Assembly: GCA_963662155.1 (NCBI GenBank)
Contig: OY759273.1
Span: 31,403,536-31,467,535, forward strand
DNA length: 64,000 bases
Direction: 5' to 3'
Origin: Lamellibrachia columna
Lineage: Eukaryota; Annelida; Polychaeta; Sabellida; Siboglinidae
Shown here: positions 1-64,000 of the stretch, in pieces
Layout of the letters: each line of letters starts with the position of its first letter
How positions within the stretch are numbered: the stretch's first letter is position 1
Notes under the pieces: generated by a model
What the model was told of the DNA's origin: nothing
Database searches by the model: none
Seen by the model: only the letters and a program-made list of their open reading frames with translations
Position numbers and translations under genes: made by a program

Positions 1-621
1 CCAAATTTCCAGACTTTTCGCGCGCTGTTACATACTTCACTGATGCATGGTCCGCAATCGTTTCCCGTTCGAATTCAGTTGAAATACACCAAATAAGTGG
101 CATAGCAATCAATGCTATCAGCCTAACATCGACAGTCAAACGAAAAAAACATGTCTTAATAAAGAACGTAACGATAGACAAGACACCTCCACCCCCATGT
201 AATGCCCCGTAACGCTTACCCGGACACCCCAGTTCTGGGTGTGGCGTACTTTATGGGTGGCCCCATAAAAATGTATTAAGTACTGATTGGCTAAAGTAGT
301 GGCGAAGAAACATCCGCCTAAATTTCGGTGGATGCTACGAATGATGAAAAGACAGTTGTTCAGTTCACTACACAGTTAATAGGGGATCTGTATGGCGGAT
401 GAGGCATCTCTCGTTGTGAAATGACCAACACAATTGCTAACATAAAAAAATGCTATTCCGACCTTTTAAAGTATTTTAATCACAGAAACATTTCTTTTTG
501 GAAAGGATACTTAATGGGCAGTCAAATGTGGCCTTGTCCATAAAGTTAGTTCCCTTGGTTTGTCCAAACGACATCGTACAACTAAAATGTCAGTGAGTCA
601 CACTCAGTTTTCAAAAATATA
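1..621. other. Intergenic, nothing recognised
   Basis: No open frame with coding character, no RNA gene and no clear repeat is visible. The sequence is AT-rich with ordinary complexity. Confidence 0.5.
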
Positions 622-624
622 TTA

Positions 625-1188
625 GGCCTAGTAAAAAAAGAAACTAATTTCTCGTCCCCGCCCGCTAACTTTTTTGCCGCCGCCTCCATTTTATTATTTT
701 TGTAATAAAAAATGGTCTTTAAGCAGACTCATTTACATAATACCAGCCCCAAGCAGTGTAAATACCATTCACTTCTATGCATGTGATACAAACTAATGAA
801 ACCATGGCCAAACCTGCACATGACGTTCATAAATACATTCAACATTGTGTTTGCTTCTTGTTTGTTTCTAGTCAATTCAAGTAGTTTTCCGGTGTAACAC
901 GTACGCGCCATATTCCATTTACGTAAATATTTATATTCATCTGTCATTCCCGCTAAAAAGGATTGTATTTGCTAATTTACAAATAGGACGGCAGGCTAGT
1001 AATATACATCACTGGCATGTTCCATATTGCATCGATAAAACTACAGCTTGTCTTTTAGTCAACAACAGTGAGCATCTAAGACATGGCGGCCATCTTCGAA
1101 ACTAAAATCCTTAAATAGTAAATGAAAAAGACTTCCATCTTCCTTTAAAAAAAGTCCGGACGAGAAACTAGTTTCTTTTTACTAGGCC
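625..1188. mobile_element. MITE-like element with 3-bp TTA target duplication (PIF/Harbinger-like)
   Basis: The left end begins GGCCTAGTAAAAAAAGAAAC and the right end, read on the minus strand, begins GGCCTAGTAAAAAGAAAC. Both continue into a shared TTTCTCGTCC, giving imperfect terminal inverted repeats of about 34 bp. TTA lies immediately outside each end (622-624 and 1189-1191). The 3-bp TWA duplication and the GG start fit PIF/Harbinger-derived MITEs by family rules. The 564-bp body has no convincing transposase frame, so it is called non-autonomous. The family assignment is inference. Confidence 0.6.
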
Positions 1189-1191
1189 TTA

Positions 1192-1816
1192 CAAATAATT
1201 TATTACACTCATTGTGTTGGTACTTTACACTTTGATAGAGCAATACATTAATAGTAAGATTCAAGCAGCAGCAGAAAGGCGAAGCTAATTTATTTTCATT
1301 GCAGTCTTACAACACCTGGGTCGCTGCGCATGCAACGTTTTTGTAGGCTAAACAAACCTATGTGTTCGGTTTTGAAAACATTCTCACCGGCAAACAACAG
1401 CTATGTTATGCTCACAATCATTCAATCAAAACAATATTTTTGTTCGCTCCCATTCAAATGTTATAAAAATTTTAAACGAGCGATGTGCTGAGTAACGACC
1501 TTCTGAGAATTGCTCATATAATTTATGTTGCGTCACGTAACAGAATCATCGTTTTGGGGATGACAACGTTATTTTCGTTCGCTCAGCCTCATATTTATTG
1601 TTTTTGAAAATGAACCATTAAAACGTTCGAATGGTTCCGAAAGTTGCGAATTGTATATGCAAGTTTAATATTGCTACTACTGAGTCTATTAAGAGAGCGC
1701 CGAATTCACACCTTTTAAAGTTGCTTACATCAATATGTTGAGGACATGTGTCGAGTAAAATTGTGTTGTACAGGGTTTTGAACAAAATATAGTTCCGAAG
1801 CAGCTAACTAAAAAAC
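1192..1816. other. Non-coding stretch, nothing recognised
   Basis: AT-rich DNA between the MITE and the low-complexity tract. I see no exon, RNA gene or repeat end. If the gene at 1996-3342 has a 5' exon with a signal peptide it could lie here or further upstream, but I could not identify one. Confidence 0.4.
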
Positions 1817-1945
1817 GGCATTATTATTATCGTCATTATGATCATGCCTCTCATTTTTATTATTATTGTTGTTCTAGTTCGTGTTATCATAATAATCATG
1901 ATTATTATTATTAATAGTAGTAATGGTAGTAGTAGTAGTAGCCGC
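1817..1945. repeat. ATT/AGT-rich low-complexity tract
   Basis: Mixed trinucleotide runs (ATT, ATC, AGT) giving Ile/Met-rich and Ser-rich frames on both strands. These frames are by-products of the repeat. The tract ends about 50 bp upstream of the putative splice acceptor at 1995. Confidence 0.7.
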
Positions 1946-1995
1946 ATCAACAATGGCAGCGTCAACAATACTATGTTAATAAGGTTGTCTTTCAG

Positions 1996-2087
1996 CAACT
2001 GCCTCTCGACGGCTAGTTGCACTTGGTGCGCACGAGATGGCGACGCCTACTGCACGGCGAAAGAATCGTGCACAGAGTTTGACGAAG
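1996..2087 (+). CDS. Internal exon of a PSI-like, single-pass membrane protein
   Basis: A 92-bp segment bounded by an acceptor (TTTCAG, ending 1995) and a donor (G|GTAAAT at 2087/2088). The readable peptide includes CLSTASCTWCARDGDAYC, followed by a further Cys in KESC. The C-x(2)-WC pattern with flanking cysteines resembles half of a PSI (plexin-semaphorin-integrin) domain, a short disulphide-rich extracellular module. The exon ends after one base of a codon (phase 1). The next supported exon, at 3017, accepts in phase 1, and the join gives Gly. The 5' part of the gene, including any signal peptide, was not found. PSI membership is suggested by the cysteine and tryptophan spacing only; EGF-like or another small Cys module is possible. 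Confidence 0.45.
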
Positions 2088-2429
2088 GTAAATCCCAAAA
2101 CACAGAAATATTTGAAACACATTAGGTGTCCAGGGCTCCATTCCATGTAGCCGCTTATTTTAATAGAAAATGTGAATTCAAAAGTAAACAGACAACTTTT
2201 TGTTCACGATTTGTGAAAACCATTGTGGGTATTTTAAGGATTCCTTGTCCGTATGATATTCATTGCTAAAAACAGTTAACGAACAAAAGAATTATCCAAT
2301 AAACGGCATATTTGAAAGCAAAATATACAATGTTGTTTTTTCGCAGGTTTCAACATATTGTATCTTATCTTACCGGTTTTGTTCGTGACATTATTTTTTG
2401 GATGACTAACGTAATTATTAGATTGATGG

Positions 2430-2806
2430 AACACCTCCCTCCATCAAAATAACCGACTGATACCGGGTCTTACCCCCTCAATCAATAGAACCAATTGATA
2501 CAGGGTCTAACACCCATCAATCAGTGGAACCACTGACACCAGGTTTCATCCCCCTCAATCAGTAGAACCAACTGAAACTGGGTTTCATCCCCCTCATTCA
2601 GTGGAACCGACTGATACCGGGTCTCACCCCCTCAATCAGTAGAACCAACTGATACCGGGTTTCATCCCCGTCAATCAGTAGAACCAACTGATACCGGGTT
2701 TCATCCCCGTCAATCAGTAGAACCGACTGATACCGGGTCTCACCCACTCAATCAGTAGAACCAACTGATACCGGGTTTCAACCCCCTCAATCAGTATTTA
2801 GTATAT
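2430..2806 (+). repeat. 38-39-bp minisatellite in intron, homologous to the next exon
   Basis: About nine units of 38-39 bp with the consensus core CAATCAGTAGAACCAACTGA followed by TACCGGGTTTCATCCCCGT. The 39-bp units read QSVEPTDTGFHPR in one frame, but 38-bp units break the frame, so the array is not one open exon. The same 39-bp unit, diverged, makes up the coding tail repeats at about 3103-3240. Confidence 0.85.
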
Positions 2807-2847
2807 TTAGGAAAACAACAGTATTTAGGAAAGCTACTAATCGTGTG

Positions 2848-2882
2848 TGCGCGCGTGTGTGTGTGTTTGTTGTGTGTGTTTG

Positions 2883-2935
<53 letters not shown>

Positions 2936-2942
2936 TGCGCGC

Positions 2943-2977
<35 letters not shown>

Positions 2978-2985
2978 TGTGTGTG
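2848..2985. repeat. (GT)n / (GTGC)n microsatellite
   Basis: Runs of GT followed by GTGC/GCGC in the intron directly before the terminal exon. The open frames on both strands (Cys/Val/Arg-rich and Thr/His/Ala-rich) come from the repeat. Confidence 0.95.
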
Positions 2986-3016
2986 GAAACAATGCATCTG
3001 TATTGCTTTATTGCAG

Positions 3017-3342
3017 GTGTCGTCCTATGGATCGTGTTGCTGCCAGTCTCCATCGCATTGCTCGGGTTGACATTGATCTATTTTCGTTGGTTCCGTCCCC
3101 GTCAACCAATAGAACCAACTGGGTCTCAACCCTCTCAATCAGTAGAACCGAATAATACCGGGTCTCAACCCCCTTATTCTGTACAACCGATTGATAACGG
3201 GACTCAACCATCTCAATCAGTGCAACTGACTGAAACCGGATCTTGCACAAACAACGCATTTGAGATGAAAGCCGTTCGACCCCCGCCAGTAGCGCCCCCT
3301 TATGGCGACGATCTACCACCGCGATATTCGTCATTGTCGTAG
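3017..3342 (+). CDS. Terminal exon: transmembrane helix plus proline-rich cytoplasmic tail
   Basis: The acceptor TTTATTGCAG ends at 3016. The exon enters in phase 1, matching the donor at 2087. It begins GVVLWIVLLPVSIALLGLTL, a strong membrane helix, followed by a basic stop-transfer segment (FRWFRPRQ), so a type I orientation is likely. The tail has three to four 13-residue repeats of the type PSQSVEPxxTGSQ, then a proline-rich end. That end contains LPPRY, a PPxY motif of the kind bound by WW domains of NEDD4-family ligases (family knowledge). The exon stops at TAG 3340-3342. The long frame that runs into the GT repeat upstream is intronic read-through. I do not recognise the family; a PSI-domain membrane protein with a trafficking tail is an inference. 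Confidence 0.55.
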
Positions 3343-3544
3343 TTGGGTAACATCGGATCAAGACCTTAATTCCATGATGTGGCTTGCATTAGTCGGGATT
3401 TTATATAGGCTTTGAAAGATGCTGGACCATACTAAAATAACGTTCGCTTGGTTTGCTTGTACGTCTCCATTGAGCGCTTGTGGTATATTATTTGTCATCA
3501 CATCTCGTGGACTCACCATTCAAACGTGGTAATGAATTGTTATC

Positions 3545-3740
3545 CATGTGTCACGTGGTGTTGAACTGTCTCCAAAGTGTCACGTCAAACAATAACATCG
3601 TGTTGAACTGTCTCACAAGTATCACGTCCAACAACAACATCGTGTTGAACTGTCTCACAAGTATCACGTCCAACAACAACATCGTGTTGAACTGTCTCAC
3701 AAGTACCCTTCAAACAACAACAACGTGTTGAAGTATCTCC
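3545..3740. repeat. 42-bp tandem repeat, about 4.5 copies
   Basis: GTGTTGAACTGTCTC recurs at 3558, 3600, 3642, 3684 and 3725. Because 42 bp is 14 codons, one frame stays open (repeats of NCLTSITSNNNIVL), which I take as a by-product. Confidence 0.9.
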
Positions 3741-3750
3741 CATTTTAGTT

Positions 3751-3830
3751 GCACGTGGTTTGTTTTTATTATCTGTTTTAGGTGCATAGCACCCAAACTA
3801 TGACCTTTGTTTCACTTTAAGCTTCATACG
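3751..3830 (+). repeat. Diverged copy of the end of the 21.6/44.8-kb repeat family
   Basis: Shares TATTATCT, TTTTAGGTGCATA, an ATGACxTTTGTTTC block and CTTTAAG, in the same order and spacing as 21,610-21,680 and 44,840-44,910. It is the only part of that family visible here. Confidence 0.55.
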
Positions 3831-5110
3831 TTACCTGTTCGACTTTGTGCCGCCGGCATAACACAAGCGTCGGTCCATTGATATCCGCGAGCCATAACTG
3901 ATAAACTCTTCCAAAACTTGGCGTAGCGAGAAGCACGCGATATGTATGATTCTCGTGTGACCCAGTGATACTTTATTATTGCAATTGTCTTCTTTTTCGG
4001 ACTCAAAACCCACAATTTGAACGGATGACAAAGTTCCGTAGAAGAAACCGCAGTTAGAGAAACACTACATTGTGCTGCATCACATTCTTCCTCTTTAAGA
4101 TAGCGTCATAATTACATTCGTTCATTACCACCAATTCACAAATTACATCTGAGTAACCATAGTATGTAGCATTTACATTGTCATGCCACATTTACATTGC
4201 CATGCCACTTTTATGTACCTGTTTACTTAATGGCAATAGTTCATGATGTGTTACGTTATTTGGACATCACGTGTCTTACATTCTGACCCATGGTGTACAT
4301 ATACGGACATGTCGTTTTATTTATAGAATTAACCACCATATTATCTGACAAGACTGCTATTGTATAAAGCTTTATACACCTAAAGACTAAACAGAGATCT
4401 AAAGGTATACATCCGCCAGTTAATGATATTAAATTTCTATGCGAACCATATGATAGTTTTCGTACCTTGCTTAAACATTAAGCCAAGCATGCACATCTTG
4501 TTAACACTTTCCTGCCACATTGGCCAAAGTTAAGATCCATACAATGTACAACAGTACTGATGAAACAATGTGTTCTTGGTATCAATCTATTAACACTACA
4601 ATTAAATATACTATGAAATCTTGATACTATGAAACACCATTTTATACTTAATGGTTGTGCTAAGAACATTTCTCAGATGGATACTTTTCTTACATATAGA
4701 AACATTCATACAAATTACTTCAACATGCGGATCAGTACCGTTTTTGTTGTACACCAATATTTTACGTTTTGACCCATTAAGAAACACATCATGTAATTTG
4801 GCATATTCTCACACACCTCATTCGTCTTTCTGAAACCAGAACTGGTGCGACATGGTAAAATAATGTCATCTACATATCTTGCAGATCCACAGAACTGTTG
4901 CCTAATAAGGTAGCATATACGAAAGTCTTTATGTAAGTCTGTGACGTCACATCCTGGTCTGCACGTACGAAAACATTTGCATCACACGCGTTGCAGAGCA
5001 CGACATTATCGTTGACATTATCGTTGACATTATCGTTGCTTTTAGCGCTACACGTCTGTTATTTTACTCGCCGATACGTGTATGGCGGTCTCGCGATACG
5101 CCAGAATGCG
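3831..5110. other. Intergenic, nothing recognised
   Basis: No exon with coding character or RNA gene seen. A short CATTATCGTTGA triplication occurs near 5007-5040. The three-fold ATTTACATTG(T/C)CATGCCA near 4160-4205 is a minor local duplication. Confidence 0.4.
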
Positions 5111-5123
5111 AGTGGCACCATGT

Positions 5124-5303
5124 CGTGGCGGGAGTGGAAGGGAGTGGAGGGGAGTGGAGGGGAGTGGAGGGGAGTGGAGGGGAGTGGAGGGGAGTGGAAG
5201 GGAGTGGAGGGGAGTGGAGGGGAGTGGAGGGGAGTTGAAGGGGGTGGAGGGGAGTGGAGGGGAGTGGAGGGGAGTGGAGGGGAGTGGAGGGGAGTAGAGA
5301 ATG
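5124..5303. repeat. 10-bp GGGAGTGGAG minisatellite
   Basis: About 17 head-to-tail copies of GGAGTGGAGG with occasional A substitutions. It is strongly purine-biased on the plus strand. All three frames on both strands stay open (GVEGSGGEWR and similar), so the open frames here are not evidence of a gene. Confidence 0.95.
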
Positions 5304-5536
5304 AGAGAGAGAGGGTTGAAGGAGTGGACACGAGTATTGGAAACGGTGGTGAAATGGAAACAGTGACGAAAGAAGAATTGTTGAGGTTGAAGATCTCACA
5401 ACCGAGGCTAACGCCTACGGTCAGGAGGAACCTAAGTAAACCTAATTAAGCAAGACAAAAAGTCGACGACCAGTATTGATGCCAGCCTCGTCCCGGACTT
5501 CAGGAACAAAGGCCGGAGAGCAACAACTACTACATT

Positions 5537-7342
5537 TTAGTCAAGTTTCCTCGCAGAACGGTCGTGTAGATATGGCAAAACTTTGGTGCAATACAACTTA
5601 ATCAATTCAGTTGGGCCGCCACGTGCCAGGAATCCCCATTTGATGGGATGCACAAAGCTTTCCCCACTCAGGGAATTTGTTTTAACATACTTCCATGGCT
5701 CCATTTTAATAGTGCCCTGCTTTAGTTTTCCGATGAGTGGTTGAACGTCCTTTGATGCTACCAAGCACCGTACTATTGTTGGAACGGCAATTTCTATTAA
5801 CACCTTATGATGCAGAAATAGGTCAGCAAGTTCTATGAAGTCTTGCGAAAATTGGCTTGGAATGTAATAGATGTCGGAGAAAGCGCCGTTTGCGCGTTCT
5901 ATCGCTCCGTTCTCAGACAACAAGCGCTGGTAACACGCGTTCATGACAGTAGATGAGCTTCTTCTGTTCGCAATCTCTGCCAGAGCATTAGTCGTTGCAA
6001 TCTGGTACTTCTCCCACCAGTTCTGCTTGAACCACCATTCTGCTGGGAAGCCACACACGTCTTGTCTGCACTCGGTAAGTTTGCTGATTTCACCGATTTG
6101 AACATACGGCACGAACCACACCGCTTTCCTTATAAGTTTTGACAGCGTGTGCACAACAAGAAGCAGATCGTCTGATACTACTAAATAGCCCTGGACGGCA
6201 TAATCCATCTGCAAAGCCATCACCGTACACTTTTGAGTAAAAGCACCGTGCACATGACCGGCAGGATTACTTCCGTAGGAAATGAAAGAAAATGTAAACC
6301 GATTAACGCCTGGATAGAGATTCGCATCGATTGTGTCTGGACCACAGTATAGAATATTCGGGAAGAATGGCCGGTACAATGTTTCAACATATGGAATCGC
6401 ATCATAATGCGGGTTGTTGAAAATGACTAAGAGAAGCACGTCATCAAACTGTGTCCACGGTTGTGCAAAGTTGATGTGTACGTGCTTAGGCAACATAACA
6501 CTATAACGATGACATGTCTCATTGTAGAGCTTCGTCATGGAGTCGAGATTAGAAACAGGGGTGTATACACCTGGCCCTAAGTGTTGACGTGACAGGGGCA
6601 CTGAATAATCTACTGCATGCAAACTTACATTTTCACATTCTTCATTGAAAGAATGACTGAATAGTGGAAACGTGTAGCCATTCTTGTCCAATGCATTCAA
6701 CCAGTGGCTGTAAGATAACGCTAAAGAATCGTTCAGCAGCCCAGAGTTATTGGCAATTAGATCAAGAATGCACTGCTTCAAGGTCGTACTCCAGCAGTTC
6801 CACTTGTCCAGTTGATCCGCTACGGAGAATAACCGACTGGTCGCTGTCGAACTCAAGCTAGTCCTGCAGCGTCGTACAACAACCTGGTTCCCACTGAGCC
6901 ACAGTAAACGCTGCACACCTAAGCTCCACATTAAGCTCTCCTCAGGATCAGTCACCAGCGCTGCAGGCAAAGCCCAGAATGCGTCGCTTGTGTACAGCGC
7001 GTCTTCAAGATGAACTGGTGCGAATCTAGCGTTGGCCAATGCCACATTTGGGGCGCTGGCATCACAGGTGATGGACGAGTCTGGAATCTGCACTCCGGAA
7101 CATGTTGCCGTCGCCTGAATTGCTGCGACTTTGTGGCTGCACAATGAATACGACATCGCGGATGGGGAATGCTTTCCAACTGAAGTCCTGTTGCAGCCAA
7201 AGTGAGCTGCCACATCAAACATAAGGCCGCCAGATGTGGAGACTAACCCCGTCTGTGGTCCAACCGTTGAAGCATGCTTAGGCGGCTGTACTGTGCTGAC
7301 ATCTCTAAATGCCATAATGGGTAATATGACAGTTGCACCACG
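5537..7342 (-). CDS. STELLO-like (DUF288) protein, last exon, minus-strand gene
   Basis: A single 1,806-bp open exon encoding 601 residues to a stop at 5537. The acceptor (TTCTCTTTTACAG on the minus strand) lies just outside 7342, so the exon starts RGATVILPIMAFRDV in phase 0. The first ATG, at 7315, is internal. Recognisable DUF288/STELLO landmarks are SDAFWALPAAL, QRLLWLSGNQVVV, ETLYRPFFPNILYCG and YLVVSDDLLLV. Arabidopsis STELLO proteins are Golgi type II membrane glycosyltransferase-like proteins; animal homologues have no assigned reaction. The aligned start of the paralogue at 56,540 reads HGARYIYETDDDN. Here the acidic cluster is replaced by LPIMAFRD, so this copy lacks the presumed metal/nucleotide-sugar site. 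It may be a pseudo-enzyme or a diverged transferase. The frame is intact, which argues against an old pseudogene. Confidence 0.85.
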   Translation of the reverse strand, partial: RGATVILPIMAFRDVSTVQPPKHASTVGPQTGLVSTSGGLMFDVAAHFGCNRTSVGKHSPSAMSYSLCSHKVAAIQATATCSGVQIPDSSITCDASAPNVALANARFAPVHLEDALYTSDAFWALPAALVTDPEESLMWSLGVQRLLWLSGNQVVVRRCRTSLSSTATSRLFSVADQLDKWNCWSTTLKQCILDLIANNSGLLNDSLALSYSHWLNALDKNGYTFPLFSHSFNEECENVSLHAVDYSVPLSRQHLGPGVYTPVSNLDSMTKLYNETCHRYSVMLPKHVHINFAQPWTQFDDVLLLVIFNNPHYDAIPYVETLYRPFFPNILYCGPDTIDANLYPGVNRFTFSFISYGSNPAGHVHGAFTQKCTVMALQMDYAVQGYLVVSDDLLLVVHTLSKLIRKAVWFVPYVQIGEISKLTECRQDVCGFPAEWWFKQNWWEKYQIATTNALAEIANRRSSSTVMNACYQRLLSENGAIERANGAFSDIYYIPSQFSQDFIELADLFLHHKVLIEIAVPTIVRCLVASKDVQPLIGKLKQGTIKMEPWKYVKTNSLSGESFVHPIKWGFLARGGPTELIKLYCTKVLPYLHDRSARKLD

Positions 7343-7954
7343 CTGTAAAAGAGAACAATAAGGTTTAATTTCTTAAATATTTCAGAAAAGACATACAAGA
7401 AATTATTGGGGTTTTTTCTCATCCATATGCTGGTTTTAAAACTATCAACGTATATTGTGATGACAAACGTTACTAAGTAGAGATTCACTAAGTAGTAAGC
7501 TACATTTTGTTGATATTAATTTCGTGTTGAATAAAAATGGTCCTGCGTGACACTTGTACCTAGTTGATACTTAAAAGTCAGAATAGCTGAGTTCACACAT
7601 GAGATGATCTAAACAAGTTAATCCCAGTTAAGTATGATGCTTTCCACTATTGTTGGGTAATCTTTTAGTTTCCCGATTGATTGAACTATTTTGCAAAGCT
7701 ACCATTTTTGTATAATGTTACTTGGTTATTGGTTGTTTGCTATTAACACTAAACGGTCCTACACAGCGCTGTCTTTCACCAATCTAAGAACCAGATCAGC
7801 TTAACTAAGAAGATTAAATAAATTATAAAGAGTCAGAATGTTTGCATCTGTACACAGAGCTCGCGACGCAAAGATTCTGTATGACAAAGGAAGAAGCATA
7901 ACACTGCTATTACCACACAAACACTTCTACTGGTGCAATCACGTGGTTACACAC
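7343..7954 (-). other. Intron of the minus-strand STELLO-like gene
   Basis: Lies between the donor at 7955/7954 (CAG|GTGTGT) and the acceptor next to 7342. AT-rich, with no other feature seen. Confidence 0.55.
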
Positions 7955-8069
7955 CTGTATGGCATAGAGGAAAGCCGCAAGGAGACGAGACTGTCGCTTA
8001 TCGGACAGGTGCAACTGAGAGGTACTCCTATCAATGTCACGTCGGTTCAGAGCAACGCATCGAGGATGC
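7955..8069 (-). CDS. STELLO-like internal exon (minus-strand gene)
   Basis: A 115-bp exon between TTTTCAG (acceptor) and CAG|GTGTGT (donor). After one base that completes a split codon it reads 38 codons beginning HPRCVALNRRD and ending LLAAFLYAIQ. It then joins in phase 0 to RGATVIL at 7342. The same place in the plus-strand paralogue reads VGYLFAIE followed by HGARYIYE, and plant STELLO proteins have a similar YLYAIQHGA. Entry phase (2) and exit phase (0) match the paralogue's 55,974-56,094 exon exactly. The plus-strand open frame covering this segment is a shadow. Confidence 0.65.
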
Positions 8070-8449
8070 CTGAAAACATAGTATTAATGTTGGCTGTGCG
8101 TCACTGAAAAAAAACACAGCATGGTTGGCAATATTTACCCCCTACTCAATTAAATATTCGGTGAAATACATCCATATGTTGTGCCAGACCAGAGTCAAAG
8201 TAATCGTTTGCACCTGAATATGGAATAAAGCGTTAACTGCAAGTAATGGAAAGTATAATAAGAATAGTTATAATTATTAGTTATAAATATTAATTGAACA
8301 TGCGATGCAGTTCAGTTAACAGATTATAAATTGCTCACCTGCAGAATACCCATCACTTTAGCAAGAAAATCTAGCCCTATTTCAACCATTAAAAATCCAT
8401 GTAGCTAAACATATAAATTAATTATATTTGTGCCATTATACTGGGTTAA

Positions 8450-8483
<34 letters not shown>

Positions 8484-9063
8484 GCTCTCCTCTTTATCCA
8501 TGAAGTTCGGGGGGAGGTTGGCACCGATACCGGTCGTCGATTTTTGTTCCCCATTCTTCTTCGTCACTGATTCCGTTTCACTGCCGTATTTACAACCGTC
8601 TCCGTTCCCCTTACCCCCGCTCTCACCCTCCACTCCCGCCAAATCGCTCTTCCCGCAGTCCTCCCATCTCAGTCTCGGTCTTCCCCTTCTCTTTCTACCC
8701 TCCTCTCAAAGCACATCCTGTCTCTTCGTCAACAGTTTCCCTTCCATTATTTCCACGTGTCCAGCGCCAATTTAGTTTAATCAATAGTTCATTTGAATTT
8801 TTCTCGATCAATTCCAATTTAATTTCCTATCAAATTTGTATGACACATTCCAATTATGCTTTAAACATTTGAATTCCAAGTGTCAAGTAAATCAATTCCA
8901 AGACAAATACTATCAAGCTAGAGACTTGACTAACTGGAAAACTTTTGTCGAATGACTTCTGGGATTGAACTGAATTAAACTGTTCGATCAATTCCAATTC
9001 ATTTTGGATTTCACACCAGCCCTGGCACTGCCTATTGTCTTAAGATGTTTAAAGCAAGTAAAC
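8070..9063 (-). other. Intron of the minus-strand STELLO-like gene
   Basis: Apart from the (GTT)n and pyrimidine-rich stretch, nothing is recognised. Short AATTCCAATT-type words recur at about 8810-9000. Confidence 0.5.
8446..8484. repeat. (GTT)n microsatellite
   Basis: An uninterrupted run of about 12 TTG units inside the intron. It is followed by a C/T-rich stretch to about 8760 whose open frames look compositional. Confidence 0.95.
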
Positions 9064-9206
9064 CTGAGTCGTGTTGTTCCTCCATCGACCATGAGCACCG
9101 TCCAATCAGCGAATGTCAACGCCAGCGTGTCACAAGATGCATTCCTGCCGACAGCGATGACCCACCGCTCGGGTAGTTTGGGAGACTTCAGGTTAGCTGC
9201 CGAGTT
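9064..9206 (-). CDS. STELLO-like exon with RWVIAV strand (minus-strand gene)
   Basis: The diagnostic stretch is ERWVIAVGRNASCDTLALTF, followed by ADWTVLMVDGG. It corresponds to TKWIVATTINHPTKALIALS and DWKLVVVGD in the plus-strand paralogue (the start of the DUF288 region). The donor CTCAG|GTTTAC leaves two bases of a codon, completed by the first base of the exon at 8069. I place the start at 9206 (after CGAAG) because this acceptor is in phase 0 with the upstream exon. It gives a protein of about 718 aa, against 716 in the paralogue. A better-looking acceptor (TATACAG, exon from 9220) is in phase 1, so the 5' boundary is uncertain. Confidence 0.6.
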
Positions 9207-9220
9207 CTTCGCTGAAAGTC

Positions 9221-11155
9221 CTGTATACTGATGTAAGATAATAAACTGTTGTTGGGCACAGCCTTTTAAACCATATATAAATGAATACCTGACTTCAATG
9301 ATAGCCCAATTCAACCGATGATTAATTGTGGTGGAAGCAAAGCAACATCCTGTTCCGTGGTTCACGGGCCAATTGCTATCATATTGTCACGGGTTGTTAA
9401 CATCACTGCTACAAAAACTTTGACCACTTTTCATTTAGGTTAGTGTCATTGTTTGGAGTTCAGGGGATGTCACATGACATGGAGTTGGGCTAGTGTTGAA
9501 GCAAGGTGCAGGGTATTTACTTTCAACATTACTAAATCACCAGATTAGGAACGACCGGATTTGTATTGGCTCAGGAAATTAATCAACAAAGAAGCGTCAT
9601 GACGAGTAAAGACCGAACACGAATTATGAGGTGTCATTGTCTCCGTGTCAGATCAGTAGAGAAGCCAGATCTTCCTCATTATCATCATCATCGAATACAT
9701 CATCAGCTCCTCCAAGTTAATATGTAATGTTGTTGATGTATTCGATGGTGCACGGTCTCAAGTACTTTGTGTCGTCTTGTTTGGCTTTCTTAACTGGTAC
9801 CATACATATACATAAAATGGACAGGTTGGGGATGACAACGATGGAGACAAGCACATGTACCTGGTCAGTCTGATATTCGGTCAGTTAAATTTTTGACTTT
9901 GTTTCTAGTGATTGACTTTTTGAAATGTGAGTCGAAGTGGCCCTTATAGTCCTTGATCATGTCACTCGTCTATGCAACAGTTTCGAACCGCGTTGCAATA
10001 ATTTCATGCCATTCCGCGAACATTTCCACTGAGTCTTTTTACGCCCCATCTTCTCAATCGCTACAAGCTCGCTATCGCACGGCAAGAACGAATGTCCGCG
10101 TGATGAAGAGCAAAATCGAATCATCTTGTGGTTGTGGTTGTGTTCCCTGGTCCCAATTGCTGAGAACATCCAAGTGCTTAACTCTTGGAGGAACCTTCGT
10201 CTGGATAAAGTGACTGAGAAAAAAAATCACCACACTACGTCTTTCTGTAGGCTGTTGTTTCGCGTCATGTACACATGACGGGTTTTTCAATGTTACACGA
10301 ATGGAAGCAGTAGTTATATAATCACAGCTGCTTCTTATTTTGACCTCACTCTTCCTTCCTCCATCTTTTATCGATAATTTCACCTTGATCCATTGCGGCT
10401 TATTGCGGTGGGAACTACCGGTAGCCACCTAGCGGAATACACAGTGTGAGTACAAAACCGTCCAAACATGGAGTTGGGTCAATGTTGAAGTCAAACGCTT
10501 TTTAACGATGCATTTGCGCGGCCTCTGTAGTGCATTTGGGTGATTCTGCATTACAGATAGATAGCTGTTTGACTGTTGGTCCGCAAGGCATACTCAACTC
10601 AATAAAGCAAAATATTGGAGTTGGGCTGTTGTTGAAGTCAGGTATTCAAACAATTAATTCCATAAATCCAGACATATGCGTGTGTCAAATGTTATCATCT
10701 CTGTTGATATACATACTTATTCTCACGTACGACATGTTACAAAAGAAACAGAACAAGTTTGTAAAAACAAGATATTCACTAGTCTGGCATAACAGCCTGT
10801 TTTAGACTTTTCAGAAATATATTGCTAGCATTTCCAATTTAAATTATTAGCTAATTTCTGGGAACATAGAAGGGGAGACCGGGAAGGGTGGTGCAAATTT
10901 CACTTAAATTATTTGTTTCTTAAGGTAACTTAGATAAGGTATGTCCGCTTGGTATACGTATGTTTCCTATTCCTTCATGTATTAGTAGACAAACTAATAA
11001 TTATACAGAGAATAGTCTACACAAATGCTAAACATAAAAAAGCTAAAAAATAACCGTGTTAAAATAGTATATAAAGCTATTTTAAATATAGTTTGTAATG
11101 TGAGTCAAATTAAGGAAATGATCTTGAAACTGCCAACAAATTAAATATACTATAC
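9221..11155. other. Intron, no gene recognised
   Basis: Long intron part. ATGGAGTTGGG(C/T)TA-like words with GTTGAAG recur near 9479, 10,469 and 10,612, perhaps an old dispersed duplication. The sequence AGGGGAGACCGGG at 10,870 resembles the terminal repeat of the transposon at 24,093, but no second end was found. Confidence 0.4.
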
Positions 11156-11159
11156 GTGG

Positions 11160-11960
11160 CAGGATTCTTCGGTCAGATGTGGCCGAAATCGCCCAATAAT
11201 TCTAATCTGATAGTAGCAACGTTTCACAGTATTGGCAATCTGGTGTTCCATTTTCAGGTTGCTATCAAATTGCACACCCACATTGCGCACACACGATGAA
11301 GGACGAATTCTATGAACGGCTACTGTAATGTATACGTCGGCAGACAGACTCTCGCGTTACTACGCTGGGAAGAAGACGATCGCCTCTAATTTCTCTCTTA
11401 ACGTTTAACAGGTTTTTGGTTAACCAGGGAGCCACTTCCGCTACACACAATTCCACCTTTTTCAGTGCCACCACAATGGATTCATCACTTTCAGCCGTGA
11501 TGTAGATTTGAGTGTCGCCAGCATAACAATGATACTGCATACCGTGTCTAGCAACAATACCTTTGATAGGTTTGGTGTACATGCAATACAATGTAGGGCC
11601 CTTGTGGAACGCCACACATCAACATTGAATCAACCGACTCGGCGCTTCCCACTGCCACTGATGTACGATTGCAGCCACGCAAGCGCCTTGTCAGTGATGC
11701 TGAATGAGTGCTCAAGTCGAGTCATCAGCTACTCATGATCGACTGTATCAAATGCGCACGACAAATCAAGCATCAGGAGGATTGTTTTACATGTTCTGTA
11801 CAGTGCCGCGGCGATGTAATTTTTGACACAGAGTAGCGCTGTTTCAGTAGAGTGGAAAAGCTTCTTGTTTTCCACAAAACCGTTGGACTCATCGGCTAGC
11901 AGCATTAGGCTGGATATATGGAATAAACGACTGCAATATACACAGAGAGTCGTCAAAATA
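11160..11960 (-). pseudogene. CR1-like LINE reverse transcriptase fragment
   Basis: Reading the minus strand from about 11,956 down: HSTETALLCVKN, then LLMLDLSCAFDTVDHE (RT motif A region), then CYAGDTQIYI (RT catalytic box, normally YADD). Next comes NVGVQFDSNLKMEHQIANTV, the conserved stretch after the RT palm in CR1/Jockey-group elements. The frames are broken between segments. The second residue of the active box is Gly, not Ala, but the catalytic Asp of motif A is present. The copy is truncated at both ends, lies inside the STELLO-like intron in the same orientation, and is certainly inactive. Confidence 0.8.
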
Positions 11961-12698
11961 TGATTGCGACCAGCAAGGTCTGGTCAAACACGGCTTTGCT
12001 GTAGTGATCACTATTAATCGTCTGCGTACTGGGGTCGGACGATTAAAGACAACCATTACAGTACATCGTCGAGATGCAATCAACGAAATGCAATTGTGGT
12101 GAACTCAATACAATATCCCACGTCCTAAGTTGAATCTTAATACCTTTGCCATGGCCACCGACGCCGTCCTGCCGCAGATGGACTAATGCCTCGGTGCTTT
12201 CTGGATTGCCATGGCAAAACAGGCTTTCCGTGCAGGCCAATCACTGTTCGCCAAGTTGTCAAAACAATAGCATCAGCGGATCCAGGGGGTCTTAGAACCC
12301 CCAGGCCATGGAGGGGGGTCTTAGACTCCCCTGTGTCCGTGGCAAATATTACATTAAAGGACAACATATATAGGCCTACATCGGAACTAGTGTCAATGTA
12401 AAGACTGAAGTATTAGCAGCCGGCTAATATTAACCCTTTGTAGGTAGAACGCGACCCCTCCTCCAGTTTTTAAGTAGAAGAACATATGACTACCGCTGAC
12501 AGAGACCCCCCTGCCAACACGCCCACCTGCTATAGTTTGTCTCATCATGCCCCACAGTAAAGTCGAATCTGGTCGGATCTTTTTGGTGGTAAGCAAGATT
12601 GATACTGGATGGGCATCGCTCAGATTTGGTCAAGGAGACATTTGCTGTCCAGCACTCGCGAAATGTGAACTGCAACTTTTTGCTTGATAACCGCTGTA

Positions 12699-12702
<4 letters not shown>

Positions 12703-12775
<73 letters not shown>
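12703..12775. repeat. (TA)n microsatellite
   Basis: Pure TA run of about 73 bp. The Ile/Tyr-rich frames across it are artefacts. Confidence 0.98.
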
Positions 12776-12776
<1 letters not shown>

Positions 12777-13505
12777 TCTATTCCTCTGTGCTTGCTCGGT
12801 CAATGAGCCTACTTTACTGTACTTTACTATAACATTTAACAGTGTGCAGTCATATAATTATAGCGAGTGGTGACGCATTGAGCTATTGAAATCTGCGCTC
12901 TTAACTCAAAACACTGTTTTGCTGTCTCGGGTAAATTGACACGTAACGTAATCCCACACGAGAAACTAAACACGCCTCGTGTTTTTCCTTGGCCACCAGT
13001 CAGGAGTAATCGTCTACACAGTGTGTTATTGTGTTTATCACATTAGCGAAACTCAATGGTTTTATCATGGTCAACTTACATGTTCATAGATTCAACCAAA
13101 GTGGGAACGTCACAATGTAATATACATTCATTTAAAAATAGTAATTAAGGTACAACATTAGAAATATATAGCATATAGGCATATTATTGAAAGCAAAGTT
13201 TGATTCTACAAATATACATAAGTAATCAAATCACAACTACAAGTCTTAAAGAAAAATAATACAATCACAATATATATTTGCCCAAATCAACTCAATCAAT
13301 AACTATTCTTTTTAAAATATGTAATTTATCTCAGACGTCATTAAAAAAATATAGCGAGTGTAGACGAAGATGCAACATCTGTATAAGGTAGAACGTAAAT
13401 TTGTACTTATTTAAGTTAACTTAAACACAAGTAGATATCCCATGAAACATCTACACAAATATCTGCTACAAGGAAACAGTATGTACTATTTACGACGAAA
13501 ATTGC
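12776..13505. other. Intron, no gene recognised
   Basis: AT-rich DNA between the (TA)n tract and the 46-bp minisatellite. Nothing else seen. Confidence 0.4.
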
Positions 13506-13512
13506 CTGACAG

Positions 13513-13972
13513 TTATGGCCGGGCGGGAGGCTGGGGGGTAGGAACGTACTCCGCTGATGTTATGGCCGGGCGGGAGGCTGGGGGTAGGAACGTACTCCGC
13601 TGATGTTATGGCCGGGCGGGAGGCTGGGGGTAGGAACGTACTCCGCTGGTGTTATGGCCGGGCGGGAGGCTGGGGGTAGGAACGTACTCCGCTGATGTTA
13701 TGGCCGGGCGGGAGGCTGGGGGTAGGAACGTACTCCGCTGATGTTATGGCCGGGTGGGAGGCTGGGGGTAGGAACGTACTCCGCTGTTGTTATGGCCGGG
13801 TGGGAGGCTGGGGGTAGGAACGTACTCCGCTGGTGTTATGGCCGGGCGGGAGGCTGGGGGTAGGAACGTACTCCGCTGGTGTTATGGCCGGGTGGGAGGC
13901 TGGGTGGGAACGAACTCTGCTGGTGTTATGGCCGGGCGGGAGGCTGGGTGGGAACGAACTCTGCTGGTGTTA
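13513..13972. repeat. 46-bp minisatellite, about 10 copies
   Basis: The unit contains TGTTATGGCCGGGCGGGAGG followed by CTGGGGGTAGGAACGTACTCCGCTGA. The last two copies have diverged (TGGGTGGGAACGAACTC). It is GC-rich, in sharp contrast to the AT-rich surroundings, and lies in the first intron of the minus-strand STELLO-like gene. Confidence 0.95.
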
Positions 13973-14216
13973 TATTTCAATGCTGTGTTTGGGAGGTTCT
14001 GAGTGGCTGCCATTGGACGGCTTATGTACTTTGGCTGGAAAACAAGAATTAATTGGTCATTGTTGGAGTATGCCGTGTACATTTCTTTGTCCATATTTGA
14101 GGTGACCACCAGCAGCGCAGCTGTGGATCTGACAATTTGAAATTGTTCATCGCCTTCCACAGATAATCAATCATTGTATGAATATGGGTAGACATTTGTA
14201 CATTTGAAGTACTTAC

Positions 14217-14309
14217 CAAACACACGATGAGCGCGAAACCAATGAACAGAAAGTATGGAAGCCGATTCAGACGTCCAAGTAGCCTCTTAGTCTTAGTCGT
14301 CAGAAACAT
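14217..14309 (-). CDS. STELLO-like first exon: type II signal anchor
   Basis: The ATG (14,309-14,307) opens 31 codons: a basic start (MFLTTKTKRLLGRLNR), then the membrane helix LPYFLFIGFALIVCL. A strong donor, G|GTAAGTACTT, follows at 14,217/14,216 in phase 0. The plus-strand paralogue has the same design: a 43-codon first exon with a basic N terminus, one helix and a phase 0 donor. A short basic cytosolic tail plus one helix is typical of Golgi type II glycosyltransferases. The link to the exon at 9206 rests on orientation, phase and architecture, across a 5-kb intron full of repeats. Confidence 0.55.
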
Positions 14310-14824
14310 TCTATTGAATCTAAAACATAACGGTCAGCAACTATAAGCAGGATATTATTCTTATTTAATCCTATACGTCGTGTATTCAGTCGTAAAAACA
14401 CGAGCAACCAAATCAGAGATAACATCAATCTTTATAATTTTTGTTTACAATTAGACTTAGTCCATGGACCAAATGGGGAAACGCTGACACCTGAGCTTTG
14501 CTGCATTCGTGTATTTTGTGGTGACTTAATACAACCAGTGTCGTTGGCAATGCATGAAAGTACGGTGAATGTGGTAAGGATAGATAGTAACCCATTTTAT
14601 CTAACAACAACAAATGTGTCCACCGTTGCACCGCACCGCTCTTTCTCATTCATTTGACGACGCTGTTCATCTTTGTGACGTTTTCTAGTATTTGCTTTCA
14701 TTTTGACTAAAGGATGGCTATCAGTCACATGACAAGGGTCTTAATACGATAACAAATGCAAATTATGACTCGTGGCAACGTTTACTGAAACGTTTCGATT
14801 TTGGCCACGATACTTTTTTTCTAA

Positions 14825-14825
<1 letters not shown>
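14310..14825. other. Upstream of the minus-strand STELLO-like gene
   Basis: Would contain the promoter of the minus-strand gene. I see no TATA box at a convincing distance and none of the 47-56-bp promoter repeats found before the paralogue at 54 kb. Confidence 0.3.

Positions 14826-14827
<2 letters not shown>

Positions 14828-14900
<73 letters not shown>
14828..14900. repeat. (TA)n microsatellite
   Basis: Pure TA run of about 72 bp. Confidence 0.98.
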
Positions 14901-14902
<2 letters not shown>

Positions 14903-16005
14903 ATTTCATCGATTTTTTTCTATGAACGCTGCAGTAAAGTCCGCCTTTGTTTATTCTGGAATCCCAGACGTGCGTCTGTAAATACCCTGTTGATCAGACA
15001 GAGCAAGTACATCTGAAACGGCTGGTGTTTGACTCCATTGATACTTCCGAAAAACAACCTGCTTTATTGTGAAACTCCAAACTTAACGTTCGGAAAGATA
15101 TTTGTAGATATAATGGATCAACCCTGACAACAGTTCCGCAATTTAATTAGCATCAGGCTTCAGAATATATATTAGTTAGTTTGTAATATGGTAATTTGCA
15201 ACATTGTAACGTCGCAACGTGAAAGTACAAATAATACTCTTAACAGAGGAAGGTGGCGTGCGATGGTTTCCGCCATATTTCATCCAAGAAGCGCCTATTT
15301 TCTTCGCAAGTCGCTCATAGCGACCTTTTCCAAAGAATATCCATCCCACGAACTGTTCATAGCGACCACATATGCAATAAGTTGACGTATATTCATCCAA
15401 AGAACTTCCATTGCAATCACATATGGAATAATGTGGCCTACCTTCCTTACAGTAGGTAAATGGAGGGAGAACGCCCACATCCCGATTTGTTAGAAAACAA
15501 TATTGTTTGGCCTTTATTCTTACTTGATAACTAACTTAGTCTAAGAGCTTAATCAACGACTCGTAGTGTTATCTACAGAAGCGATCAATATCTACACAAG
15601 CGGAAAGGTTTGAAGGAAGTGGATATTGGAAAGATGAAACTACAATATGCGTGTAACGACACACTACACTGGAGGAGTTTCGTGAAATCAATCCTTGATT
15701 TCATGCCTACAATTTCGAGAGCAACAGATGGAATTAAAACACAATGACTGGTTTGGCCTACTCTTTTTTTGCCAACTCTGCGCGATCTCAAACTGTGCAT
15801 TCATCGCATTATGTTTGAGTACACTGTAGGCCTCATCACGCTGCTCCAGGGTTCAATGCAGGATGTTCTCCGGACCTCGAAGAATTCACCCTGGTAATTT
15901 ATCGACAACAGACAAAAAGCAGATGCGGAGTACAGTGAGGTATACAAGATGATTGAACAGATGGCTTACACAGCTGGGAAAGTGATCTCAGTCCCAAGGC
16001 ACGCT
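14901..16005. other. Intergenic, nothing recognised
   Basis: No supported gene. ATTCATCCAAAGAA and CACATATG(C/G)AATAA words repeat around 15,290-15,430, suggesting a small local duplication. Confidence 0.4.
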
Positions 16006-16011
16006 GGGAGG

Positions 16012-16764
16012 CAGACCACGAGAAACCCTTGGAGGCAGACCATGAGAAACAACTTGGAGGCAGACCATGAGAAACAACGTGGAGGCAGACCATGAGAAAC
16101 AACGTGGAGGCAGACCACGAGAAACAACTTGGAGGCAGACCACGAGAAACAACGTGGAGGCAGACCATGAGAAACAACGTGGTGGCAGACCATGAGAAAC
16201 AACTTGGAGGCAGACCATGAGAAACACTTGGAGGCAGACCATGAGAAACAACTTGGAGGCAGACGATGAGAAACAGCGTGGAGGCAGACCATGAGAAACA
16301 ACTTGGAGGCAGACCATGAGAAACAACGTGGAGGCAGACCATGAGAAACAACGTCAAGGGAGACCACGAGAAACAACTTGGAGGCAGACCACGAGAAACA
16401 ACGTGGAGGCAGACGATGAGAAACAACGTGGAGGCAGACCATGAGAAACAACGTGGAGGCAGACCATGAGAAACAACGTGGAGACAGACCACGAGAAACA
16501 ACGTGGAGACAGACCACGAGAAACAACGTGGAGGCAGACCATGAGAAACAACGTGGAGGCAGACCACGAGAAACAACGTGGAGGCAGACCATGAGAAACA
16601 ACGTGGAGGCGGACCACGAGAAACAACTTGGAGGCAGACCACGAGAAACAACGTGGAGGCAGACCATGAGAAACAACGTGGAGACAGACCATGAGAAACA
16701 ACGTGGAGACAGACCACAAGAAACAACGTGGAGGCAGACCACAAGAAACAACGTGGAGGCAGAC
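16012..16764. repeat. 25-bp minisatellite, about 30 copies
   Basis: The unit is GGAGGCAGACCATGAGAAAC plus AACGT, with C/T and G/T variants. As 25 is not a multiple of 3, a stop-free unit keeps several frames open on both strands for hundreds of codons, repeating every 25 residues. The open frames of 301 and 311 codons on the minus strand are products of this and not genes. Confidence 0.95.
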
Positions 16765-16910
16765 ACCCCAGAAATATACTGGCGATACTTAATATTCCTA
16801 CCATTTCTAAACCACCTTCTCCAAGAATTGGACACGGGATCCAGTGTGATCACAGGGACAGCTGTGCCCTGCCAGAAGCTCCTATCCAATAACGTGGGCA
16901 AGCTGACGAT

Positions 16911-17192
16911 GCTAACATAACCGACCTACAAGACTGTTGTTGCCAGGACCTGCCACCCCTAACGTCTGTACAAGCTGACAGATGCTAACATAACCGACCT
17001 ACAAGAATGATGTTGCCAGGACCTGCCACCCCTAACATCTGTACAAGCTGACATATGCTAACATAACCGACCTACAAGACTGTTGTTGCCAGGACCTGCC
17101 ACCCCTAACGTCTGTACAAGCTGACAGATGCTAACATAACCGACCTACAAGAATGATGTTGCCAGGACCTGCCACCCCTAACGTCTGTACAA
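16911..17192. repeat. 73-bp tandem repeat, four copies
   Basis: GCTAACATAACCGACCTACA starts units at 16,911, 16,984, 17,057 and 17,130. Units 1 and 3 share one variant (AAGACTGTTG) and units 2 and 4 another (AAGAATGATG), so the array grew as a 146-bp dimer. Confidence 0.95.
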
Positions 17193-18393
17193 TATGAAGT
17201 TACACTGTAGTAGAAGAAATTGGATTCGTCAGAAGAAACAAAGCCCTATAATCTACAGAAAACAATGAGTGCAACATCCATCTCCATGTTCCCAAATCTT
17301 TTCCGTATTTTCACTTAATATCGGTCACAAGTGCCGTGGTGGAGCATACTACAGTATATTAATATATTAAACATTTCAGCGTGTTAATTTTAATTAATAT
17401 GATGATAAAATTATCCACGGTGGTTCACAAATCATCCACCTGAGTAAACGTTCACCACGTAATGGCCCGGAAAGCACCTTATCAAGAATAGTAACTACAT
17501 TCCCAGGTCCCCTTTGCATGGATTGTAAAACATTATGCCAATTCCACGAAAATGCGGGACACTTGTTTTTCATCTTGTAAAAATGCGGCACTGTCCTGCG
17601 GAATGCTGTTAACACAGCGTAATTAACGCGTCCGTTGCTTGTCCACTGTTTCCGCTGAATTTCGCTCTTTTCCTTCCGAGCAGGTGACGCTTGCTTGTGA
17701 CGTCTGCTGTAGCGTTCGCGCGATCACTCGCTTCCATTTTTCCAATTAATGTTTATGCAAGCTGCACGTTTGCTTCCGCGAGTGCAGCCAAATATATTAT
17801 ATAAATAATATATTAGTTTGTTTTACCGATCCAGATTTCTTCCAGGTTTTTTAATAACGAGCAGTAAAAAAACGTAACGAATGGGAAAACTATTCGTACT
17901 CACAGTTTTTTGTCAGTCGGCAAACTACAAAATAACAATGCTAATTAACCATTGAACTAAGATGGCGAAAAGACCATCGTTGTGAAGGCTGAAACGATTT
18001 CTCACTTGTGTGCTGCGACTGACAGAGAACTCAAACTACAGTCTATTCGATCACAATACTGTTGCCGAAAAGTGATCCCCTTTTCCCCCGCTGTGGTTCG
18101 TCGTTGTCAACTCGGTGTGCGTGTGCGTGTGTGTTTGTGTGTGTGCGTGTGTGTGCGTGTCATTTTGACGTGACATAACCATTACAGAAAGCTTAGCGTA
18201 ACACAACAGTGATGCCATAATACACAACAGTTGAGAAACTCATAATACCAACGTTATTGATTCTAAACTGTATAAGCACGCACGCACACGCACACGCATG
18301 CGAGCACACATAAAACATGAAGTTTGAAGATCCGCCAACCAATGCCCCAGTGCATCGAACGGTGGCACAACAGTTGCTCTACTTACGAAGGAC
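17193..18393. other. Intergenic, nothing recognised
   Basis: Includes a (GTGTGC)n run at about 18,116-18,160 and a related ACGC/CACG run near 18,283-18,305. No gene seen. Confidence 0.4.
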
Positions 18394-18401
18394 ACCATGA
18401 C

Positions 18402-21193
18402 CAATGGCGGATCAACCTATAGGCACTATAGGCACATGCCTAGGGCCCACGAAGCGAAGGGGCCCACGAAGACAAGGGGCCCACGAAGGGAAGGGGCCCA
18501 CGAAAACAGCCGAGCATATTTTTGTAGACTGAATGTTCCCGAAAACCAGTTATGTTTTGGCATATCCTGATGTAGGCCTTACCTGTTTTAATGTTTTTTA
18601 CAGATATTACAGAGGTGTTATTAAGGAGTGATCATTATTTATCGTGGAGCGAGTGAGGTGGAAGTATTGGTTGGATTTGAAATCCAGCTCACCCCCAAAT
18701 CATGTGCACTAAAAACTTAGCCCTCCCTTCATTCCTTGGTTTCCCTCCTGATAAATTATGACCGCTGCCTGTTTTCAGCAGTGCTTTCCGAAAATTGCGC
18801 AGGAATTGATAGACCATTTTACAAGAAACCCACCATCACAGAAATTGGAAAAGGATCTTCACAGATTGGCGAGATCGTAAACGTCCAAGACAAGATATGT
18901 ACAACGGAAATTCTTTGTTCGATGGCTTGCTAAGGAGGAGAGTGTAACGAGGGACTGGTTGATGTATTCTCCATCAACTGGAAATGTGTATTGTTATTTA
19001 TGTAAGCTACTCACGAGCGGAAGTGATAGCTTTTCTCTGAATGGTTTCAATGACTGGGAAAATGCGCACAGAATCACGACACATGAGCGTAGCGATAGTA
19101 ACTCAGTAGCTGTAAAGAAGGGGTTCGAAAGTGCAAAAGCGCATCATGTTGATTCTGCGATCGCAAAGCAGCTGGAGAATGAGCAGCAATACTGGATCGA
19201 ACTCTTCAAGCGCATCGTTGCCGTTGTTACCTTCTTGGCAGAGTCAGAGAGAGGACACCCGTTCCGGGACCACGCCGAGTTGTTTGGGCAGAAGTACAAT
19301 GGTACTTAGGCTTGTTAGAGTTGCACTCAAAGTTCGTCCCTTTTCTGGCCGAACATATTCACCGATATGGGAATAAAGGAAGAGGTCAAGTATCATATCT
19401 CTCTTCAACAATCTGTGAAGAATTCGTCAAGCTGTTATCGGACAGGGTGAAAGATAAAATAATTGCTGAAATAAAGAAGGCGAAATACTACTCTATCAGC
19501 ATAGATTCCACACCCGATATAGCACACATCGATCAACTGAGCATCGTCGTGCGATACGTTCGGATTGACGGACTACCCGTAGAACACTTCCTGGCGTTCA
19601 TAGACATTGAGAAACACGACGGGAAATACTTGTTCGAAACACTCAAGTCTTTCCTAGACGAATGCGGAATAAAGCTTGAGGATTGCCGTGGACAAATGTA
19701 TGACAATGCGAGAAATATGTCTGGAACTTATTCTGGAGTCCAGGCAAGATTTCACCAGGTGAACCCTCTTGTTGAATTGGTACCATGCGCAGCGCAAAGC
19801 CTACATTTAGTTGGGACCGCAGCGGTCGAATCCAGCACTGATGCGGTCAGGTTTTTCGCCATGTTCAGCGACTTTACACATTCTTGTCAGCCTCGCCACA
19901 GATGTGGTCGAAACTATTAGAGAACCTACAGAAACAGTCTCCAGTGGTAAAGAGCCTATAAGAAACACGATGGTCTGCTCGAGCAGATGCCGTGAAGGCG
20001 CTGGCATCAAACTACAAAGTAATACAAAACTCTGTTGACGCGATAGCTAGAAATTCTACCCAACCTCCACTTGTCGTGCTCGAGGCAAAGTCTTTGGTGA
20101 GCAAACGGAGCTATCTGAATATCGTCCTGATGTACATTGTGTGGAACAACATCCTGGACCGAGTTAACAAGGCATTGCAAGCTCCAGGAATTGAGATCGG
20201 TTCAGTGGTTATGCATTACCGTGTCTCGGTGGAACACATCCATTCTTTGCGTGACTCAGAAAGGTTCGATCGATTCGAGAATGAAACAAAGTCCGTTGCA
20301 CCAGGACTTGATTACGATGATGAAAACAAGCGAGCAAAGAAGATAAATTTGTTCCACGACGAAACACCAGAAGAGGTCAAAGTGAGCGGCTGTCGAGAGA
20401 ACTTCTGAGTGGACACGTACCTAGTCATCATTGAACAGATCACTCTCCGAAATCAAGAAACGGAAGGCCGCCTACACGAATGTCTATGAACGTTTCAGGA
20501 GATTCGATCTCTCGCCGACAGCGATATCACTTCGAAGTGCGAAGAGCTCACTCGGTATTACGATAATGATATTGAGCCTGATTTTGAGAAGGAATTCCGT
20601 CTCTTCACAAAATATGGAGACTTCGAGAAAGGTGCCGAGATGATAACCTTTCTTCATGAAAATAAGCTGATTACCAGTTTCCCTAATGTTCACATTGCGC
20701 TACGGATATATTTGTAAATGTTCGGCTCAAGCTGCGAAGGCGAGCGATCTTTCTCTGTACTGAAACATCAAAGACTACCAGCGTTCCACGATGGGTCAAT
20801 CGCGGTTGTCGGCACTGTCACGTTTAGCCATAGAGTCGGAAATGATGCGTTCATGATGACATTATTAGCTCGTTTGCCATCAAGAAAATACGCAAGTTAA
20901 AACTGTAGACTACGCATCGCTAAGCCTTAGGTGTGAGATGGTGTTAGTCGACTTCGACAATCGCTACCAGCCTACCGTACACCACGACAATATCTGCGAT
21001 ATGTAACTTGCAATGGTTGACTTTTAAAAGAAACACTGTTCGTGTATTAGCTTTATCGATGATTCATACATGTACATTATGCTGTGTAAATATAAATAGT
21101 GAAATGCTAACTTGAAAATCTTGTCGTGGGTTTACTTGGGGCCCACGAAAGTGCCGGGTGCTTAGGGCCCACGAATGTCTTAATCCGCCACTG
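18402..21193 (+). mobile_element. Complete hAT DNA transposon, 2.8 kb, 8-bp TSD
   Basis: The left end starts CAATGGCGGATCAACC. The right end, read on the minus strand, starts CAGTGGCGGATTAAGAC. The direct repeat ACCATGAC occurs immediately outside both ends (18,394-18,401 and 21,194-21,201), the 8-bp duplication diagnostic of hAT insertion. Both subterminal regions carry several GGGCCCACGAA copies, possible transposase binding sites. The transposase inside is broken. Both ends and the TSD are clean, so the insertion is probably fairly young even though the gene has decayed. Confidence 0.93.
18728..20900 (+). pseudogene. hAT transposase (DUF4371/ZMYM-like group), broken
   Basis: Segments in order: an N-terminal part at about 18,740-18,935; a zinc-finger-like part with VYCYLCKLLTSGSDSF at 18,959-19,309; a stop; then a long piece at 19,312-19,920. 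The long piece contains YYSISIDSTPDIAHIDQLSI, GQMYDNARNMSGTYSGVQAR and PCAAQSLHLVG, all hallmarks of DUF4371-containing hAT transposases related to ZMYM proteins. A C-terminal dimerisation region follows near 20,720-20,880, with CEGERSFSVLK in one frame and STMGQSRLSALSRLAIE in another. At least four frame breaks separate the pieces, so no active enzyme is made. The D of SIDST and of the YDNA motif is kept. Confidence 0.88.
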
Positions 21194-21605
21194 ACCATGA
21201 CAGTCACACAGAAAAAGTGATCAATGCTTAAAGCGAAACAAAAGTCATGATTTGGGGCCTATGCACCTATAAGCGTTACTAAAACATAACCATTTGCAAA
21301 AACAAGTAAGAATATCACGCCAGTAGTTTACTAGGAAAACTTTTTTTAACACACAGAATCTCAATGTAATGGGCCGCGCCATACTGTTGGAATGATAACC
21401 CTGCGTCACCAGTGTCAAAGTGTAGCAATATTCGCTCGCCAAATGAAAATAACACGTTTGTTTGAGACTGCGTTGGTTCTGTGTATGCCGCGTGTGCTTA
21501 TCTGTGTCGCTGGTTAAGCGCTCAGTCAACTGGAGAAATAATCGGAATCTCCCACTATTAGAGCACATTCTGAGTAAACTATTGGCGTGATATTCTTGAT
21601 TTTAT

Positions 21606-22800
21606 TTGCACATGGTTAGGTGTTATTATCTCTTTTAGGTGCATAACCACAAAACCATGACTTTTGTTTCGCTTTAAGGTTATCAACTTACCCTAGTTCC
21701 CCTGTGTTACTCCAATATCTGACTTCACAACCGTCTGGATGTTTGATTGAACTTAGCGGTGTCTGACCAGTATGATGTCGGCGTGGGCGCAGTGATCTGA
21801 CGTCGGTAGTGCGTCTGTGTAACGTGAGGACGCAGAGTGTCCCATCCATGTAGATTGTCTTGTTTCTTCCGTGTTAATCGATGCGTCATTAATCATCATA
21901 CGGTTAACCGATACCTAAGAGTGTTATTATCCTACTTTAGTTTCACCGAGCGGCACTGAGTAAACGGATATGTGGGATATACTACGTCAGCACGTTACAC
22001 ATATGTAGGACATACTACGTCAGCACGTTACACATAAGCTCTACTGACTTCAATGCACCGCGCCCATAATAAGAGTGAACATGTTTTACGACACCACACT
22101 GGTCAGACATCGCTCAGTCAGACATCGCTCAGTCAAGTGTGAAGTCATATATTGGAGTAACATAGGAGACACTAGGGTAAGTAACATAGGGGACACTAGG
22201 GTAAGTAACACAGGGGGCACCAGGGTAAGTAACATAGGGGACAATAGGGTAAGTAACATAGGGGACAATAGGGGGTCATGACATTGCTGATATTCCACCT
22301 TGATACGTGGCTCGTTTGCAATTTTCCAACAGCGTTGCCTCCGTCAGAGGAATGTTTTCTATGGATATTGAGCACCGTGCGAAAATGCGTTTCCTGGCTT
22401 CATTCACAGTCTCCAGTATACACGTTCTACTGTTCAGCAGTACTGTGAATTTCTGGATGATTTGTAGTTCAGCTAAGTGGAGATGGGACGGTGCTAAATC
22501 AAGATTCAGAAGGGATTTTGTCAGTGGATCGAACATTTTCCATACGTCCCAGCACATTTTCTTTCCCCGTCCCGTGAATGATGAAACAATGTCACACCCA
22601 GTCAAGCTGTGTAACAGCAGAAGATCTGCTGCCTTGCACCGCCCAAGATTTGATGCAATTTTGTGAGCCCCTATATACCGGAATGACTTCCCTGTGACAA
22701 AAAGGCGATCAACAGCTCGGAAATATTCAATGGGATCACTACTGAAACGGCTTGTACTACTACTACGTCAGTTCGAATGATAGCGTTCCTGTATCCTTGG
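21606..22800. mobile_element. Unclassified repeat element, copy A, with internal inverted repeat
   Basis: Begins near GTTAGGTGTTATTATCTC. An arm of about 100 bp at 21,683-21,780 (CTTACCCTAG, TGTGTTACTCCAATATCTGA, then CTGACCAGTATGATGTCG) recurs inverted at about 22,088-22,190. Past the right arm, TAGGGTAAGTAACATAGGGG-type units repeat about five times. The 3' part encodes a transposon-gene fragment on the minus strand. Copies B (43.1 kb) and C (44.8 kb) have the same order, so this is one mobile unit. Superfamily unknown. Confidence 0.65.
22276..22605 (-). pseudogene. Fragment of transposon gene with TGCD motif (copy A)
   Basis: The minus strand reads MTGCDIVSSFTGRGKKMCWD, then LLNSRTCILETVNEARKRIF and SIENIPLTEATLLENCKRAT. 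The GCD-x-VSSF-x-G-x-GKK and RT-x(7)-VNEAR pattern is shared by a large family of uncharacterised transposon-borne proteins in marine invertebrates (recalled family, no search run). Only the C-terminal region is present here. Copy C carries a longer stretch. Confidence 0.6.
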
Positions 22801-22844
22801 GCTACACAGTCAGCTACATGTAGCATATATATATATGTATCATA

Positions 22845-23309
22845 TATATCAGTTGTCTTTTCTAGGTGAAGCCACGGTCAGCTACAATGCTACTAAAATG
22901 TACATGTCTTTTTTTTTCACAAATCGTCTCTGCGTAGATACAATGTTACCATAATGTCGCTAGTGTTTGTTTGTTATGCTGTGTATAGAAACTTTCTATC
23001 CATAAACACCTCTACGGGGAACATACAAACTTTAATAACTTAAAAAGTAATCACAATTGCTGTATACATCCAGCGGCAAATGTGTAGGCATAAGTATTAT
23101 CTTTACGATAACATGGAAAACAAAATAATTCCACTGTTGCAACTTCCTCCAAAGCCTTTTTGAAATTGTAAACCCACCCCCGGGGACCCCGACGGGATGG
23201 TTCCACATTTGACCTTTCTATGTCTGTCAGAAGGGTCCCTGGTCACCTTGCAAAGTTTCGTCCGGATCGGCTCACAAATGCGGCCGGGCATAAGACACAA
23301 CAGACACGC

Positions 23310-23374
<65 letters not shown>

Positions 23375-23420
23375 TACAGACAGACATACAGACAGACAGA
23401 CAGACAGACAGACAGACGGC
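22845..23420 (+). mobile_element. LINE-tail-like repeat, copy 1, ending in (GACA)n
   Basis: Starts around TATCAGTTGTCTTTTCTAGG and passes AAACACCTCTACGGGGAACA, CATCCAGCGGCAAATGTGTA and CTTTGCAAAGTTTCGTCC-type blocks, to AGACACAACAGACACGCAGA and a (GACA)n tail. Copies of the same order lie at 48,632-49,145 and 51,690-51,930. A conserved non-coding 3' region ending in a simple repeat is typical of LINE 3' ends; no coding part is attached. The family is inferred. Confidence 0.6.
23309..23417. repeat. (GACA)n microsatellite
   Basis: About 27 GACA units with a few GACATACA interruptions, at the 3' end of the LINE-tail-like repeat. Confidence 0.97.
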
Positions 23421-23504
23421 TTACTGTATTCAGCACGCTGGCGCGCGGCACGTTGGCGCGCCGGATACAGTAGGATGCACTGGCAATTCGAGCAAGCAAG
23501 TGTG

Positions 23505-24025
<521 letters not shown>

Positions 24026-24363
24026 CTCTGAGCGTTACAAAGTTCATAGATGCACAACAATCACGGCGAACACCTCAAAAATTGTATGAGTAGGGGAGAC
24101 CGGGGCTAGTCCGCCCCCGGGGAAAGTCCGCCAACCGGCTTTTATTCTGTGCCTTTGCAGAATTTAGTAATTTCGGTCACCCGACTAAGTCACATGATCA
24201 TCAAACTACACGCAGAGGCAAACTGGCTTCCACGAGTTGCTGACTGGAAAGTGGTGAGCTAGAAAACTGATTTTGGTGACTGAAAGTAATTTTTTTATTT
24301 TGCTTCGATAACATTTCAATACTTATAAGTGGCATTGGTTAATCATTTACAGTGCTGAGTAAA

Positions 24364-24369
24364 GCCCTT
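24364..24369 (+). repeat. Target-site duplication of the palindrome, left
   Basis: GCCCTT directly before the left arm. The same six bases follow the right arm at 38,943-38,948. A 7-8-bp reading (xGCCCTTA) is also possible if the arm is taken to start at GTAGTTAGTGG. Confidence 0.6.
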
Positions 24370-26460
24370 AGTAGTTAGTGGAGGTTTCTGAGACATCAAA
24401 TTGAGAGCACAGTCACGTGACCCAAACATCAAAGGCAAAACACCCTAATATCGCCCTACCGCTTCTGAGTGCGCGCAGCCAATCAGAAAGCAGCACTAGA
24501 CCTTGGAGCGCCCCCTGGCGGTGGTATCGGAGCGTGCGTGACGTAAGCGCCCCTAGCGACTGGAGGAGGAACGAGCTTTGTACGAATCTCATATCTATAC
24601 AACATTGACGATTTGCATATAACCATAGCGAAATCGTTGCAGTCGAATATGTGGTTTCGATAAGTTCTACGCGTGTTTGTTTATTGGTATAAAAGACGAA
24701 CACATATTTTATTGTTCCCGTGTACTAGAATCACGTCCATTTACAAGTGAATGAGTGTTCTAACGCGTGTTTAGGAGGATGTTACGGTTACATAAGTTTT
24801 ATTTGTTTTCTGAATCAATCCGTATGAAAATTAGCATCGTGACGCATCTTGTCCATACCACGGTAAATCATGCTGCGAGATCAAAGGATATTATTCATAA
24901 CAACGTTGCAATCGCGTCAATCAGCGACAATGTTACAAGTACGCGCTCCGTTCTTCTTTGAATGCGGCTTTTCACAACAACAAGACCACTTTGACATTGG
25001 TCAGTCGCTGTTGGTGAACTTTGGCTTGTGCGCTCCCACTCACATTGGTCAGTCGCTGTTGGTGGACTTTGGCTTGTGCGTTTCCGCTCGTCTTGTCTTT
25101 TTCACACTGGTCAGTCGCTGCTAGTGGACTTTGGCTTGTGCGTTTCCACTCGTCTTGTCTTTTTCACACTGGTCAGCCGCTATTGGTGGACTTTGACTTG
25201 TACGCTCCCACTCGTCTTGTCTTTTTGGAGGAGGAACGAACATTGACCTAGTTACGTGTATGTGTCGAAGGGTCGTTAACCTAGTAAGGAGACGAACATA
25301 TGCACACACGCAATGGGAACGAGAACTCGATACAAGACGGGAATATCAGTTCAAGCAAAATTTAATATATATGAAAACGAAGTACAACACTGCTTCCGGG
25401 ACCAAAGTAAGTCGTATTCGCGTGCCGCCCAACTTTTTAACTGCGCGATGGCTATACGCTAGCCGCGTAATGTTTTCGCGCGAGTATCCGTGGTAACAGT
25501 AACCGCGATAGTGGACATAGGAACGACTGTCCGTTAACAGCGGTCATTAATAGTATCATTAATAACTGAGATGAAAGAGTAAGTTAACAGTGGTCATTAA
25601 CAGGGTAATTAATAACTGAGATCAAAGGACCTAACGAGGAGACGAAAAATGAACAAAACACGATATCGTACTATATTTTCTTTATATGTAAATATTTAAA
25701 AATAATGCGCTTTTACATTGTATCCATAACTCCTACAGTTTACCCATAATTCCTACAATTTACCCATAAGTCTCCTATTGAATAAGAGTACAAGGACATT
25801 TTATTAAATATTTGAAAATAATGACACAATATCGTCCACAAACGTTAGACAGAGGACTGTAAAGTCTCTTGCCATACCGACGTAAAGCTGACGTAAGCTA
25901 TAAACGTGTCAGGACATGCAGCTGACGTATGCTGCACACACAACAATACCAAATAAGGACATGCAGCTGACGTAAACGGCATCAGACGCGTCACGGAAAG
26001 TGTACCATCAACATATTGTCGTTATATGTCAATATTTTAAAATAATGCGCCTGTACACTTTACCCATAACTCCTACAGTTTACCCATAATTCCTTCAATT
26101 TACCCATAATTCCTACAATTTACCCAGCACACATATATAGTGTAGTAACATTGTCCACAAACGTTAGACAGAGGACTCTAAATTTTCTTGTCATACCGAC
26201 GTACAGCTGACGAAAGCTATAAACGTGTCAGGACATGCTGCTGACGTAATCCGCATACAGAACAATAACAAATAAGGTAGTGCACGCTATGTATGCCAAT
26301 ATCAAAAGCCAGCAGGAGAACAACATTGTGGCAGCGATGACGGGAGTATGACGAGAAGCTGTGTGATATGTATGGAGACATTTGACACCATGTGACATGC
26401 ATGGAGACATTTACCACTGTGTGATATGCGTGGAGACATTGACAACCATGTGACATGCAT
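24370..26460 (+). repeat. Left arm, outer domain
   Basis: Mostly unique-looking DNA with three substructures. About four ~62-bp units containing TTGGTCAGTCGCTGTTGGTG and GGCTTGTGCG lie at 24,985-25,235. TTACCCATAA(T/C)TCCTACA arrays occur at 25,730-25,785 and 26,060-26,130. GTCCACAAACGTTAGACAGA and the block after it are duplicated at 25,833 and 26,153. Everything is mirrored at about 36,853-38,942. Confidence 0.75.
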
Positions 26461-29400
26461 GGAGAAATTGACCGCCATTTTTGAAAGTTTATGTTATGAA
26501 AGTTTGTAAGTTGGAAGTTTTGGAAGTTTGCTTCACCGCACACACGTTTTGAAAGTTTGTGTTGTGAAAAATGTGTAAGTTGGAAGTTTGCTTCACGTCA
26601 CACACACACACACGTTTTGAAAGTTTATGTTATGAAAGTTTGTAAGTTGGAAGTTTGCTTCACCGCACACACATTTTGTGTGAAGTTTGCGAGTTGGAAG
26701 TCTGCAAGTTGGAAGTTTTAGCTTTGGAAGTTTGCATATTGGAAGTTCTCCACTCCACTCCACGCCTGCTAAGTTGTGTAAAGTTGTGTGAAGTTGTGCA
26801 AAGTTGTACGAAGTTGTGTGAAGTTTGCGAGTTGGAAGTCTGCCAGTTGGAAGTTTGTGCTTTGGAAGTTTGTTTCACCGCACACACACGTTTTGAAAGT
26901 TTATGTTATGAAAGTTTGTAAGTTGGAAGTTTGCTTCACCGCACACACATGTTTTGAAAGTTTGTGTCATGAAAATTTGTTTGGAGACATTGACTGCCAT
27001 GTAACGTGCATGGAGACATTGACCGCAATGTGACATGCATGGAGACATTGACTATCATGTGACATGCATGGATACATTGACAACCATGTGACATGCATGG
27101 AGAAATTGACCGCCATTTTTGAAAGTTTATGTTATGAAAGTTTGTAAGTTGGAAGTTTTGGAAGTTTGCTTCACCGCACACACGTTTTGAAAGTTTGTGT
27201 TGTGAAAAATGTGTAAGTTGGAAGTTTGCTTCACGTCACACACACACGTTTTGAAAGTTTATGTTATGAAAGTTTGTAAGTTGGAAGTTTGCTTCACCGC
27301 ACACACATTTTGTGTGAAGTTTGCGAGTTGGAAGTCTGCAAGTTGGAAGTTTTAGCTTTGGAAGTTTGCATATTGGAAGTTCTCCACTCCACTCCACGCC
27401 TGCGAAGTTGTGTAAAGTTGTGTGAAGTTGTGCAAAGTTGTACGAAGTTGTGTGAAGTTTGCGAGTTGGAAGTCTGCCAGTTGGAAGTTTGTGCTTTGGA
27501 AGTTTGTTTCACCGCACACACACGTTTTGAAAGTTTATGTTATGAAAGTTTGTAAGTTGGAAGTTTGCTTCACCGCACACACATGTTTTGAAAGTTTGTG
27601 TCATGAAAATTTGTTTGGAGACATTGACTGCCATGTAACGTGCATGGAGACATTGACCGCAATGTGACATGCATGGAGACATTGACTATCATGTGACATG
27701 CATGGATACATTGACAACCATGTGACATGCATGGAGAAATTGACCGCCATTTTTTGAAAGTTTATGTTATGAAAGTTTGTAAGTTGGAAGTTTTGGAAGT
27801 TTGCTTCACCGCACACACGTTTTGAAAGTTTGTGTTGTGAAAAATGTGTAAGTTGGAAGTTTGCTTCACGTCACACACACACGTTTTGAAAGTTTATGTT
27901 ATGAAAGTTTGTAAGTTGGAAGTTTGCTTCACCGCACACACATTTTGTGTGAAGTTTGCGAGTTGGAAGTCTGCAAGTTGGAAGTTTTAGCTTTGGAAGT
28001 TTGCATATTGGAAGTTCTCCACTCCACTCCACGCCTGCGAAGTTGTGTAAAGTTGTGTGAAGTTGTGCAAAGTTGTACGAAGTTGTGTGAAGTTTGCGAG
28101 TTGGAAGTCTGCCAGTTGGAAGTTTGTGCTTTGGAAGTTTGCAAATTGGAAGTTTGCTTCACCGCACACACATGTTTTGAAAGTTTATGTTATGAAAGTT
28201 TGTAAGTTGTAAGTTTTGGAAGTTTGCTTCACCGCACACACATGTTTTGAAAGTTTGTGTTGTGAAAAATGTGTAAGTTGGAAGTTTGCTTCACGTCACA
28301 CACATACACGTTTTGAAAGTTTATGTTATGAAAATTTGTAAGTTGGAAGTTTGCTTCACCGCACACACATTTTGTGTGAAGTTTGCGAGTTGGAAGTCTG
28401 CAAGTTGGAAGTTTTAGCTTTGGAAGTTTGCATATTGGAAGTTCTTCACTCCACTCCACGCCTGCGAAGTTGTGTAAAGTTGTGTGAAGTTGTGCAAAGT
28501 TGTACGAAGTTGTGTGAAGTTTGCGAGTTGGAAGTCTGCCAGTTGGAAGTTTGTGCTTTGGAAGTTTGCAAATTGGAAGTTTGCTTCACCGCACACACAT
28601 GTTTTGAAAGTTTATGTTATGAAAGTTTGTAAGTTGGAAGTTTGCTTCACCGCACACACACATGTTTTTACCGCCATTTTTGAAAGTTTGTAAGTTGTAA
28701 GTTTTGGAAGTTTGCTTCACCGCACACACATGTTTTGAAAGTTTGTGTTGTGAAAAATGTGTAAGTTGGAAGTTTGCTTCACGTCACACACATACACGTT
28801 TTGAAAGTTTATGTTATGAAAGTTTGTAAGTTGGAAGTTTGCTTCACCGCACACACATTTTGTGTGAAGTTTGCGAGTTGGAAGTCTGCAAGTTGGAAGT
28901 TTTAGCTTTGGAAGTTTGCATATTGGAAGTTCTCCACTCCACTCCACGCCTGCGAAGTTGTGTAAAGTTGTGTGAAGTTGTGCAAAGTTGTACGAAGTTG
29001 TGTAAAGTTTGCGAGTTGGAAGTCTGCCAGTTGGAAGTTTGTGCTTTGGAAGTTTGCAAATTGGAAGTTTGCTTCACCGCACACACATGTTTTGAAAGTT
29101 TATGTTATGAAAGTTTGTAAGTTGTAAGTTTTGGAAGTTTGCTTCACCGCACACACATGTTTTGAAAGTTTGTGTTGTGAAAAATGTGTAAGTTGGAAGT
29201 TTGCTTCACGTCACACACATACACGTTTTGAAAGTTTATGTTATGAAAGTTTGTAAGTTGGAAGTTTGCTTCACCGCACACACATTTTGTGTGAAGTTTG
29301 CGAGTTGGAAGTCTGCAAGTTGGAAGTTTTAGCTTTGGAAGTTTGCATATTGGAAGTTGTCCACTCCACTCCACGCCTGCGAAGTTGTGTAAAGTTGTGT

Positions 29401-31440
29401 GAAGTTGTGCAAAGTTGTACGAAGTTGTGTAAAGTTTGCGAGTTGGAAGTCTGCCAGTTGGAAGTTTGTGCTTTGGAAGTTTGCAAATTGGAAGTTTGCT
29501 TCACCGCACACACATGTTTTGAAAGTTTATGTTATGAAAGTTTGTAAGTTGGAAGTTTGCTTCACCGCACACACACACACACACACACACACATGTTTTG
29601 ACCGCCATTTTTGAAAGTTTGTAAGTTGTAAGTTTTGGAAGTTTGCTTCACCGCACACACATGTTTTGAAAGTTTGTGTTGTGAAAAATGTGTAAGTTGG
29701 AAGTTTGCTTCACGTCACACACATACACGTTTTGAAAGTTTATGTTATGAAAGTTTGTAAGTTGGAAGTTTGCTTCACCGCACACACATTTTGTGTGAAG
29801 TTTGCGAGTTGGAAGTCTGCAAGTTGGAAGTTTTAGCTTTGGAAGTTTGCATATTGGAAGTTCTCTACTCCACTCCACGCCTGCGAAGTTGTGTAAAGTT
29901 GTGTGAAGTTGTGCAAAGTTGTACGAAGTTGTGTAAAGTTTGCGAGTTGGAAGTCTGCCAGTTGGAAGTTTGTGCTTTGGAAGTTTGCAAATTGGAAGTT
30001 TGCTTCACCGCACACACATGTTTTGAAAGTTTATGTTATGAAAGTTTGTAAGTTGTAAGTTTTGGAAGTTTGCTTCACCGCACACACATGTTTTGAAAGT
30101 TTGTGTTGTGAAAAATGTGTAAGTTGGAAGTTTGCTTCACGTCACACACATACACGTTTTGAAAGTTTATGTTATGAAAATTTGTAAGTTGGAAGTTTGC
30201 TTCACCGCACACACATTTTGTGTGAAGTTTGCGAGTTGGAAGTCTGCAAGTTGGAAGTTTTAGCTTTGGAAGTTTGCATATTGGAAGTTCTTCACTCCAC
30301 TCCACGCCTGCGAAGTTGTGTAAAGTTGTGTGAAGTTGTGCAAAGTTGTACGAAGTTGTGTGAAGTTTGCGAGTTGGAAGTCTGCCAGTTGGAAGTTTGT
30401 GCTTTGGAAGTTTGCAAATTGGAAGTTTGCTTCACCGCACACACATGTTTTGAAAGTTTATGTTATGAAAGTTTGTAAGTTGGAAGTTTGCTTCACCGCA
30501 CACACACATGTTTTGACCGCCATTTTTGAAAGTTTGTAAGTTGTAAGTTTTGGAAGTTTGCTTCACCGCACACACATGTTTTGAAAGTTTGTGTTGTGAA
30601 AAATGTGTAAGTTGGAAGTTTGCTTCACGTCACACACATACACGTTTTGAAAGTTTATGTTATGAAAGTTTGTAAGTTGGAAGTTTGCTTCACTGCACAC
30701 ACATTTTGTGTGAAGTTTGCGAGTTGGAAGTCTGCAAGTTGGAAGTTTTAGCTTTGGAAGTTTGCATATTGGAAGTTCTCCACTCCACTCCACGCCTGCG
30801 AAGTTGTGTAAAGTTGTGTGAAGTTGTGCAAAGTTGTACGAAGTTGTGTAAAGTTTGCGAGTTGGAAGTCTGCCAGTTGGAAGTTTGTGCTTTGGAAGTT
30901 TGCAAATTGGAAGTTTGCTTCACCGCACACACATGTTTTGAAAGTTTATGTTATGAAAGTTTGTAAGTTGTAAGTTTTGGAAGTTTGCTTCACCGCACAC
31001 ACATGTTTTGAAAGTTTGTGTTGTGAAAAATGTGTAAGTTGGAAGTTTGCTTCACGTCACACACATACACGTTTTGAAAGTTTATGTTATGAAAATTTGT
31101 AAGTTGGAAGTTTGCTTCACCGCACACACATTTTGTGTGAAGTTTGCGAGTTGGAAGTCTGCAAGTTGGAAGTTTTAGCTTTGGAAGTTTGCATATTGGA
31201 AGTTCTTCACTCCACTCCACGCCTGCGAAGTTGTGTAAAGTTGTGTGAAGTTGTGCAAAGTTGTACGAAGTTGTGTGAAGTTTGCGAGTTGGAAGTCTGC
31301 CAGTTGGAAGTTTGTGCTTTGGAAGTTTGCAAATTGGAAGTTTGCTTCACCGCACACACATGTTTTGAAAGTTTATGTTATGAAAGTTTGTAAGTTGGAA
31401 GTTTGCTTCACCGCACACACATGTTTTTGAAAGTTTGTGT
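26460..31440 (+). repeat. Left-arm higher-order tandem array
   Basis: Ten units measured at a fixed landmark (26,655, 27,289, 27,924, 28,351, 28,839, 29,266, 29,770, 30,197, 30,685, 31,112), so periods 634, 635, 427, 488, 427, 504, 427, 488, 427. Each unit is built from short words such as AAGTTTGC, AGTTGGAAGTTT and AAGTTGTGT. The two outermost units also carry GACATGCATGGAGACATTGA repeats. The 488/504-bp units differ from 427 by an extra module with ACCGCCATTTTTGAAAG. Frames such as LEVCELEVC are repeat translations. Confidence 0.92.
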
Positions 31441-31873
31441 AATGAGAGGAGTATAGCCATCTGACCACACCCACGCACGCTTGGTGTTGTATTCTCGCTA
31501 GTGACTCCCCTCTACATATGGACAAGCTCCATAGAGTAGTAGTGAGTCGAGTGTAGCCATTATCTTCTGGTTCCCACACCTCACCACCCCACCATAGAGT
31601 AATGGTACAGTCGCCAGGGGGGCGCAGGGGCGCGCGATTACAGGAAAAAGGTGTATTACGCGGAAAAGGTGTGTAATCGCGCGCCCCTGCGCCCCCCTGG
31701 CGACTGTACCATTACTCTATGGTGGGGTGGTGAGGTGTGGGAACCAGAAGATAATGGCTACACTCGACTCACTACTACTCTATGGAGCTTGTCCATATGT
31801 AGAGGGGAGTCACTATCGAGAATACAACACCAAGCGTGCGTGGGTGTGGTCAGATGGCTATACTCCTCTCATT
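31441..31873. repeat. Palindrome centre with 29-base loop
   Basis: About 200 bp of unique DNA per side around a loop at 31,643-31,671. The inner stem includes GGGGCGCGCGATTACA and its complement TGTAATCGCGCGCCCC and would be extremely stable as a hairpin. The one arm difference I see here is G in CTAGCGAG (left, read inverted) against T in CTATCGAG (right, near 31,815). Confidence 0.85.
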
Positions 31874-34800
31874 ACACAAACTTTCAAAAACATGTGTGTG
31901 CGGTGAAGCAAACTTCCAACTTACAAACTTTCATAACATAAACTTTCAAAACATGTGTGTGCGGTGAAGCAAACTTCCAATTTGCAAACTTCCAAAGCAC
32001 AAACTTCCAACTGGCAGACTTCCAACTCGCAAACTTCACACAACTTCGTACAACTTTGCACAACTTCACACAACTTTACACAACTTCGCAGGCGTGGAGT
32101 GGAGTGAAGAACTTCCAATATGCAAACTTCCAAAGCTAAAACTTCCAACTTGCAGACTTCCAACTCGCAAACTTCACACAAAATGTGTGTGCGGTGAAGC
32201 AAACTTCCAACTTACAAATTTTCATAACATAAACTTTCAAAACGTGTATGTGTGTGACGTGAAGCAAACTTCCAACTTACACATTTTTCACAACACAAAC
32301 TTTCAAAACATGTGTGTGCGGTGAAGCAAACTTCCAAAACTTACAACTTACAAACTTTCATAACATAAACTTTCAAAACATGTGTGTGCGGTGAAGCAAA
32401 CTTCCAATTTGCAAACTTCCAAAGCACAAACTTCCAACTGGCAGACTTCCAACTCGCAAACTTTACACAACTTCGTACAACTTTGCACAACTTCACACAA
32501 CTTTACACAACTTCGCAGGCGTGGAGTGGAGTGGAGAACTTCCAATATGCAAACTTCCAAAGCTAAAACTTCCAACTTGCAGACTTCCAACTCGCAAACT
32601 TCACACAAAATGTGTGTGCAGTGAAGCAAACTTCCAACTTACAAACTTTCATAACATAAACTTTCAAAACGTGTATGTGTGTGACGTGAAGCAAACTTCC
32701 AACTTACACATTTTTCACAACACAAACTTTCAAAACATGTGTGTGCGGTGAAGCAAACTTCCAAAACTTACAACTTACAAACTTTCAAAAATGGCGGTCA
32801 AAACATGTGTGTGTGCGGTGAAGCAAACTTCCAACTTACAAACTTTCATAACATAAACTTTCAAAACATGTGTGTGCGGTGAAGCAAACTTCCAATTTGC
32901 AAACTTCCAAAGCACAAACTTCCAACTGGCAGACTTCCAACTCGCAAACTTCACACAACTTCGTACAACTTTGCACAACTTCACACAACTTTACACAACT
33001 TCGCAGGCGTGGAGTGGAGTGAAGAACTTCCAATATGCAAACTTCCAAAGCTAAAACTTCCAACTTGCAGACTTCCAACTCGCAAACTTCACACAAAATG
33101 TGTGTGCGGTGAAGCAAACTTCCAACTTACAAATTTTCATAACATAAACTTTCAAAACGTGTATGTGTGTGACGTGAAGCAAACTTCCAACTTACACATT
33201 TTTCACAACACAAACTTTCAAAACATGTGTGTGCGGTGAAGCAAACTTCCAAAACTTACAACTTACAAACTTTCATAACATAAACTTTCAAAACATGTGT
33301 GTGCGGTGAAGCAAACTTCCAATTTGCAAACTTCCAAAGCACAAACTTCCAACTGGCAGACTTCCAACTCGCAAACTTTACACAACTTCGTACAACTTTG
33401 CACAACTTCACACAACTTTACACAACTTCGCAGGCGTGGAGTGGAGTGGAGAACTTCCAATATGCAAACTTCCAAAGCTAAAACTTCCAACTTGCAGACT
33501 TCCAACTCGCAAACTTCACACAAAATGTGTGTGCGGTGAAGCAAACTTCCAACTTACAAACTTTCATAACATAAACTTTCAAAACGTGTATGTGTGTGAC
33601 GTGAAGCAAACTTCCAACTTACACATTTTTCACAACACAAACTTTCAAAACATGTGTGTGCGGTGAAGCAAACTTCCAAAACTTACAACTTACAAACTTT
33701 CAAAAATGGCGGTCAAAACATGTGTGTGTGTGTGTGTGTGTGTGCGGTGAAGCAAACTTCCAACTTACAAACTTTCATAACATAAACTTTCAAAACATGT
33801 GTGTGCGGTGAAGCAAACTTCCAATTTGCAAACTTCCAAAGCACAAACTTCCAACTGGCAGACTTCCAACTCGCAAACTTTACACAACTTCGTACAACTT
33901 TGCACAACTTCACACAACTTTACACAACTTCGCAGGCGTGGAGTGGAGTGGACAACTTCCAATATGCAAACTTCCAAAGCTAAAACTTCCAACTTGCAGA
34001 CTTCCAACTCGCAAACTTCACACAAAATGTGTGTGCGGTGAAGCAAACTTCCAACTTACAAACTTTCATAACATAAACTTTCAAAACGTGTATGTGTGTG
34101 ACGTGAAGCAAACTTCCAACTTACACATTTTTCACAACACAAACTTTCAAAACATGTGTGTGCGGTGAAGCAAACTTCCAAAACTTACAACTTACAAACT
34201 TTCAAAAATGGCGGTCAAAACATGTGTGTGTGCGGTGAAGCAAACTTCCAACTTACAAACTTTCATAACATAAACTTTCAAAACATGTGTGTGCGGTGAA
34301 GCAAACTTCCAATTTGCAAACTTCCAAAGCACAAACTTCCAACTGGCAGACTTCCAACTCGCAAACTTCACACAACTTCGTACAACTTTGCACAACTTCA
34401 CACAACTTTACACAACTTCGCAGGCGTGGAGTGGAGTGAAGAACTTCCAATATGCAAACTTCCAAAGCTAAAACTTCCAACTTGCAGACTTCCAACTCGC
34501 AAACTTCACACAAAATGTGTGTGCGGTGAAGCAAACTTCCAACTTACAAATTTTCATAACATAAACTTTCAAAACGTGTATGTGTGTGACGTGAAGCAAA
34601 CTTCCAACTTACACATTTTTCACAACACAAACTTTCAAAACATGTGTGTGCGGTGAAGCAAACTTCCAAAACTTACAACTTACAAACTTTCATAACATAA
34701 ACTTTCAAAACATGTGTGTGCGGTGAAGCAAACTTCCAATTTGCAAACTTCCAAAGCACAAACTTCCAACTGGCAGACTTCCAACTCGCAAACTTTACAC

Positions 34801-36853
34801 AACTTCGTACAACTTTGCACAACTTCACACAACTTTACACAACTTCGCAGGCGTGGAGTGGAGTGGAGAACTTCCAATATGCAAACTTCCAAAGCTAAAA
34901 CTTCCAACTTGCAGACTTCCAACTCGCAAACTTCACACAAAATGTGTGTGCGGTGAAGCAAACTTCCAACTTACAAACTTTCATAACATAAACTTTCAAA
35001 ACGTGTATGTGTGTGACGTGAAGCAAACTTCCAACTTACACATTTTTCACAACACAAACTTTCAAAACATGTGTGTGCGGTGAAGCAAACTTCCAAAACT
35101 TACAACTTACAAACTTTCATAACATAAACTTTCAAAACATGTGTGTGCGGTGAAGCAAACTTCCAATTTGCAAACTTCCAAAGCACAAACTTCCAACTGG
35201 CAGACTTCCAACTCGCAAACTTCACACAACTTCGTACAACTTTGCACAACTTCACACAACTTTACACAACTTCGCAGGCGTGGAGTGGAGTGGAGAACTT
35301 CCAATATGCAAACTTCCAAAGCTAAAACTTCCAACTTGCAGACTTCCAACTCGCAAACTTCACACAAAATGTGTGTGCGGTGAAGCAAACTTCCAACTTA
35401 CAAACTTTCATAACATAAACTTTCAAAACGTGTGTGTGTGACGTGAAGCAAACTTCCAACTTACACATTTTTCACAACACAAACTTTCAAAACGTGTGTG
35501 CGGTGAAGCAAACTTCCAAAACTTCCAACTTACAAACTTTCATAACATAAACTTTCAAAAAATGGCGGTCAATTTCTCCATGCATGTCACATGGTTGTCA
35601 ATGTATCCATGCATGTCACATGATAGTCAATGTCTCCATGCATGTCACATTGCGGTCAATGTCTCCATGCACGTTACATGGCAGTCAATGTCTCCAAACA
35701 AATTTTCATGACACAAACTTTCAAAACATGTGTGTGCGGTGAAGCAAACTTCCAACTTACAAACTTTCATAACATAAACTTTCAAAACGTGTGTGTGCGG
35801 TGAAACAAACTTCCAAAGCACAAACTTCCAACTGGCAGACTTCCAACTCGCAAACTTCACACAACTTCGTACAACTTTGCACAACTTCACACAACTTTAC
35901 ACAACTTCGCAGGCGTGGAGTGGAGTGGAGAACTTCCAATATGCAAACTTCCAAAGCTAAAACTTCCAACTTGCAGACTTCCAACTCGCAAACTTCACAC
36001 AAAATGTGTGTGCGGTGAAGCAAACTTCCAACTTACAAACTTTCATAACATAAACTTTCAAAACGTGTGTGTGTGACGTGAAGCAAACTTCCAACTTACA
36101 CATTTTTCACAACACAAACTTTCAAAACGTGTGTGCGGTGAAGCAAACTTCCAAAACTTCCAACTTACAAACTTTCATAACATAAACTTTCAAAAATGGC
36201 GGTCAATTTCTCCATGCATGTCACATGGTTGTCAATGTATCCATGCATGTCACATGATAGTCAATGTCTCCATGCATGTCACATTGCGGTCAATGTCTCC
36301 ATGCACGTTACATGGCAGTCAATGTCTCCAAACAAATTTTCATGACACAAACTTTCAAAACATGTGTGTGCGGTGAAGCAAACTTCCAACTTACAAACTT
36401 TCATAACATAAACTTTCAAAACGTGTGTGTGCGGTGAAACAAACTTCCAAAGCACAAACTTCCAACTGGCAGACTTCCAACTCGCAAACTTCACACAACT
36501 TCGTACAACTTTGCACAACTTCACACAACTTTACACAACTTAGCAGGCGTGGAGTGGAGTGGAGAACTTCCAATATGCAAACTTCCAAAGCTAAAACTTC
36601 CAACTTGCAGACTTCCAACTCGCAAACTTCACACAAAATGTGTGTGCGGTGAAGCAAACTTCCAACTTACAAACTTTCATAACATAAACTTTCAAAACGT
36701 GTGTGTGTGTGTGACGTGAAGCAAACTTCCAACTTACACATTTTTCACAACACAAACTTTCAAAACGTGTGTGCGGTGAAGCAAACTTCCAAAACTTCCA
36801 ACTTACAAACTTTCATAACATAAACTTTCAAAAATGGCGGTCAATTTCTCCAT
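31873..36853 (-). repeat. Right-arm higher-order tandem array
   Basis: Inverted counterpart of the left array. From the centre outward the periods are 427, 488, 427, 502, 488, 427, 427, 635, 634. The left arm, in the same direction, gives 427, 488, 427, 504, 427, 488, 427, 635, 634. The unit with the extra ATGGCGGTCAAAACATG module near 34,205 therefore sits one unit closer to the centre than its left-arm partner near 28,670. Confidence 0.9.
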
Positions 36854-38942
36854 GCATGTCACATGGTTGTCAATGTCTCCACGCATATCACACAGTGGTA
36901 AATGTCTCCATGCATGTCACATGGTGTCAAATGTCTCCATACATATCACACAGCTTCTCGTCATACTCCCGTCATCGCTGCCACAATGTTGTTCTCCTGC
37001 TGGCTTTTGATATTGGCATACATAGCGTGCACTACCTTATTTGTTATTGTTCTGTATGCGGATTACGTCAGCAGCATGTCCTGACACGTTTATAGCTTTC
37101 GTCAGCTGTACGTCGGTATGACAAGAAAATTTAGAGTCCTCTGTCTAACGTTTGTGGACAATGTTACTACACTATATATGTGTGCTGGGTAAATTGTAGG
37201 AATTATGGGTAAATTGAAGGAATTATGGGTAAACTGTAGGAGTTATGGGTAAAGTGTACAGGCGCATTATTTTAAAATATTGACATATAACGACAATATG
37301 TTGATGGTACACTTTCCGTGACGCGTCTGATGCCGTTTACGTCAGCTGCATGTCCTTATTTGGTATTGTTGTGTGTGCAGCATACGTCAGCTGCATGTCC
37401 TGACACGTTTATAGCTTACGTCAGCTTTACGTCGGTATGGCAAGAGACTTTACAGTCCTCTGTCTAACGTTTGTGGACGATATTGTGTCATTATTTTCAA
37501 ATATTTAATAAAATGTCCTTGTACTCTTATTCAATAGGAGACTTATGGGTAAATTGTAGGAATTATGGGTAAACTGTAGGAGTTATGGATACAATGTAAA
37601 AGCGCATTATTTTTAAATATTTACATATAAAGAAAATATAGTACGATATCGTGTTTTGTTCATTTTTCGTCTCCTCGTTAGGTCCTTTGATCTCAGTTAT
37701 TAATTACCCTGTTAATGACCACTGTTAACTTACTCTTTCATCTCAGTTATTAATGATACTATTAATGACCGCTGTTAACGGACAGTCGTTCCTATGTCCA
37801 CTATCGCGGTTACTGTTACCACGGATACTCGCGCGAAAACATTACGCGGCTAGCGTATAGCCATCGCGCAGTTAAAAAGTTGGGCGGCACGCGAATACGA
37901 CTTACTTTGGTCCCGGAAGCAGTGTTGTACTTCGTTTTCATATATATTAAATTTTGCTTGAACTGATATTCCCGTCTTGTATCGAGTTCTCGTTCCCATT
38001 GCGTGTGTGCATATGTTCGTCTCCTTACTAGGTTAACGACCCTTCGACACATACACGTAACTAGGTCAATGTTCGTTCCTCCTCCAAAAAGACAAGACGA
38101 GTGGGAGCGTACAAGTCAAAGTCCACCAATAGCGGCTGACCAGTGTGAAAAAGACAAGACGAGTGGAAACGCACAAGCCAAAGTCCACTAGCAGCGACTG
38201 ACCAGTGTGAAAAAGACAAGACGAGCGGAAACGCACAAGCCAAAGTCCACCAACAGCGACTGACCAATGTGAGTGGGAGCGCACAAGCCAAAGTTCACCA
38301 ACAGCGACTGACCAATGTCAAAGTGGTCTTGTTGTTGTGAAAAGCCGCATTCAAAGAAGAACGGAGCGCGTACTTGTAACATTGTCGCTGATTGACGCGA
38401 TTGCAACGTTGTTATGAATAATATCCTTTGATCTCGCAGCATGATTTACCGTGGTATGGACAAGATGCGTCACGATGCTAATTTTCATACGGATTGATTC
38501 AGAAAACAAATAAAACTTATGTAACCGTAACATCCTCCTAAACACGCGTTAGAACACTCATTCACTTGTAAATGGACGTGATTCTAGTACACGGGAACAA
38601 TAAAATATGTGTTCGTCTTTTATACCAATAAACAAACACGCGTAGAACTTATCGAAACCACATATTCGACTGCAACGATTTCGCTATGGTTATATGCAAA
38701 TCGTCAATGTTGTATAGATATGAGATTCGTACAAAGCTCGTTCCTCCTCCAGTCGCTAGGGGCGCTTACGTCACGCACGCTCCGATACCACCGCCAGGGG
38801 GCGCTCCAAGGTCTAGTGCTGCTTTCTGATTGGCTGCGCGCACTCAGAAGCGGTAGGGCGATATTAGGGTGTTTTGCCTTTGATGTTTGGGTCACGTGAC
38901 TGTGCTCTCAATTTGATGTCTCAGAAACCTCCACTAACTACT
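36853..38942 (-). repeat. Right arm, outer domain
   Basis: Inverted copy of 24,370-26,460, including the mirrored ~62-bp repeats (about 38,078-38,330) and the TTATGGGTAAA arrays. I saw no rearrangement relative to the left arm. Confidence 0.75.
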
Positions 38943-38948
38943 GCCCTT
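38943..38948 (+). repeat. Target-site duplication of the palindrome, right
   Basis: GCCCTT directly after the right arm, identical to 24,364-24,369. Confidence 0.6.
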
Positions 38949-39262
38949 ATATCCGAGTAATCTTGCATTGTTGCTCTGTCCAGTGTCAGTGATATTTAGT
39001 TGCACCCCCCCCCCCCCGAACTTGTCCCGGCACCTGGGCGGACTTGCTCTGACATGGGGCAAGTCCGCCCATGCTTGGGTAGGTCTACTAAGAGTCAGCT
39101 TTGGATATTGCCTTGTAACAGTTTTGCCATTTGTTGATAGCACAAATGTGGACAAGATATTTGCGTTCAATTTAAGGCCGAAACTGATCATCTAGCTCTA
39201 CAAATATAGTCTCCAGATCTAGTAGAGTGTCCAAGGGGGCGGACTAGCCACGGTCTCCCCTA

Positions 39263-39432
39263 CAGTTTTCATGTTTATGCATGCATCTATCAGGTAACAA
39301 TTTTTATTGTATCTAATAGTGGTATTATATATATTTTTTCAAACTAATCGATCCCTTCACACTTGCTTGTCCGAACTGCCAGCGCACCTACTGTATTCAC
39401 TGCGCCAACGCGCCAACGCGCCAACGCGTGGT
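39263..39432 (-). repeat. Fragment of the (TA)n-associated repeat with GCGCCAAC units
   Basis: CAGTTTTCATGTTTATGCAT through CTAATCGATC, then CACTTGCTTG and CGCCAACG tandem units. This is the reverse complement of the region after the (GACA)n tails at 23,417-23,560 and 49,160-49,357. Confidence 0.7.
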
Positions 39433-39433
39433 T

Positions 39434-39713
39434 GATGACATTATTAGCAACGTTTGCTAAGCCTTAGGTGTGAGATGGTGTTAGTCGACTTCGACAATCG
39501 CTACCAGCCTACCGTACACCACGACAATATCTGCGATCTGTAACTTGCAATGGTTGACTTTTAAAAGAAGAACTGTTCATGTATTAGCTTTATTGATGAT
39601 TCATGCATGTACATTATGCTGTGTAAATATAAATAGTGAAATGCTAACTTGAAAATCTTGTCGAGGGTTTACTTGGGGCCCACGAAAGTGCCGGGTGCTT
39701 AGGGCCCACGACA
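39434..39713 (+). mobile_element. 3' fragment of the hAT element
   Basis: Nearly the same sequence as 20,856-21,175 of the complete hAT copy: CTAAGCCTTAGGTGTGAGAT, ATCGCTACCAGCCTACCGTA and the GGGCCCACGAAAGTGCCGGG end block. The terminal CCGCCACTG is missing. The left part joins the GCGCCAAC repeat directly. A degraded, non-coding relic of the same family. Confidence 0.88.
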
Positions 39714-42700
39714 GTAGTAGAGAATTAGGTCCTACCCGCCAAATTCAGGAGACCACGTTCACGAATCACTTCCGTGCGCAGCGCCTCCTAGCGACCGTAG
39801 CGTGACGAGCCGATGTGGTAATCGGCGTCAAGCATGTTGTTGTTGTAACTCGATACCTAGTAGACTACGAACGGCTGCGTTGTGTTGTAGGCCAAAGCAT
39901 TGAGGTCTGAACCGTTTGGAATCTTAGCAGTTCGCATGAAATAGGCGTGTGGAAACTGACAGTACGAAGGTAATGTATGGTGGATTGTTGCTCGATATTG
40001 AATGGCTATTATAAATACGATGTATGGAGACTTGTAATATATATATATATATATATATATATTCGTGACCTCTCGACACGGACTGAATCGATTGAAACTT
40101 TCGTTAATACGAGCGTGTGAGAAAAGTAACTTTTATTTTTAAATAGCGTCAGACCAATGCATGTTGTTGTTGTTGTTGTTGTTGTTGTTTTAAAATAGCG
40201 TTAGATCAATGCATGTTGTTGTAACTCGATACCTAACCGAAACAGCGGACTCGTTATTAAATAGCGTTAAATCACAGCGTAGACCGATGCATGTTGTTGT
40301 GCAAAATGTTAACATGGTCGCCAATGGGAAACGTAACAGGAGGCTGAACCCTGGCGTTCTGAGGTGCTGCTCGTGGTGACGAGAATCTAGACTAATTTGT
40401 TATGCCTAATGGCCCCTAGGCTTTGGTAATGCTGCGCAGCTATGACTTCTAGAAGCAAGCCTAAACATTGGACTCAAATATGCATTGTACTATTTCTTAA
40501 TGGAAACCTTTGCGTATGGAGAATATATGCGTAAGATGAATATATAATGTGCTTGCTTGATGCGCGCTGGTCTGCTTTATGACGTCACAGAACTCGATGA
40601 ACTCGTTTGCCACCATTTCGGTGACGTTCTATAGTCAGTAACATGCTTGTTCAGGTGACAGAGCAACTTTTCCACCAGTTTCGAGTAGGTGGGCGTGTAG
40701 GTTTACTTACCAAATTTATTCTTTCTTAATACCGTGATTATGGCGGGGATCATGGGATCCTTGTCCTTCATCACCGACCCGGGCTGGATGCCGGGTAACC
40801 GGGTAACCGGGTAGACCGCGCAGGCCGCCCGACATAAGTGTCGAGTCCGAGTCGATACGACGCCTATGACGGATGTAACACAATATGGAGTGTGCAGAAA
40901 AAAATGGATGTTGCGTGGCAGCAGGTCATCCGGTTATTTCATCCCCGGGTGAGATCTTACGACCAAGACATTACTTTTAGTTCTGAAGTTTCGTCTGTAT
41001 TGAATTAGCGAGACAAGTAATGCTACACGGCAATGCCCTTAGTCAAGCCTTCAGTCAAGGACTCGTGACTCCTGGCAAGTCATTGTGTAACACGAAGGAG
41101 AATGAATTGCGAAAGAAATATATAACTGATGATAAAGCAGTTAAACGTTATGAGCAAGCACGGCTTGTGCCATTCATTATACGGCTATGATGCAATCACC
41201 GAACGAATCATTTGTCAAAATATTCAACGGAAAAGCAAAACATAATTCAAAGGAGATTAGGTAATTAGCCTATGCACACAGAGTTTCTGGTGTAGGCTAC
41301 GTAGTATATTTACGGCAGGTATGGCGTCTCATCCATGAGACATCCATCCATCATTCTCGCTGGAGGTTCGGCTGATGGCTAGACCGAGTCATCATTAAAA
41401 CGTTGTAACGATGACGCCACACGAATTGTGTTCCATGTCACCGATATGTCTATGACAAACTCCCTATCAATATGCACTGCGATGATATACATTGTCTGGT
41501 AATTTTACTGCAAGATTACACCAAGTCTTGTGAAATATGTATGCAACCAGGTCATTGTCGTAAAACGATTACGCAAGCAGGCTGTCATCTGAAACAATAT
41601 TCTCAACGCTCTGTAAATTCAGAGCCAAACGAGAAGAACAAAGATGAAGCACATTCGTCCACAGGCCTGATCAAGACAGCCGTGCGGCCCCGGCCGACCA
41701 AGAGTCAATGTCTGCGTGAACCGCAATCTAAATATAGTATGACTTTGACCGTTAGCTGTTTTGCCGTTCGGGTCGAAATATTAAAATCAAATTAAATTAA
41801 AATTAAACTGGTAACGACCAAATTTATGCTTGATTGGAAACGTTTCTTCCGTTTCGAGCCAGTCGTTTGTGAAATGAAAGTAAACTAACTCGAATTTACG
41901 TTTTATTTTTATAATATTTAAATATCTCAAAATAAAGCGCGCAAGGTAAGTAATTAATTGACAAACAAGACACCACACCCCGTGACCTACACCATTCCGA
42001 TTACCGGCTGCGTTATGCTATTCCCGAAGCTATGCTTTCGACAAGTCTGCTGCTTTTACTGGGATTGTGTTAATGTACTCTATTAATAATCACGCTCTGT
42101 TTGCCTCTGCCAGTCTCGCCCCTTCTCGTATCTGTCTATAGAATGTCCTATTTTCATTATGTTACATGAACAATAACCAATGACTTCATGTTTGTTGCCT
42201 GCACTGGTCATTAAGCTGATCAATGTATTATTACTGGTTATATTACAAATCATTCTCCCGAAAGGTGGTCGTCTTCGCGCGTGCAGTCGCCAGAGAATAA
42301 TGCATTGCAACGTGGAACTATAGTACGTAGCAATACATCGTTGACACGAAGACGTAAACTACATTAGTAACAGGATGCACAGTCATCGTCATGAACACAA
42401 AACTGCGTAAATAGCCTACGCTGCGATATTGATTTTTTTAAATGAATGATGATTCTTTTAATGAATCTTACATGGTTACAACAGTGTTATGCGAAGTAGC
42501 ATGGCAGCAGTTGATGTTAACGGTGAACCGAAATGTAAGCCATCATGGCGTTGGTGAAACATGTTTATGGTGGGGGGCTCGCCGCCGCCAATTTCTTTTA
42601 TCCACGGAGAAGGTTATTATGATGTAAATATGCAAGTATAGTTATGCAAACAATACCTGCTGAATAGGTACGAGATGAATTGGAAGAAACAGGTATGTGC

Positions 42701-43010
42701 GTGCGCGTACGTCTGGGGGGAGGCTGCGGGTGTGAAAATGTTCAGAATTCTATTCGTTTTAACATGGATCACGTGGTGTTGTGGCGCTCGGGTGCAGAGT
42801 TCGAAAATCACGTGACGCGAGCAAACAAACTGTCGCATCCCTGGTCTAGCCAAGCCACTTCATTTCACAAAATGGGCTAAAATTTGGGCGATGTCTTTCC
42901 GGACTTCAGTGCCGAGACGAAAGTGGGGAGCGTAAAATTTCATGATTGGCTTGGCACTTCATAAGTTTCGTACATTTCAGCCTGTTCAGTGCTACTTTCC
43001 ACGATGCTTA
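39714..43010. other. Intergenic, no gene recognised
   Basis: Contains (TA)n at about 40,039-40,062 and a short GGGTAACC triplication near 40,793. Some open frames of 60-107 codons occur (for example 41,472-41,795), but I see no family motif, splice-site support or coding bias in them. Confidence 0.4.
40128..40300. repeat. Short tandem repeat block with ATGCATGTTGTTGT
   Basis: AAATAGCGT(C/T)A followed by ATGCATGTTGTTGT occurs three times (about 40,141, 40,192 and 40,259). A related GCATGTTGTTGTTG followed by TAACTCGATACCTA occurs at 39,831. The first copy contains a (GTT)n expansion. Confidence 0.7.
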
Positions 43011-43017
43011 TCAGTTC

Positions 43018-43120
43018 GGAGCGGCTAAATATGGTCGCATATGTATACTTCAACTGTACGTTTTGTTCTATTATAGCGCGGCTGCAACTGCAGGGGGCCG
43101 CGACCATATTTAGCCGCTCC
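43018..43120. mobile_element. 103-bp hairpin MITE-like element
   Basis: GGAGCGGCTAAATATGGTCG at 43,018 (21 bases with the next C) is matched by its perfect reverse complement ending at 43,120. The inner spacer is about 60 bp. It directly abuts the 91-bp tandem array. No target duplication was recognised. Confidence 0.6.
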
Positions 43121-43484
43121 GTCAGCACGTTACACATATGTAGGACATACTACGTCAGCACGTTACACATAAGCTCTACTGACTTCAATGCACCGCGCCC
43201 ATAATAAGAGTGTCAGCACGTTACACATATGTAGGACATACTACGTCAGCACGTTACACATAAGCTCTACTGACTTCAATGCACCGCGCCCATAATAAGA
43301 GTGTCAGCACGTTACACATATGTAGGACATACTACGTCAGCACGTTACACATAAGCTCTACTGACTTCAATGCACCGCGCCCATAATAAGAGTGTCAGCA
43401 CGTTACACATATGTAGGACATACTACGTCAGCACGTTACACATAAGCTCTACTGACTTCAATGCACCGCGCCCATAATAAGAGT
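43121..43484. repeat. 91-bp tandem repeat, four copies
   Basis: Units start GTCAGCACGTTACACATATG at 43,121, 43,212, 43,303 and 43,394 and are almost identical. Each contains an inner repetition of CAGCACGTTACACATA. Copies A (about 21,985-22,075) and C (about 45,285-45,345) of the same repeat family have a single unit or part of one, so this is a local expansion in copy B. Confidence 0.95.
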
Positions 43485-44038
43485 GTACATGTTTTACGAC
43501 ACCACACTGGTCATACATCGCGCAGTCAGACATCGCTCAGCCAAGTGTGAAGTCACATATTGGAGTAACATAGGAGACATTAGGGTAAGTAACATAGGGG
43601 ACACTAGAGTAAGTAACACAGGAGGACCAGGGTAAGTAACATAGGGGACACTAGGGTAAGTAACATAGGGGACAATAAGGGGTCATGACATTGCTGACAT
43701 TCCACCTTGATACGTGGCTCGTTTGCAATTTTCCAACAGCGCTGCCTCCATCAGAGGAATGTTTTCTATGGATATTGAGCACCGGATTTTGTCAGTGGCT
43801 CGAATATTTTCTATACGTCCTAGCACGTTTTCTTTCCCCGTCCCGTGAATGGTGAAACAATGTCACACCCAGTCAAGCTGTGGAACAGCAGAAGATCTAC
43901 TGCCTTGCACCGCCCAAGATTTGATGCAATTTTGTGAGCCCCTATATACCGGAATGTCTTCCCTGTACCAAGGGCGATCCACAGCACGGAAATGTTCAAT
44001 GGGGTGGCCAGTACTACTACTACGTCAGTTCGAATGTT
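43485..44038. mobile_element. Unclassified repeat element, copy B (3' part)
   Basis: Follows the same order as copies A and C: ACATGTTTTACGACACCACA, TAGGGTAAGTAACATAGG units, then the coding relic. About 130 bp of the coding relic are deleted near 43,785. The match ends at CGTCAGTTCGAATG, where unrelated sequence (the ORF1-like fragment) begins. Confidence 0.7.
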
Positions 44039-44835
44039 ATGTCATTTCCTCTATTTACAATTTTATCCACTTTCCTAATGATGGAATCCCCCATAAATAC
44101 CCGGGCTTTCCTCGCTTTCCCCTGTGATACTACATAAGCAAAGCTCCTTTCCTGTTGCACACTAATAGTGTACCCCCTTTCTCTCATATAATCAACCTTT
44201 ACTGTCTTACCACCTGGCAATCCCTCTCCACTCACCCGCTTACCTCTCTTTTGTTGCATTCTCAACCTCCTGTCATCTTTCTTCTTCTGATCTACAGTCT
44301 TATCCTTTTCTCTGCTCTTGTTATCCTCGACCATCCTGCCACCTGACAATCCATCTTCACTCACTCGGTTATCTTCCTTTTGTTGCACATTCTTCCTTTT
44401 TCCATCTTTCTTCTTCTTACCAGCTTTCTCCCTCACATTGCCACTGCTCTCCTTGTTCTCACCACCCCTGTTCTCCTCGTTTTCACTACCTCTGCTCTCC
44501 TCGTTCTCACCGCCTCTGCTCTCCTCAGTCTCACCACCTCTGCTCTCCTCGGTCTCACCACCTCTGCTCTCCTCGGTCTCACCACCTCTGCTCTCATCAT
44601 TCTCACCACCTCTGCTCTCTTCTGTCTCACCCTGCCCTGTCATCATCAAAATCATATGCCTTAGCTCAATCACCTGCTCCTGCAGATAGTTCACTGTCAT
44701 ACACCCCCTACACACGAAATGAAAATCATCTGCCTGCACCTCCGCCCACGAATTTACACACCCGGACTTTGCAAAGTCTATCCAGCTGTCGCAGCTAGAA
44801 CATATCAAATTACGTTTCGCCTTTACTTGGCGTTG
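44039..44835 (-). pseudogene. PHD-like / SGNH-like fragment, retrotransposon ORF1 candidate
   Basis: Open on the minus strand. It starts with a Cys-rich segment (CSSCDSWIDFAKSGCVNSW, then FVCRGC) that resembles a PHD-type zinc finger. A tandem acidic/basic block follows (units GETEESRG or GENEESRG, about nine), then a Lys-rich stretch. The end reads RVFMGDSIIRKVDKIVNRG, like the first block of SGNH-hydrolase-type domains found in some LINE ORF1 proteins. The frame then runs into copy B at 44,038 and is cut off. N-terminal residues beyond about 44,835 come from copy C sequence and are not original. Finger plus SGNH suggests a LINE or other transposon ORF1, but a truncated host gene is possible. 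Confidence 0.45.
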
Positions 44836-44837
44836 TA

Positions 44838-46100
44838 TATGGTTAGGTGTTATTATCTCTTTTAAGTGCATAACCACAAAACCATGACTATTGTTTCGCT
44901 TTAAGGTGATCAACTTACCCTAGTTACCCTGTGTTACTCCAATATCTGACTTCACAACCGTCTGAATGTTTGATTGAACTTAGCGGTGTCTGACCAGTAT
45001 GATGTCGGCGCGGGCGCATTGATCTGACGTCGGTAGTGCGTCTGTGTAACGTGAGGACGCAGTGTATCCCATCCATGTAGACTGTCTTTGTTCTTCCGTG
45101 TTAATCGATGCGTCATTAATCATCATACGGTTAACCAATACTTAAGAGCTGTAGACTGTCTTTGTTCTTCCGTGTTAATCGATGCGTCATTAATCATCAT
45201 ACGGTTAACCAATACTTAAGAGCGTTATTATTCTACTTAAGTTTCACCGAGCGGCAGTGAGTAAACGGATATGTGGGACATACTACGTCAGCACGTTACA
45301 CATAAGCTCTACTGACTTCAATGCACCGCGCCCATAATAAGAGTGAACATGTTTTACGACACCACACTGGTCATACATCGCTCAGTCAGACATCGCTCAG
45401 TCAAGTGTGAAGTCAGATATTGGAGTAACATAGGAGACACTAGGGTAAGTAACATAGGGGACACTAGAGTAAGTAACACAGGGGGACCAGGGTAAGTAAC
45501 ATAGGGGACACTAGGGTAAGTAACATAGGGGACAATAAGGGGTCATGACATTGCTGACATTCCACCTTGGTACGTGGCTCGTTTGCAATTTTCCAACAGC
45601 GCTGCATCCGTCAGAGGAATGTTTTCTATGGATATTGAGCACCGTGCGAAAATGTGTTTCCTGGCTTCATTCACAGTCTCCAGTATACACGTTCTACTGT
45701 TCAGCAATACGGTGAATTTCTGGATGATTTGTAGTTCAGCTAAGTGGAGATGGGACGGTGCTACATCAAGATTCAGAAGGGATTTTGTCAGTGGCTCGAA
45801 TATTTTCTATACGTCCTAGCACGTTTTCTTTCCCCGTCCCGTGAATGGTGAAACAATGTCACACCCAGTCAAGCTGTGGAACAGCAGAAGATCTGCTGCC
45901 TTGCACCGCCCAAGATTTGATGCAATTTTGTGAGCCCCTATATACCGGAATGTCTTCCCTGTACCAAGGGCGATCCACAGCACGGAAATGTTCAATGGGG
46001 TGACGGCCAGTACTACTACTACGTCAGTTCAAATGGTAACTTCCCTGTATCATTGGCCTACACAGTCAGCTACATGTATCATTATCCTAGTGTCCGCCTC
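44838..46100. mobile_element. Unclassified repeat element, copy C
   Basis: Starts ATGGTTAGGTGTTATTATCT. It has the inverted-repeat arm (TTACCCTAGTTACCCTGTGT and the block after it), an extra direct duplication of about 73 bp at 45,077-45,222 (CTGTCTTTGTTCTTCCGTGT twice), the right arm near 45,345-45,450, the GGGTAAGTAACA units and the coding relic. It continues past CGTCAGTTC into the longer gene relic up to about 47.6 kb. Confidence 0.65.
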
Positions 46101-47620
46101 CTCGTTGGTGCATGGCTCTAGTTTGGTTGTGTCCTTGTGGCCACGCGTTTATTTCACACTTGTGTCAAAGGTTGACACCAGCTCCTTCATATCAGGTGGT
46201 GTTTCCTTTCCGATGTGATCGGCCAGGAAGTCGAACAACTCTTCCTTGTTGGTTGGAATCAACATGGAGGAAAGACTTCCAGTTTCTAGGAAGTGGTATT
46301 GTCGCCATAACTCGTCTACGTTGCCCGGTTCCCCTACTTTCTCGAGTGATTTGCTTAATGCTGTTCTTGATATAGCGGTCCCACACTGTGTTCAACCTAC
46401 TGACATTCTGCAAGCGTCGTCGGATGTAGAGCATGAGTACGCACACTGCATAGTCATTGAAGCTGGTTCTAACACCTTAAGGTGGTAGCATGTTAACGAT
46501 GGCACACCGTCCAACACTTCAGCATCCACAACCGGGTCACAACCAGGAACTACTTGGTCTGGTGTTGTTGACATGTAGGCATTACACAAGACCGGACTTT
46601 GTGCAGTGTCGCAGACTTCCTTTGTTTGAGATTGATGGTGGCAGGCCTGGTTTTCGTGGGCGAATAACTCGTGTGTGGTTTCCGCTACATGACTGGCAAG
46701 AAATGTACAGTCGAGAGAGCAAAGCACAGTTCGACTTCAGTGAGGCCACCTAATGCTGGCTTCTGCTTCGGACCTACTTTGGTGCTGTCCCGAACAGGGA
46801 AAGGTTGTTCTTTGGCATAGTGTCTGTCAGCGGTTTCTCACACAAGAAAAATCTCCTACAAAAATGCGTCACATTGCGCTTGGCCAATTGTTTCTGCTGT
46901 TTTCAGGGTCTGAACTACTGAGCTTTATGTTAAGTGTGACCAATATCTTCACCGTCGTAAAAAAAAATGGGTTACCCATGCGACGTACAATTCCAGTCAA
47001 CTCTCCCACATCTTTCCTGAGCTCTGCCTGCACAGCTGTCGACTGTTCGTGGTGTTTTCCATCATGGTTGCCATTGTGTTCATCAAACTCATTTACTAGT
47101 CTTGCTATTTCGGTCAAACCCACGGCCCCTCTATCTCCCTTTAGGACATCATTTAGCTGTTCGTGGGTTTGATCCAGTGCCATTGATGAGAAGTTGTGTC
47201 CTGTCTTTTGCAACGGCTTGCGCGAACTGGCGGTAAACACTTGGATGTGTGTTCTTCAGGCGGATCAAGTCTCTGACATGGACTGGCAGCCACCTCGAGT
47301 AGTGCGTACGATCCTTGGCAAAGAACCATGGGGCCAACTTCCTGAGCGTCTCTACATACAACTGGAAGTTGCCTTCTCTCAGCAATCTCACAAACTGCAT
47401 GACCAGGAGCTCGAGTGAGATTGTCATACTCCAGTACAGGAACTGTGGGTGAAGTTCTGACTTTGTTTGGTACCATTCACGGAATGTAGGCATGGCATGC
47501 ATGTCAAGATACTGTTGGTTGTCAGCTCTATTTAGAACACTGAGACTAGCGGCTGTTACATGATGGGCCCATCTTGTCCGTGTTACGTGTCCGCCCTCCA
47601 GCATGGAGTTTGCCCTACCT
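45574..47620 (-). pseudogene. Transposon gene relic with PWFFAKDRTHYSRW and GCD motifs
   Basis: Minus strand, N to C. About 47,604-47,150 reads YWSMTISLELLVMQFVRLLR, then LRKLAPWFFAKDRTHYSRWL and PVHVRDLIRLKNTHPSVY. About 47,190-46,900 reads ALDQTHEQLNDVLKGDRGAV and GLTEIARLVNEF. The equivalent of copy A's GCD region (SSFTG, VNEARK, IENIPLTEA) lies at about 45,890-45,574. Several frameshifts and stops separate the pieces. These blocks belong together in a recalled family of uncharacterised transposon-encoded proteins of marine invertebrates. Their adjacency to copy C's repeats suggests this is the internal gene of that element. Function unknown. Confidence 0.65.
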
Positions 47621-48530
47621 GACGTTGTGATGTTTGTTTCGACAAGAGCACTTGACCACCTACTACCATTCAGCCAGTCACCTACTGCGATTTGTTGTTC
47701 ATGCTGTAGTGCATTTCAGGCTAAATTATGCTGATAAATGATCATGTAGTTGCGTGTCCTTCGACTTCGTGCATCACCCACATTCGTGACAACTTTGTAT
47801 TGTATCGTTTTCTCACTTCCGTCTGATGCCTTCCGCTCGCACAAAAAAACATTTTAAAGTAACGAGTGTATAAAAACCAGTTTCCTTCGATAAGGTATTT
47901 ATTATACGGGTTCATAACTAACACATTAAAACGGTAATATACCTTCTGTTACACAGCGCAAAGCAGCTGCATTCCCCGATCCCCTTAAAACAAAACCCCC
48001 CCCCAAAAAATGGCCGCTTATCAGCTAATATCAGGTGATAGTACTACTAACATTATTATCTTGGGTGATATTACAACAGTTACTACAATATTAAGTAACT
48101 AGATATTGTCGAACATAATAGGCCAATTCACCTGATCACTTTTAATTATTCTATTCCATACAAAAAGGGTGCTATTTTCGATATATGCAAATGAGGCAAT
48201 CATCCAATCACATTAACTTTTATCTTAATCGATTTATTGTATTCCAAAACGATAGGCTAGCATTTTATATCACCAAAAATGTTTATTATAAGTGAAGATA
48301 TCCCCACAGAAATGTACTTCGGGATTTCATTGCGGCCATTTTGAGTATGGTGCCATGCCCCCTTAAAATGCAAATTTCGTCGTTTTACAATCTGAAAAAT
48401 CCATGTGCTAAGAAGCTCTAGTAGATAAGCCGATGGCTTCCTTTTCCATTTGCAATTTGGCCATTTGCCTTGGATGGCAGTCTTGTTAAATCTTGTTAAA
48501 TATTTATGACTAGCAGAGTTACTCGGCGTT
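47621..48530. other. Intergenic, no gene recognised
   Basis: Nothing supported. A C9-10 run followed by A6 lies near 47,996-48,010. TCTTGTTAAA is directly duplicated at 48,481-48,500. Confidence 0.4.
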
Positions 48531-48534
48531 GGAA

Positions 48535-48624
48535 GGGGAGAAAAGGCAGCCATACGGATTTTCCACTGATCTCTATATAATAATGTAGATCAGTGGAAAA
48601 TACGTATGTATGCCTTTTCTCCCC
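48535..48624. repeat. 90-bp imperfect hairpin
   Basis: GGGGAGAAAAGGCAGCCATA, then CGGATTTTCCACTGATCT, pairs with AGATCAGTGGAAAATACGTA and then TGTATGCCTTTTCTCCCC around a loop of about 14 bases. The arms are about 37 bp with few mismatches. The phrase CAGAGTTACTCGGCGTTG next to it recurs at 51,954 as CAGAGTTACCCGGCGTTG. Confidence 0.8.
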
Positions 48625-48631
48625 GTGTTAT

Positions 48632-49097
48632 ATATGTCAGTTGTCTTTTCTAAGTGAAGCCACTGTCAGCTACAGTACGACTAAAATGTAGCAAATCTTT
48701 TTTTCACAAATCGTATTTGCGTAGATACAGTGTTACCAGAATGTAGATAATGTTTGTTTGTTATGCTATGCATAGAAACTGTCTATCCATAAACACCTCT
48801 ATGGGGAACAGACAAACTCGAATAACTTGAAAAGTAATCAAAATTGCTGTATACATCCAGCGGCAAATATGTAGGAATTAGTATTATCTTTACGATAACA
48901 TAGAAAACAAAATAATTCCACTGTTGCAACTTCCGCCACAGCCTTTTTGAAATTGTGACCCCCACACCCGGGGGCACCGTGGGGATGGTTCCACATTTGA
49001 CCATCCTATGTCCGTCAGAAGGGTCCCTGGTCACCTTGCAAAGTTTCGTCCGGATCGGCTCACAAATGCGGCCGTGCATAAGACACAACAGACACGC

Positions 49098-49142
<45 letters not shown>

Positions 49143-49145
49143 TAC
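48632..49145 (+). mobile_element. LINE-tail-like repeat, copy 2, ending in (GACA)n
   Basis: Same block order as 22,845-23,420, with about 90% identity by eye. Starts TATATGTCAGTTGTCTTTTC and ends in about 11 GACA units followed by TACATACAGACGG. Confidence 0.65.
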
Positions 49146-49169
49146 ATACAGACGGCTTACTTCAGCGCG

Positions 49170-49235
49170 CTGACGCGCGGAGATTTGGCGCGTTGGCGCG
49201 TTGGCGCGTTGGCGCGTTGGCGCGTTGGCGCGCCC
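49170..49235. repeat. 8-bp GCGCGTTG tandem repeat
   Basis: Six or so TTGGCGCG units, the GC-rich counterpart of the shorter run at 23,440-23,465 and of the inverted CGCCAACG run at 39,403-39,430. Always located between a (GACA)n tail and the (TA)n-associated fragment. Confidence 0.9.
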
Positions 49236-49355
49236 GATACAGTAGGTGCAGTGGCAATTCGGGCAAGCAAGTGTGAAGTGATCGATTAGTTTGGAAAATA
49301 GATATACTATCACTATTAGGTGCAATGAAAATTGTTACCTGATAGATGAATCATG

Positions 49356-49526
<171 letters not shown>

Positions 49527-49689
49527 CCAGATTTTAATTTCACCATTTTCTAGCCGTTGCAGTGCCAAACCTTGTATTTTATTTGCCTGGTTTATTTCAT
49601 AAATAAAAATTATTTTGTGAGGATTGTAAGTATCTTACAAAATGTCTGTCATAAACGTGACGTTTTTTGACTTAAAAATAAGACAAAAC

Positions 49690-49803
49690 TGCACTGTTTT
49701 TGTGTTTTGCCCCGGCATCTGGGAGGACATGCCCTGACATGGGGCAAGTCCGCCCATGCTTGGGTAGTCAGCTTTGGATATTGTCTTGTAATAGTTTTGC
49801 CAT
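49690..49803 (+). mobile_element. Partial copy of the right part of the TA-flanked transposon
   Basis: CCCCGGCATCTGGGAGGACA, then TGGGGCAAGTCCGCCCATGC and CAGCTTTGGATATTGTCTTG, parallel 39,026-39,131. No terminal repeat remains. Confidence 0.75.
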
Positions 49804-49894
49804 TAAATAAAAAAATAATTAATTAAAATACATAACATTAGTGAATATAATTATTACAATACAGACATTACATAAAATAACACAATAAAAGTAA

Positions 49895-50150
<256 letters not shown>

Positions 50151-50154
50151 GCCG

Positions 50155-51690
50155 CGTTTCCGAAGTCGAGTCGCCACGTAACAAGTGCGTGTACAAGCGT
50201 CTTGCACGCTCTGAGCGGTAGAGATGAGCGTATTCGCGTTATGCCACGTAGTTGGGCGTAGGCAGTCCGGCAGGTACGGCTAAAGTGAGCGGTTATCGAC
50301 ATCGTGGAGTCGAGCTGTACACCAAGGTCACATATGTTGGCTGAAGTGCAGATGTTACATCCGCAGATGTCGATGTGAATAGGAGCACGGTTGTTCAGTG
50401 CTGAGATTAGCATCGCCTCTGGCTTCGTCTCGTTTAGAAGTGGGTAGGGCGATGCCAGCCATACTTTCACGTCAATAACACAACGTCAATAACACAACGG
50501 AATATCCTGTCGGCGGCGAGAGCAGAATCATTACGCGGAAAGTCAACGTACAGGTGGGCATCATCTGCGTAGACGTGGTAGCGAATTCCGTGGTTTGAGA
50601 AGATCTCTAAAAAATAAAGGTACTTTCTTATATAGCGCGGTATCTAGTCCTAGGGAGTATTCAAAGCGCTTTATACTTCACACCTGAAGCATTCGGCCAC
50701 GCTGCAATGACTGCGCGAAGACTATTCGTTGCGATATCCATCTCGGTATGTAGCCAGGTACTCATGTATACAGCTGAGTGGCAACTGTGGCAATGTGGGA
50801 TGAAAGAAATTGTCAAAGCTTCGAAACGGTAGGAAGAGGATTTGAACCCGAGTTCTGTCGATTGAGAGCCCGACGTTCTACTGATACATTACCGCGTCCC
50901 AGAAAGACCTGCACAGTAGACAGGAACTCCATGTCACAGTTGAATGTTGCAAGAAAGATGACCGTCAACACTGACGCGCTGTGTTCGGTCGGTGAGATAG
51001 GACGCAAACCAGCAAAGTGCTTCGCCTCGCACGCCGATTCGGTCTAATTCTGCGAGAAGAAGGTCGTGGTCGATCGTATCGAACGCAGCGCTGAGGTCAA
51101 GCAACACCAGAACTACATGCTTACGAGCATCCAGTGAACGCAAGATATCATCCCGAATACACACAATCCCTGTCTCAATGCTGTGTAACGGGCTGTAGGC
51201 GCTCTGAAAGTTGTATCCGATGCCAAGGCGTTCAAGTAACTTGGATGAGTTCAGAAGGTTCCAGATAGGTCGGTAGCTGGCGTAGTAGTCAAGGGGAAGA
51301 CCGGAACGTTTCAGAAGAGTCGTGAAGACAGCGCGCTTTAGGCGTGCCGGAACAGTAGAAGAATTGCGATGTTCAGTGGATCAATCTTAGCGACTTTGTC
51401 TTGCCATTTTCGATCAGTGCCGTTACTTCTTTGAGCGAAGCCGGTTGAAACGCAAGCACAGGCGAAGAAATAACACATGGCTGCGCGTTATCGACATTAG
51501 CTGACGGACGCTGGATTTGGCTGCGGAGTGAGTAGATCATGTCGTCGAAGTGATAAGCGAAACGGTCGGCAACAGCGTCAGGGCCACTATCGTCGTTAGT
51601 AAGAAGGTTCATGCATTTACGACCGAGAAGGTTATTTGCAATACGAAACATTGTTCGGTTGTCGTTCGAGGCTGACTCGATCTCCATACT
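50155..51690 (-). pseudogene. CR1-like LINE reverse transcriptase, interrupted
   Basis: Minus strand from 51,690 down: FRIANNLLGRKCMNLLTND (pre-RT region), VVLVLLDLSAAFDTIDHDLL (RT motif A), GEALCWFASYLTDRTQRVSV, then an insertion at about 50,607-50,935. After it come YHVYADDAHLYVDFP (intact YADD catalytic box), then NETKPEAMLIS, ICDLGVQLDSTMSITAHFSR and YAQLRGITRIRSSLPLRACK. Both catalytic motifs are intact in residues, but the frame is broken and the insertion splits the palm domain. The 3' end stops at the (CA)n tract. Younger and better preserved than the copy at 11.2-12.0 kb. Confidence 0.85.
50607..50935 (-). mobile_element. SINE- or MITE-like insertion with tRNA-like segment
   Basis: Splits the CR1 palm domain. 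Starts TACTTTCTTATATAGCGCGG and ATTCAAAGCGCTTTATAC, words known from dispersed short repeats in many aquatic animals. At 50,835-50,905, GGATTTGAACCCGAGTTCTG followed by GAGAGCCCGACGTTCTACTG on the plus strand reads, in reverse, like the 3' half of a tRNA (T-arm and anticodon arm). No complete cloverleaf is seen, so I call it a tRNA-related repeat and not a tRNA gene. Confidence 0.5.
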
Positions 51691-51930
51691 GTAAAACACC
51701 TCTATGTGGTACAGACAAACTCTAATAACTTGAAAAGTTTTACATTTGTTGCACATATCCAGCGGCATATAGGTATGCATAATTATTATATTTACGATGA
51801 CACAGAAATCTAAATTATTCCATGGTTGAAACTTCCACTACAACCTTTTTGAAATGTTGACCCTATCCACAGGGACCCCGTGGGGATGGTGACGCAACAG
51901 ACAAAAAGAAATACAAACATACAGAGGTTT
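51690..51930 (+). mobile_element. LINE-tail-like repeat, copy 3 (partial)
   Basis: AACACCTCTATGTGGTACAG, CATATCCAGCGGCATATAGG, AACCTTTTTGAAATGTTGAC and GGACCCCGTGGGGATGG, in family order. The block containing the CTTTGCAAAG segment is deleted before ACGCAACAGACA, and there is no GACA expansion. Confidence 0.65.
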
Positions 51931-52210
51931 TGATTTAAATATTAGACTAGCAGAGTTACCCGGCGTTGCACGGTATTTTTCACTGATCGACAGTATTGTA
52001 TAGGTCATTGGTATTTTCTAGTTGAAGCCTCGGTTAGCTACAATGTTGTACAATGAATAAATTCGGCATTTATTCAGGAAACAGCGTTTTTCATGATCCG
52101 AGTTGATAACGATCGACCCCCATGGGGGCTAAGGGGCACTGTTTCGGCAAAAAAATTTAAACTACTCTAACGTCTGAACCGTTGATCCGTCATCAATATA
52201 TGATGTTTTT
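51931..52210. other. Dispersed-repeat-like DNA, no gene
   Basis: Contains CAGAGTTACCCGGCGTTGCA, a phrase shared with 48,515, then GTTGAAGCCTCGGTTAGCTA, which echoes the start of the LINE-tail repeats. Probably another diverged relative. Confidence 0.4.
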
Positions 52211-52212
52211 AT

Positions 52213-52310
52213 TAGGGGTGCAACGATACATCGAACTATCGATGTATCGCAATAGTCGATGTAACGATGCAATACTATCGATAGTAAATTGAACTATCGA
52301 TAGTTATCTT
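52213..52310. mobile_element. hAT-like terminus with TATCGATA subterminal repeats
   Basis: TAGGGGTGCAACGATACATC is like the terminal repeat of widespread hAT-type elements (recalled). It is followed by several ATCGATGTATCG, TATCGATAG and similar inverted words. The matching right end was not found downstream, so this is a solo or truncated end. Confidence 0.45.
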
Positions 52311-53430
52311 CGACAGAGTACGGTTGTAGTAGTCGATGATCATTGTTTGCTTTCCGTAAAGGTGTCCTTGGCCAACTGTGCGGTGTTCAGTTCTCGATTT
52401 CATTTGTGTTGACAACGTGGAGAAAAGATTACATCTTAGTGTGGACGAGCTCAAGTACGTTTTGTGAGAACAACATCGTCCCACGTCCTCTGCTGCTGAC
52501 TACTGGACGACCCGTGTACGCGAATTCGGAATTAGTTCAGATATGATTTAATCGCGGATGGCAGTAATAGTGATCTTAATGGTTTTACAAATGTAAGCTA
52601 CTTGAAGTCGAGTGAAGTCTCTGAAGGAAAGTCATTGCTATGCTACACATAGATGAGAAAATTGTTGGACTCTCGATAAGCCAATGGTTTCCTTGTCCAC
52701 TTGCCATCTGGAACTTTTTGTTTTGGGATAGCAATCTTGTTCAATCTTGTTAAATATTTTCATACGCATGTCAAATGGGTAACTGGTGTGTGACAAACAT
52801 TGAACACGATATAAAAAAGTATACATGCTTGAAAAACCAAAACGCTACCCGCTACAATATTTTACCAAAACAACATGTATCATTACTGCCAAGTTTCACC
52901 CATCTGCCTTTGCATTTGGTAATATAGCTAGGGTCAGATTGCGAATGTTAAGTAACTAATAACCGGAATAACCCGGAAGGCCTCACGTGCATCACATAAC
53001 ATTAACCAAAAGGTGAAATCACGTGAACTGTACGACGGAAGTTCAGCACGTAATTTGCGCGAATCTTTTGCCGTGCGATGAAACAATCGCGTACGTATGG
53101 CAACGCATGGTCAATCGTGTTCGAAATTATTCAAACGTTAGATCAGCCGATTTTTTTTTCGTTATTTCCGTCTCTCTAATTTGAAAGTACAAGTTGTGCT
53201 TCTATCGACAATCGTTCCCGCGATGCATTGCGTTTCTAAACGGACGCCGTATCGCGATTGTAACATGACAGTAGTTATAGAGAGCATTACGTTCCGCAAT
53301 TCCGCTCCGTATGAGCTCAGCTGAGCTGAGCCTTCTGGTCAAGCCTATGGTCGTATCCGGTCAGCACGTGTCGGATTTTAGTTATTGGGGGTCGTATCTG
53401 GTGAGTAAGGGTCGTGTTTTGGTCATACCT
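52311..53430. other. Intergenic, no gene recognised
   Basis: Nothing supported. TGAGCTCAGCTGAGCTGAGC near 53,310 is a short palindromic stretch. Confidence 0.4.
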
Positions 53431-53435
53431 AGGGG

Positions 53436-53454
53436 TCTGACGTAGCCTGCTTAG

Positions 53455-53494
<40 letters not shown>

Positions 53495-53508
53495 CTAAGC
53501 AGGCTACG

Positions 53509-53602
<94 letters not shown>
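53436..53602. repeat. Hairpin inside paired (TA)n tracts
   Basis: CGTAGCCTGCTTAGGAATAT, then (TA)n, then TATTCCTAAGCAGGCTACG forms a perfect inverted repeat around TA. A second pure (TA)n tract of about 90 bp follows directly. Confidence 0.9.
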
Positions 53603-53604
<2 letters not shown>

Positions 53605-53980
53605 TACAGCGGTTATCAAGCAAAAAGTTGATGAAACCTTTTGAAATTGTATAAGTTAATATGTAACACCTATTCCGAGTCGCTTGTCAATTGGGCTTCT
53701 GGAACATTGTAGCAAATTATTTAGACTCGGAGCTGTCATGCCGCCCTTATCACAAAATTATAGAATTCTATAAACTCAATCGTCAATAAAATTCTAAGGA
53801 AATTATACAAATGTATAATTATATTGAAGTCTACAGAGTATAGTACCTATGGAAAACTGAAGTTCTTCAAATTCGACATATTTAATTTACGTCTACTTCA
53901 ATTTTCTTTTAAAAAATATAGAATTTTACAGAGCATAGTAGAATATTGTATAGAAAACCGTAGATTACTACTAGACACTG
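53603..53980. other. Upstream of the plus-strand STELLO-like gene, AT-rich
   Basis: AT-rich DNA with short repeated TATAGAATTCTA/AATATAGAATTTTA-like words. No gene seen. Confidence 0.35.
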
Positions 53981-53986
53981 CATGAT

Positions 53987-54140
53987 ATTATGACCTGGCG
54001 TCATTTGTTTTCCCAGGGCAACCGATGTATGATATTATGACCTGGCGTCATTTGTTTTCCCAGGGCAACCGATGAAAGAAAGTTCAAAAATTATGACCTG
54101 GCGTCATTTGTTTTCCCAGGGCAACCGATGAAAGAAAGTT
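53987..54140 (+). promoter_or_regulatory. Triplicated ~40-bp element directly before the STELLO-like start codon
   Basis: ATTATGACCTGGCGTCATTT followed by GTTTTCCCAGGGCAACCGATG occurs three times, with TGACCTGGCG at 53,991, 54,038 and 54,094. Copies 2 and 3 are also followed by AAAGAAAGTTCAAAA. The third copy ends 15 bases before the ATG. Each copy has an interrupted dyad ATGAC-CTGGC-GTCAT and a GGCAACC word like an RFX/X-box half site. Promoter or 5'-UTR role is inferred from position and from the exact conservation of the copies. Confidence 0.55.
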
Positions 54141-54144
54141 CAAA

Positions 54145-54273
54145 ATGAGTGTCAACGAAACACTGCTACGGACATTGAGAAGAACACCAGCAAATCGACT
54201 TCGTTGTTATTGCCTGATTGGCGTTCTCTTTGCCACTACCATCATATACGTAACCAGTGTTCATCCAGACTTG
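54145..54273 (+). CDS. STELLO-like first exon: type II signal anchor (plus-strand gene)
   Basis: ATG at 54,145 opens 43 codons. MSVNETLLRTLRRTPANRLR is a basic, hydroxylated cytosolic tail; CYCLIGVLFATTIIYVTSV is the membrane helix; HPDL ends the exon. The donor G|GTAAAT at 54,273/54,274 is in phase 0. This is the same design as the first exon of the minus-strand paralogue (14,217-14,309). A possible extra exon at 54,372-54,445 (acceptor CTTCAG, donor A|GTAAAT, encoding DHAHTGSGHHHAGKTK) ends in phase 2. No phase 2 acceptor exists ahead of the next exon, so I leave it out. Confidence 0.65.
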
Positions 54274-55085
54274 GTAAATATTTACATCCTCTTTTGAAGA
54301 ATGTGAAACATATTTATAATAATGTTAGTTATGTATATTTGCAAATATAAATGCAACTGTTCTGTCTTCAGGACCATGCTCATACGGGCAGTGGGCACCA
54401 TCATGCGGGCAAAACCAAATTCTTGTTTACGTTTTGTTTGAATCAGTAAATATTACACGTAAATCTCATACATCTCATACATACATGTTGCTTTTGGTGA
54501 AAATCCTTTCATTTATATACCATAAAGTAGTGCGTGACTATGCGTGTCTGTTCCCTCGTGTCTCAGTCATGTATGGGGCTGATATTTTGTCGGCGCGCCC
54601 GGGTACCCATCGGGATGGTTCGTTAATTTATAAAAACCCACCGGGGGTGGGGTGGGGATATTACGAAGGAACCTATGTGGGCATTTGACATAGGTTATGT
54701 AGCTTAGAACAATAGCAGGTCATAAGATTGTTCACAAAGCTATGCGTGTTTTCGACGATTGTTCCGAGTTACGTGATCTACATAAAACGTCTACATAAGT
54801 TCCTTCGTACGGTACGGATTTTTGGGGCATTGGCATTGCCTACCAAAACTTGACTGAATACTGCAAGGAGTCATTAGCTCTTGCAGTGACTGTCATTTCT
54901 CCCGTGCAACGCCGGATAATTCGGCTAATAATACATAATTTAAACAGTAAGGGGAGGGGGCTACATACTGTTTAAAAAGTAATCCGAAAGTACATACGTT
55001 GTAAATAACCCGAAATTGTATCTGCTGAATAAACGTAACCACGAACATGTCCAACTCACGCCTTGCAACCATCTTTGTGCTGGAG

Positions 55086-55255
55086 ATCACTGCTGCTAAA
55101 GCTGCTGACCGACCGTATGGCGGACTTGGCAAGCACACCAAGTGGATCGTGGCGACAACAATCAATCACCCCACGAAGGCCCTGATCGCTCTCAGTCAAC
55201 TGAACGACTGGAAGTTGGTGGTTGTTGGCGATCGCAAGACTCCAAGCGGGTGGGC
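55086..55255 (+). CDS. STELLO-like exon with KWIVATTINHP (plus-strand gene)
   Basis: Encodes HTKWIVATTINHPTKALIAL and DWKLVVVGDRKTPSGW, which match the first conserved block of DUF288/STELLO proteins (an alpha/beta start with a GD turn). The donor GGC|GTAAGT leaves phase 2. The acceptor is less certain. CTGGAG ending at 55,085 is in phase 0 with the first exon and yields a total of 716 aa. Alternatives at 55,134 and 55,143 are also in phase 0. An in-frame stop at 55,026 rules out starts before 55,029. Confidence 0.75.
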
Positions 55256-55388
55256 GTAAGTGTTTCAATTAGAACATATGTTTTGCAATTTAAGTTTGAA
55301 TTGTTTTTTATATATTTGACGACATGTCATGAAAACCTAAAAAACTGTTGAGGAGAAAGGCTGAAAAACACCAGCTCAAACAGTGTGT

Positions 55389-55429
<41 letters not shown>

Positions 55430-55973
55430 TTCATGCGTACGTGCGCGTGTGTGTATTGTACGGCTTGTATTTGGATATGTATTTGTAAATACATTTCTAT
55501 GTAACAATTTCACGTATTAATAGTTATGTTTGCCAACCTCGTGAATGGTATATGCGTAGTTGCATTTGATCAATGTTATATGACACCCTCCCTGTTGTGA
55601 ACCTAATTACTTTCAAAGACGACTATAGTACATGTATCATACACCGTGGTTTATTGTGACAAGTTGTCCTCTGTAGCAGGTTTGACTGCACAGTGTAATT
55701 GATCTTCACTGTGTCATAATGAAATATTACAAATACATTAGCTACCTACGCCTACTGGCATATAAAGTATCAGACACAATTGTATTAAATGTCAAATATA
55801 AATCCTGATCTCCGATTTTCGCATCAACGTTCATGGTCTGTGCACGTATGAGGGTTTATTAATTTTGATAGTCAACCATCAGCCCATAGTCCTATGATAT
55901 TAGCCCATGATGTCAATTGTCACTCTTTTGTAAACTAGTTTTAATGCCCCAGCCCTGTCAAATTTTGTTGCAG
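55256..55973 (+). other. Intron of the plus-strand STELLO-like gene
   Basis: Contains a (GTGC)n microsatellite at about 55,386-55,445. Nothing else seen. Confidence 0.6.
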
Positions 55974-56094
55974 GATACCTGGGGTTGTCTTTCTTGACGT
56001 GGCTGCCCAAAAGGCACTGGGATACAGGACCACTCCACTGTTACCATACGACAGGTATACAAGGAAAACAGTTGGCTATCTCTTTGCAATTGAG
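55974..56094 (+). CDS. STELLO-like internal exon (plus-strand gene)
   Basis: A 121-bp exon between TTGTTGCAG and GAG|GTACGG. After the split codon it reads IPGVVFLDVAAQKALGYRTT, then LLPYDRYTRKTVGYLFAIE. In plant STELLO proteins the equivalent region also ends YLYAIQ, just before HGA and the acidic motif. Entry phase 2 and exit phase 0 equal those of the minus-strand paralogue's exon at 7955-8069. Confidence 0.85.
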
Positions 56095-56267
56095 GTACGG
56101 TTATTGCACAATAGTAACAAATACCAGTTTCCTAGTATGCATGGGACATCTTGTAATTCGTCACCATTCCCCTGACGAATTCCCTTGCTGTTGGGACAGT
56201 TTTCGTGTTAGACGAAATTACACAAAATTAATGTGATACACACATATACACACACATGCATACATAC

Positions 56268-56316
<49 letters not shown>

Positions 56317-56539
56317 GGCATACATGCAGGCATATATGTTACACATGTAAAACAAAAGTAAACTATTTTTACAAAGTAGTTTCATATTTAACACCTCCAT
56401 ACCTAACAGTCATTTCTTCACAATATTCTACAGCTTGAAAATATGCAATATGCTAGAGTTTGAATTGGGTAAATAATATCGCTGAACACTGTATTTATGT
56501 AACATGTGTAGTTACATTTGTCATTATTCTGTGACACAG
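56095..56539 (+). other. Intron of the plus-strand STELLO-like gene
   Basis: Contains a (CATA)n microsatellite at about 56,236-56,312. The acceptor is GTGACACAG ending at 56,539. Confidence 0.7.
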
Positions 56540-58270
56540 CACGGCGCTCGTTACATCTATGAGACGGATGACGATAACATACTAATGGACGGCTTCCGAT
56601 GCTTCCACATTGACGTATCCGTCACACGTAGTCTGATGCCAGCGACCGATAACATTACGTTCAACCCGTATCCACACTTCGGCCAAGCGTCCTTGTGGCC
56701 TCGAGGCTACCCTTTGGAGCTGATCGGACGCGAGGCAACCCACAACTACCGGTTCTGTTCCCTTCACCAGGCGTCCATAAGACAGGCATTAGCTAGTGGT
56801 GATCCAGATGTCGATGCCGTATTCCGACTGACTCGGAGACATGAAAATGACAATGGCAAGTTGATGTTCGATGCAACGGCACCGCCTATTGTAATTCCTC
56901 GCGGTACATTCGTCCCATTCAACTCGCAGGATACTCTTTTTGTGGCGGACGCATTTTGGGCATTGCTCTTGCCGGCGACTCTTTCGGACAGAGCCTGTGA
57001 CATCTACAGGTCCTACTGGGCCCAGGCTCTATTGTGGCTAGTGGATGGCCATCTTGGATTCTACCCTCCAAATGTGATGCATGTTCGTAACAAACATTCT
57101 TTTCTAAGGGACTTGGCAGACGAAAGTGAGATGAATCTTGATATGGGGCGGCTTGTCAGGTTCCTTCGCGATTGGAAGTGTGATCGGCTGTTCTTATTTG
57201 ACTGCATGACAAAACTGGCAGAGGATATGACAGTTAATAAATTCTTGCAGAGACGTGATGTAGACGTCACGTACGCATGGGTTGCAGATCTGAAAACCCT
57301 GGGGTATTCACCCCCTGCCATAAGACACTCGAGCACGTGTTCAGATGCACTGTCAGTGAAGTATTTCCCGCACGAACAGAACACGTCGTTTGCACATGTT
57401 GCCAGTATGTCACATGTGAGAGCAGATATATCTCACCAACACGCCAGGGCTGATCTGATGCACCGTGTGTGCAGCGCAGAGTTCTACAACACTATCGGCA
57501 CTGACGCCTCACCGAAAACTCAGAACCTCCTATTAATTGTGACCATGCACAATCCTACAGCGACAATTCCTCTGATAGATGCACACTATAAACGCTGTTT
57601 CACGCACATTCTCTACTGTGGTGCGTCAAAGCCAGATAGGAGTTTGCTGCACAAATGGAAGATATCATATTTGACAATGCCTAACGCTGTCGGTGCTGTC
57701 TCTTGTGTCAAAGCAGCCTCCGAAATGGGATACAGTGTAGACGGTTTCATGCATGTATCCGACAAAATGCTGCTTCTGTCTGGAAAGAATCTACACATCA
57801 ACGGAACAAGTCAAATGTTGTTAACTGAAAATTCTTCGAATATGTCTAAACTGTGTAATGACATTGCAGCCAATTGTTTGGTACTGACTGAACGTATGAT
57901 CAACGGTCTAAACTCAAAACTTGACTCGTTGGACATCGGAAATAGAACTAAACTCCAACTGAAAAAATGTTTCAAGAAGTTAATGCCTTATGGTGCAAGC
58001 GAAGCGACGTTTGTTGAAGATGTGGCATTCTACGTACCCAGGAAACACATGAAGCTGTTCCGAACACTGGCAGATTTGTACACCAGACAGTACAGTTATG
58101 TGTCTGTTCTACTGCTCGGTTGTCTTGAGACACAACAATTGTATTTCACTAGTGCACGTCAACTAACGGCCGACGACCAGGTCGATTTTATATTTCCTTT
58201 CTTATTCGGTGCTGTCGATACGGATAAAGCAGTGAAGAGCCAATATTGCAAAGCTTTGCATTCGTGTTGA
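56540..58270 (+). CDS. STELLO-like (DUF288) last exon, with acidic ETDDDN motif
   Basis: 576 codons plus a stop (TGA 58,268-58,270). Starts HGARYIYETDDDN, the acidic cluster presumed to bind metal and sugar nucleotide in STELLO-type glycosyltransferases. Then come NPYPHFGQASLWPRGYPLEL, a typical block after the motif, ADAFWALLLPATLSDRACDI, YRSYWAQALLWLVDGHLGFY, IDAHYKRCFTHILYCG and GFMHVSDKMLLL. With the upstream exons the protein is about 716 aa, close to the 760-770 aa of plant STELLO. A Golgi type II membrane protein is expected; acceptor and product are unknown for animal members. Upstream ATGs at 56,504 and nearby are intronic. No frame damage is seen. Confidence 0.92.
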   Translation, partial: HGARYIYETDDDNILMDGFRCFHIDVSVTRSLMPATDNITFNPYPHFGQASLWPRGYPLELIGREATHNYRFCSLHQASIRQALASGDPDVDAVFRLTRRHENDNGKLMFDATAPPIVIPRGTFVPFNSQDTLFVADAFWALLLPATLSDRACDIYRSYWAQALLWLVDGHLGFYPPNVMHVRNKHSFLRDLADESEMNLDMGRLVRFLRDWKCDRLFLFDCMTKLAEDMTVNKFLQRRDVDVTYAWVADLKTLGYSPPAIRHSSTCSDALSVKYFPHEQNTSFAHVASMSHVRADISHQHARADLMHRVCSAEFYNTIGTDASPKTQNLLLIVTMHNPTATIPLIDAHYKRCFTHILYCGASKPDRSLLHKWKISYLTMPNAVGAVSCVKAASEMGYSVDGFMHVSDKMLLLSGKNLHINGTSQMLLTENSSNMSKLCNDIAANCLVLTERMINGLNSKLDSLDIGNRTKLQLKKCFKKLMPYGASEATFVEDVAFYVPRKHMKLFRTLADLYTRQYSYVSVLLLGCLETQQLYFTSARQLTADDQVDFIFPFLFGAVDTDKAVKSQYCKALHSC

Positions 58271-58361
58271 TGCGATTGAGACATGTGCGTCGATGCGCCC
58301 GTTTGCAATGATATAATATCGTCTTGGGGTAGATTATGGGTATACATGTGTAGATGGGAGG

Positions 58362-58367
58362 AATAAA
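58362..58367 (+). terminator. Poly(A) signal of the plus-strand STELLO-like gene
   Basis: AATAAA 92 bp after the stop codon, followed by AT- and GT-containing sequence (TGTTTGGTG near 58,407) that could be the downstream element. Confidence 0.55.
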
Positions 58368-59200
58368 TATGTACAATATCAACACAACCAGAACGTTCTT
58401 GCTCATGTTTGGTGTATCAGGATATTTCACTGTTGTTGATGTTCGTATTTTATTATTTGAAAAAACAAATACATGTACATAAAATATATATAAAATTGTT
58501 CACCGAAAGAGTGCACACTTGTAACCTTTCTGGTTTAGCCACGAATGAACATCTGGAAAAAGCACGTTGACAAATTCAAACAACTGTTCTAAAACGTTAG
58601 GTGCACTTAATACACGTTTTTAACCTATTTGTGTCAAAATTAAATTATTTGATTAATTATTATTGCCACACTTCAACCATGGAATAATGGCATGGTGATA
58701 TTAATCTGACATAATTATCAAATTCCAAAAGAAAACAATAAACACATTTAAGTAAATACAGAATCTATTTTTTAAAGCTTAAATTTACTAAAATATTTTA
58801 CAAATTAAAGAACTGAAATTTTATTATAAATATTAAACTTATGGGTGACTAAGCTTGACCTCCTCCCCCCTGCAATTGACACTCTCATTGAAGAGTTAAG
58901 CCAAAACGAAGAACTACGGAAAATGTCAACATGCTTTCACAAAAATAAGCTTTCTCTAAACGCCAAAAGTAGTTATATGTCTGTGTCTGTCACTGTCTGT
59001 ATATATATCTCTCTTTCTCTCGGTTTTGTCACTAACATTGGGAGGGATGTCGAGTATTGAGACGCTCCCTGACCGTCGGAGGTTGAAGTGCAATGCTGTC
59101 TCTAGTTCCAGTGTAGCGTTACTTTAACATGTGGTAATTGATGATGAACAAAAGACTTTCCATACATCACACTCACCCTTTTTTGATGCGCCTCTCGAGT
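58368..59200. other. Intergenic, AT-rich, no gene recognised
   Basis: Nothing supported. The short open frame at 58,845-59,060 has no recognisable motif. Confidence 0.4.
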
Positions 59201-59204
59201 TAAG

Positions 59205-59365
59205 TTTCCGAGGATTTAGGCCGAATAGGAGTTCACAATCATTAGATAACTTGTTCCATTCATTTATTGTCCTGTGTGAGAATGAATACTTCCTAATACC
59301 AATCTACACTTTTCCTTCACTAACGTCACTTCTTGCCTTCTAGTTCTTCTAACACGTGACCCCCG
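59205..59365 (-). pseudogene. LINE C-terminal fragment
   Basis: The minus strand reads RVRRTRRQEVTLVKEKCRLV and, after a frameshift, KYSFSHRTINEWNKLSNDC. The F-x-x-R-x-x-x-x-WN-x-L pattern is the widespread C-terminal end of CR1/L2-type LINE ORF2 proteins. Too short to classify further. Confidence 0.65.
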
Positions 59366-60190
59366 GCGGCCAATATAAATGATAGTTAAAACACAAGATT
59401 TTGGCAGTAACGATTGTACTCCAGTTGTTCAGGTATTCGGCTTTCGAAATGCCGACATTTGGTCGCGTGTCCAACTCCCATAAGACGTAATTTGTTTTCG
59501 TTCTCTTTGATCTAATGTTTCTTTTTATTTTGCATAATGTGTGTTGTACCAAAACTCGCATAATATATAGCATCAATTATGTAAAATGTGAATTTATTCG
59601 ACGCCATCTGACGGCAGTAACAGTCTAAACATGAAGCCAGACTCTGTTCTTGGGAAGTTCACGAAGACGTGCTAGAGTCGGTTAAGCGAAACTGCACCTG
59701 AGTGGATACAACAGAAGAACAAGACAACGTAATCTCTGGTTGTAATAAATTATTTAGTAGTTTAAATATAAGATAACTACTACAGTAGAATGGCGACACA
59801 ACCAATATCTTACGAAAACTACATGACAAGAGTGTGGCCAATAACTGTGAGAAAAAATATGATATGCCACAAAGGACTGGCCGGATACAAGAGTAGCAAA
59901 ACCATGGTAACGGTCGTTGCGGATACAAGAGTAGTAAACCCATGGTAACGGTCGTTGCGGCTGGTGTCCCTGGGAATAATGACTGTTATCTGGTCTGGCT
60001 GGAAGTGAAAAGGAAGTCACAACTGTTCGTGTTTATTTTTATTTTTCAGTACAATGTCAAACTGCGATTCGTCCGTCAGACTCTCCGACTTCTATTCCAT
60101 TCCGCGTTCTTTGCTAAAAATAACAACAACCAAATTCATGGTTACAATAGCCAGTAGCCCAATGTAACATTTTGACAAAATGCGCAGTGC
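59366..60190. other. Intergenic, no gene recognised
   Basis: ACCATGGTAACGGTCGTTGC is directly duplicated with GGATACAAGAGTAG(C/T)AAA around 59,883-59,955. Nothing else seen. Confidence 0.4.
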
Positions 60191-60204
60191 ATCTGTGCTG
60201 TATA

Positions 60205-60345
60205 ACTGTCTCGCTCTCTCCCTCTTTCCCTCTCTCCCTCTCTCCCTCTGTCTCTCTCTCTCTTTCCCTCTCTCTCCCCCCTCACTCTCTCTCGCTCATC
60301 AAACTCCCCCTCTCTCGTTCGATCTGTCTCCCTTCTCTTTCCCAG
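60205..60345. repeat. (CTCT)n polypyrimidine tract
   Basis: CTCTCTCCCTCT-type low complexity, purine-rich on the minus strand. Confidence 0.9.
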
Positions 60346-60529
60346 GAATCGTGTTTGTCCTTGAGCATACAAAAAGCCTTCACCTGGTAACCTCTTCCAG
60401 TGTAATCTCGGGGTCAGTCGAATTCTTGGCAGGCGGGCCTTCCTGTTCTCTGCCAACATCGTCCTTTCCTTTTCAGCCTGCTACACGTCCTCTGCGTCTT
60501 CCTTGTCATTGCTGCACAGATGACGATTC

Positions 60530-61030
60530 ATGTCGTAGTGAATGGAGTTGTGCAGGTGGATGTTTTTGTGCAGGAGGATGCAGTTGTGCAGATAGATGTT
60601 GTTGTGCCCGTGGATGGAGTATCGCAGGTTTATGTAGTAATGCATGTGGATGTAATTGTGGAAGTAGACGTATTTGTGGAGGTGTATGTTGTGCAATTGG
60701 TCGTAGTTGCGCAAGTGGATGTAGTTGTTCGGGTGGATGTAGTTGTGGAAGTGGATGTAGTTGTGCAGGTGGATGTAGTTGTGCAGGTGGATGCAGTTGT
60801 GCAGGTGTATGTAGTTGTGCAGGTGGATGTTGTGCAGGTGTATGTAGTTGTATAGGTGGATGTATTTGTACAGATGGATGTTGTTGTGCAGGTGGATGTA
60901 GTCGTGCATGTTGATGTAGTTGAGCAAGTGGGTAGACTTGTTCAGGTGGATGTAATTGTGTAGGTGGATGTAGTTGTGTAGGTAGATGTTGTGCTGGTGG
61001 ATGTAGTTGTGCCGGTGGATGTAGTTGTAC
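60530..61030. repeat. 18-bp minisatellite, GTGCAGGTGGATGTAGTT
   Basis: About 28 imperfect units, some 3 bp shorter. As 18 bp is six codons, each frame gives a hexapeptide repeat (CSCAGG, VVVQVD, or NYIHLH on the minus strand). The open frames of up to 244 codons here are taken as by-products. Confidence 0.9.
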
Positions 61031-61067
61031 AGTAGTGACAATGGGATACCTCTATACAACAATTTCC

Positions 61068-61627
61068 ACATTATTTCTTACAAAAGTATGATACTATTAT
61101 GTATCCTCTATACTAAGTTCTAGCAGAACGAACCAGGTCTCTCTTGCACTGGGCAGAGTAACATTATTTCTTACAAAAGTATGATACTATTATGTATCCT
61201 CTATACTAAGTTCTAGCAGAACGAACCAGGTCTCTCTTGCACTGGGCAGAGTAACATTATTTCTTACAAAAGTATGATACTATTATGTATCCTCTATACT
61301 AAGTTCTAGCAGAACGAACCAGGTCTCTCTTGCACTGGGCAGAGTAACATTATTTCTTACAAAAGTATGATACTATTATGTATCCTCTATACTAAGTTCT
61401 AGCAGAACGAACCAGGTCTCTCTTGCACTGGGCAGAGTAACATTATTTCTTACAAAAGTATGATACTATTATGTATCCTCTATACTAAGTTCTAGCAGAA
61501 CGAACCAGGTCTCTCTTGCACTGGGCAGAGTAACATTATTTCTTACAAAAGTATGATACTATTATGTATCCTCTATACTAAGTTCTAGCAGAACGAACCA
61601 GGTCTCTCTTGCACTGGGCACAGTAAC
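61068..61627. repeat. 93-bp tandem repeat, six near-identical copies
   Basis: TTATTTCTTACAAAAGTATG recurs at 61,071, 61,164, 61,257, 61,350, 61,443 and 61,536. I see no difference between units except the last base block (GGGCACAG for GGGCAGAG). Confidence 0.97.
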
Positions 61628-62200
61628 AATTACGCTTCCCTACTTAGTCACGTGTTACGTCAATGTCCCACTTACACTCCCTGCTGTAACTGATTAGCTC
61701 CAGTCTTCCCTGATTAAATTTTCTTCCCTGAAATGATAACAACCAACATTGAAGTGGCAGTGGACGGAAATGGAAGGGGATTAGGAGCATAACGTGCAAA
61801 ATATTCCGTAGTAGGACGACGCAACAAACTTGAACGCGTGGAATCCAGCTCCAAACCGGCAACCAACACAAAGTCGCAGTAGGTACACAAGTATATGAAA
61901 GTGTCCGAAACAACTAAGGCAGAAGTAAAAGACTTACGACTGAAATATAAATGCCCCGTCTGAAGCATGGAATGAATGTTAATATGGCACGACAGTGTAT
62001 GGGAGCCCCAGAAGAGCGGTCGCGTTAGGGCACGCCGGCACACAAGGAAGTACACAAGTAAAAGAGTAAAGAGCAAGACACTCGGAACAAGGTGTTCTTC
62101 AGCGGAAAGAAACTCGAGAACGTGTACAACGTCGACTGTCTCGGCAGCATGGTGACACCATCGGGAGATTCCATGTCAAGACGTTGAAAAGGGAGTTGCC
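61628..62200. other. Intergenic, no gene recognised
   Basis: Minus-strand open frames of 89 and 120 codons overlap here (61,644-62,076). The longer one starts hydrophobic (MLFTLLLVYFLVC), but no domain or splice context supports it. Confidence 0.35.
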
Positions 62201-62209
62201 ATTGCGCTC

Positions 62210-62950
62210 TCGAATAGCATTAGCATGAATCTATAACGGGTGTTCGTTCACCTGGGAGCATTAGCATGAACCTATAAGGGGTGTTTGTTCACCTGGGAGA
62301 ATTAACATGAACATATAAGGGGTGTTCGTTCACCTGGGAGCATTAGCATGAACCTATAACGGGTGTTCGTTCACCTGGGAGCATTAGTATGAACCTATAA
62401 CGGGTGTTCGTTCACCTGGGAGCATTAGCATGAATCTATAAGGGGTGTTCGTTCACCTGGGAGCATTAGCATGAACATATAAGGGGTGTTCGTTCACCTG
62501 GGAGCATTAGCATGAACCGACAAGGGGCGTTCGTTCAACTGGGAGCATTAACATGAACCTATAAGGGGTGTTCGTTCACCTGGGAGAATTAACATGAACA
62601 TATAAGGGGTGTTCGTTCACCTGGGAGCATTAGCATGAACCTATAAGGGGTGCTCGTTCACCTGGGAGCATTAGCATGAACATATAAGGGGTGTTCGTTC
62701 ACCTGGGAGCATTAGCATGAACCGACAAGGGGCGTTCGTTCAACTGGGAGCATTAACATGAACCTATAAGGGGTGTTCGTTCACCTGGGAGAATTAACAT
62801 GAACCTATAAGGGGTGTTCGTTCACCTGGGAGCATTAGCATGAACCTATAAGTGGTGCTCGTTCACCTGGGAGCATTAGCATGAACCTATAAGGGGTGTT
62901 CGTTCACCTGGGAGCATTAGCATGAACCTATAAGGGGTGTTCATTCACAC
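62210..62950. repeat. 41-bp satellite, about 18 copies
   Basis: The unit is GGGAGCATTAGCATGAACCT followed by ATAAGGGGTGTTCGTTCACCT, with point variants. A larger block of several units (ACCGACAAGGGGCGTTCGTT and its neighbours) repeats at about 62,516 and 62,721, showing multi-unit duplication. It borders the putative exon at 62,951. Confidence 0.95.
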
Positions 62951-63059
62951 CGGAGCATATACCAGTAGAAGGTGAGGAAGGCGAAGACAGCGATGCCGAC
63001 GGCCGGCAACAGCTTCACCAGCATAAGTCCTAGAGCGAGGTGTGGTACGTCAAATGCGG
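62951..63059 (-). CDS. Putative transmembrane exon
   Basis: A 109-bp segment between an acceptor (GCTACACAG on the minus strand, outside 63,059) and a donor (CCG|GTGTGA at 62,951/62,950). The frame reads AFDVPHLALGLMLVKLLPAV, then GIAVFAFLTFYWYML, containing one or two membrane-spanning stretches. Codons are rich in C/G at the third position (CTC, GTC, ATC, TTC), unlike the AT-rich surroundings, which supports real coding. Enters with two bases and exits with two bases of a codon. Family not recognised and neighbouring exons not found; they should lie upstream beyond the window's coding-poor right part, or be separated by the satellite on the other side. Confidence 0.4.
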
Positions 63060-63770
63060 CTGTGTAGCAAACAGCTACTGATTAATCTATGTTGTGGACA
63101 TGTATATGCATGAGAGGCACTGATTATGAAATATGCGAGACAAGGATACTAAGAGGAGATCAAATAGAAGTTGAATAGTTATAATGAATGTATCGAAGTA
63201 TTCTTTCTCACTTAAAAAATAAGAGAAGAACTAGATGACTATGTGTCTTCCTTAACATTAGTAATTCGTTTTATACGGTTAATCACAAGGTAACTGCTTA
63301 ACGAATTGGACTATTATTGTATCAGAGGCATTGCAAGTGATCTATCTAATAGGAAGCCTTGTGTTATTTTAGGGAGTGGAGTAAACTCTTATCTTAAGCC
63401 GATTTGTTGTGGAGTTTATTAATGCTCAATTATAGGACATGTTATTGTATCAGAGACATTGTACTACATGTTATCTATCTAATTGGAAGCCTTGTGTTAT
63501 TTGACGGAGCAGAGTAAAATCTAACGTTAAGCCAATTTGTTGTGGAGTTCCTCGGTGCTCAATTATAGGACAATTGTATGTTTAATCTATATTGATGAAG
63601 TTAAAGTATCAATTGTTTATTTGTTTTACCTTGAAAAGTTGGCAGCGGTTATGCACCAAGAACTCCAACAATTAATAATATGGTTCTATAGAAATACACT
63701 GTTTCACTTTCACTAGGACGGGGAAACAAGTGAATAACAACAATGTTTAAATACAATGATGGACAATGGT
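63060..63770. other. AT-rich DNA with a ~130-bp direct duplication
   Basis: TTATTGTATCAGAG(G/A)CATTG through GCTCAATTATAGGACA occurs twice (about 63,313-63,440 and 63,441-63,572), about 85% identical by eye. No gene seen. Confidence 0.6.
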
Positions 63771-64000
63771 ATCCTCTCTCGGAGATATTGATTTCGTTGA
63801 TGACGTAGCTGTCCTGTCACATACGCGACAAGACTTGCAAGAAAATACGAACAGACTCAAGGAAATCAGCCAGAAGGTAGGACTCAAATTCAACAAAAAG
63901 AAATCCAAGGTGATGGGGTTGAAACACAGGAATCCTGTATCAGTCTATATCGATCAAGAAGAACTGGAAACCACTGATACCTTCACCTACCCGGGAAGCA
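63771..64000 (+). pseudogene. Non-LTR reverse transcriptase fragment, runs off the window
   Basis: Reads GDIDFVDDVAVLSHTRQDLQ, then NRLKEISQKVGLKFNKKKSK, VMGLKHRN and ETTDTFTYPGS. This is the catalytic palm (x-x-DD) through the thumb-proximal region of a LINE reverse transcriptase, of the group with the LSHT phrase after the box. The usual FADD is FVDD and the usual TYLGS is TYPGS. The 5' side joins unrelated AT-rich DNA without the preceding RT motifs, so it is 5' truncated. It is open to the window's end. Confidence 0.8.

Follow-up and report, generated by a model that had tools for sequence, protein, structure and literature searches.

The window analysed here, a stretch of 64 kb from the genome of the vestimentiferan tubeworm Lamellibrachia columna, holds at positions 24370–38942 a 14.6-kb inverted repeat. 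Its two arms of about 7.27 kb surround a 29-base loop, its ends read AGTAGTTAGTGGAGG... on the left and ...CCTCCACTAACTACT on the right, and GCCCTT abuts both (Table 1). This architecture had been noticed in a sequence-only reading, and it is confirmed here by end reading and self-alignments. In a blastn comparison of the palindrome with itself, the longest inverted-repeat pieces were 5,264 bp (98.8%) and 4,484 bp (98.7%), while a single gapped alignment covers the entire palindrome (14,723 columns, 97.5%, 65 mismatches, 300 gaps). An alignment of the left half with the right has 7,350 columns, of which 126 hold gaps and 18 are mismatches, 10 of these in the loop itself; over their outer 3,964 bp the two arms are perfect complements. 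GCCCTT occurs six times on the + strand of the window. The palindrome with its target duplication is real, and chance is excluded.

Only two stop-to-stop open reading frames in the palindrome reach 120 aa. They mirror each other, are 126 aa long and consist partly of tandem repeat; none reaches 130 aa, and thus no gene is apparent. An Rfam search gave no match.

Table 1. Features of the palindromic element, in window positions.
Feature	Position	Strand	Basis
Target-site duplication GCCCTT, left copy	24364..24369	.	ends read; uninterrupted paralogues have one such block
Palindrome left arm	24370..31642	+	self-alignments, half versus half comparison
Outer 211 bp, with homology to the terminal inverted repeats of gene-bearing Polintons	24370..24580	+	83–84% to L030/L031
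Arm positions 229–469, homologous to long terminal repeat of diverged AGTAGTATAG-type Polinton-like element	24598..24838	+	80–84%, L058/L059
Arm positions 857–1018, resembling subterminal DNA from the right and left of Polinton L030/L031	25226..25387	+	sequence similarity
Arm positions 1449–1506, antisense remnant of Polinton gene near right end	25818..25875	+	tblastn KRLYSPLSNVCGRYCV
Arm positions 1764–1821, weaker second remnant of the same gene	26133..26190	+	sequence similarity
Left-arm tandem-repeat interior	26359..31440	+	nested periods of 10 bp to ~427 bp, plus larger ~635-bp repetition
29-base loop	31643..31671	.	144 bp exact inverted repeat around loop
Palindrome right arm, mirror of left	31672..38942	-	self-alignments, half versus half comparison
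Right-arm outer 211 bp, Polinton-type terminal repeat	38732..38942	-	end comparison
Target-site duplication GCCCTT, right copy	38943..38948	.	ends read

Related palindromes and their insertion sites

A search of the source genome for further copies revealed a family: an arm-specific marker occurs in 34 head-out pairs, with 24 of its 92 places unpaired. Measured as marker position plus 232 bases per side, 31 of the 34 palindromes are 6.6–16.8 kb long, and the remaining three are 22.0, 31.7 and 33.2 kb. The 29-base loop lies inside an exact hairpin in eight of the 10 copies compared, the window element included; of the two exceptions, one (C4) has the loop without the hairpin and only one full arm, and the other (C13b) has no loop. 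Eight of 10 elements contain no open reading frame of at least 130 aa, and in the other two the single such frame is tandem repeat. In the palindromes read the mirror extends to the terminal base, even in a copy whose outermost bases have been replaced alike at both ends.

The window palindrome sits in a dispersed repeat, all five of whose uninterrupted paralogous sites that were read align straight across the junction, with one block each (GCCCTT in four, GCTCTT in one). Such uninterrupted sites were found for two palindromes of the family, and exact 6-bp target duplications flank 11 of the 11 family elements read, one of which, TATATA within a TA run, is uninformative. Together these observations show that the whole palindrome inserted precisely, with a 6-bp duplication. 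The earlier view that it had inserted as a unit is thus borne out by empty sites, each with the single GCCCTT-like block looked for, and by the family of copies.

Two accounts that deny a unitary element can be weighed against these data. The first is an artefact of assembly or library, through palindromic reads with a missing adapter or collapse of a single arm. The mean HiFi read, about 8.8 kb by the yield given for the data set (66.46 Gb in 7.58 million reads; PMC13080331), is indeed shorter than the 14.6-kb palindrome. However, differing flanks with matching duplications, the 34 head-out pairs, the uninterrupted paralogous sites of two palindromes and variants common to both arms make this extremely unlikely, though the number of repeats in the palindrome interior may be wrong in the assembly. 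The second supposes that two single-arm elements landed head-out side by side, or that a Polinton was inverted after insertion. The unpaired marker places, and a 7.5-kb copy in which one arm is complete and the left end short, would suit such an origin, but it is hard to reconcile with a single duplication around the whole or with the identical loop in an exact hairpin in eight of 10 copies, and no second pair of element ends was seen in the cores examined; we regard it as most improbable.

Relationship to Polintons

In the palindromes read, ends of the form AGTAGT...ACTACT (family ends AGTAGTTAGTGG) and the 6-bp duplication are of the Polinton/Maverick type; for vertebrate Mavericks, (AGT)2//(ACT)2 termini are described together with perfect 6-bp duplications (PMC8097293). 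The same genome contains gene-bearing Polintons of about 17.8 kb, the terminal repeats of which are homologous to the palindrome's. Exact 6-bp duplications were present in six of six scored Polintons of the AGTAGTTAG end type, those of ACGAGT, GATGTT and GACGGG being read by eye from the flanks; scoring left out C7:42260577 (L041/L042; end AGTAGTAGGTGG, boundary ambiguous) and L047 (one unpaired end).

Homology extends inwards from the termini. Arm positions 1–211 match the terminal repeats of L030/L031 at 83–84% and other Polinton ends at 76–83%, and positions 857–929, 929–1018, 1449–1506 and 1764–1821 have counterparts in subterminal and gene DNA of Polintons; the gene behind the last two is one that we take, by eye only, to encode a protease. 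Positions 229–469 match the repeat that terminates a AGTAGTATAG-type element of 14.0 kb, and 1,345 bp following the right end of that element are 79% identical to Polinton L031. The duplication around the AGTAGTATAG-type element on C12, TGCAGT/TGCATT, is imperfect. Related places occur at L053–L055. The arm is a mosaic of pieces related to at least two Polinton lineages and of tandem repeats mostly of untraced origin.

The Polinton copy read carries an integrase core (5.6e-12) and a chromo domain, and among relatives of the Polinton genes are polymerases bearing PF03175. A search of the genome with PF03175 itself gave one weak match despite the polymerase-like genes present, so this search has poor recall here; in an rve search 150 of 3,622 candidates were scored, with matches not tied to any Polinton. 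Pfam gave no match to L031:6331–7701, presumably capsid-like, or to L031:7676–8182, presumably a protease, both labels being assigned by eye and from recall. The capsid-like protein has many relatives, one of which carries PF21738. None of the Polintons read ends in a repeat nearly identical to that of the palindrome (83–84% over 211 bp at best), and the true helper may therefore lie outside this set.

From these sequence comparisons we conclude that the palindrome is probably a gene-free, non-autonomous derivative of a Polinton/Maverick, integrated in trans. Polintons share with it the terminal motif, the duplication length and a homologous terminal repeat, and have left subterminal and gene remnants in it. 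They differ in that their terminal repeats of about 220 bp surround genes, whereas the palindrome family codes for nothing and is inverted repeat throughout, at 6.6–33 kb. As it lacks polymerase, integrase, protease, ATPase and capsid reading frames, it is a derivative rather than a Polinton proper.

The sequence-only reading had called the palindrome a very large non-autonomous foldback element, possibly mobilized by another family's enzymes, and had pointed to Polintons, which start with AG and make 6-bp duplications. That hint holds: the genome contains gene-bearing Polintons whose ends are homologous, with an integrase in the copy read, and Polintons can now be named as the likely enzyme source. 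Ends and duplication reveal no kinship with Drosophila FB and Galileo or sea-urchin TU. Those foldback elements have 7- to 9-bp target duplications, P/hAT/MULE-type ends and long inverted arms of tandem repeats, shorter than the arms found here. Were the palindrome a true foldback element of their kind, mobilized by a P-, hAT- or MULE-type transposase, its Polinton likeness would be a coincidence of termini. The tandem-repeat inverted arms, tiny loop and scarcity of unique DNA are what such an element would show, yet the 6-bp duplications in 11 of 11 elements, the 211-bp terminal homology, the internal Polinton pieces with their gene remnants, the lack of any link seen to P, hAT or MULE and the absence of a transposase-like frame (the two long frames in 10 elements being tandem repeat) render it very unlikely.

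The genome also contains miniature elements of 99 and 102 bp that have the ends of the palindromes and 6-bp flanking repeats. The 102-bp element runs for about 66 bases as a Polinton-type end and then returns to its own terminus; at another miniature place (C14:36623605) no hairpin was seen in the stretch examined. In these miniatures, as in MITEs and other non-autonomous DNA elements, ends alone seem sufficient. The palindromes, in contrast, are some 100 times larger than MITEs and carry sequence that is duplicated, not merely deleted. A literature search, the coverage of which excluded most subscription journals and repeat-database reports, found no palindromic or non-autonomous Polinton described.

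Identity of the arms and its possible origin

In 10 palindromes (the C4 copy, with one arm missing, left out), the nearest relative of each of the 20 arms is its own partner, strictly in 19 cases and as a tie in one. Gap-free comparison of these elements gave 38 columns that differ between elements and agree in both arms, against 11 that differ between arms; each of the 11 is confined to a single element, and at one of them the base in question is fixed in two further elements as well. The variants of each copy are thereby shown to be common to its two arms. Since the partner arm is always at least as close as the arm of any other element, the arms appear to be re-homogenized about once per cycle.

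How this occurs can be framed in terms of Polinton functions. To judge from the shared ends and duplication length, a Polinton integrase would recognize the palindrome ends in trans and insert linear DNA. Because a Polinton terminal repeat stands at both ends, the palindrome would be replicated as a linear molecule by the protein-primed Polinton polymerase. The displaced single strand could then fold at the central hairpin, with repair or self-primed completion copying arm from arm, and such foldback (snapback) copying would make and remake the mirror. We lean towards this copying step, with less assurance than towards the classification itself. A snapback at a Polinton end may have been the founding event, a form that the 102-bp element illustrates neatly at small scale; the arms would subsequently have grown by tandem repeats and swapped outermost bases with further Polinton lineages. 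The terminal, subterminal and gene pieces in the arm are related to more than one Polinton lineage, and most of its repeats are untraced; a one-step snapback from a single known Polinton is thus not apparent.

Alternatively, the palindrome would be a Polinton derivative all the same, and its arms would be kept identical by gene conversion between them in the chromosome. Long inverted repeats are known to undergo conversion, and the mere 11 columns that differ between arms across 10 elements agree with it. Two observations sit less well with it: the mirror reaches the terminal base even in the copy with substituted outermost bases at both ends, and the short terminal repeats of gene-bearing Polintons are equally homogeneous (100% over 209–215 bp in three of three pairs, 98.2% and 98.7% in two more), a pattern consistent with replication-linked repair in both kinds of element. 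We consider conversion unlikely as the main cause, on the understanding that, sharing the classification, its probability overlaps with that of the Polinton-derivative reading.

Defective genomes of viruses offer a parallel to the snapback step. Self-complementary snapback genomes of AAV are described in symmetric and asymmetric forms (PMC8235507). In such genomes one viral end is inverted and duplicated and both termini are functional, an arrangement that the palindrome may share; the palindrome form is instead integrated in the genome, in dozens of copies. Adenovirus also has equivalents of such defective genomes, and AAV replication and integration differ from a Polinton-type system.

The replication of Polintons has been deduced chiefly from the genes that they carry. 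A gene-free palindrome with arms kept identical through its jumps would be natural evidence on that replication, any model of which would have to explain the copying of one end onto the other. It would also give Polintons their own satellite class, supply a minimal, ends-only substrate for integrase and polymerase function, provide in the divergence between arms a built-in insertion clock, and tie foldback elements and MITEs to snapback viral genomes within a single system.

More tentatively, and with some doubt, the palindromes could be heritable snapback satellites of a virus-like element of animals. As linear molecules they would be replicated through the self-complementary hairpin by the protein-primed Polinton polymerase, with both arms remade from a single template each cycle; they might travel in Polinton capsids and act as defective-interfering elements or, via long hairpin transcripts, supply small RNA against Polintons. 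As to capsid travel, it may be observed that the 31 palindromes of at most 16.8 kb fall under the Polinton unit of about 17.8 kb and that three are longer. Because of these three (22.0, 31.7 and 33.2 kb), a size limit imposed by packaging is only suggested, and later repeat growth may break it. The 31.7- and 33.2-kb palindromes consist of arm sequence throughout, without a nested element.

Ends and anatomy of the palindrome

We rate the palindrome of the window as a foldback-shaped, gene-free satellite of Polintons, a variant that the literature searched, whose coverage was incomplete, does not describe: neither palindromic nor non-autonomous Polintons were reported there. Reading of the ends bore out the palindrome and the flanking GCCCTT described in the sequence-only reading. 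The arms are exactly complementary over their outer 3,964 bp, and alignment of the halves gives 7,350 columns with 126 gap columns and 18 mismatches, 10 of which lie inside the loop. The interior consists of nested tandem repeats, whose number within the arms may be wrong because HiFi reads average ~8.8 kb (computed from totals in PMC13080331); the flanking DNA anchors the outer arms. No gene is apparent in the palindrome, in which no ORF reaches 120 aa except a mirror-image pair of 126 aa each.

Positions of the palindromes and of the elements compared with them
Feature	Position	Details
Window	C13:31403536-31467535	part of 879,693,805-base assembly, 30 contigs
Palindrome	window 24370-38942	GCCCTT outside each end
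Palindrome loop	window 31643-31671	
Second palindrome	C13:32638056-32647645	inside transposase-like frame, hAT-like by eye
Approximately double-size palindrome	C9:51754969-51788216	33.2 kb
Approximately double-size palindrome	C7:27175287-27206940	31.7 kb
Eleven palindrome-family elements		6-bp duplications GCCCTT, GCGATA, TCCATG, AGCCTA, CACATA, GACATA, GACGGT, ACGATC, TATATA, GCCGGT, AACGTT
Gene-bearing Polinton	C1:53060992-53078718	terminal repeats ~220 bp at 98%; duplication AACTTT; several large ORFs
Diverged element with AGTAGTATAG ends	C12	14.0 kb; imperfect duplication TGCAGT/TGCATT
Miniature hairpin element L049	C3:54611082-54611183	102 bp; Polinton ends; flanking duplication GACAGG
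Miniature hairpin element L048	C2:19644766-19644864	99 bp; Polinton ends; flanking TATATA within TA run

Polintons generally encode a polymerase of the protein-primed kind together with a retroviral-like integrase, and typically measure 15–25 kb (PMC6431247); Mavericks of vertebrates end in (AGT)2//(ACT)2 motifs and are flanked by perfect 6-bp duplications (PMC8097293). In the genome searched here, a degenerate end pattern has 129 + 114 matches (reversed control, 0), and two patterns that sort the inner terminal repeat occur at 168 + 164 and 129 + 126 places (controls nil), some of which are palindromes, fragments or repeats inside one end. The 100 places listed for the 129 + 126 pattern include 45 head-out pairs; six of these are palindromes, and 36 of the other 39 span 17.4–18.1 kb. 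Polinton copies in the genome probably number over a hundred.

The gene-bearing Polinton on C1, taken from the degenerate-end-pattern list and studied as two separate halves, encodes an integrase core (E 5.6e-12) with a chromo domain (E 1.5e-5) and a replication-factor-A domain; a NADAR domain is also present, as is an ATPase-like frame weakly resembling adenovirus IVa2. One further part has relatives carrying the polymerase family PF03175, which the part itself does not reach; the polymerase frame of this copy is apparently broken by a stop. Its capsid-like protein (so labelled by eye) has 2,445 relatives among 7,999 candidates, the nearest named ones being Lamellibrachia satsuma proteins. 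Another capsid-like protein, P0027, with 70% identity to the tubeworm Polinton capsid-like protein, is filed under a bacterial endosymbiont of Escarpia laminata, which probably reflects host DNA that was binned as bacterial. Five more elements with ends read, counted as Polintons on long matches to L030/L031 (sequence handles of the gene-bearing Polinton used as comparison) or on the same frames, have exact 6-bp duplications (GACGTG, ACGAGT, TATGTG, GATGTT, GACGGG). Judged by sequence, the ends of the palindrome are Polinton ends.

The palindrome family and its insertion sites

A search for further copies of the palindrome's end uncovered a family. With the first 1,001 arm bases as query, all 40 scored places (best 40 of 1,756 candidates) fell within 20 head-out pairs. 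The family marker, an arm-specific 40-mer (positions 233–272 from the arm's outer end, at most three mismatches), occurs at 92 places in the genome (reversed 40-mer, 0): 34 head-out pairs within 40 kb, all with exact copies, and 24 unpaired places, of which 17 are diverged and seven exact. By estimate, 31 of the 34 pairs measure 6.6–16.8 kb and the other three 22.0, 31.7 and 33.2 kb; the C9 and C7 palindromes are wholly arm sequence, with one off-centre hairpin core each. In eight of 10 copies compared, the window's included, the 29-base loop (at most one change) lies within an exact hairpin, 35 to 8,064 bp in length; the C4 copy, whose left end is short and which has one full arm, retains the loop and not the hairpin, and the C13b copy is without the loop. 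Hairpin position is off-centre in several copies. ORFs of at least 130 aa are absent from eight of the 10, and the single such ORF in each of the other two is tandem repeat. The C5 copy (C5:42531096-42545136) has its outer 2.4 kb and core in common with the window element, while the interior between them, in both arms, has no blastn match to that element.

All 11 family elements with ends read have exact 6-bp duplications, varied in sequence. The sequence-only reading had proposed insertion as a unit and suggested looking for empty sites with a single GCCCTT; uninterrupted paralogous sites were indeed found. The query, both flanks joined with one GCCCTT, is a stretch of dispersed repeat. Of 435 candidate places in the genome, the best 40 were scored; the 67 matches listed comprise 38 that cross the junction, at 76–86% identity, and 29 others, namely both flanks of the element itself plus 27 limited to the right-hand part. 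The five of the 38 that were read all align straight through the junction, with GCCCTT in four and GCTCTT in one. Most of the 38 extend only ~60 bases rightwards from the junction, to a run of C. Most relatives of the site have several hundred extra bases at this run, absent at the window site, a difference that is an indel in the host repeat, separate from the palindrome insertion. For the second palindrome, 22 of 29 listed places cross the junction of the joined flanks, and the three uninterrupted relatives read each have a single ACGATC. Both palindromes inserted as units. A frame in the window itself (19183-19917, + strand; DUF4371, E 1.1e-10) resembles, by eye, the frame that the second palindrome interrupts.

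Origin and likeness of the arms

Among the Polinton terminal repeats read, that of L030/L031 is nearest to the palindrome's, with 83–84% identity to arm positions 1–211. Positions 857–929 match right and 929–1018 left subterminal DNA of L030/L031, and 1449–1506 and 1764–1821 correspond to a piece of a gene close to the Polinton right end, a remnant that can still be identified at the protein level (KRLYSPLSNVCGRYCV; E 7e-4 and 2e-5; protease label by eye). The AGTAGTATAG end type (L056, L057, L058, L059) occurs at 19 + 19 places in the genome; one element of this type has a ~1.3-kb terminal repeat with 80% identity end versus end. The ~1.3-kb terminal repeat of the C12 element has matches at arm positions 229–469 and in short blocks within 1220–1873; after the right end of this element come 1,345 bp that are 79% identical to Polinton L031. 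At a related C11 place, arm-like DNA adjoins a stretch 78% identical to the L030 polymerase region. The arm is therefore a mosaic with affinities to two or more Polinton lineages. Its tandem repeats are for the most part untraced, apart from a 460-bp match (68%) in one such related place.

Across the outer 1.76 kb of 10 palindromes, the nearest arm among all is the own partner for 20 of 20 arms (19 strictly, one tied). At 38 columns elements differ and both arms agree in every element; arms differ at 11 columns, each confined to one element, and at one of these the variant base is fixed in two further elements. Between arms, 27 of 30 gap columns agree. If the arms had changed independently as the lineage multiplied, shared left–right differences would be expected; the 10 elements have none, which argues that the arms were re-made together, with gene conversion after insertion remaining a rival cause of their identity. 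One element, C13:26296047-26310607, is 99.6% identical to the window arm from position 44 inwards and has different outermost sequence at both ends, most simply read as a single change then copied to the other arm.

Proposed replication and miniature relatives

The Polinton-type ends and the integration of the palindromes are demonstrated; that the palindromes are replicated, folded and mobilised in trans we infer. A linear molecule with a Polinton terminal repeat at both ends would be a substrate for Polinton protein-primed replication, in which strand displacement would release a single strand that could form a 7-kb duplex by folding at the central hairpin. The arms would be equalised by mismatch repair within this duplex or by self-primed completion of an unfinished strand, and the integrase would join the duplex ends to the chromosome with a 6-bp stagger. 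The proposed foldback has a documented parallel in the snapback genomes of AAV, which occur in symmetric and asymmetric form (PMC8235507).

Two hairpin elements, L048 and L049, are miniature Polinton relatives. L049 has ~66 bases of Polinton-type end before returning to its own terminus, and resembles the integrated product of a very short snapback; the two together suggest that less than 40 bp of each end is enough. A third 102-bp place (C14:36623605-36623706) has both Polinton end motifs and no hairpin in the part read.

Two long frames matching STELLO glycosyltransferase (Pfam), probably host paralogues, flank the window palindrome, one on each side and in opposite orientation (5540-7372, – strand, E 2.3e-8; 56486-58267, + strand, E 1.2e-23). 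The window also contains minisatellites at 13512-13973 (10 × 46 bp) and 16007-16764 (30 × 25 bp), with 93–96% match.
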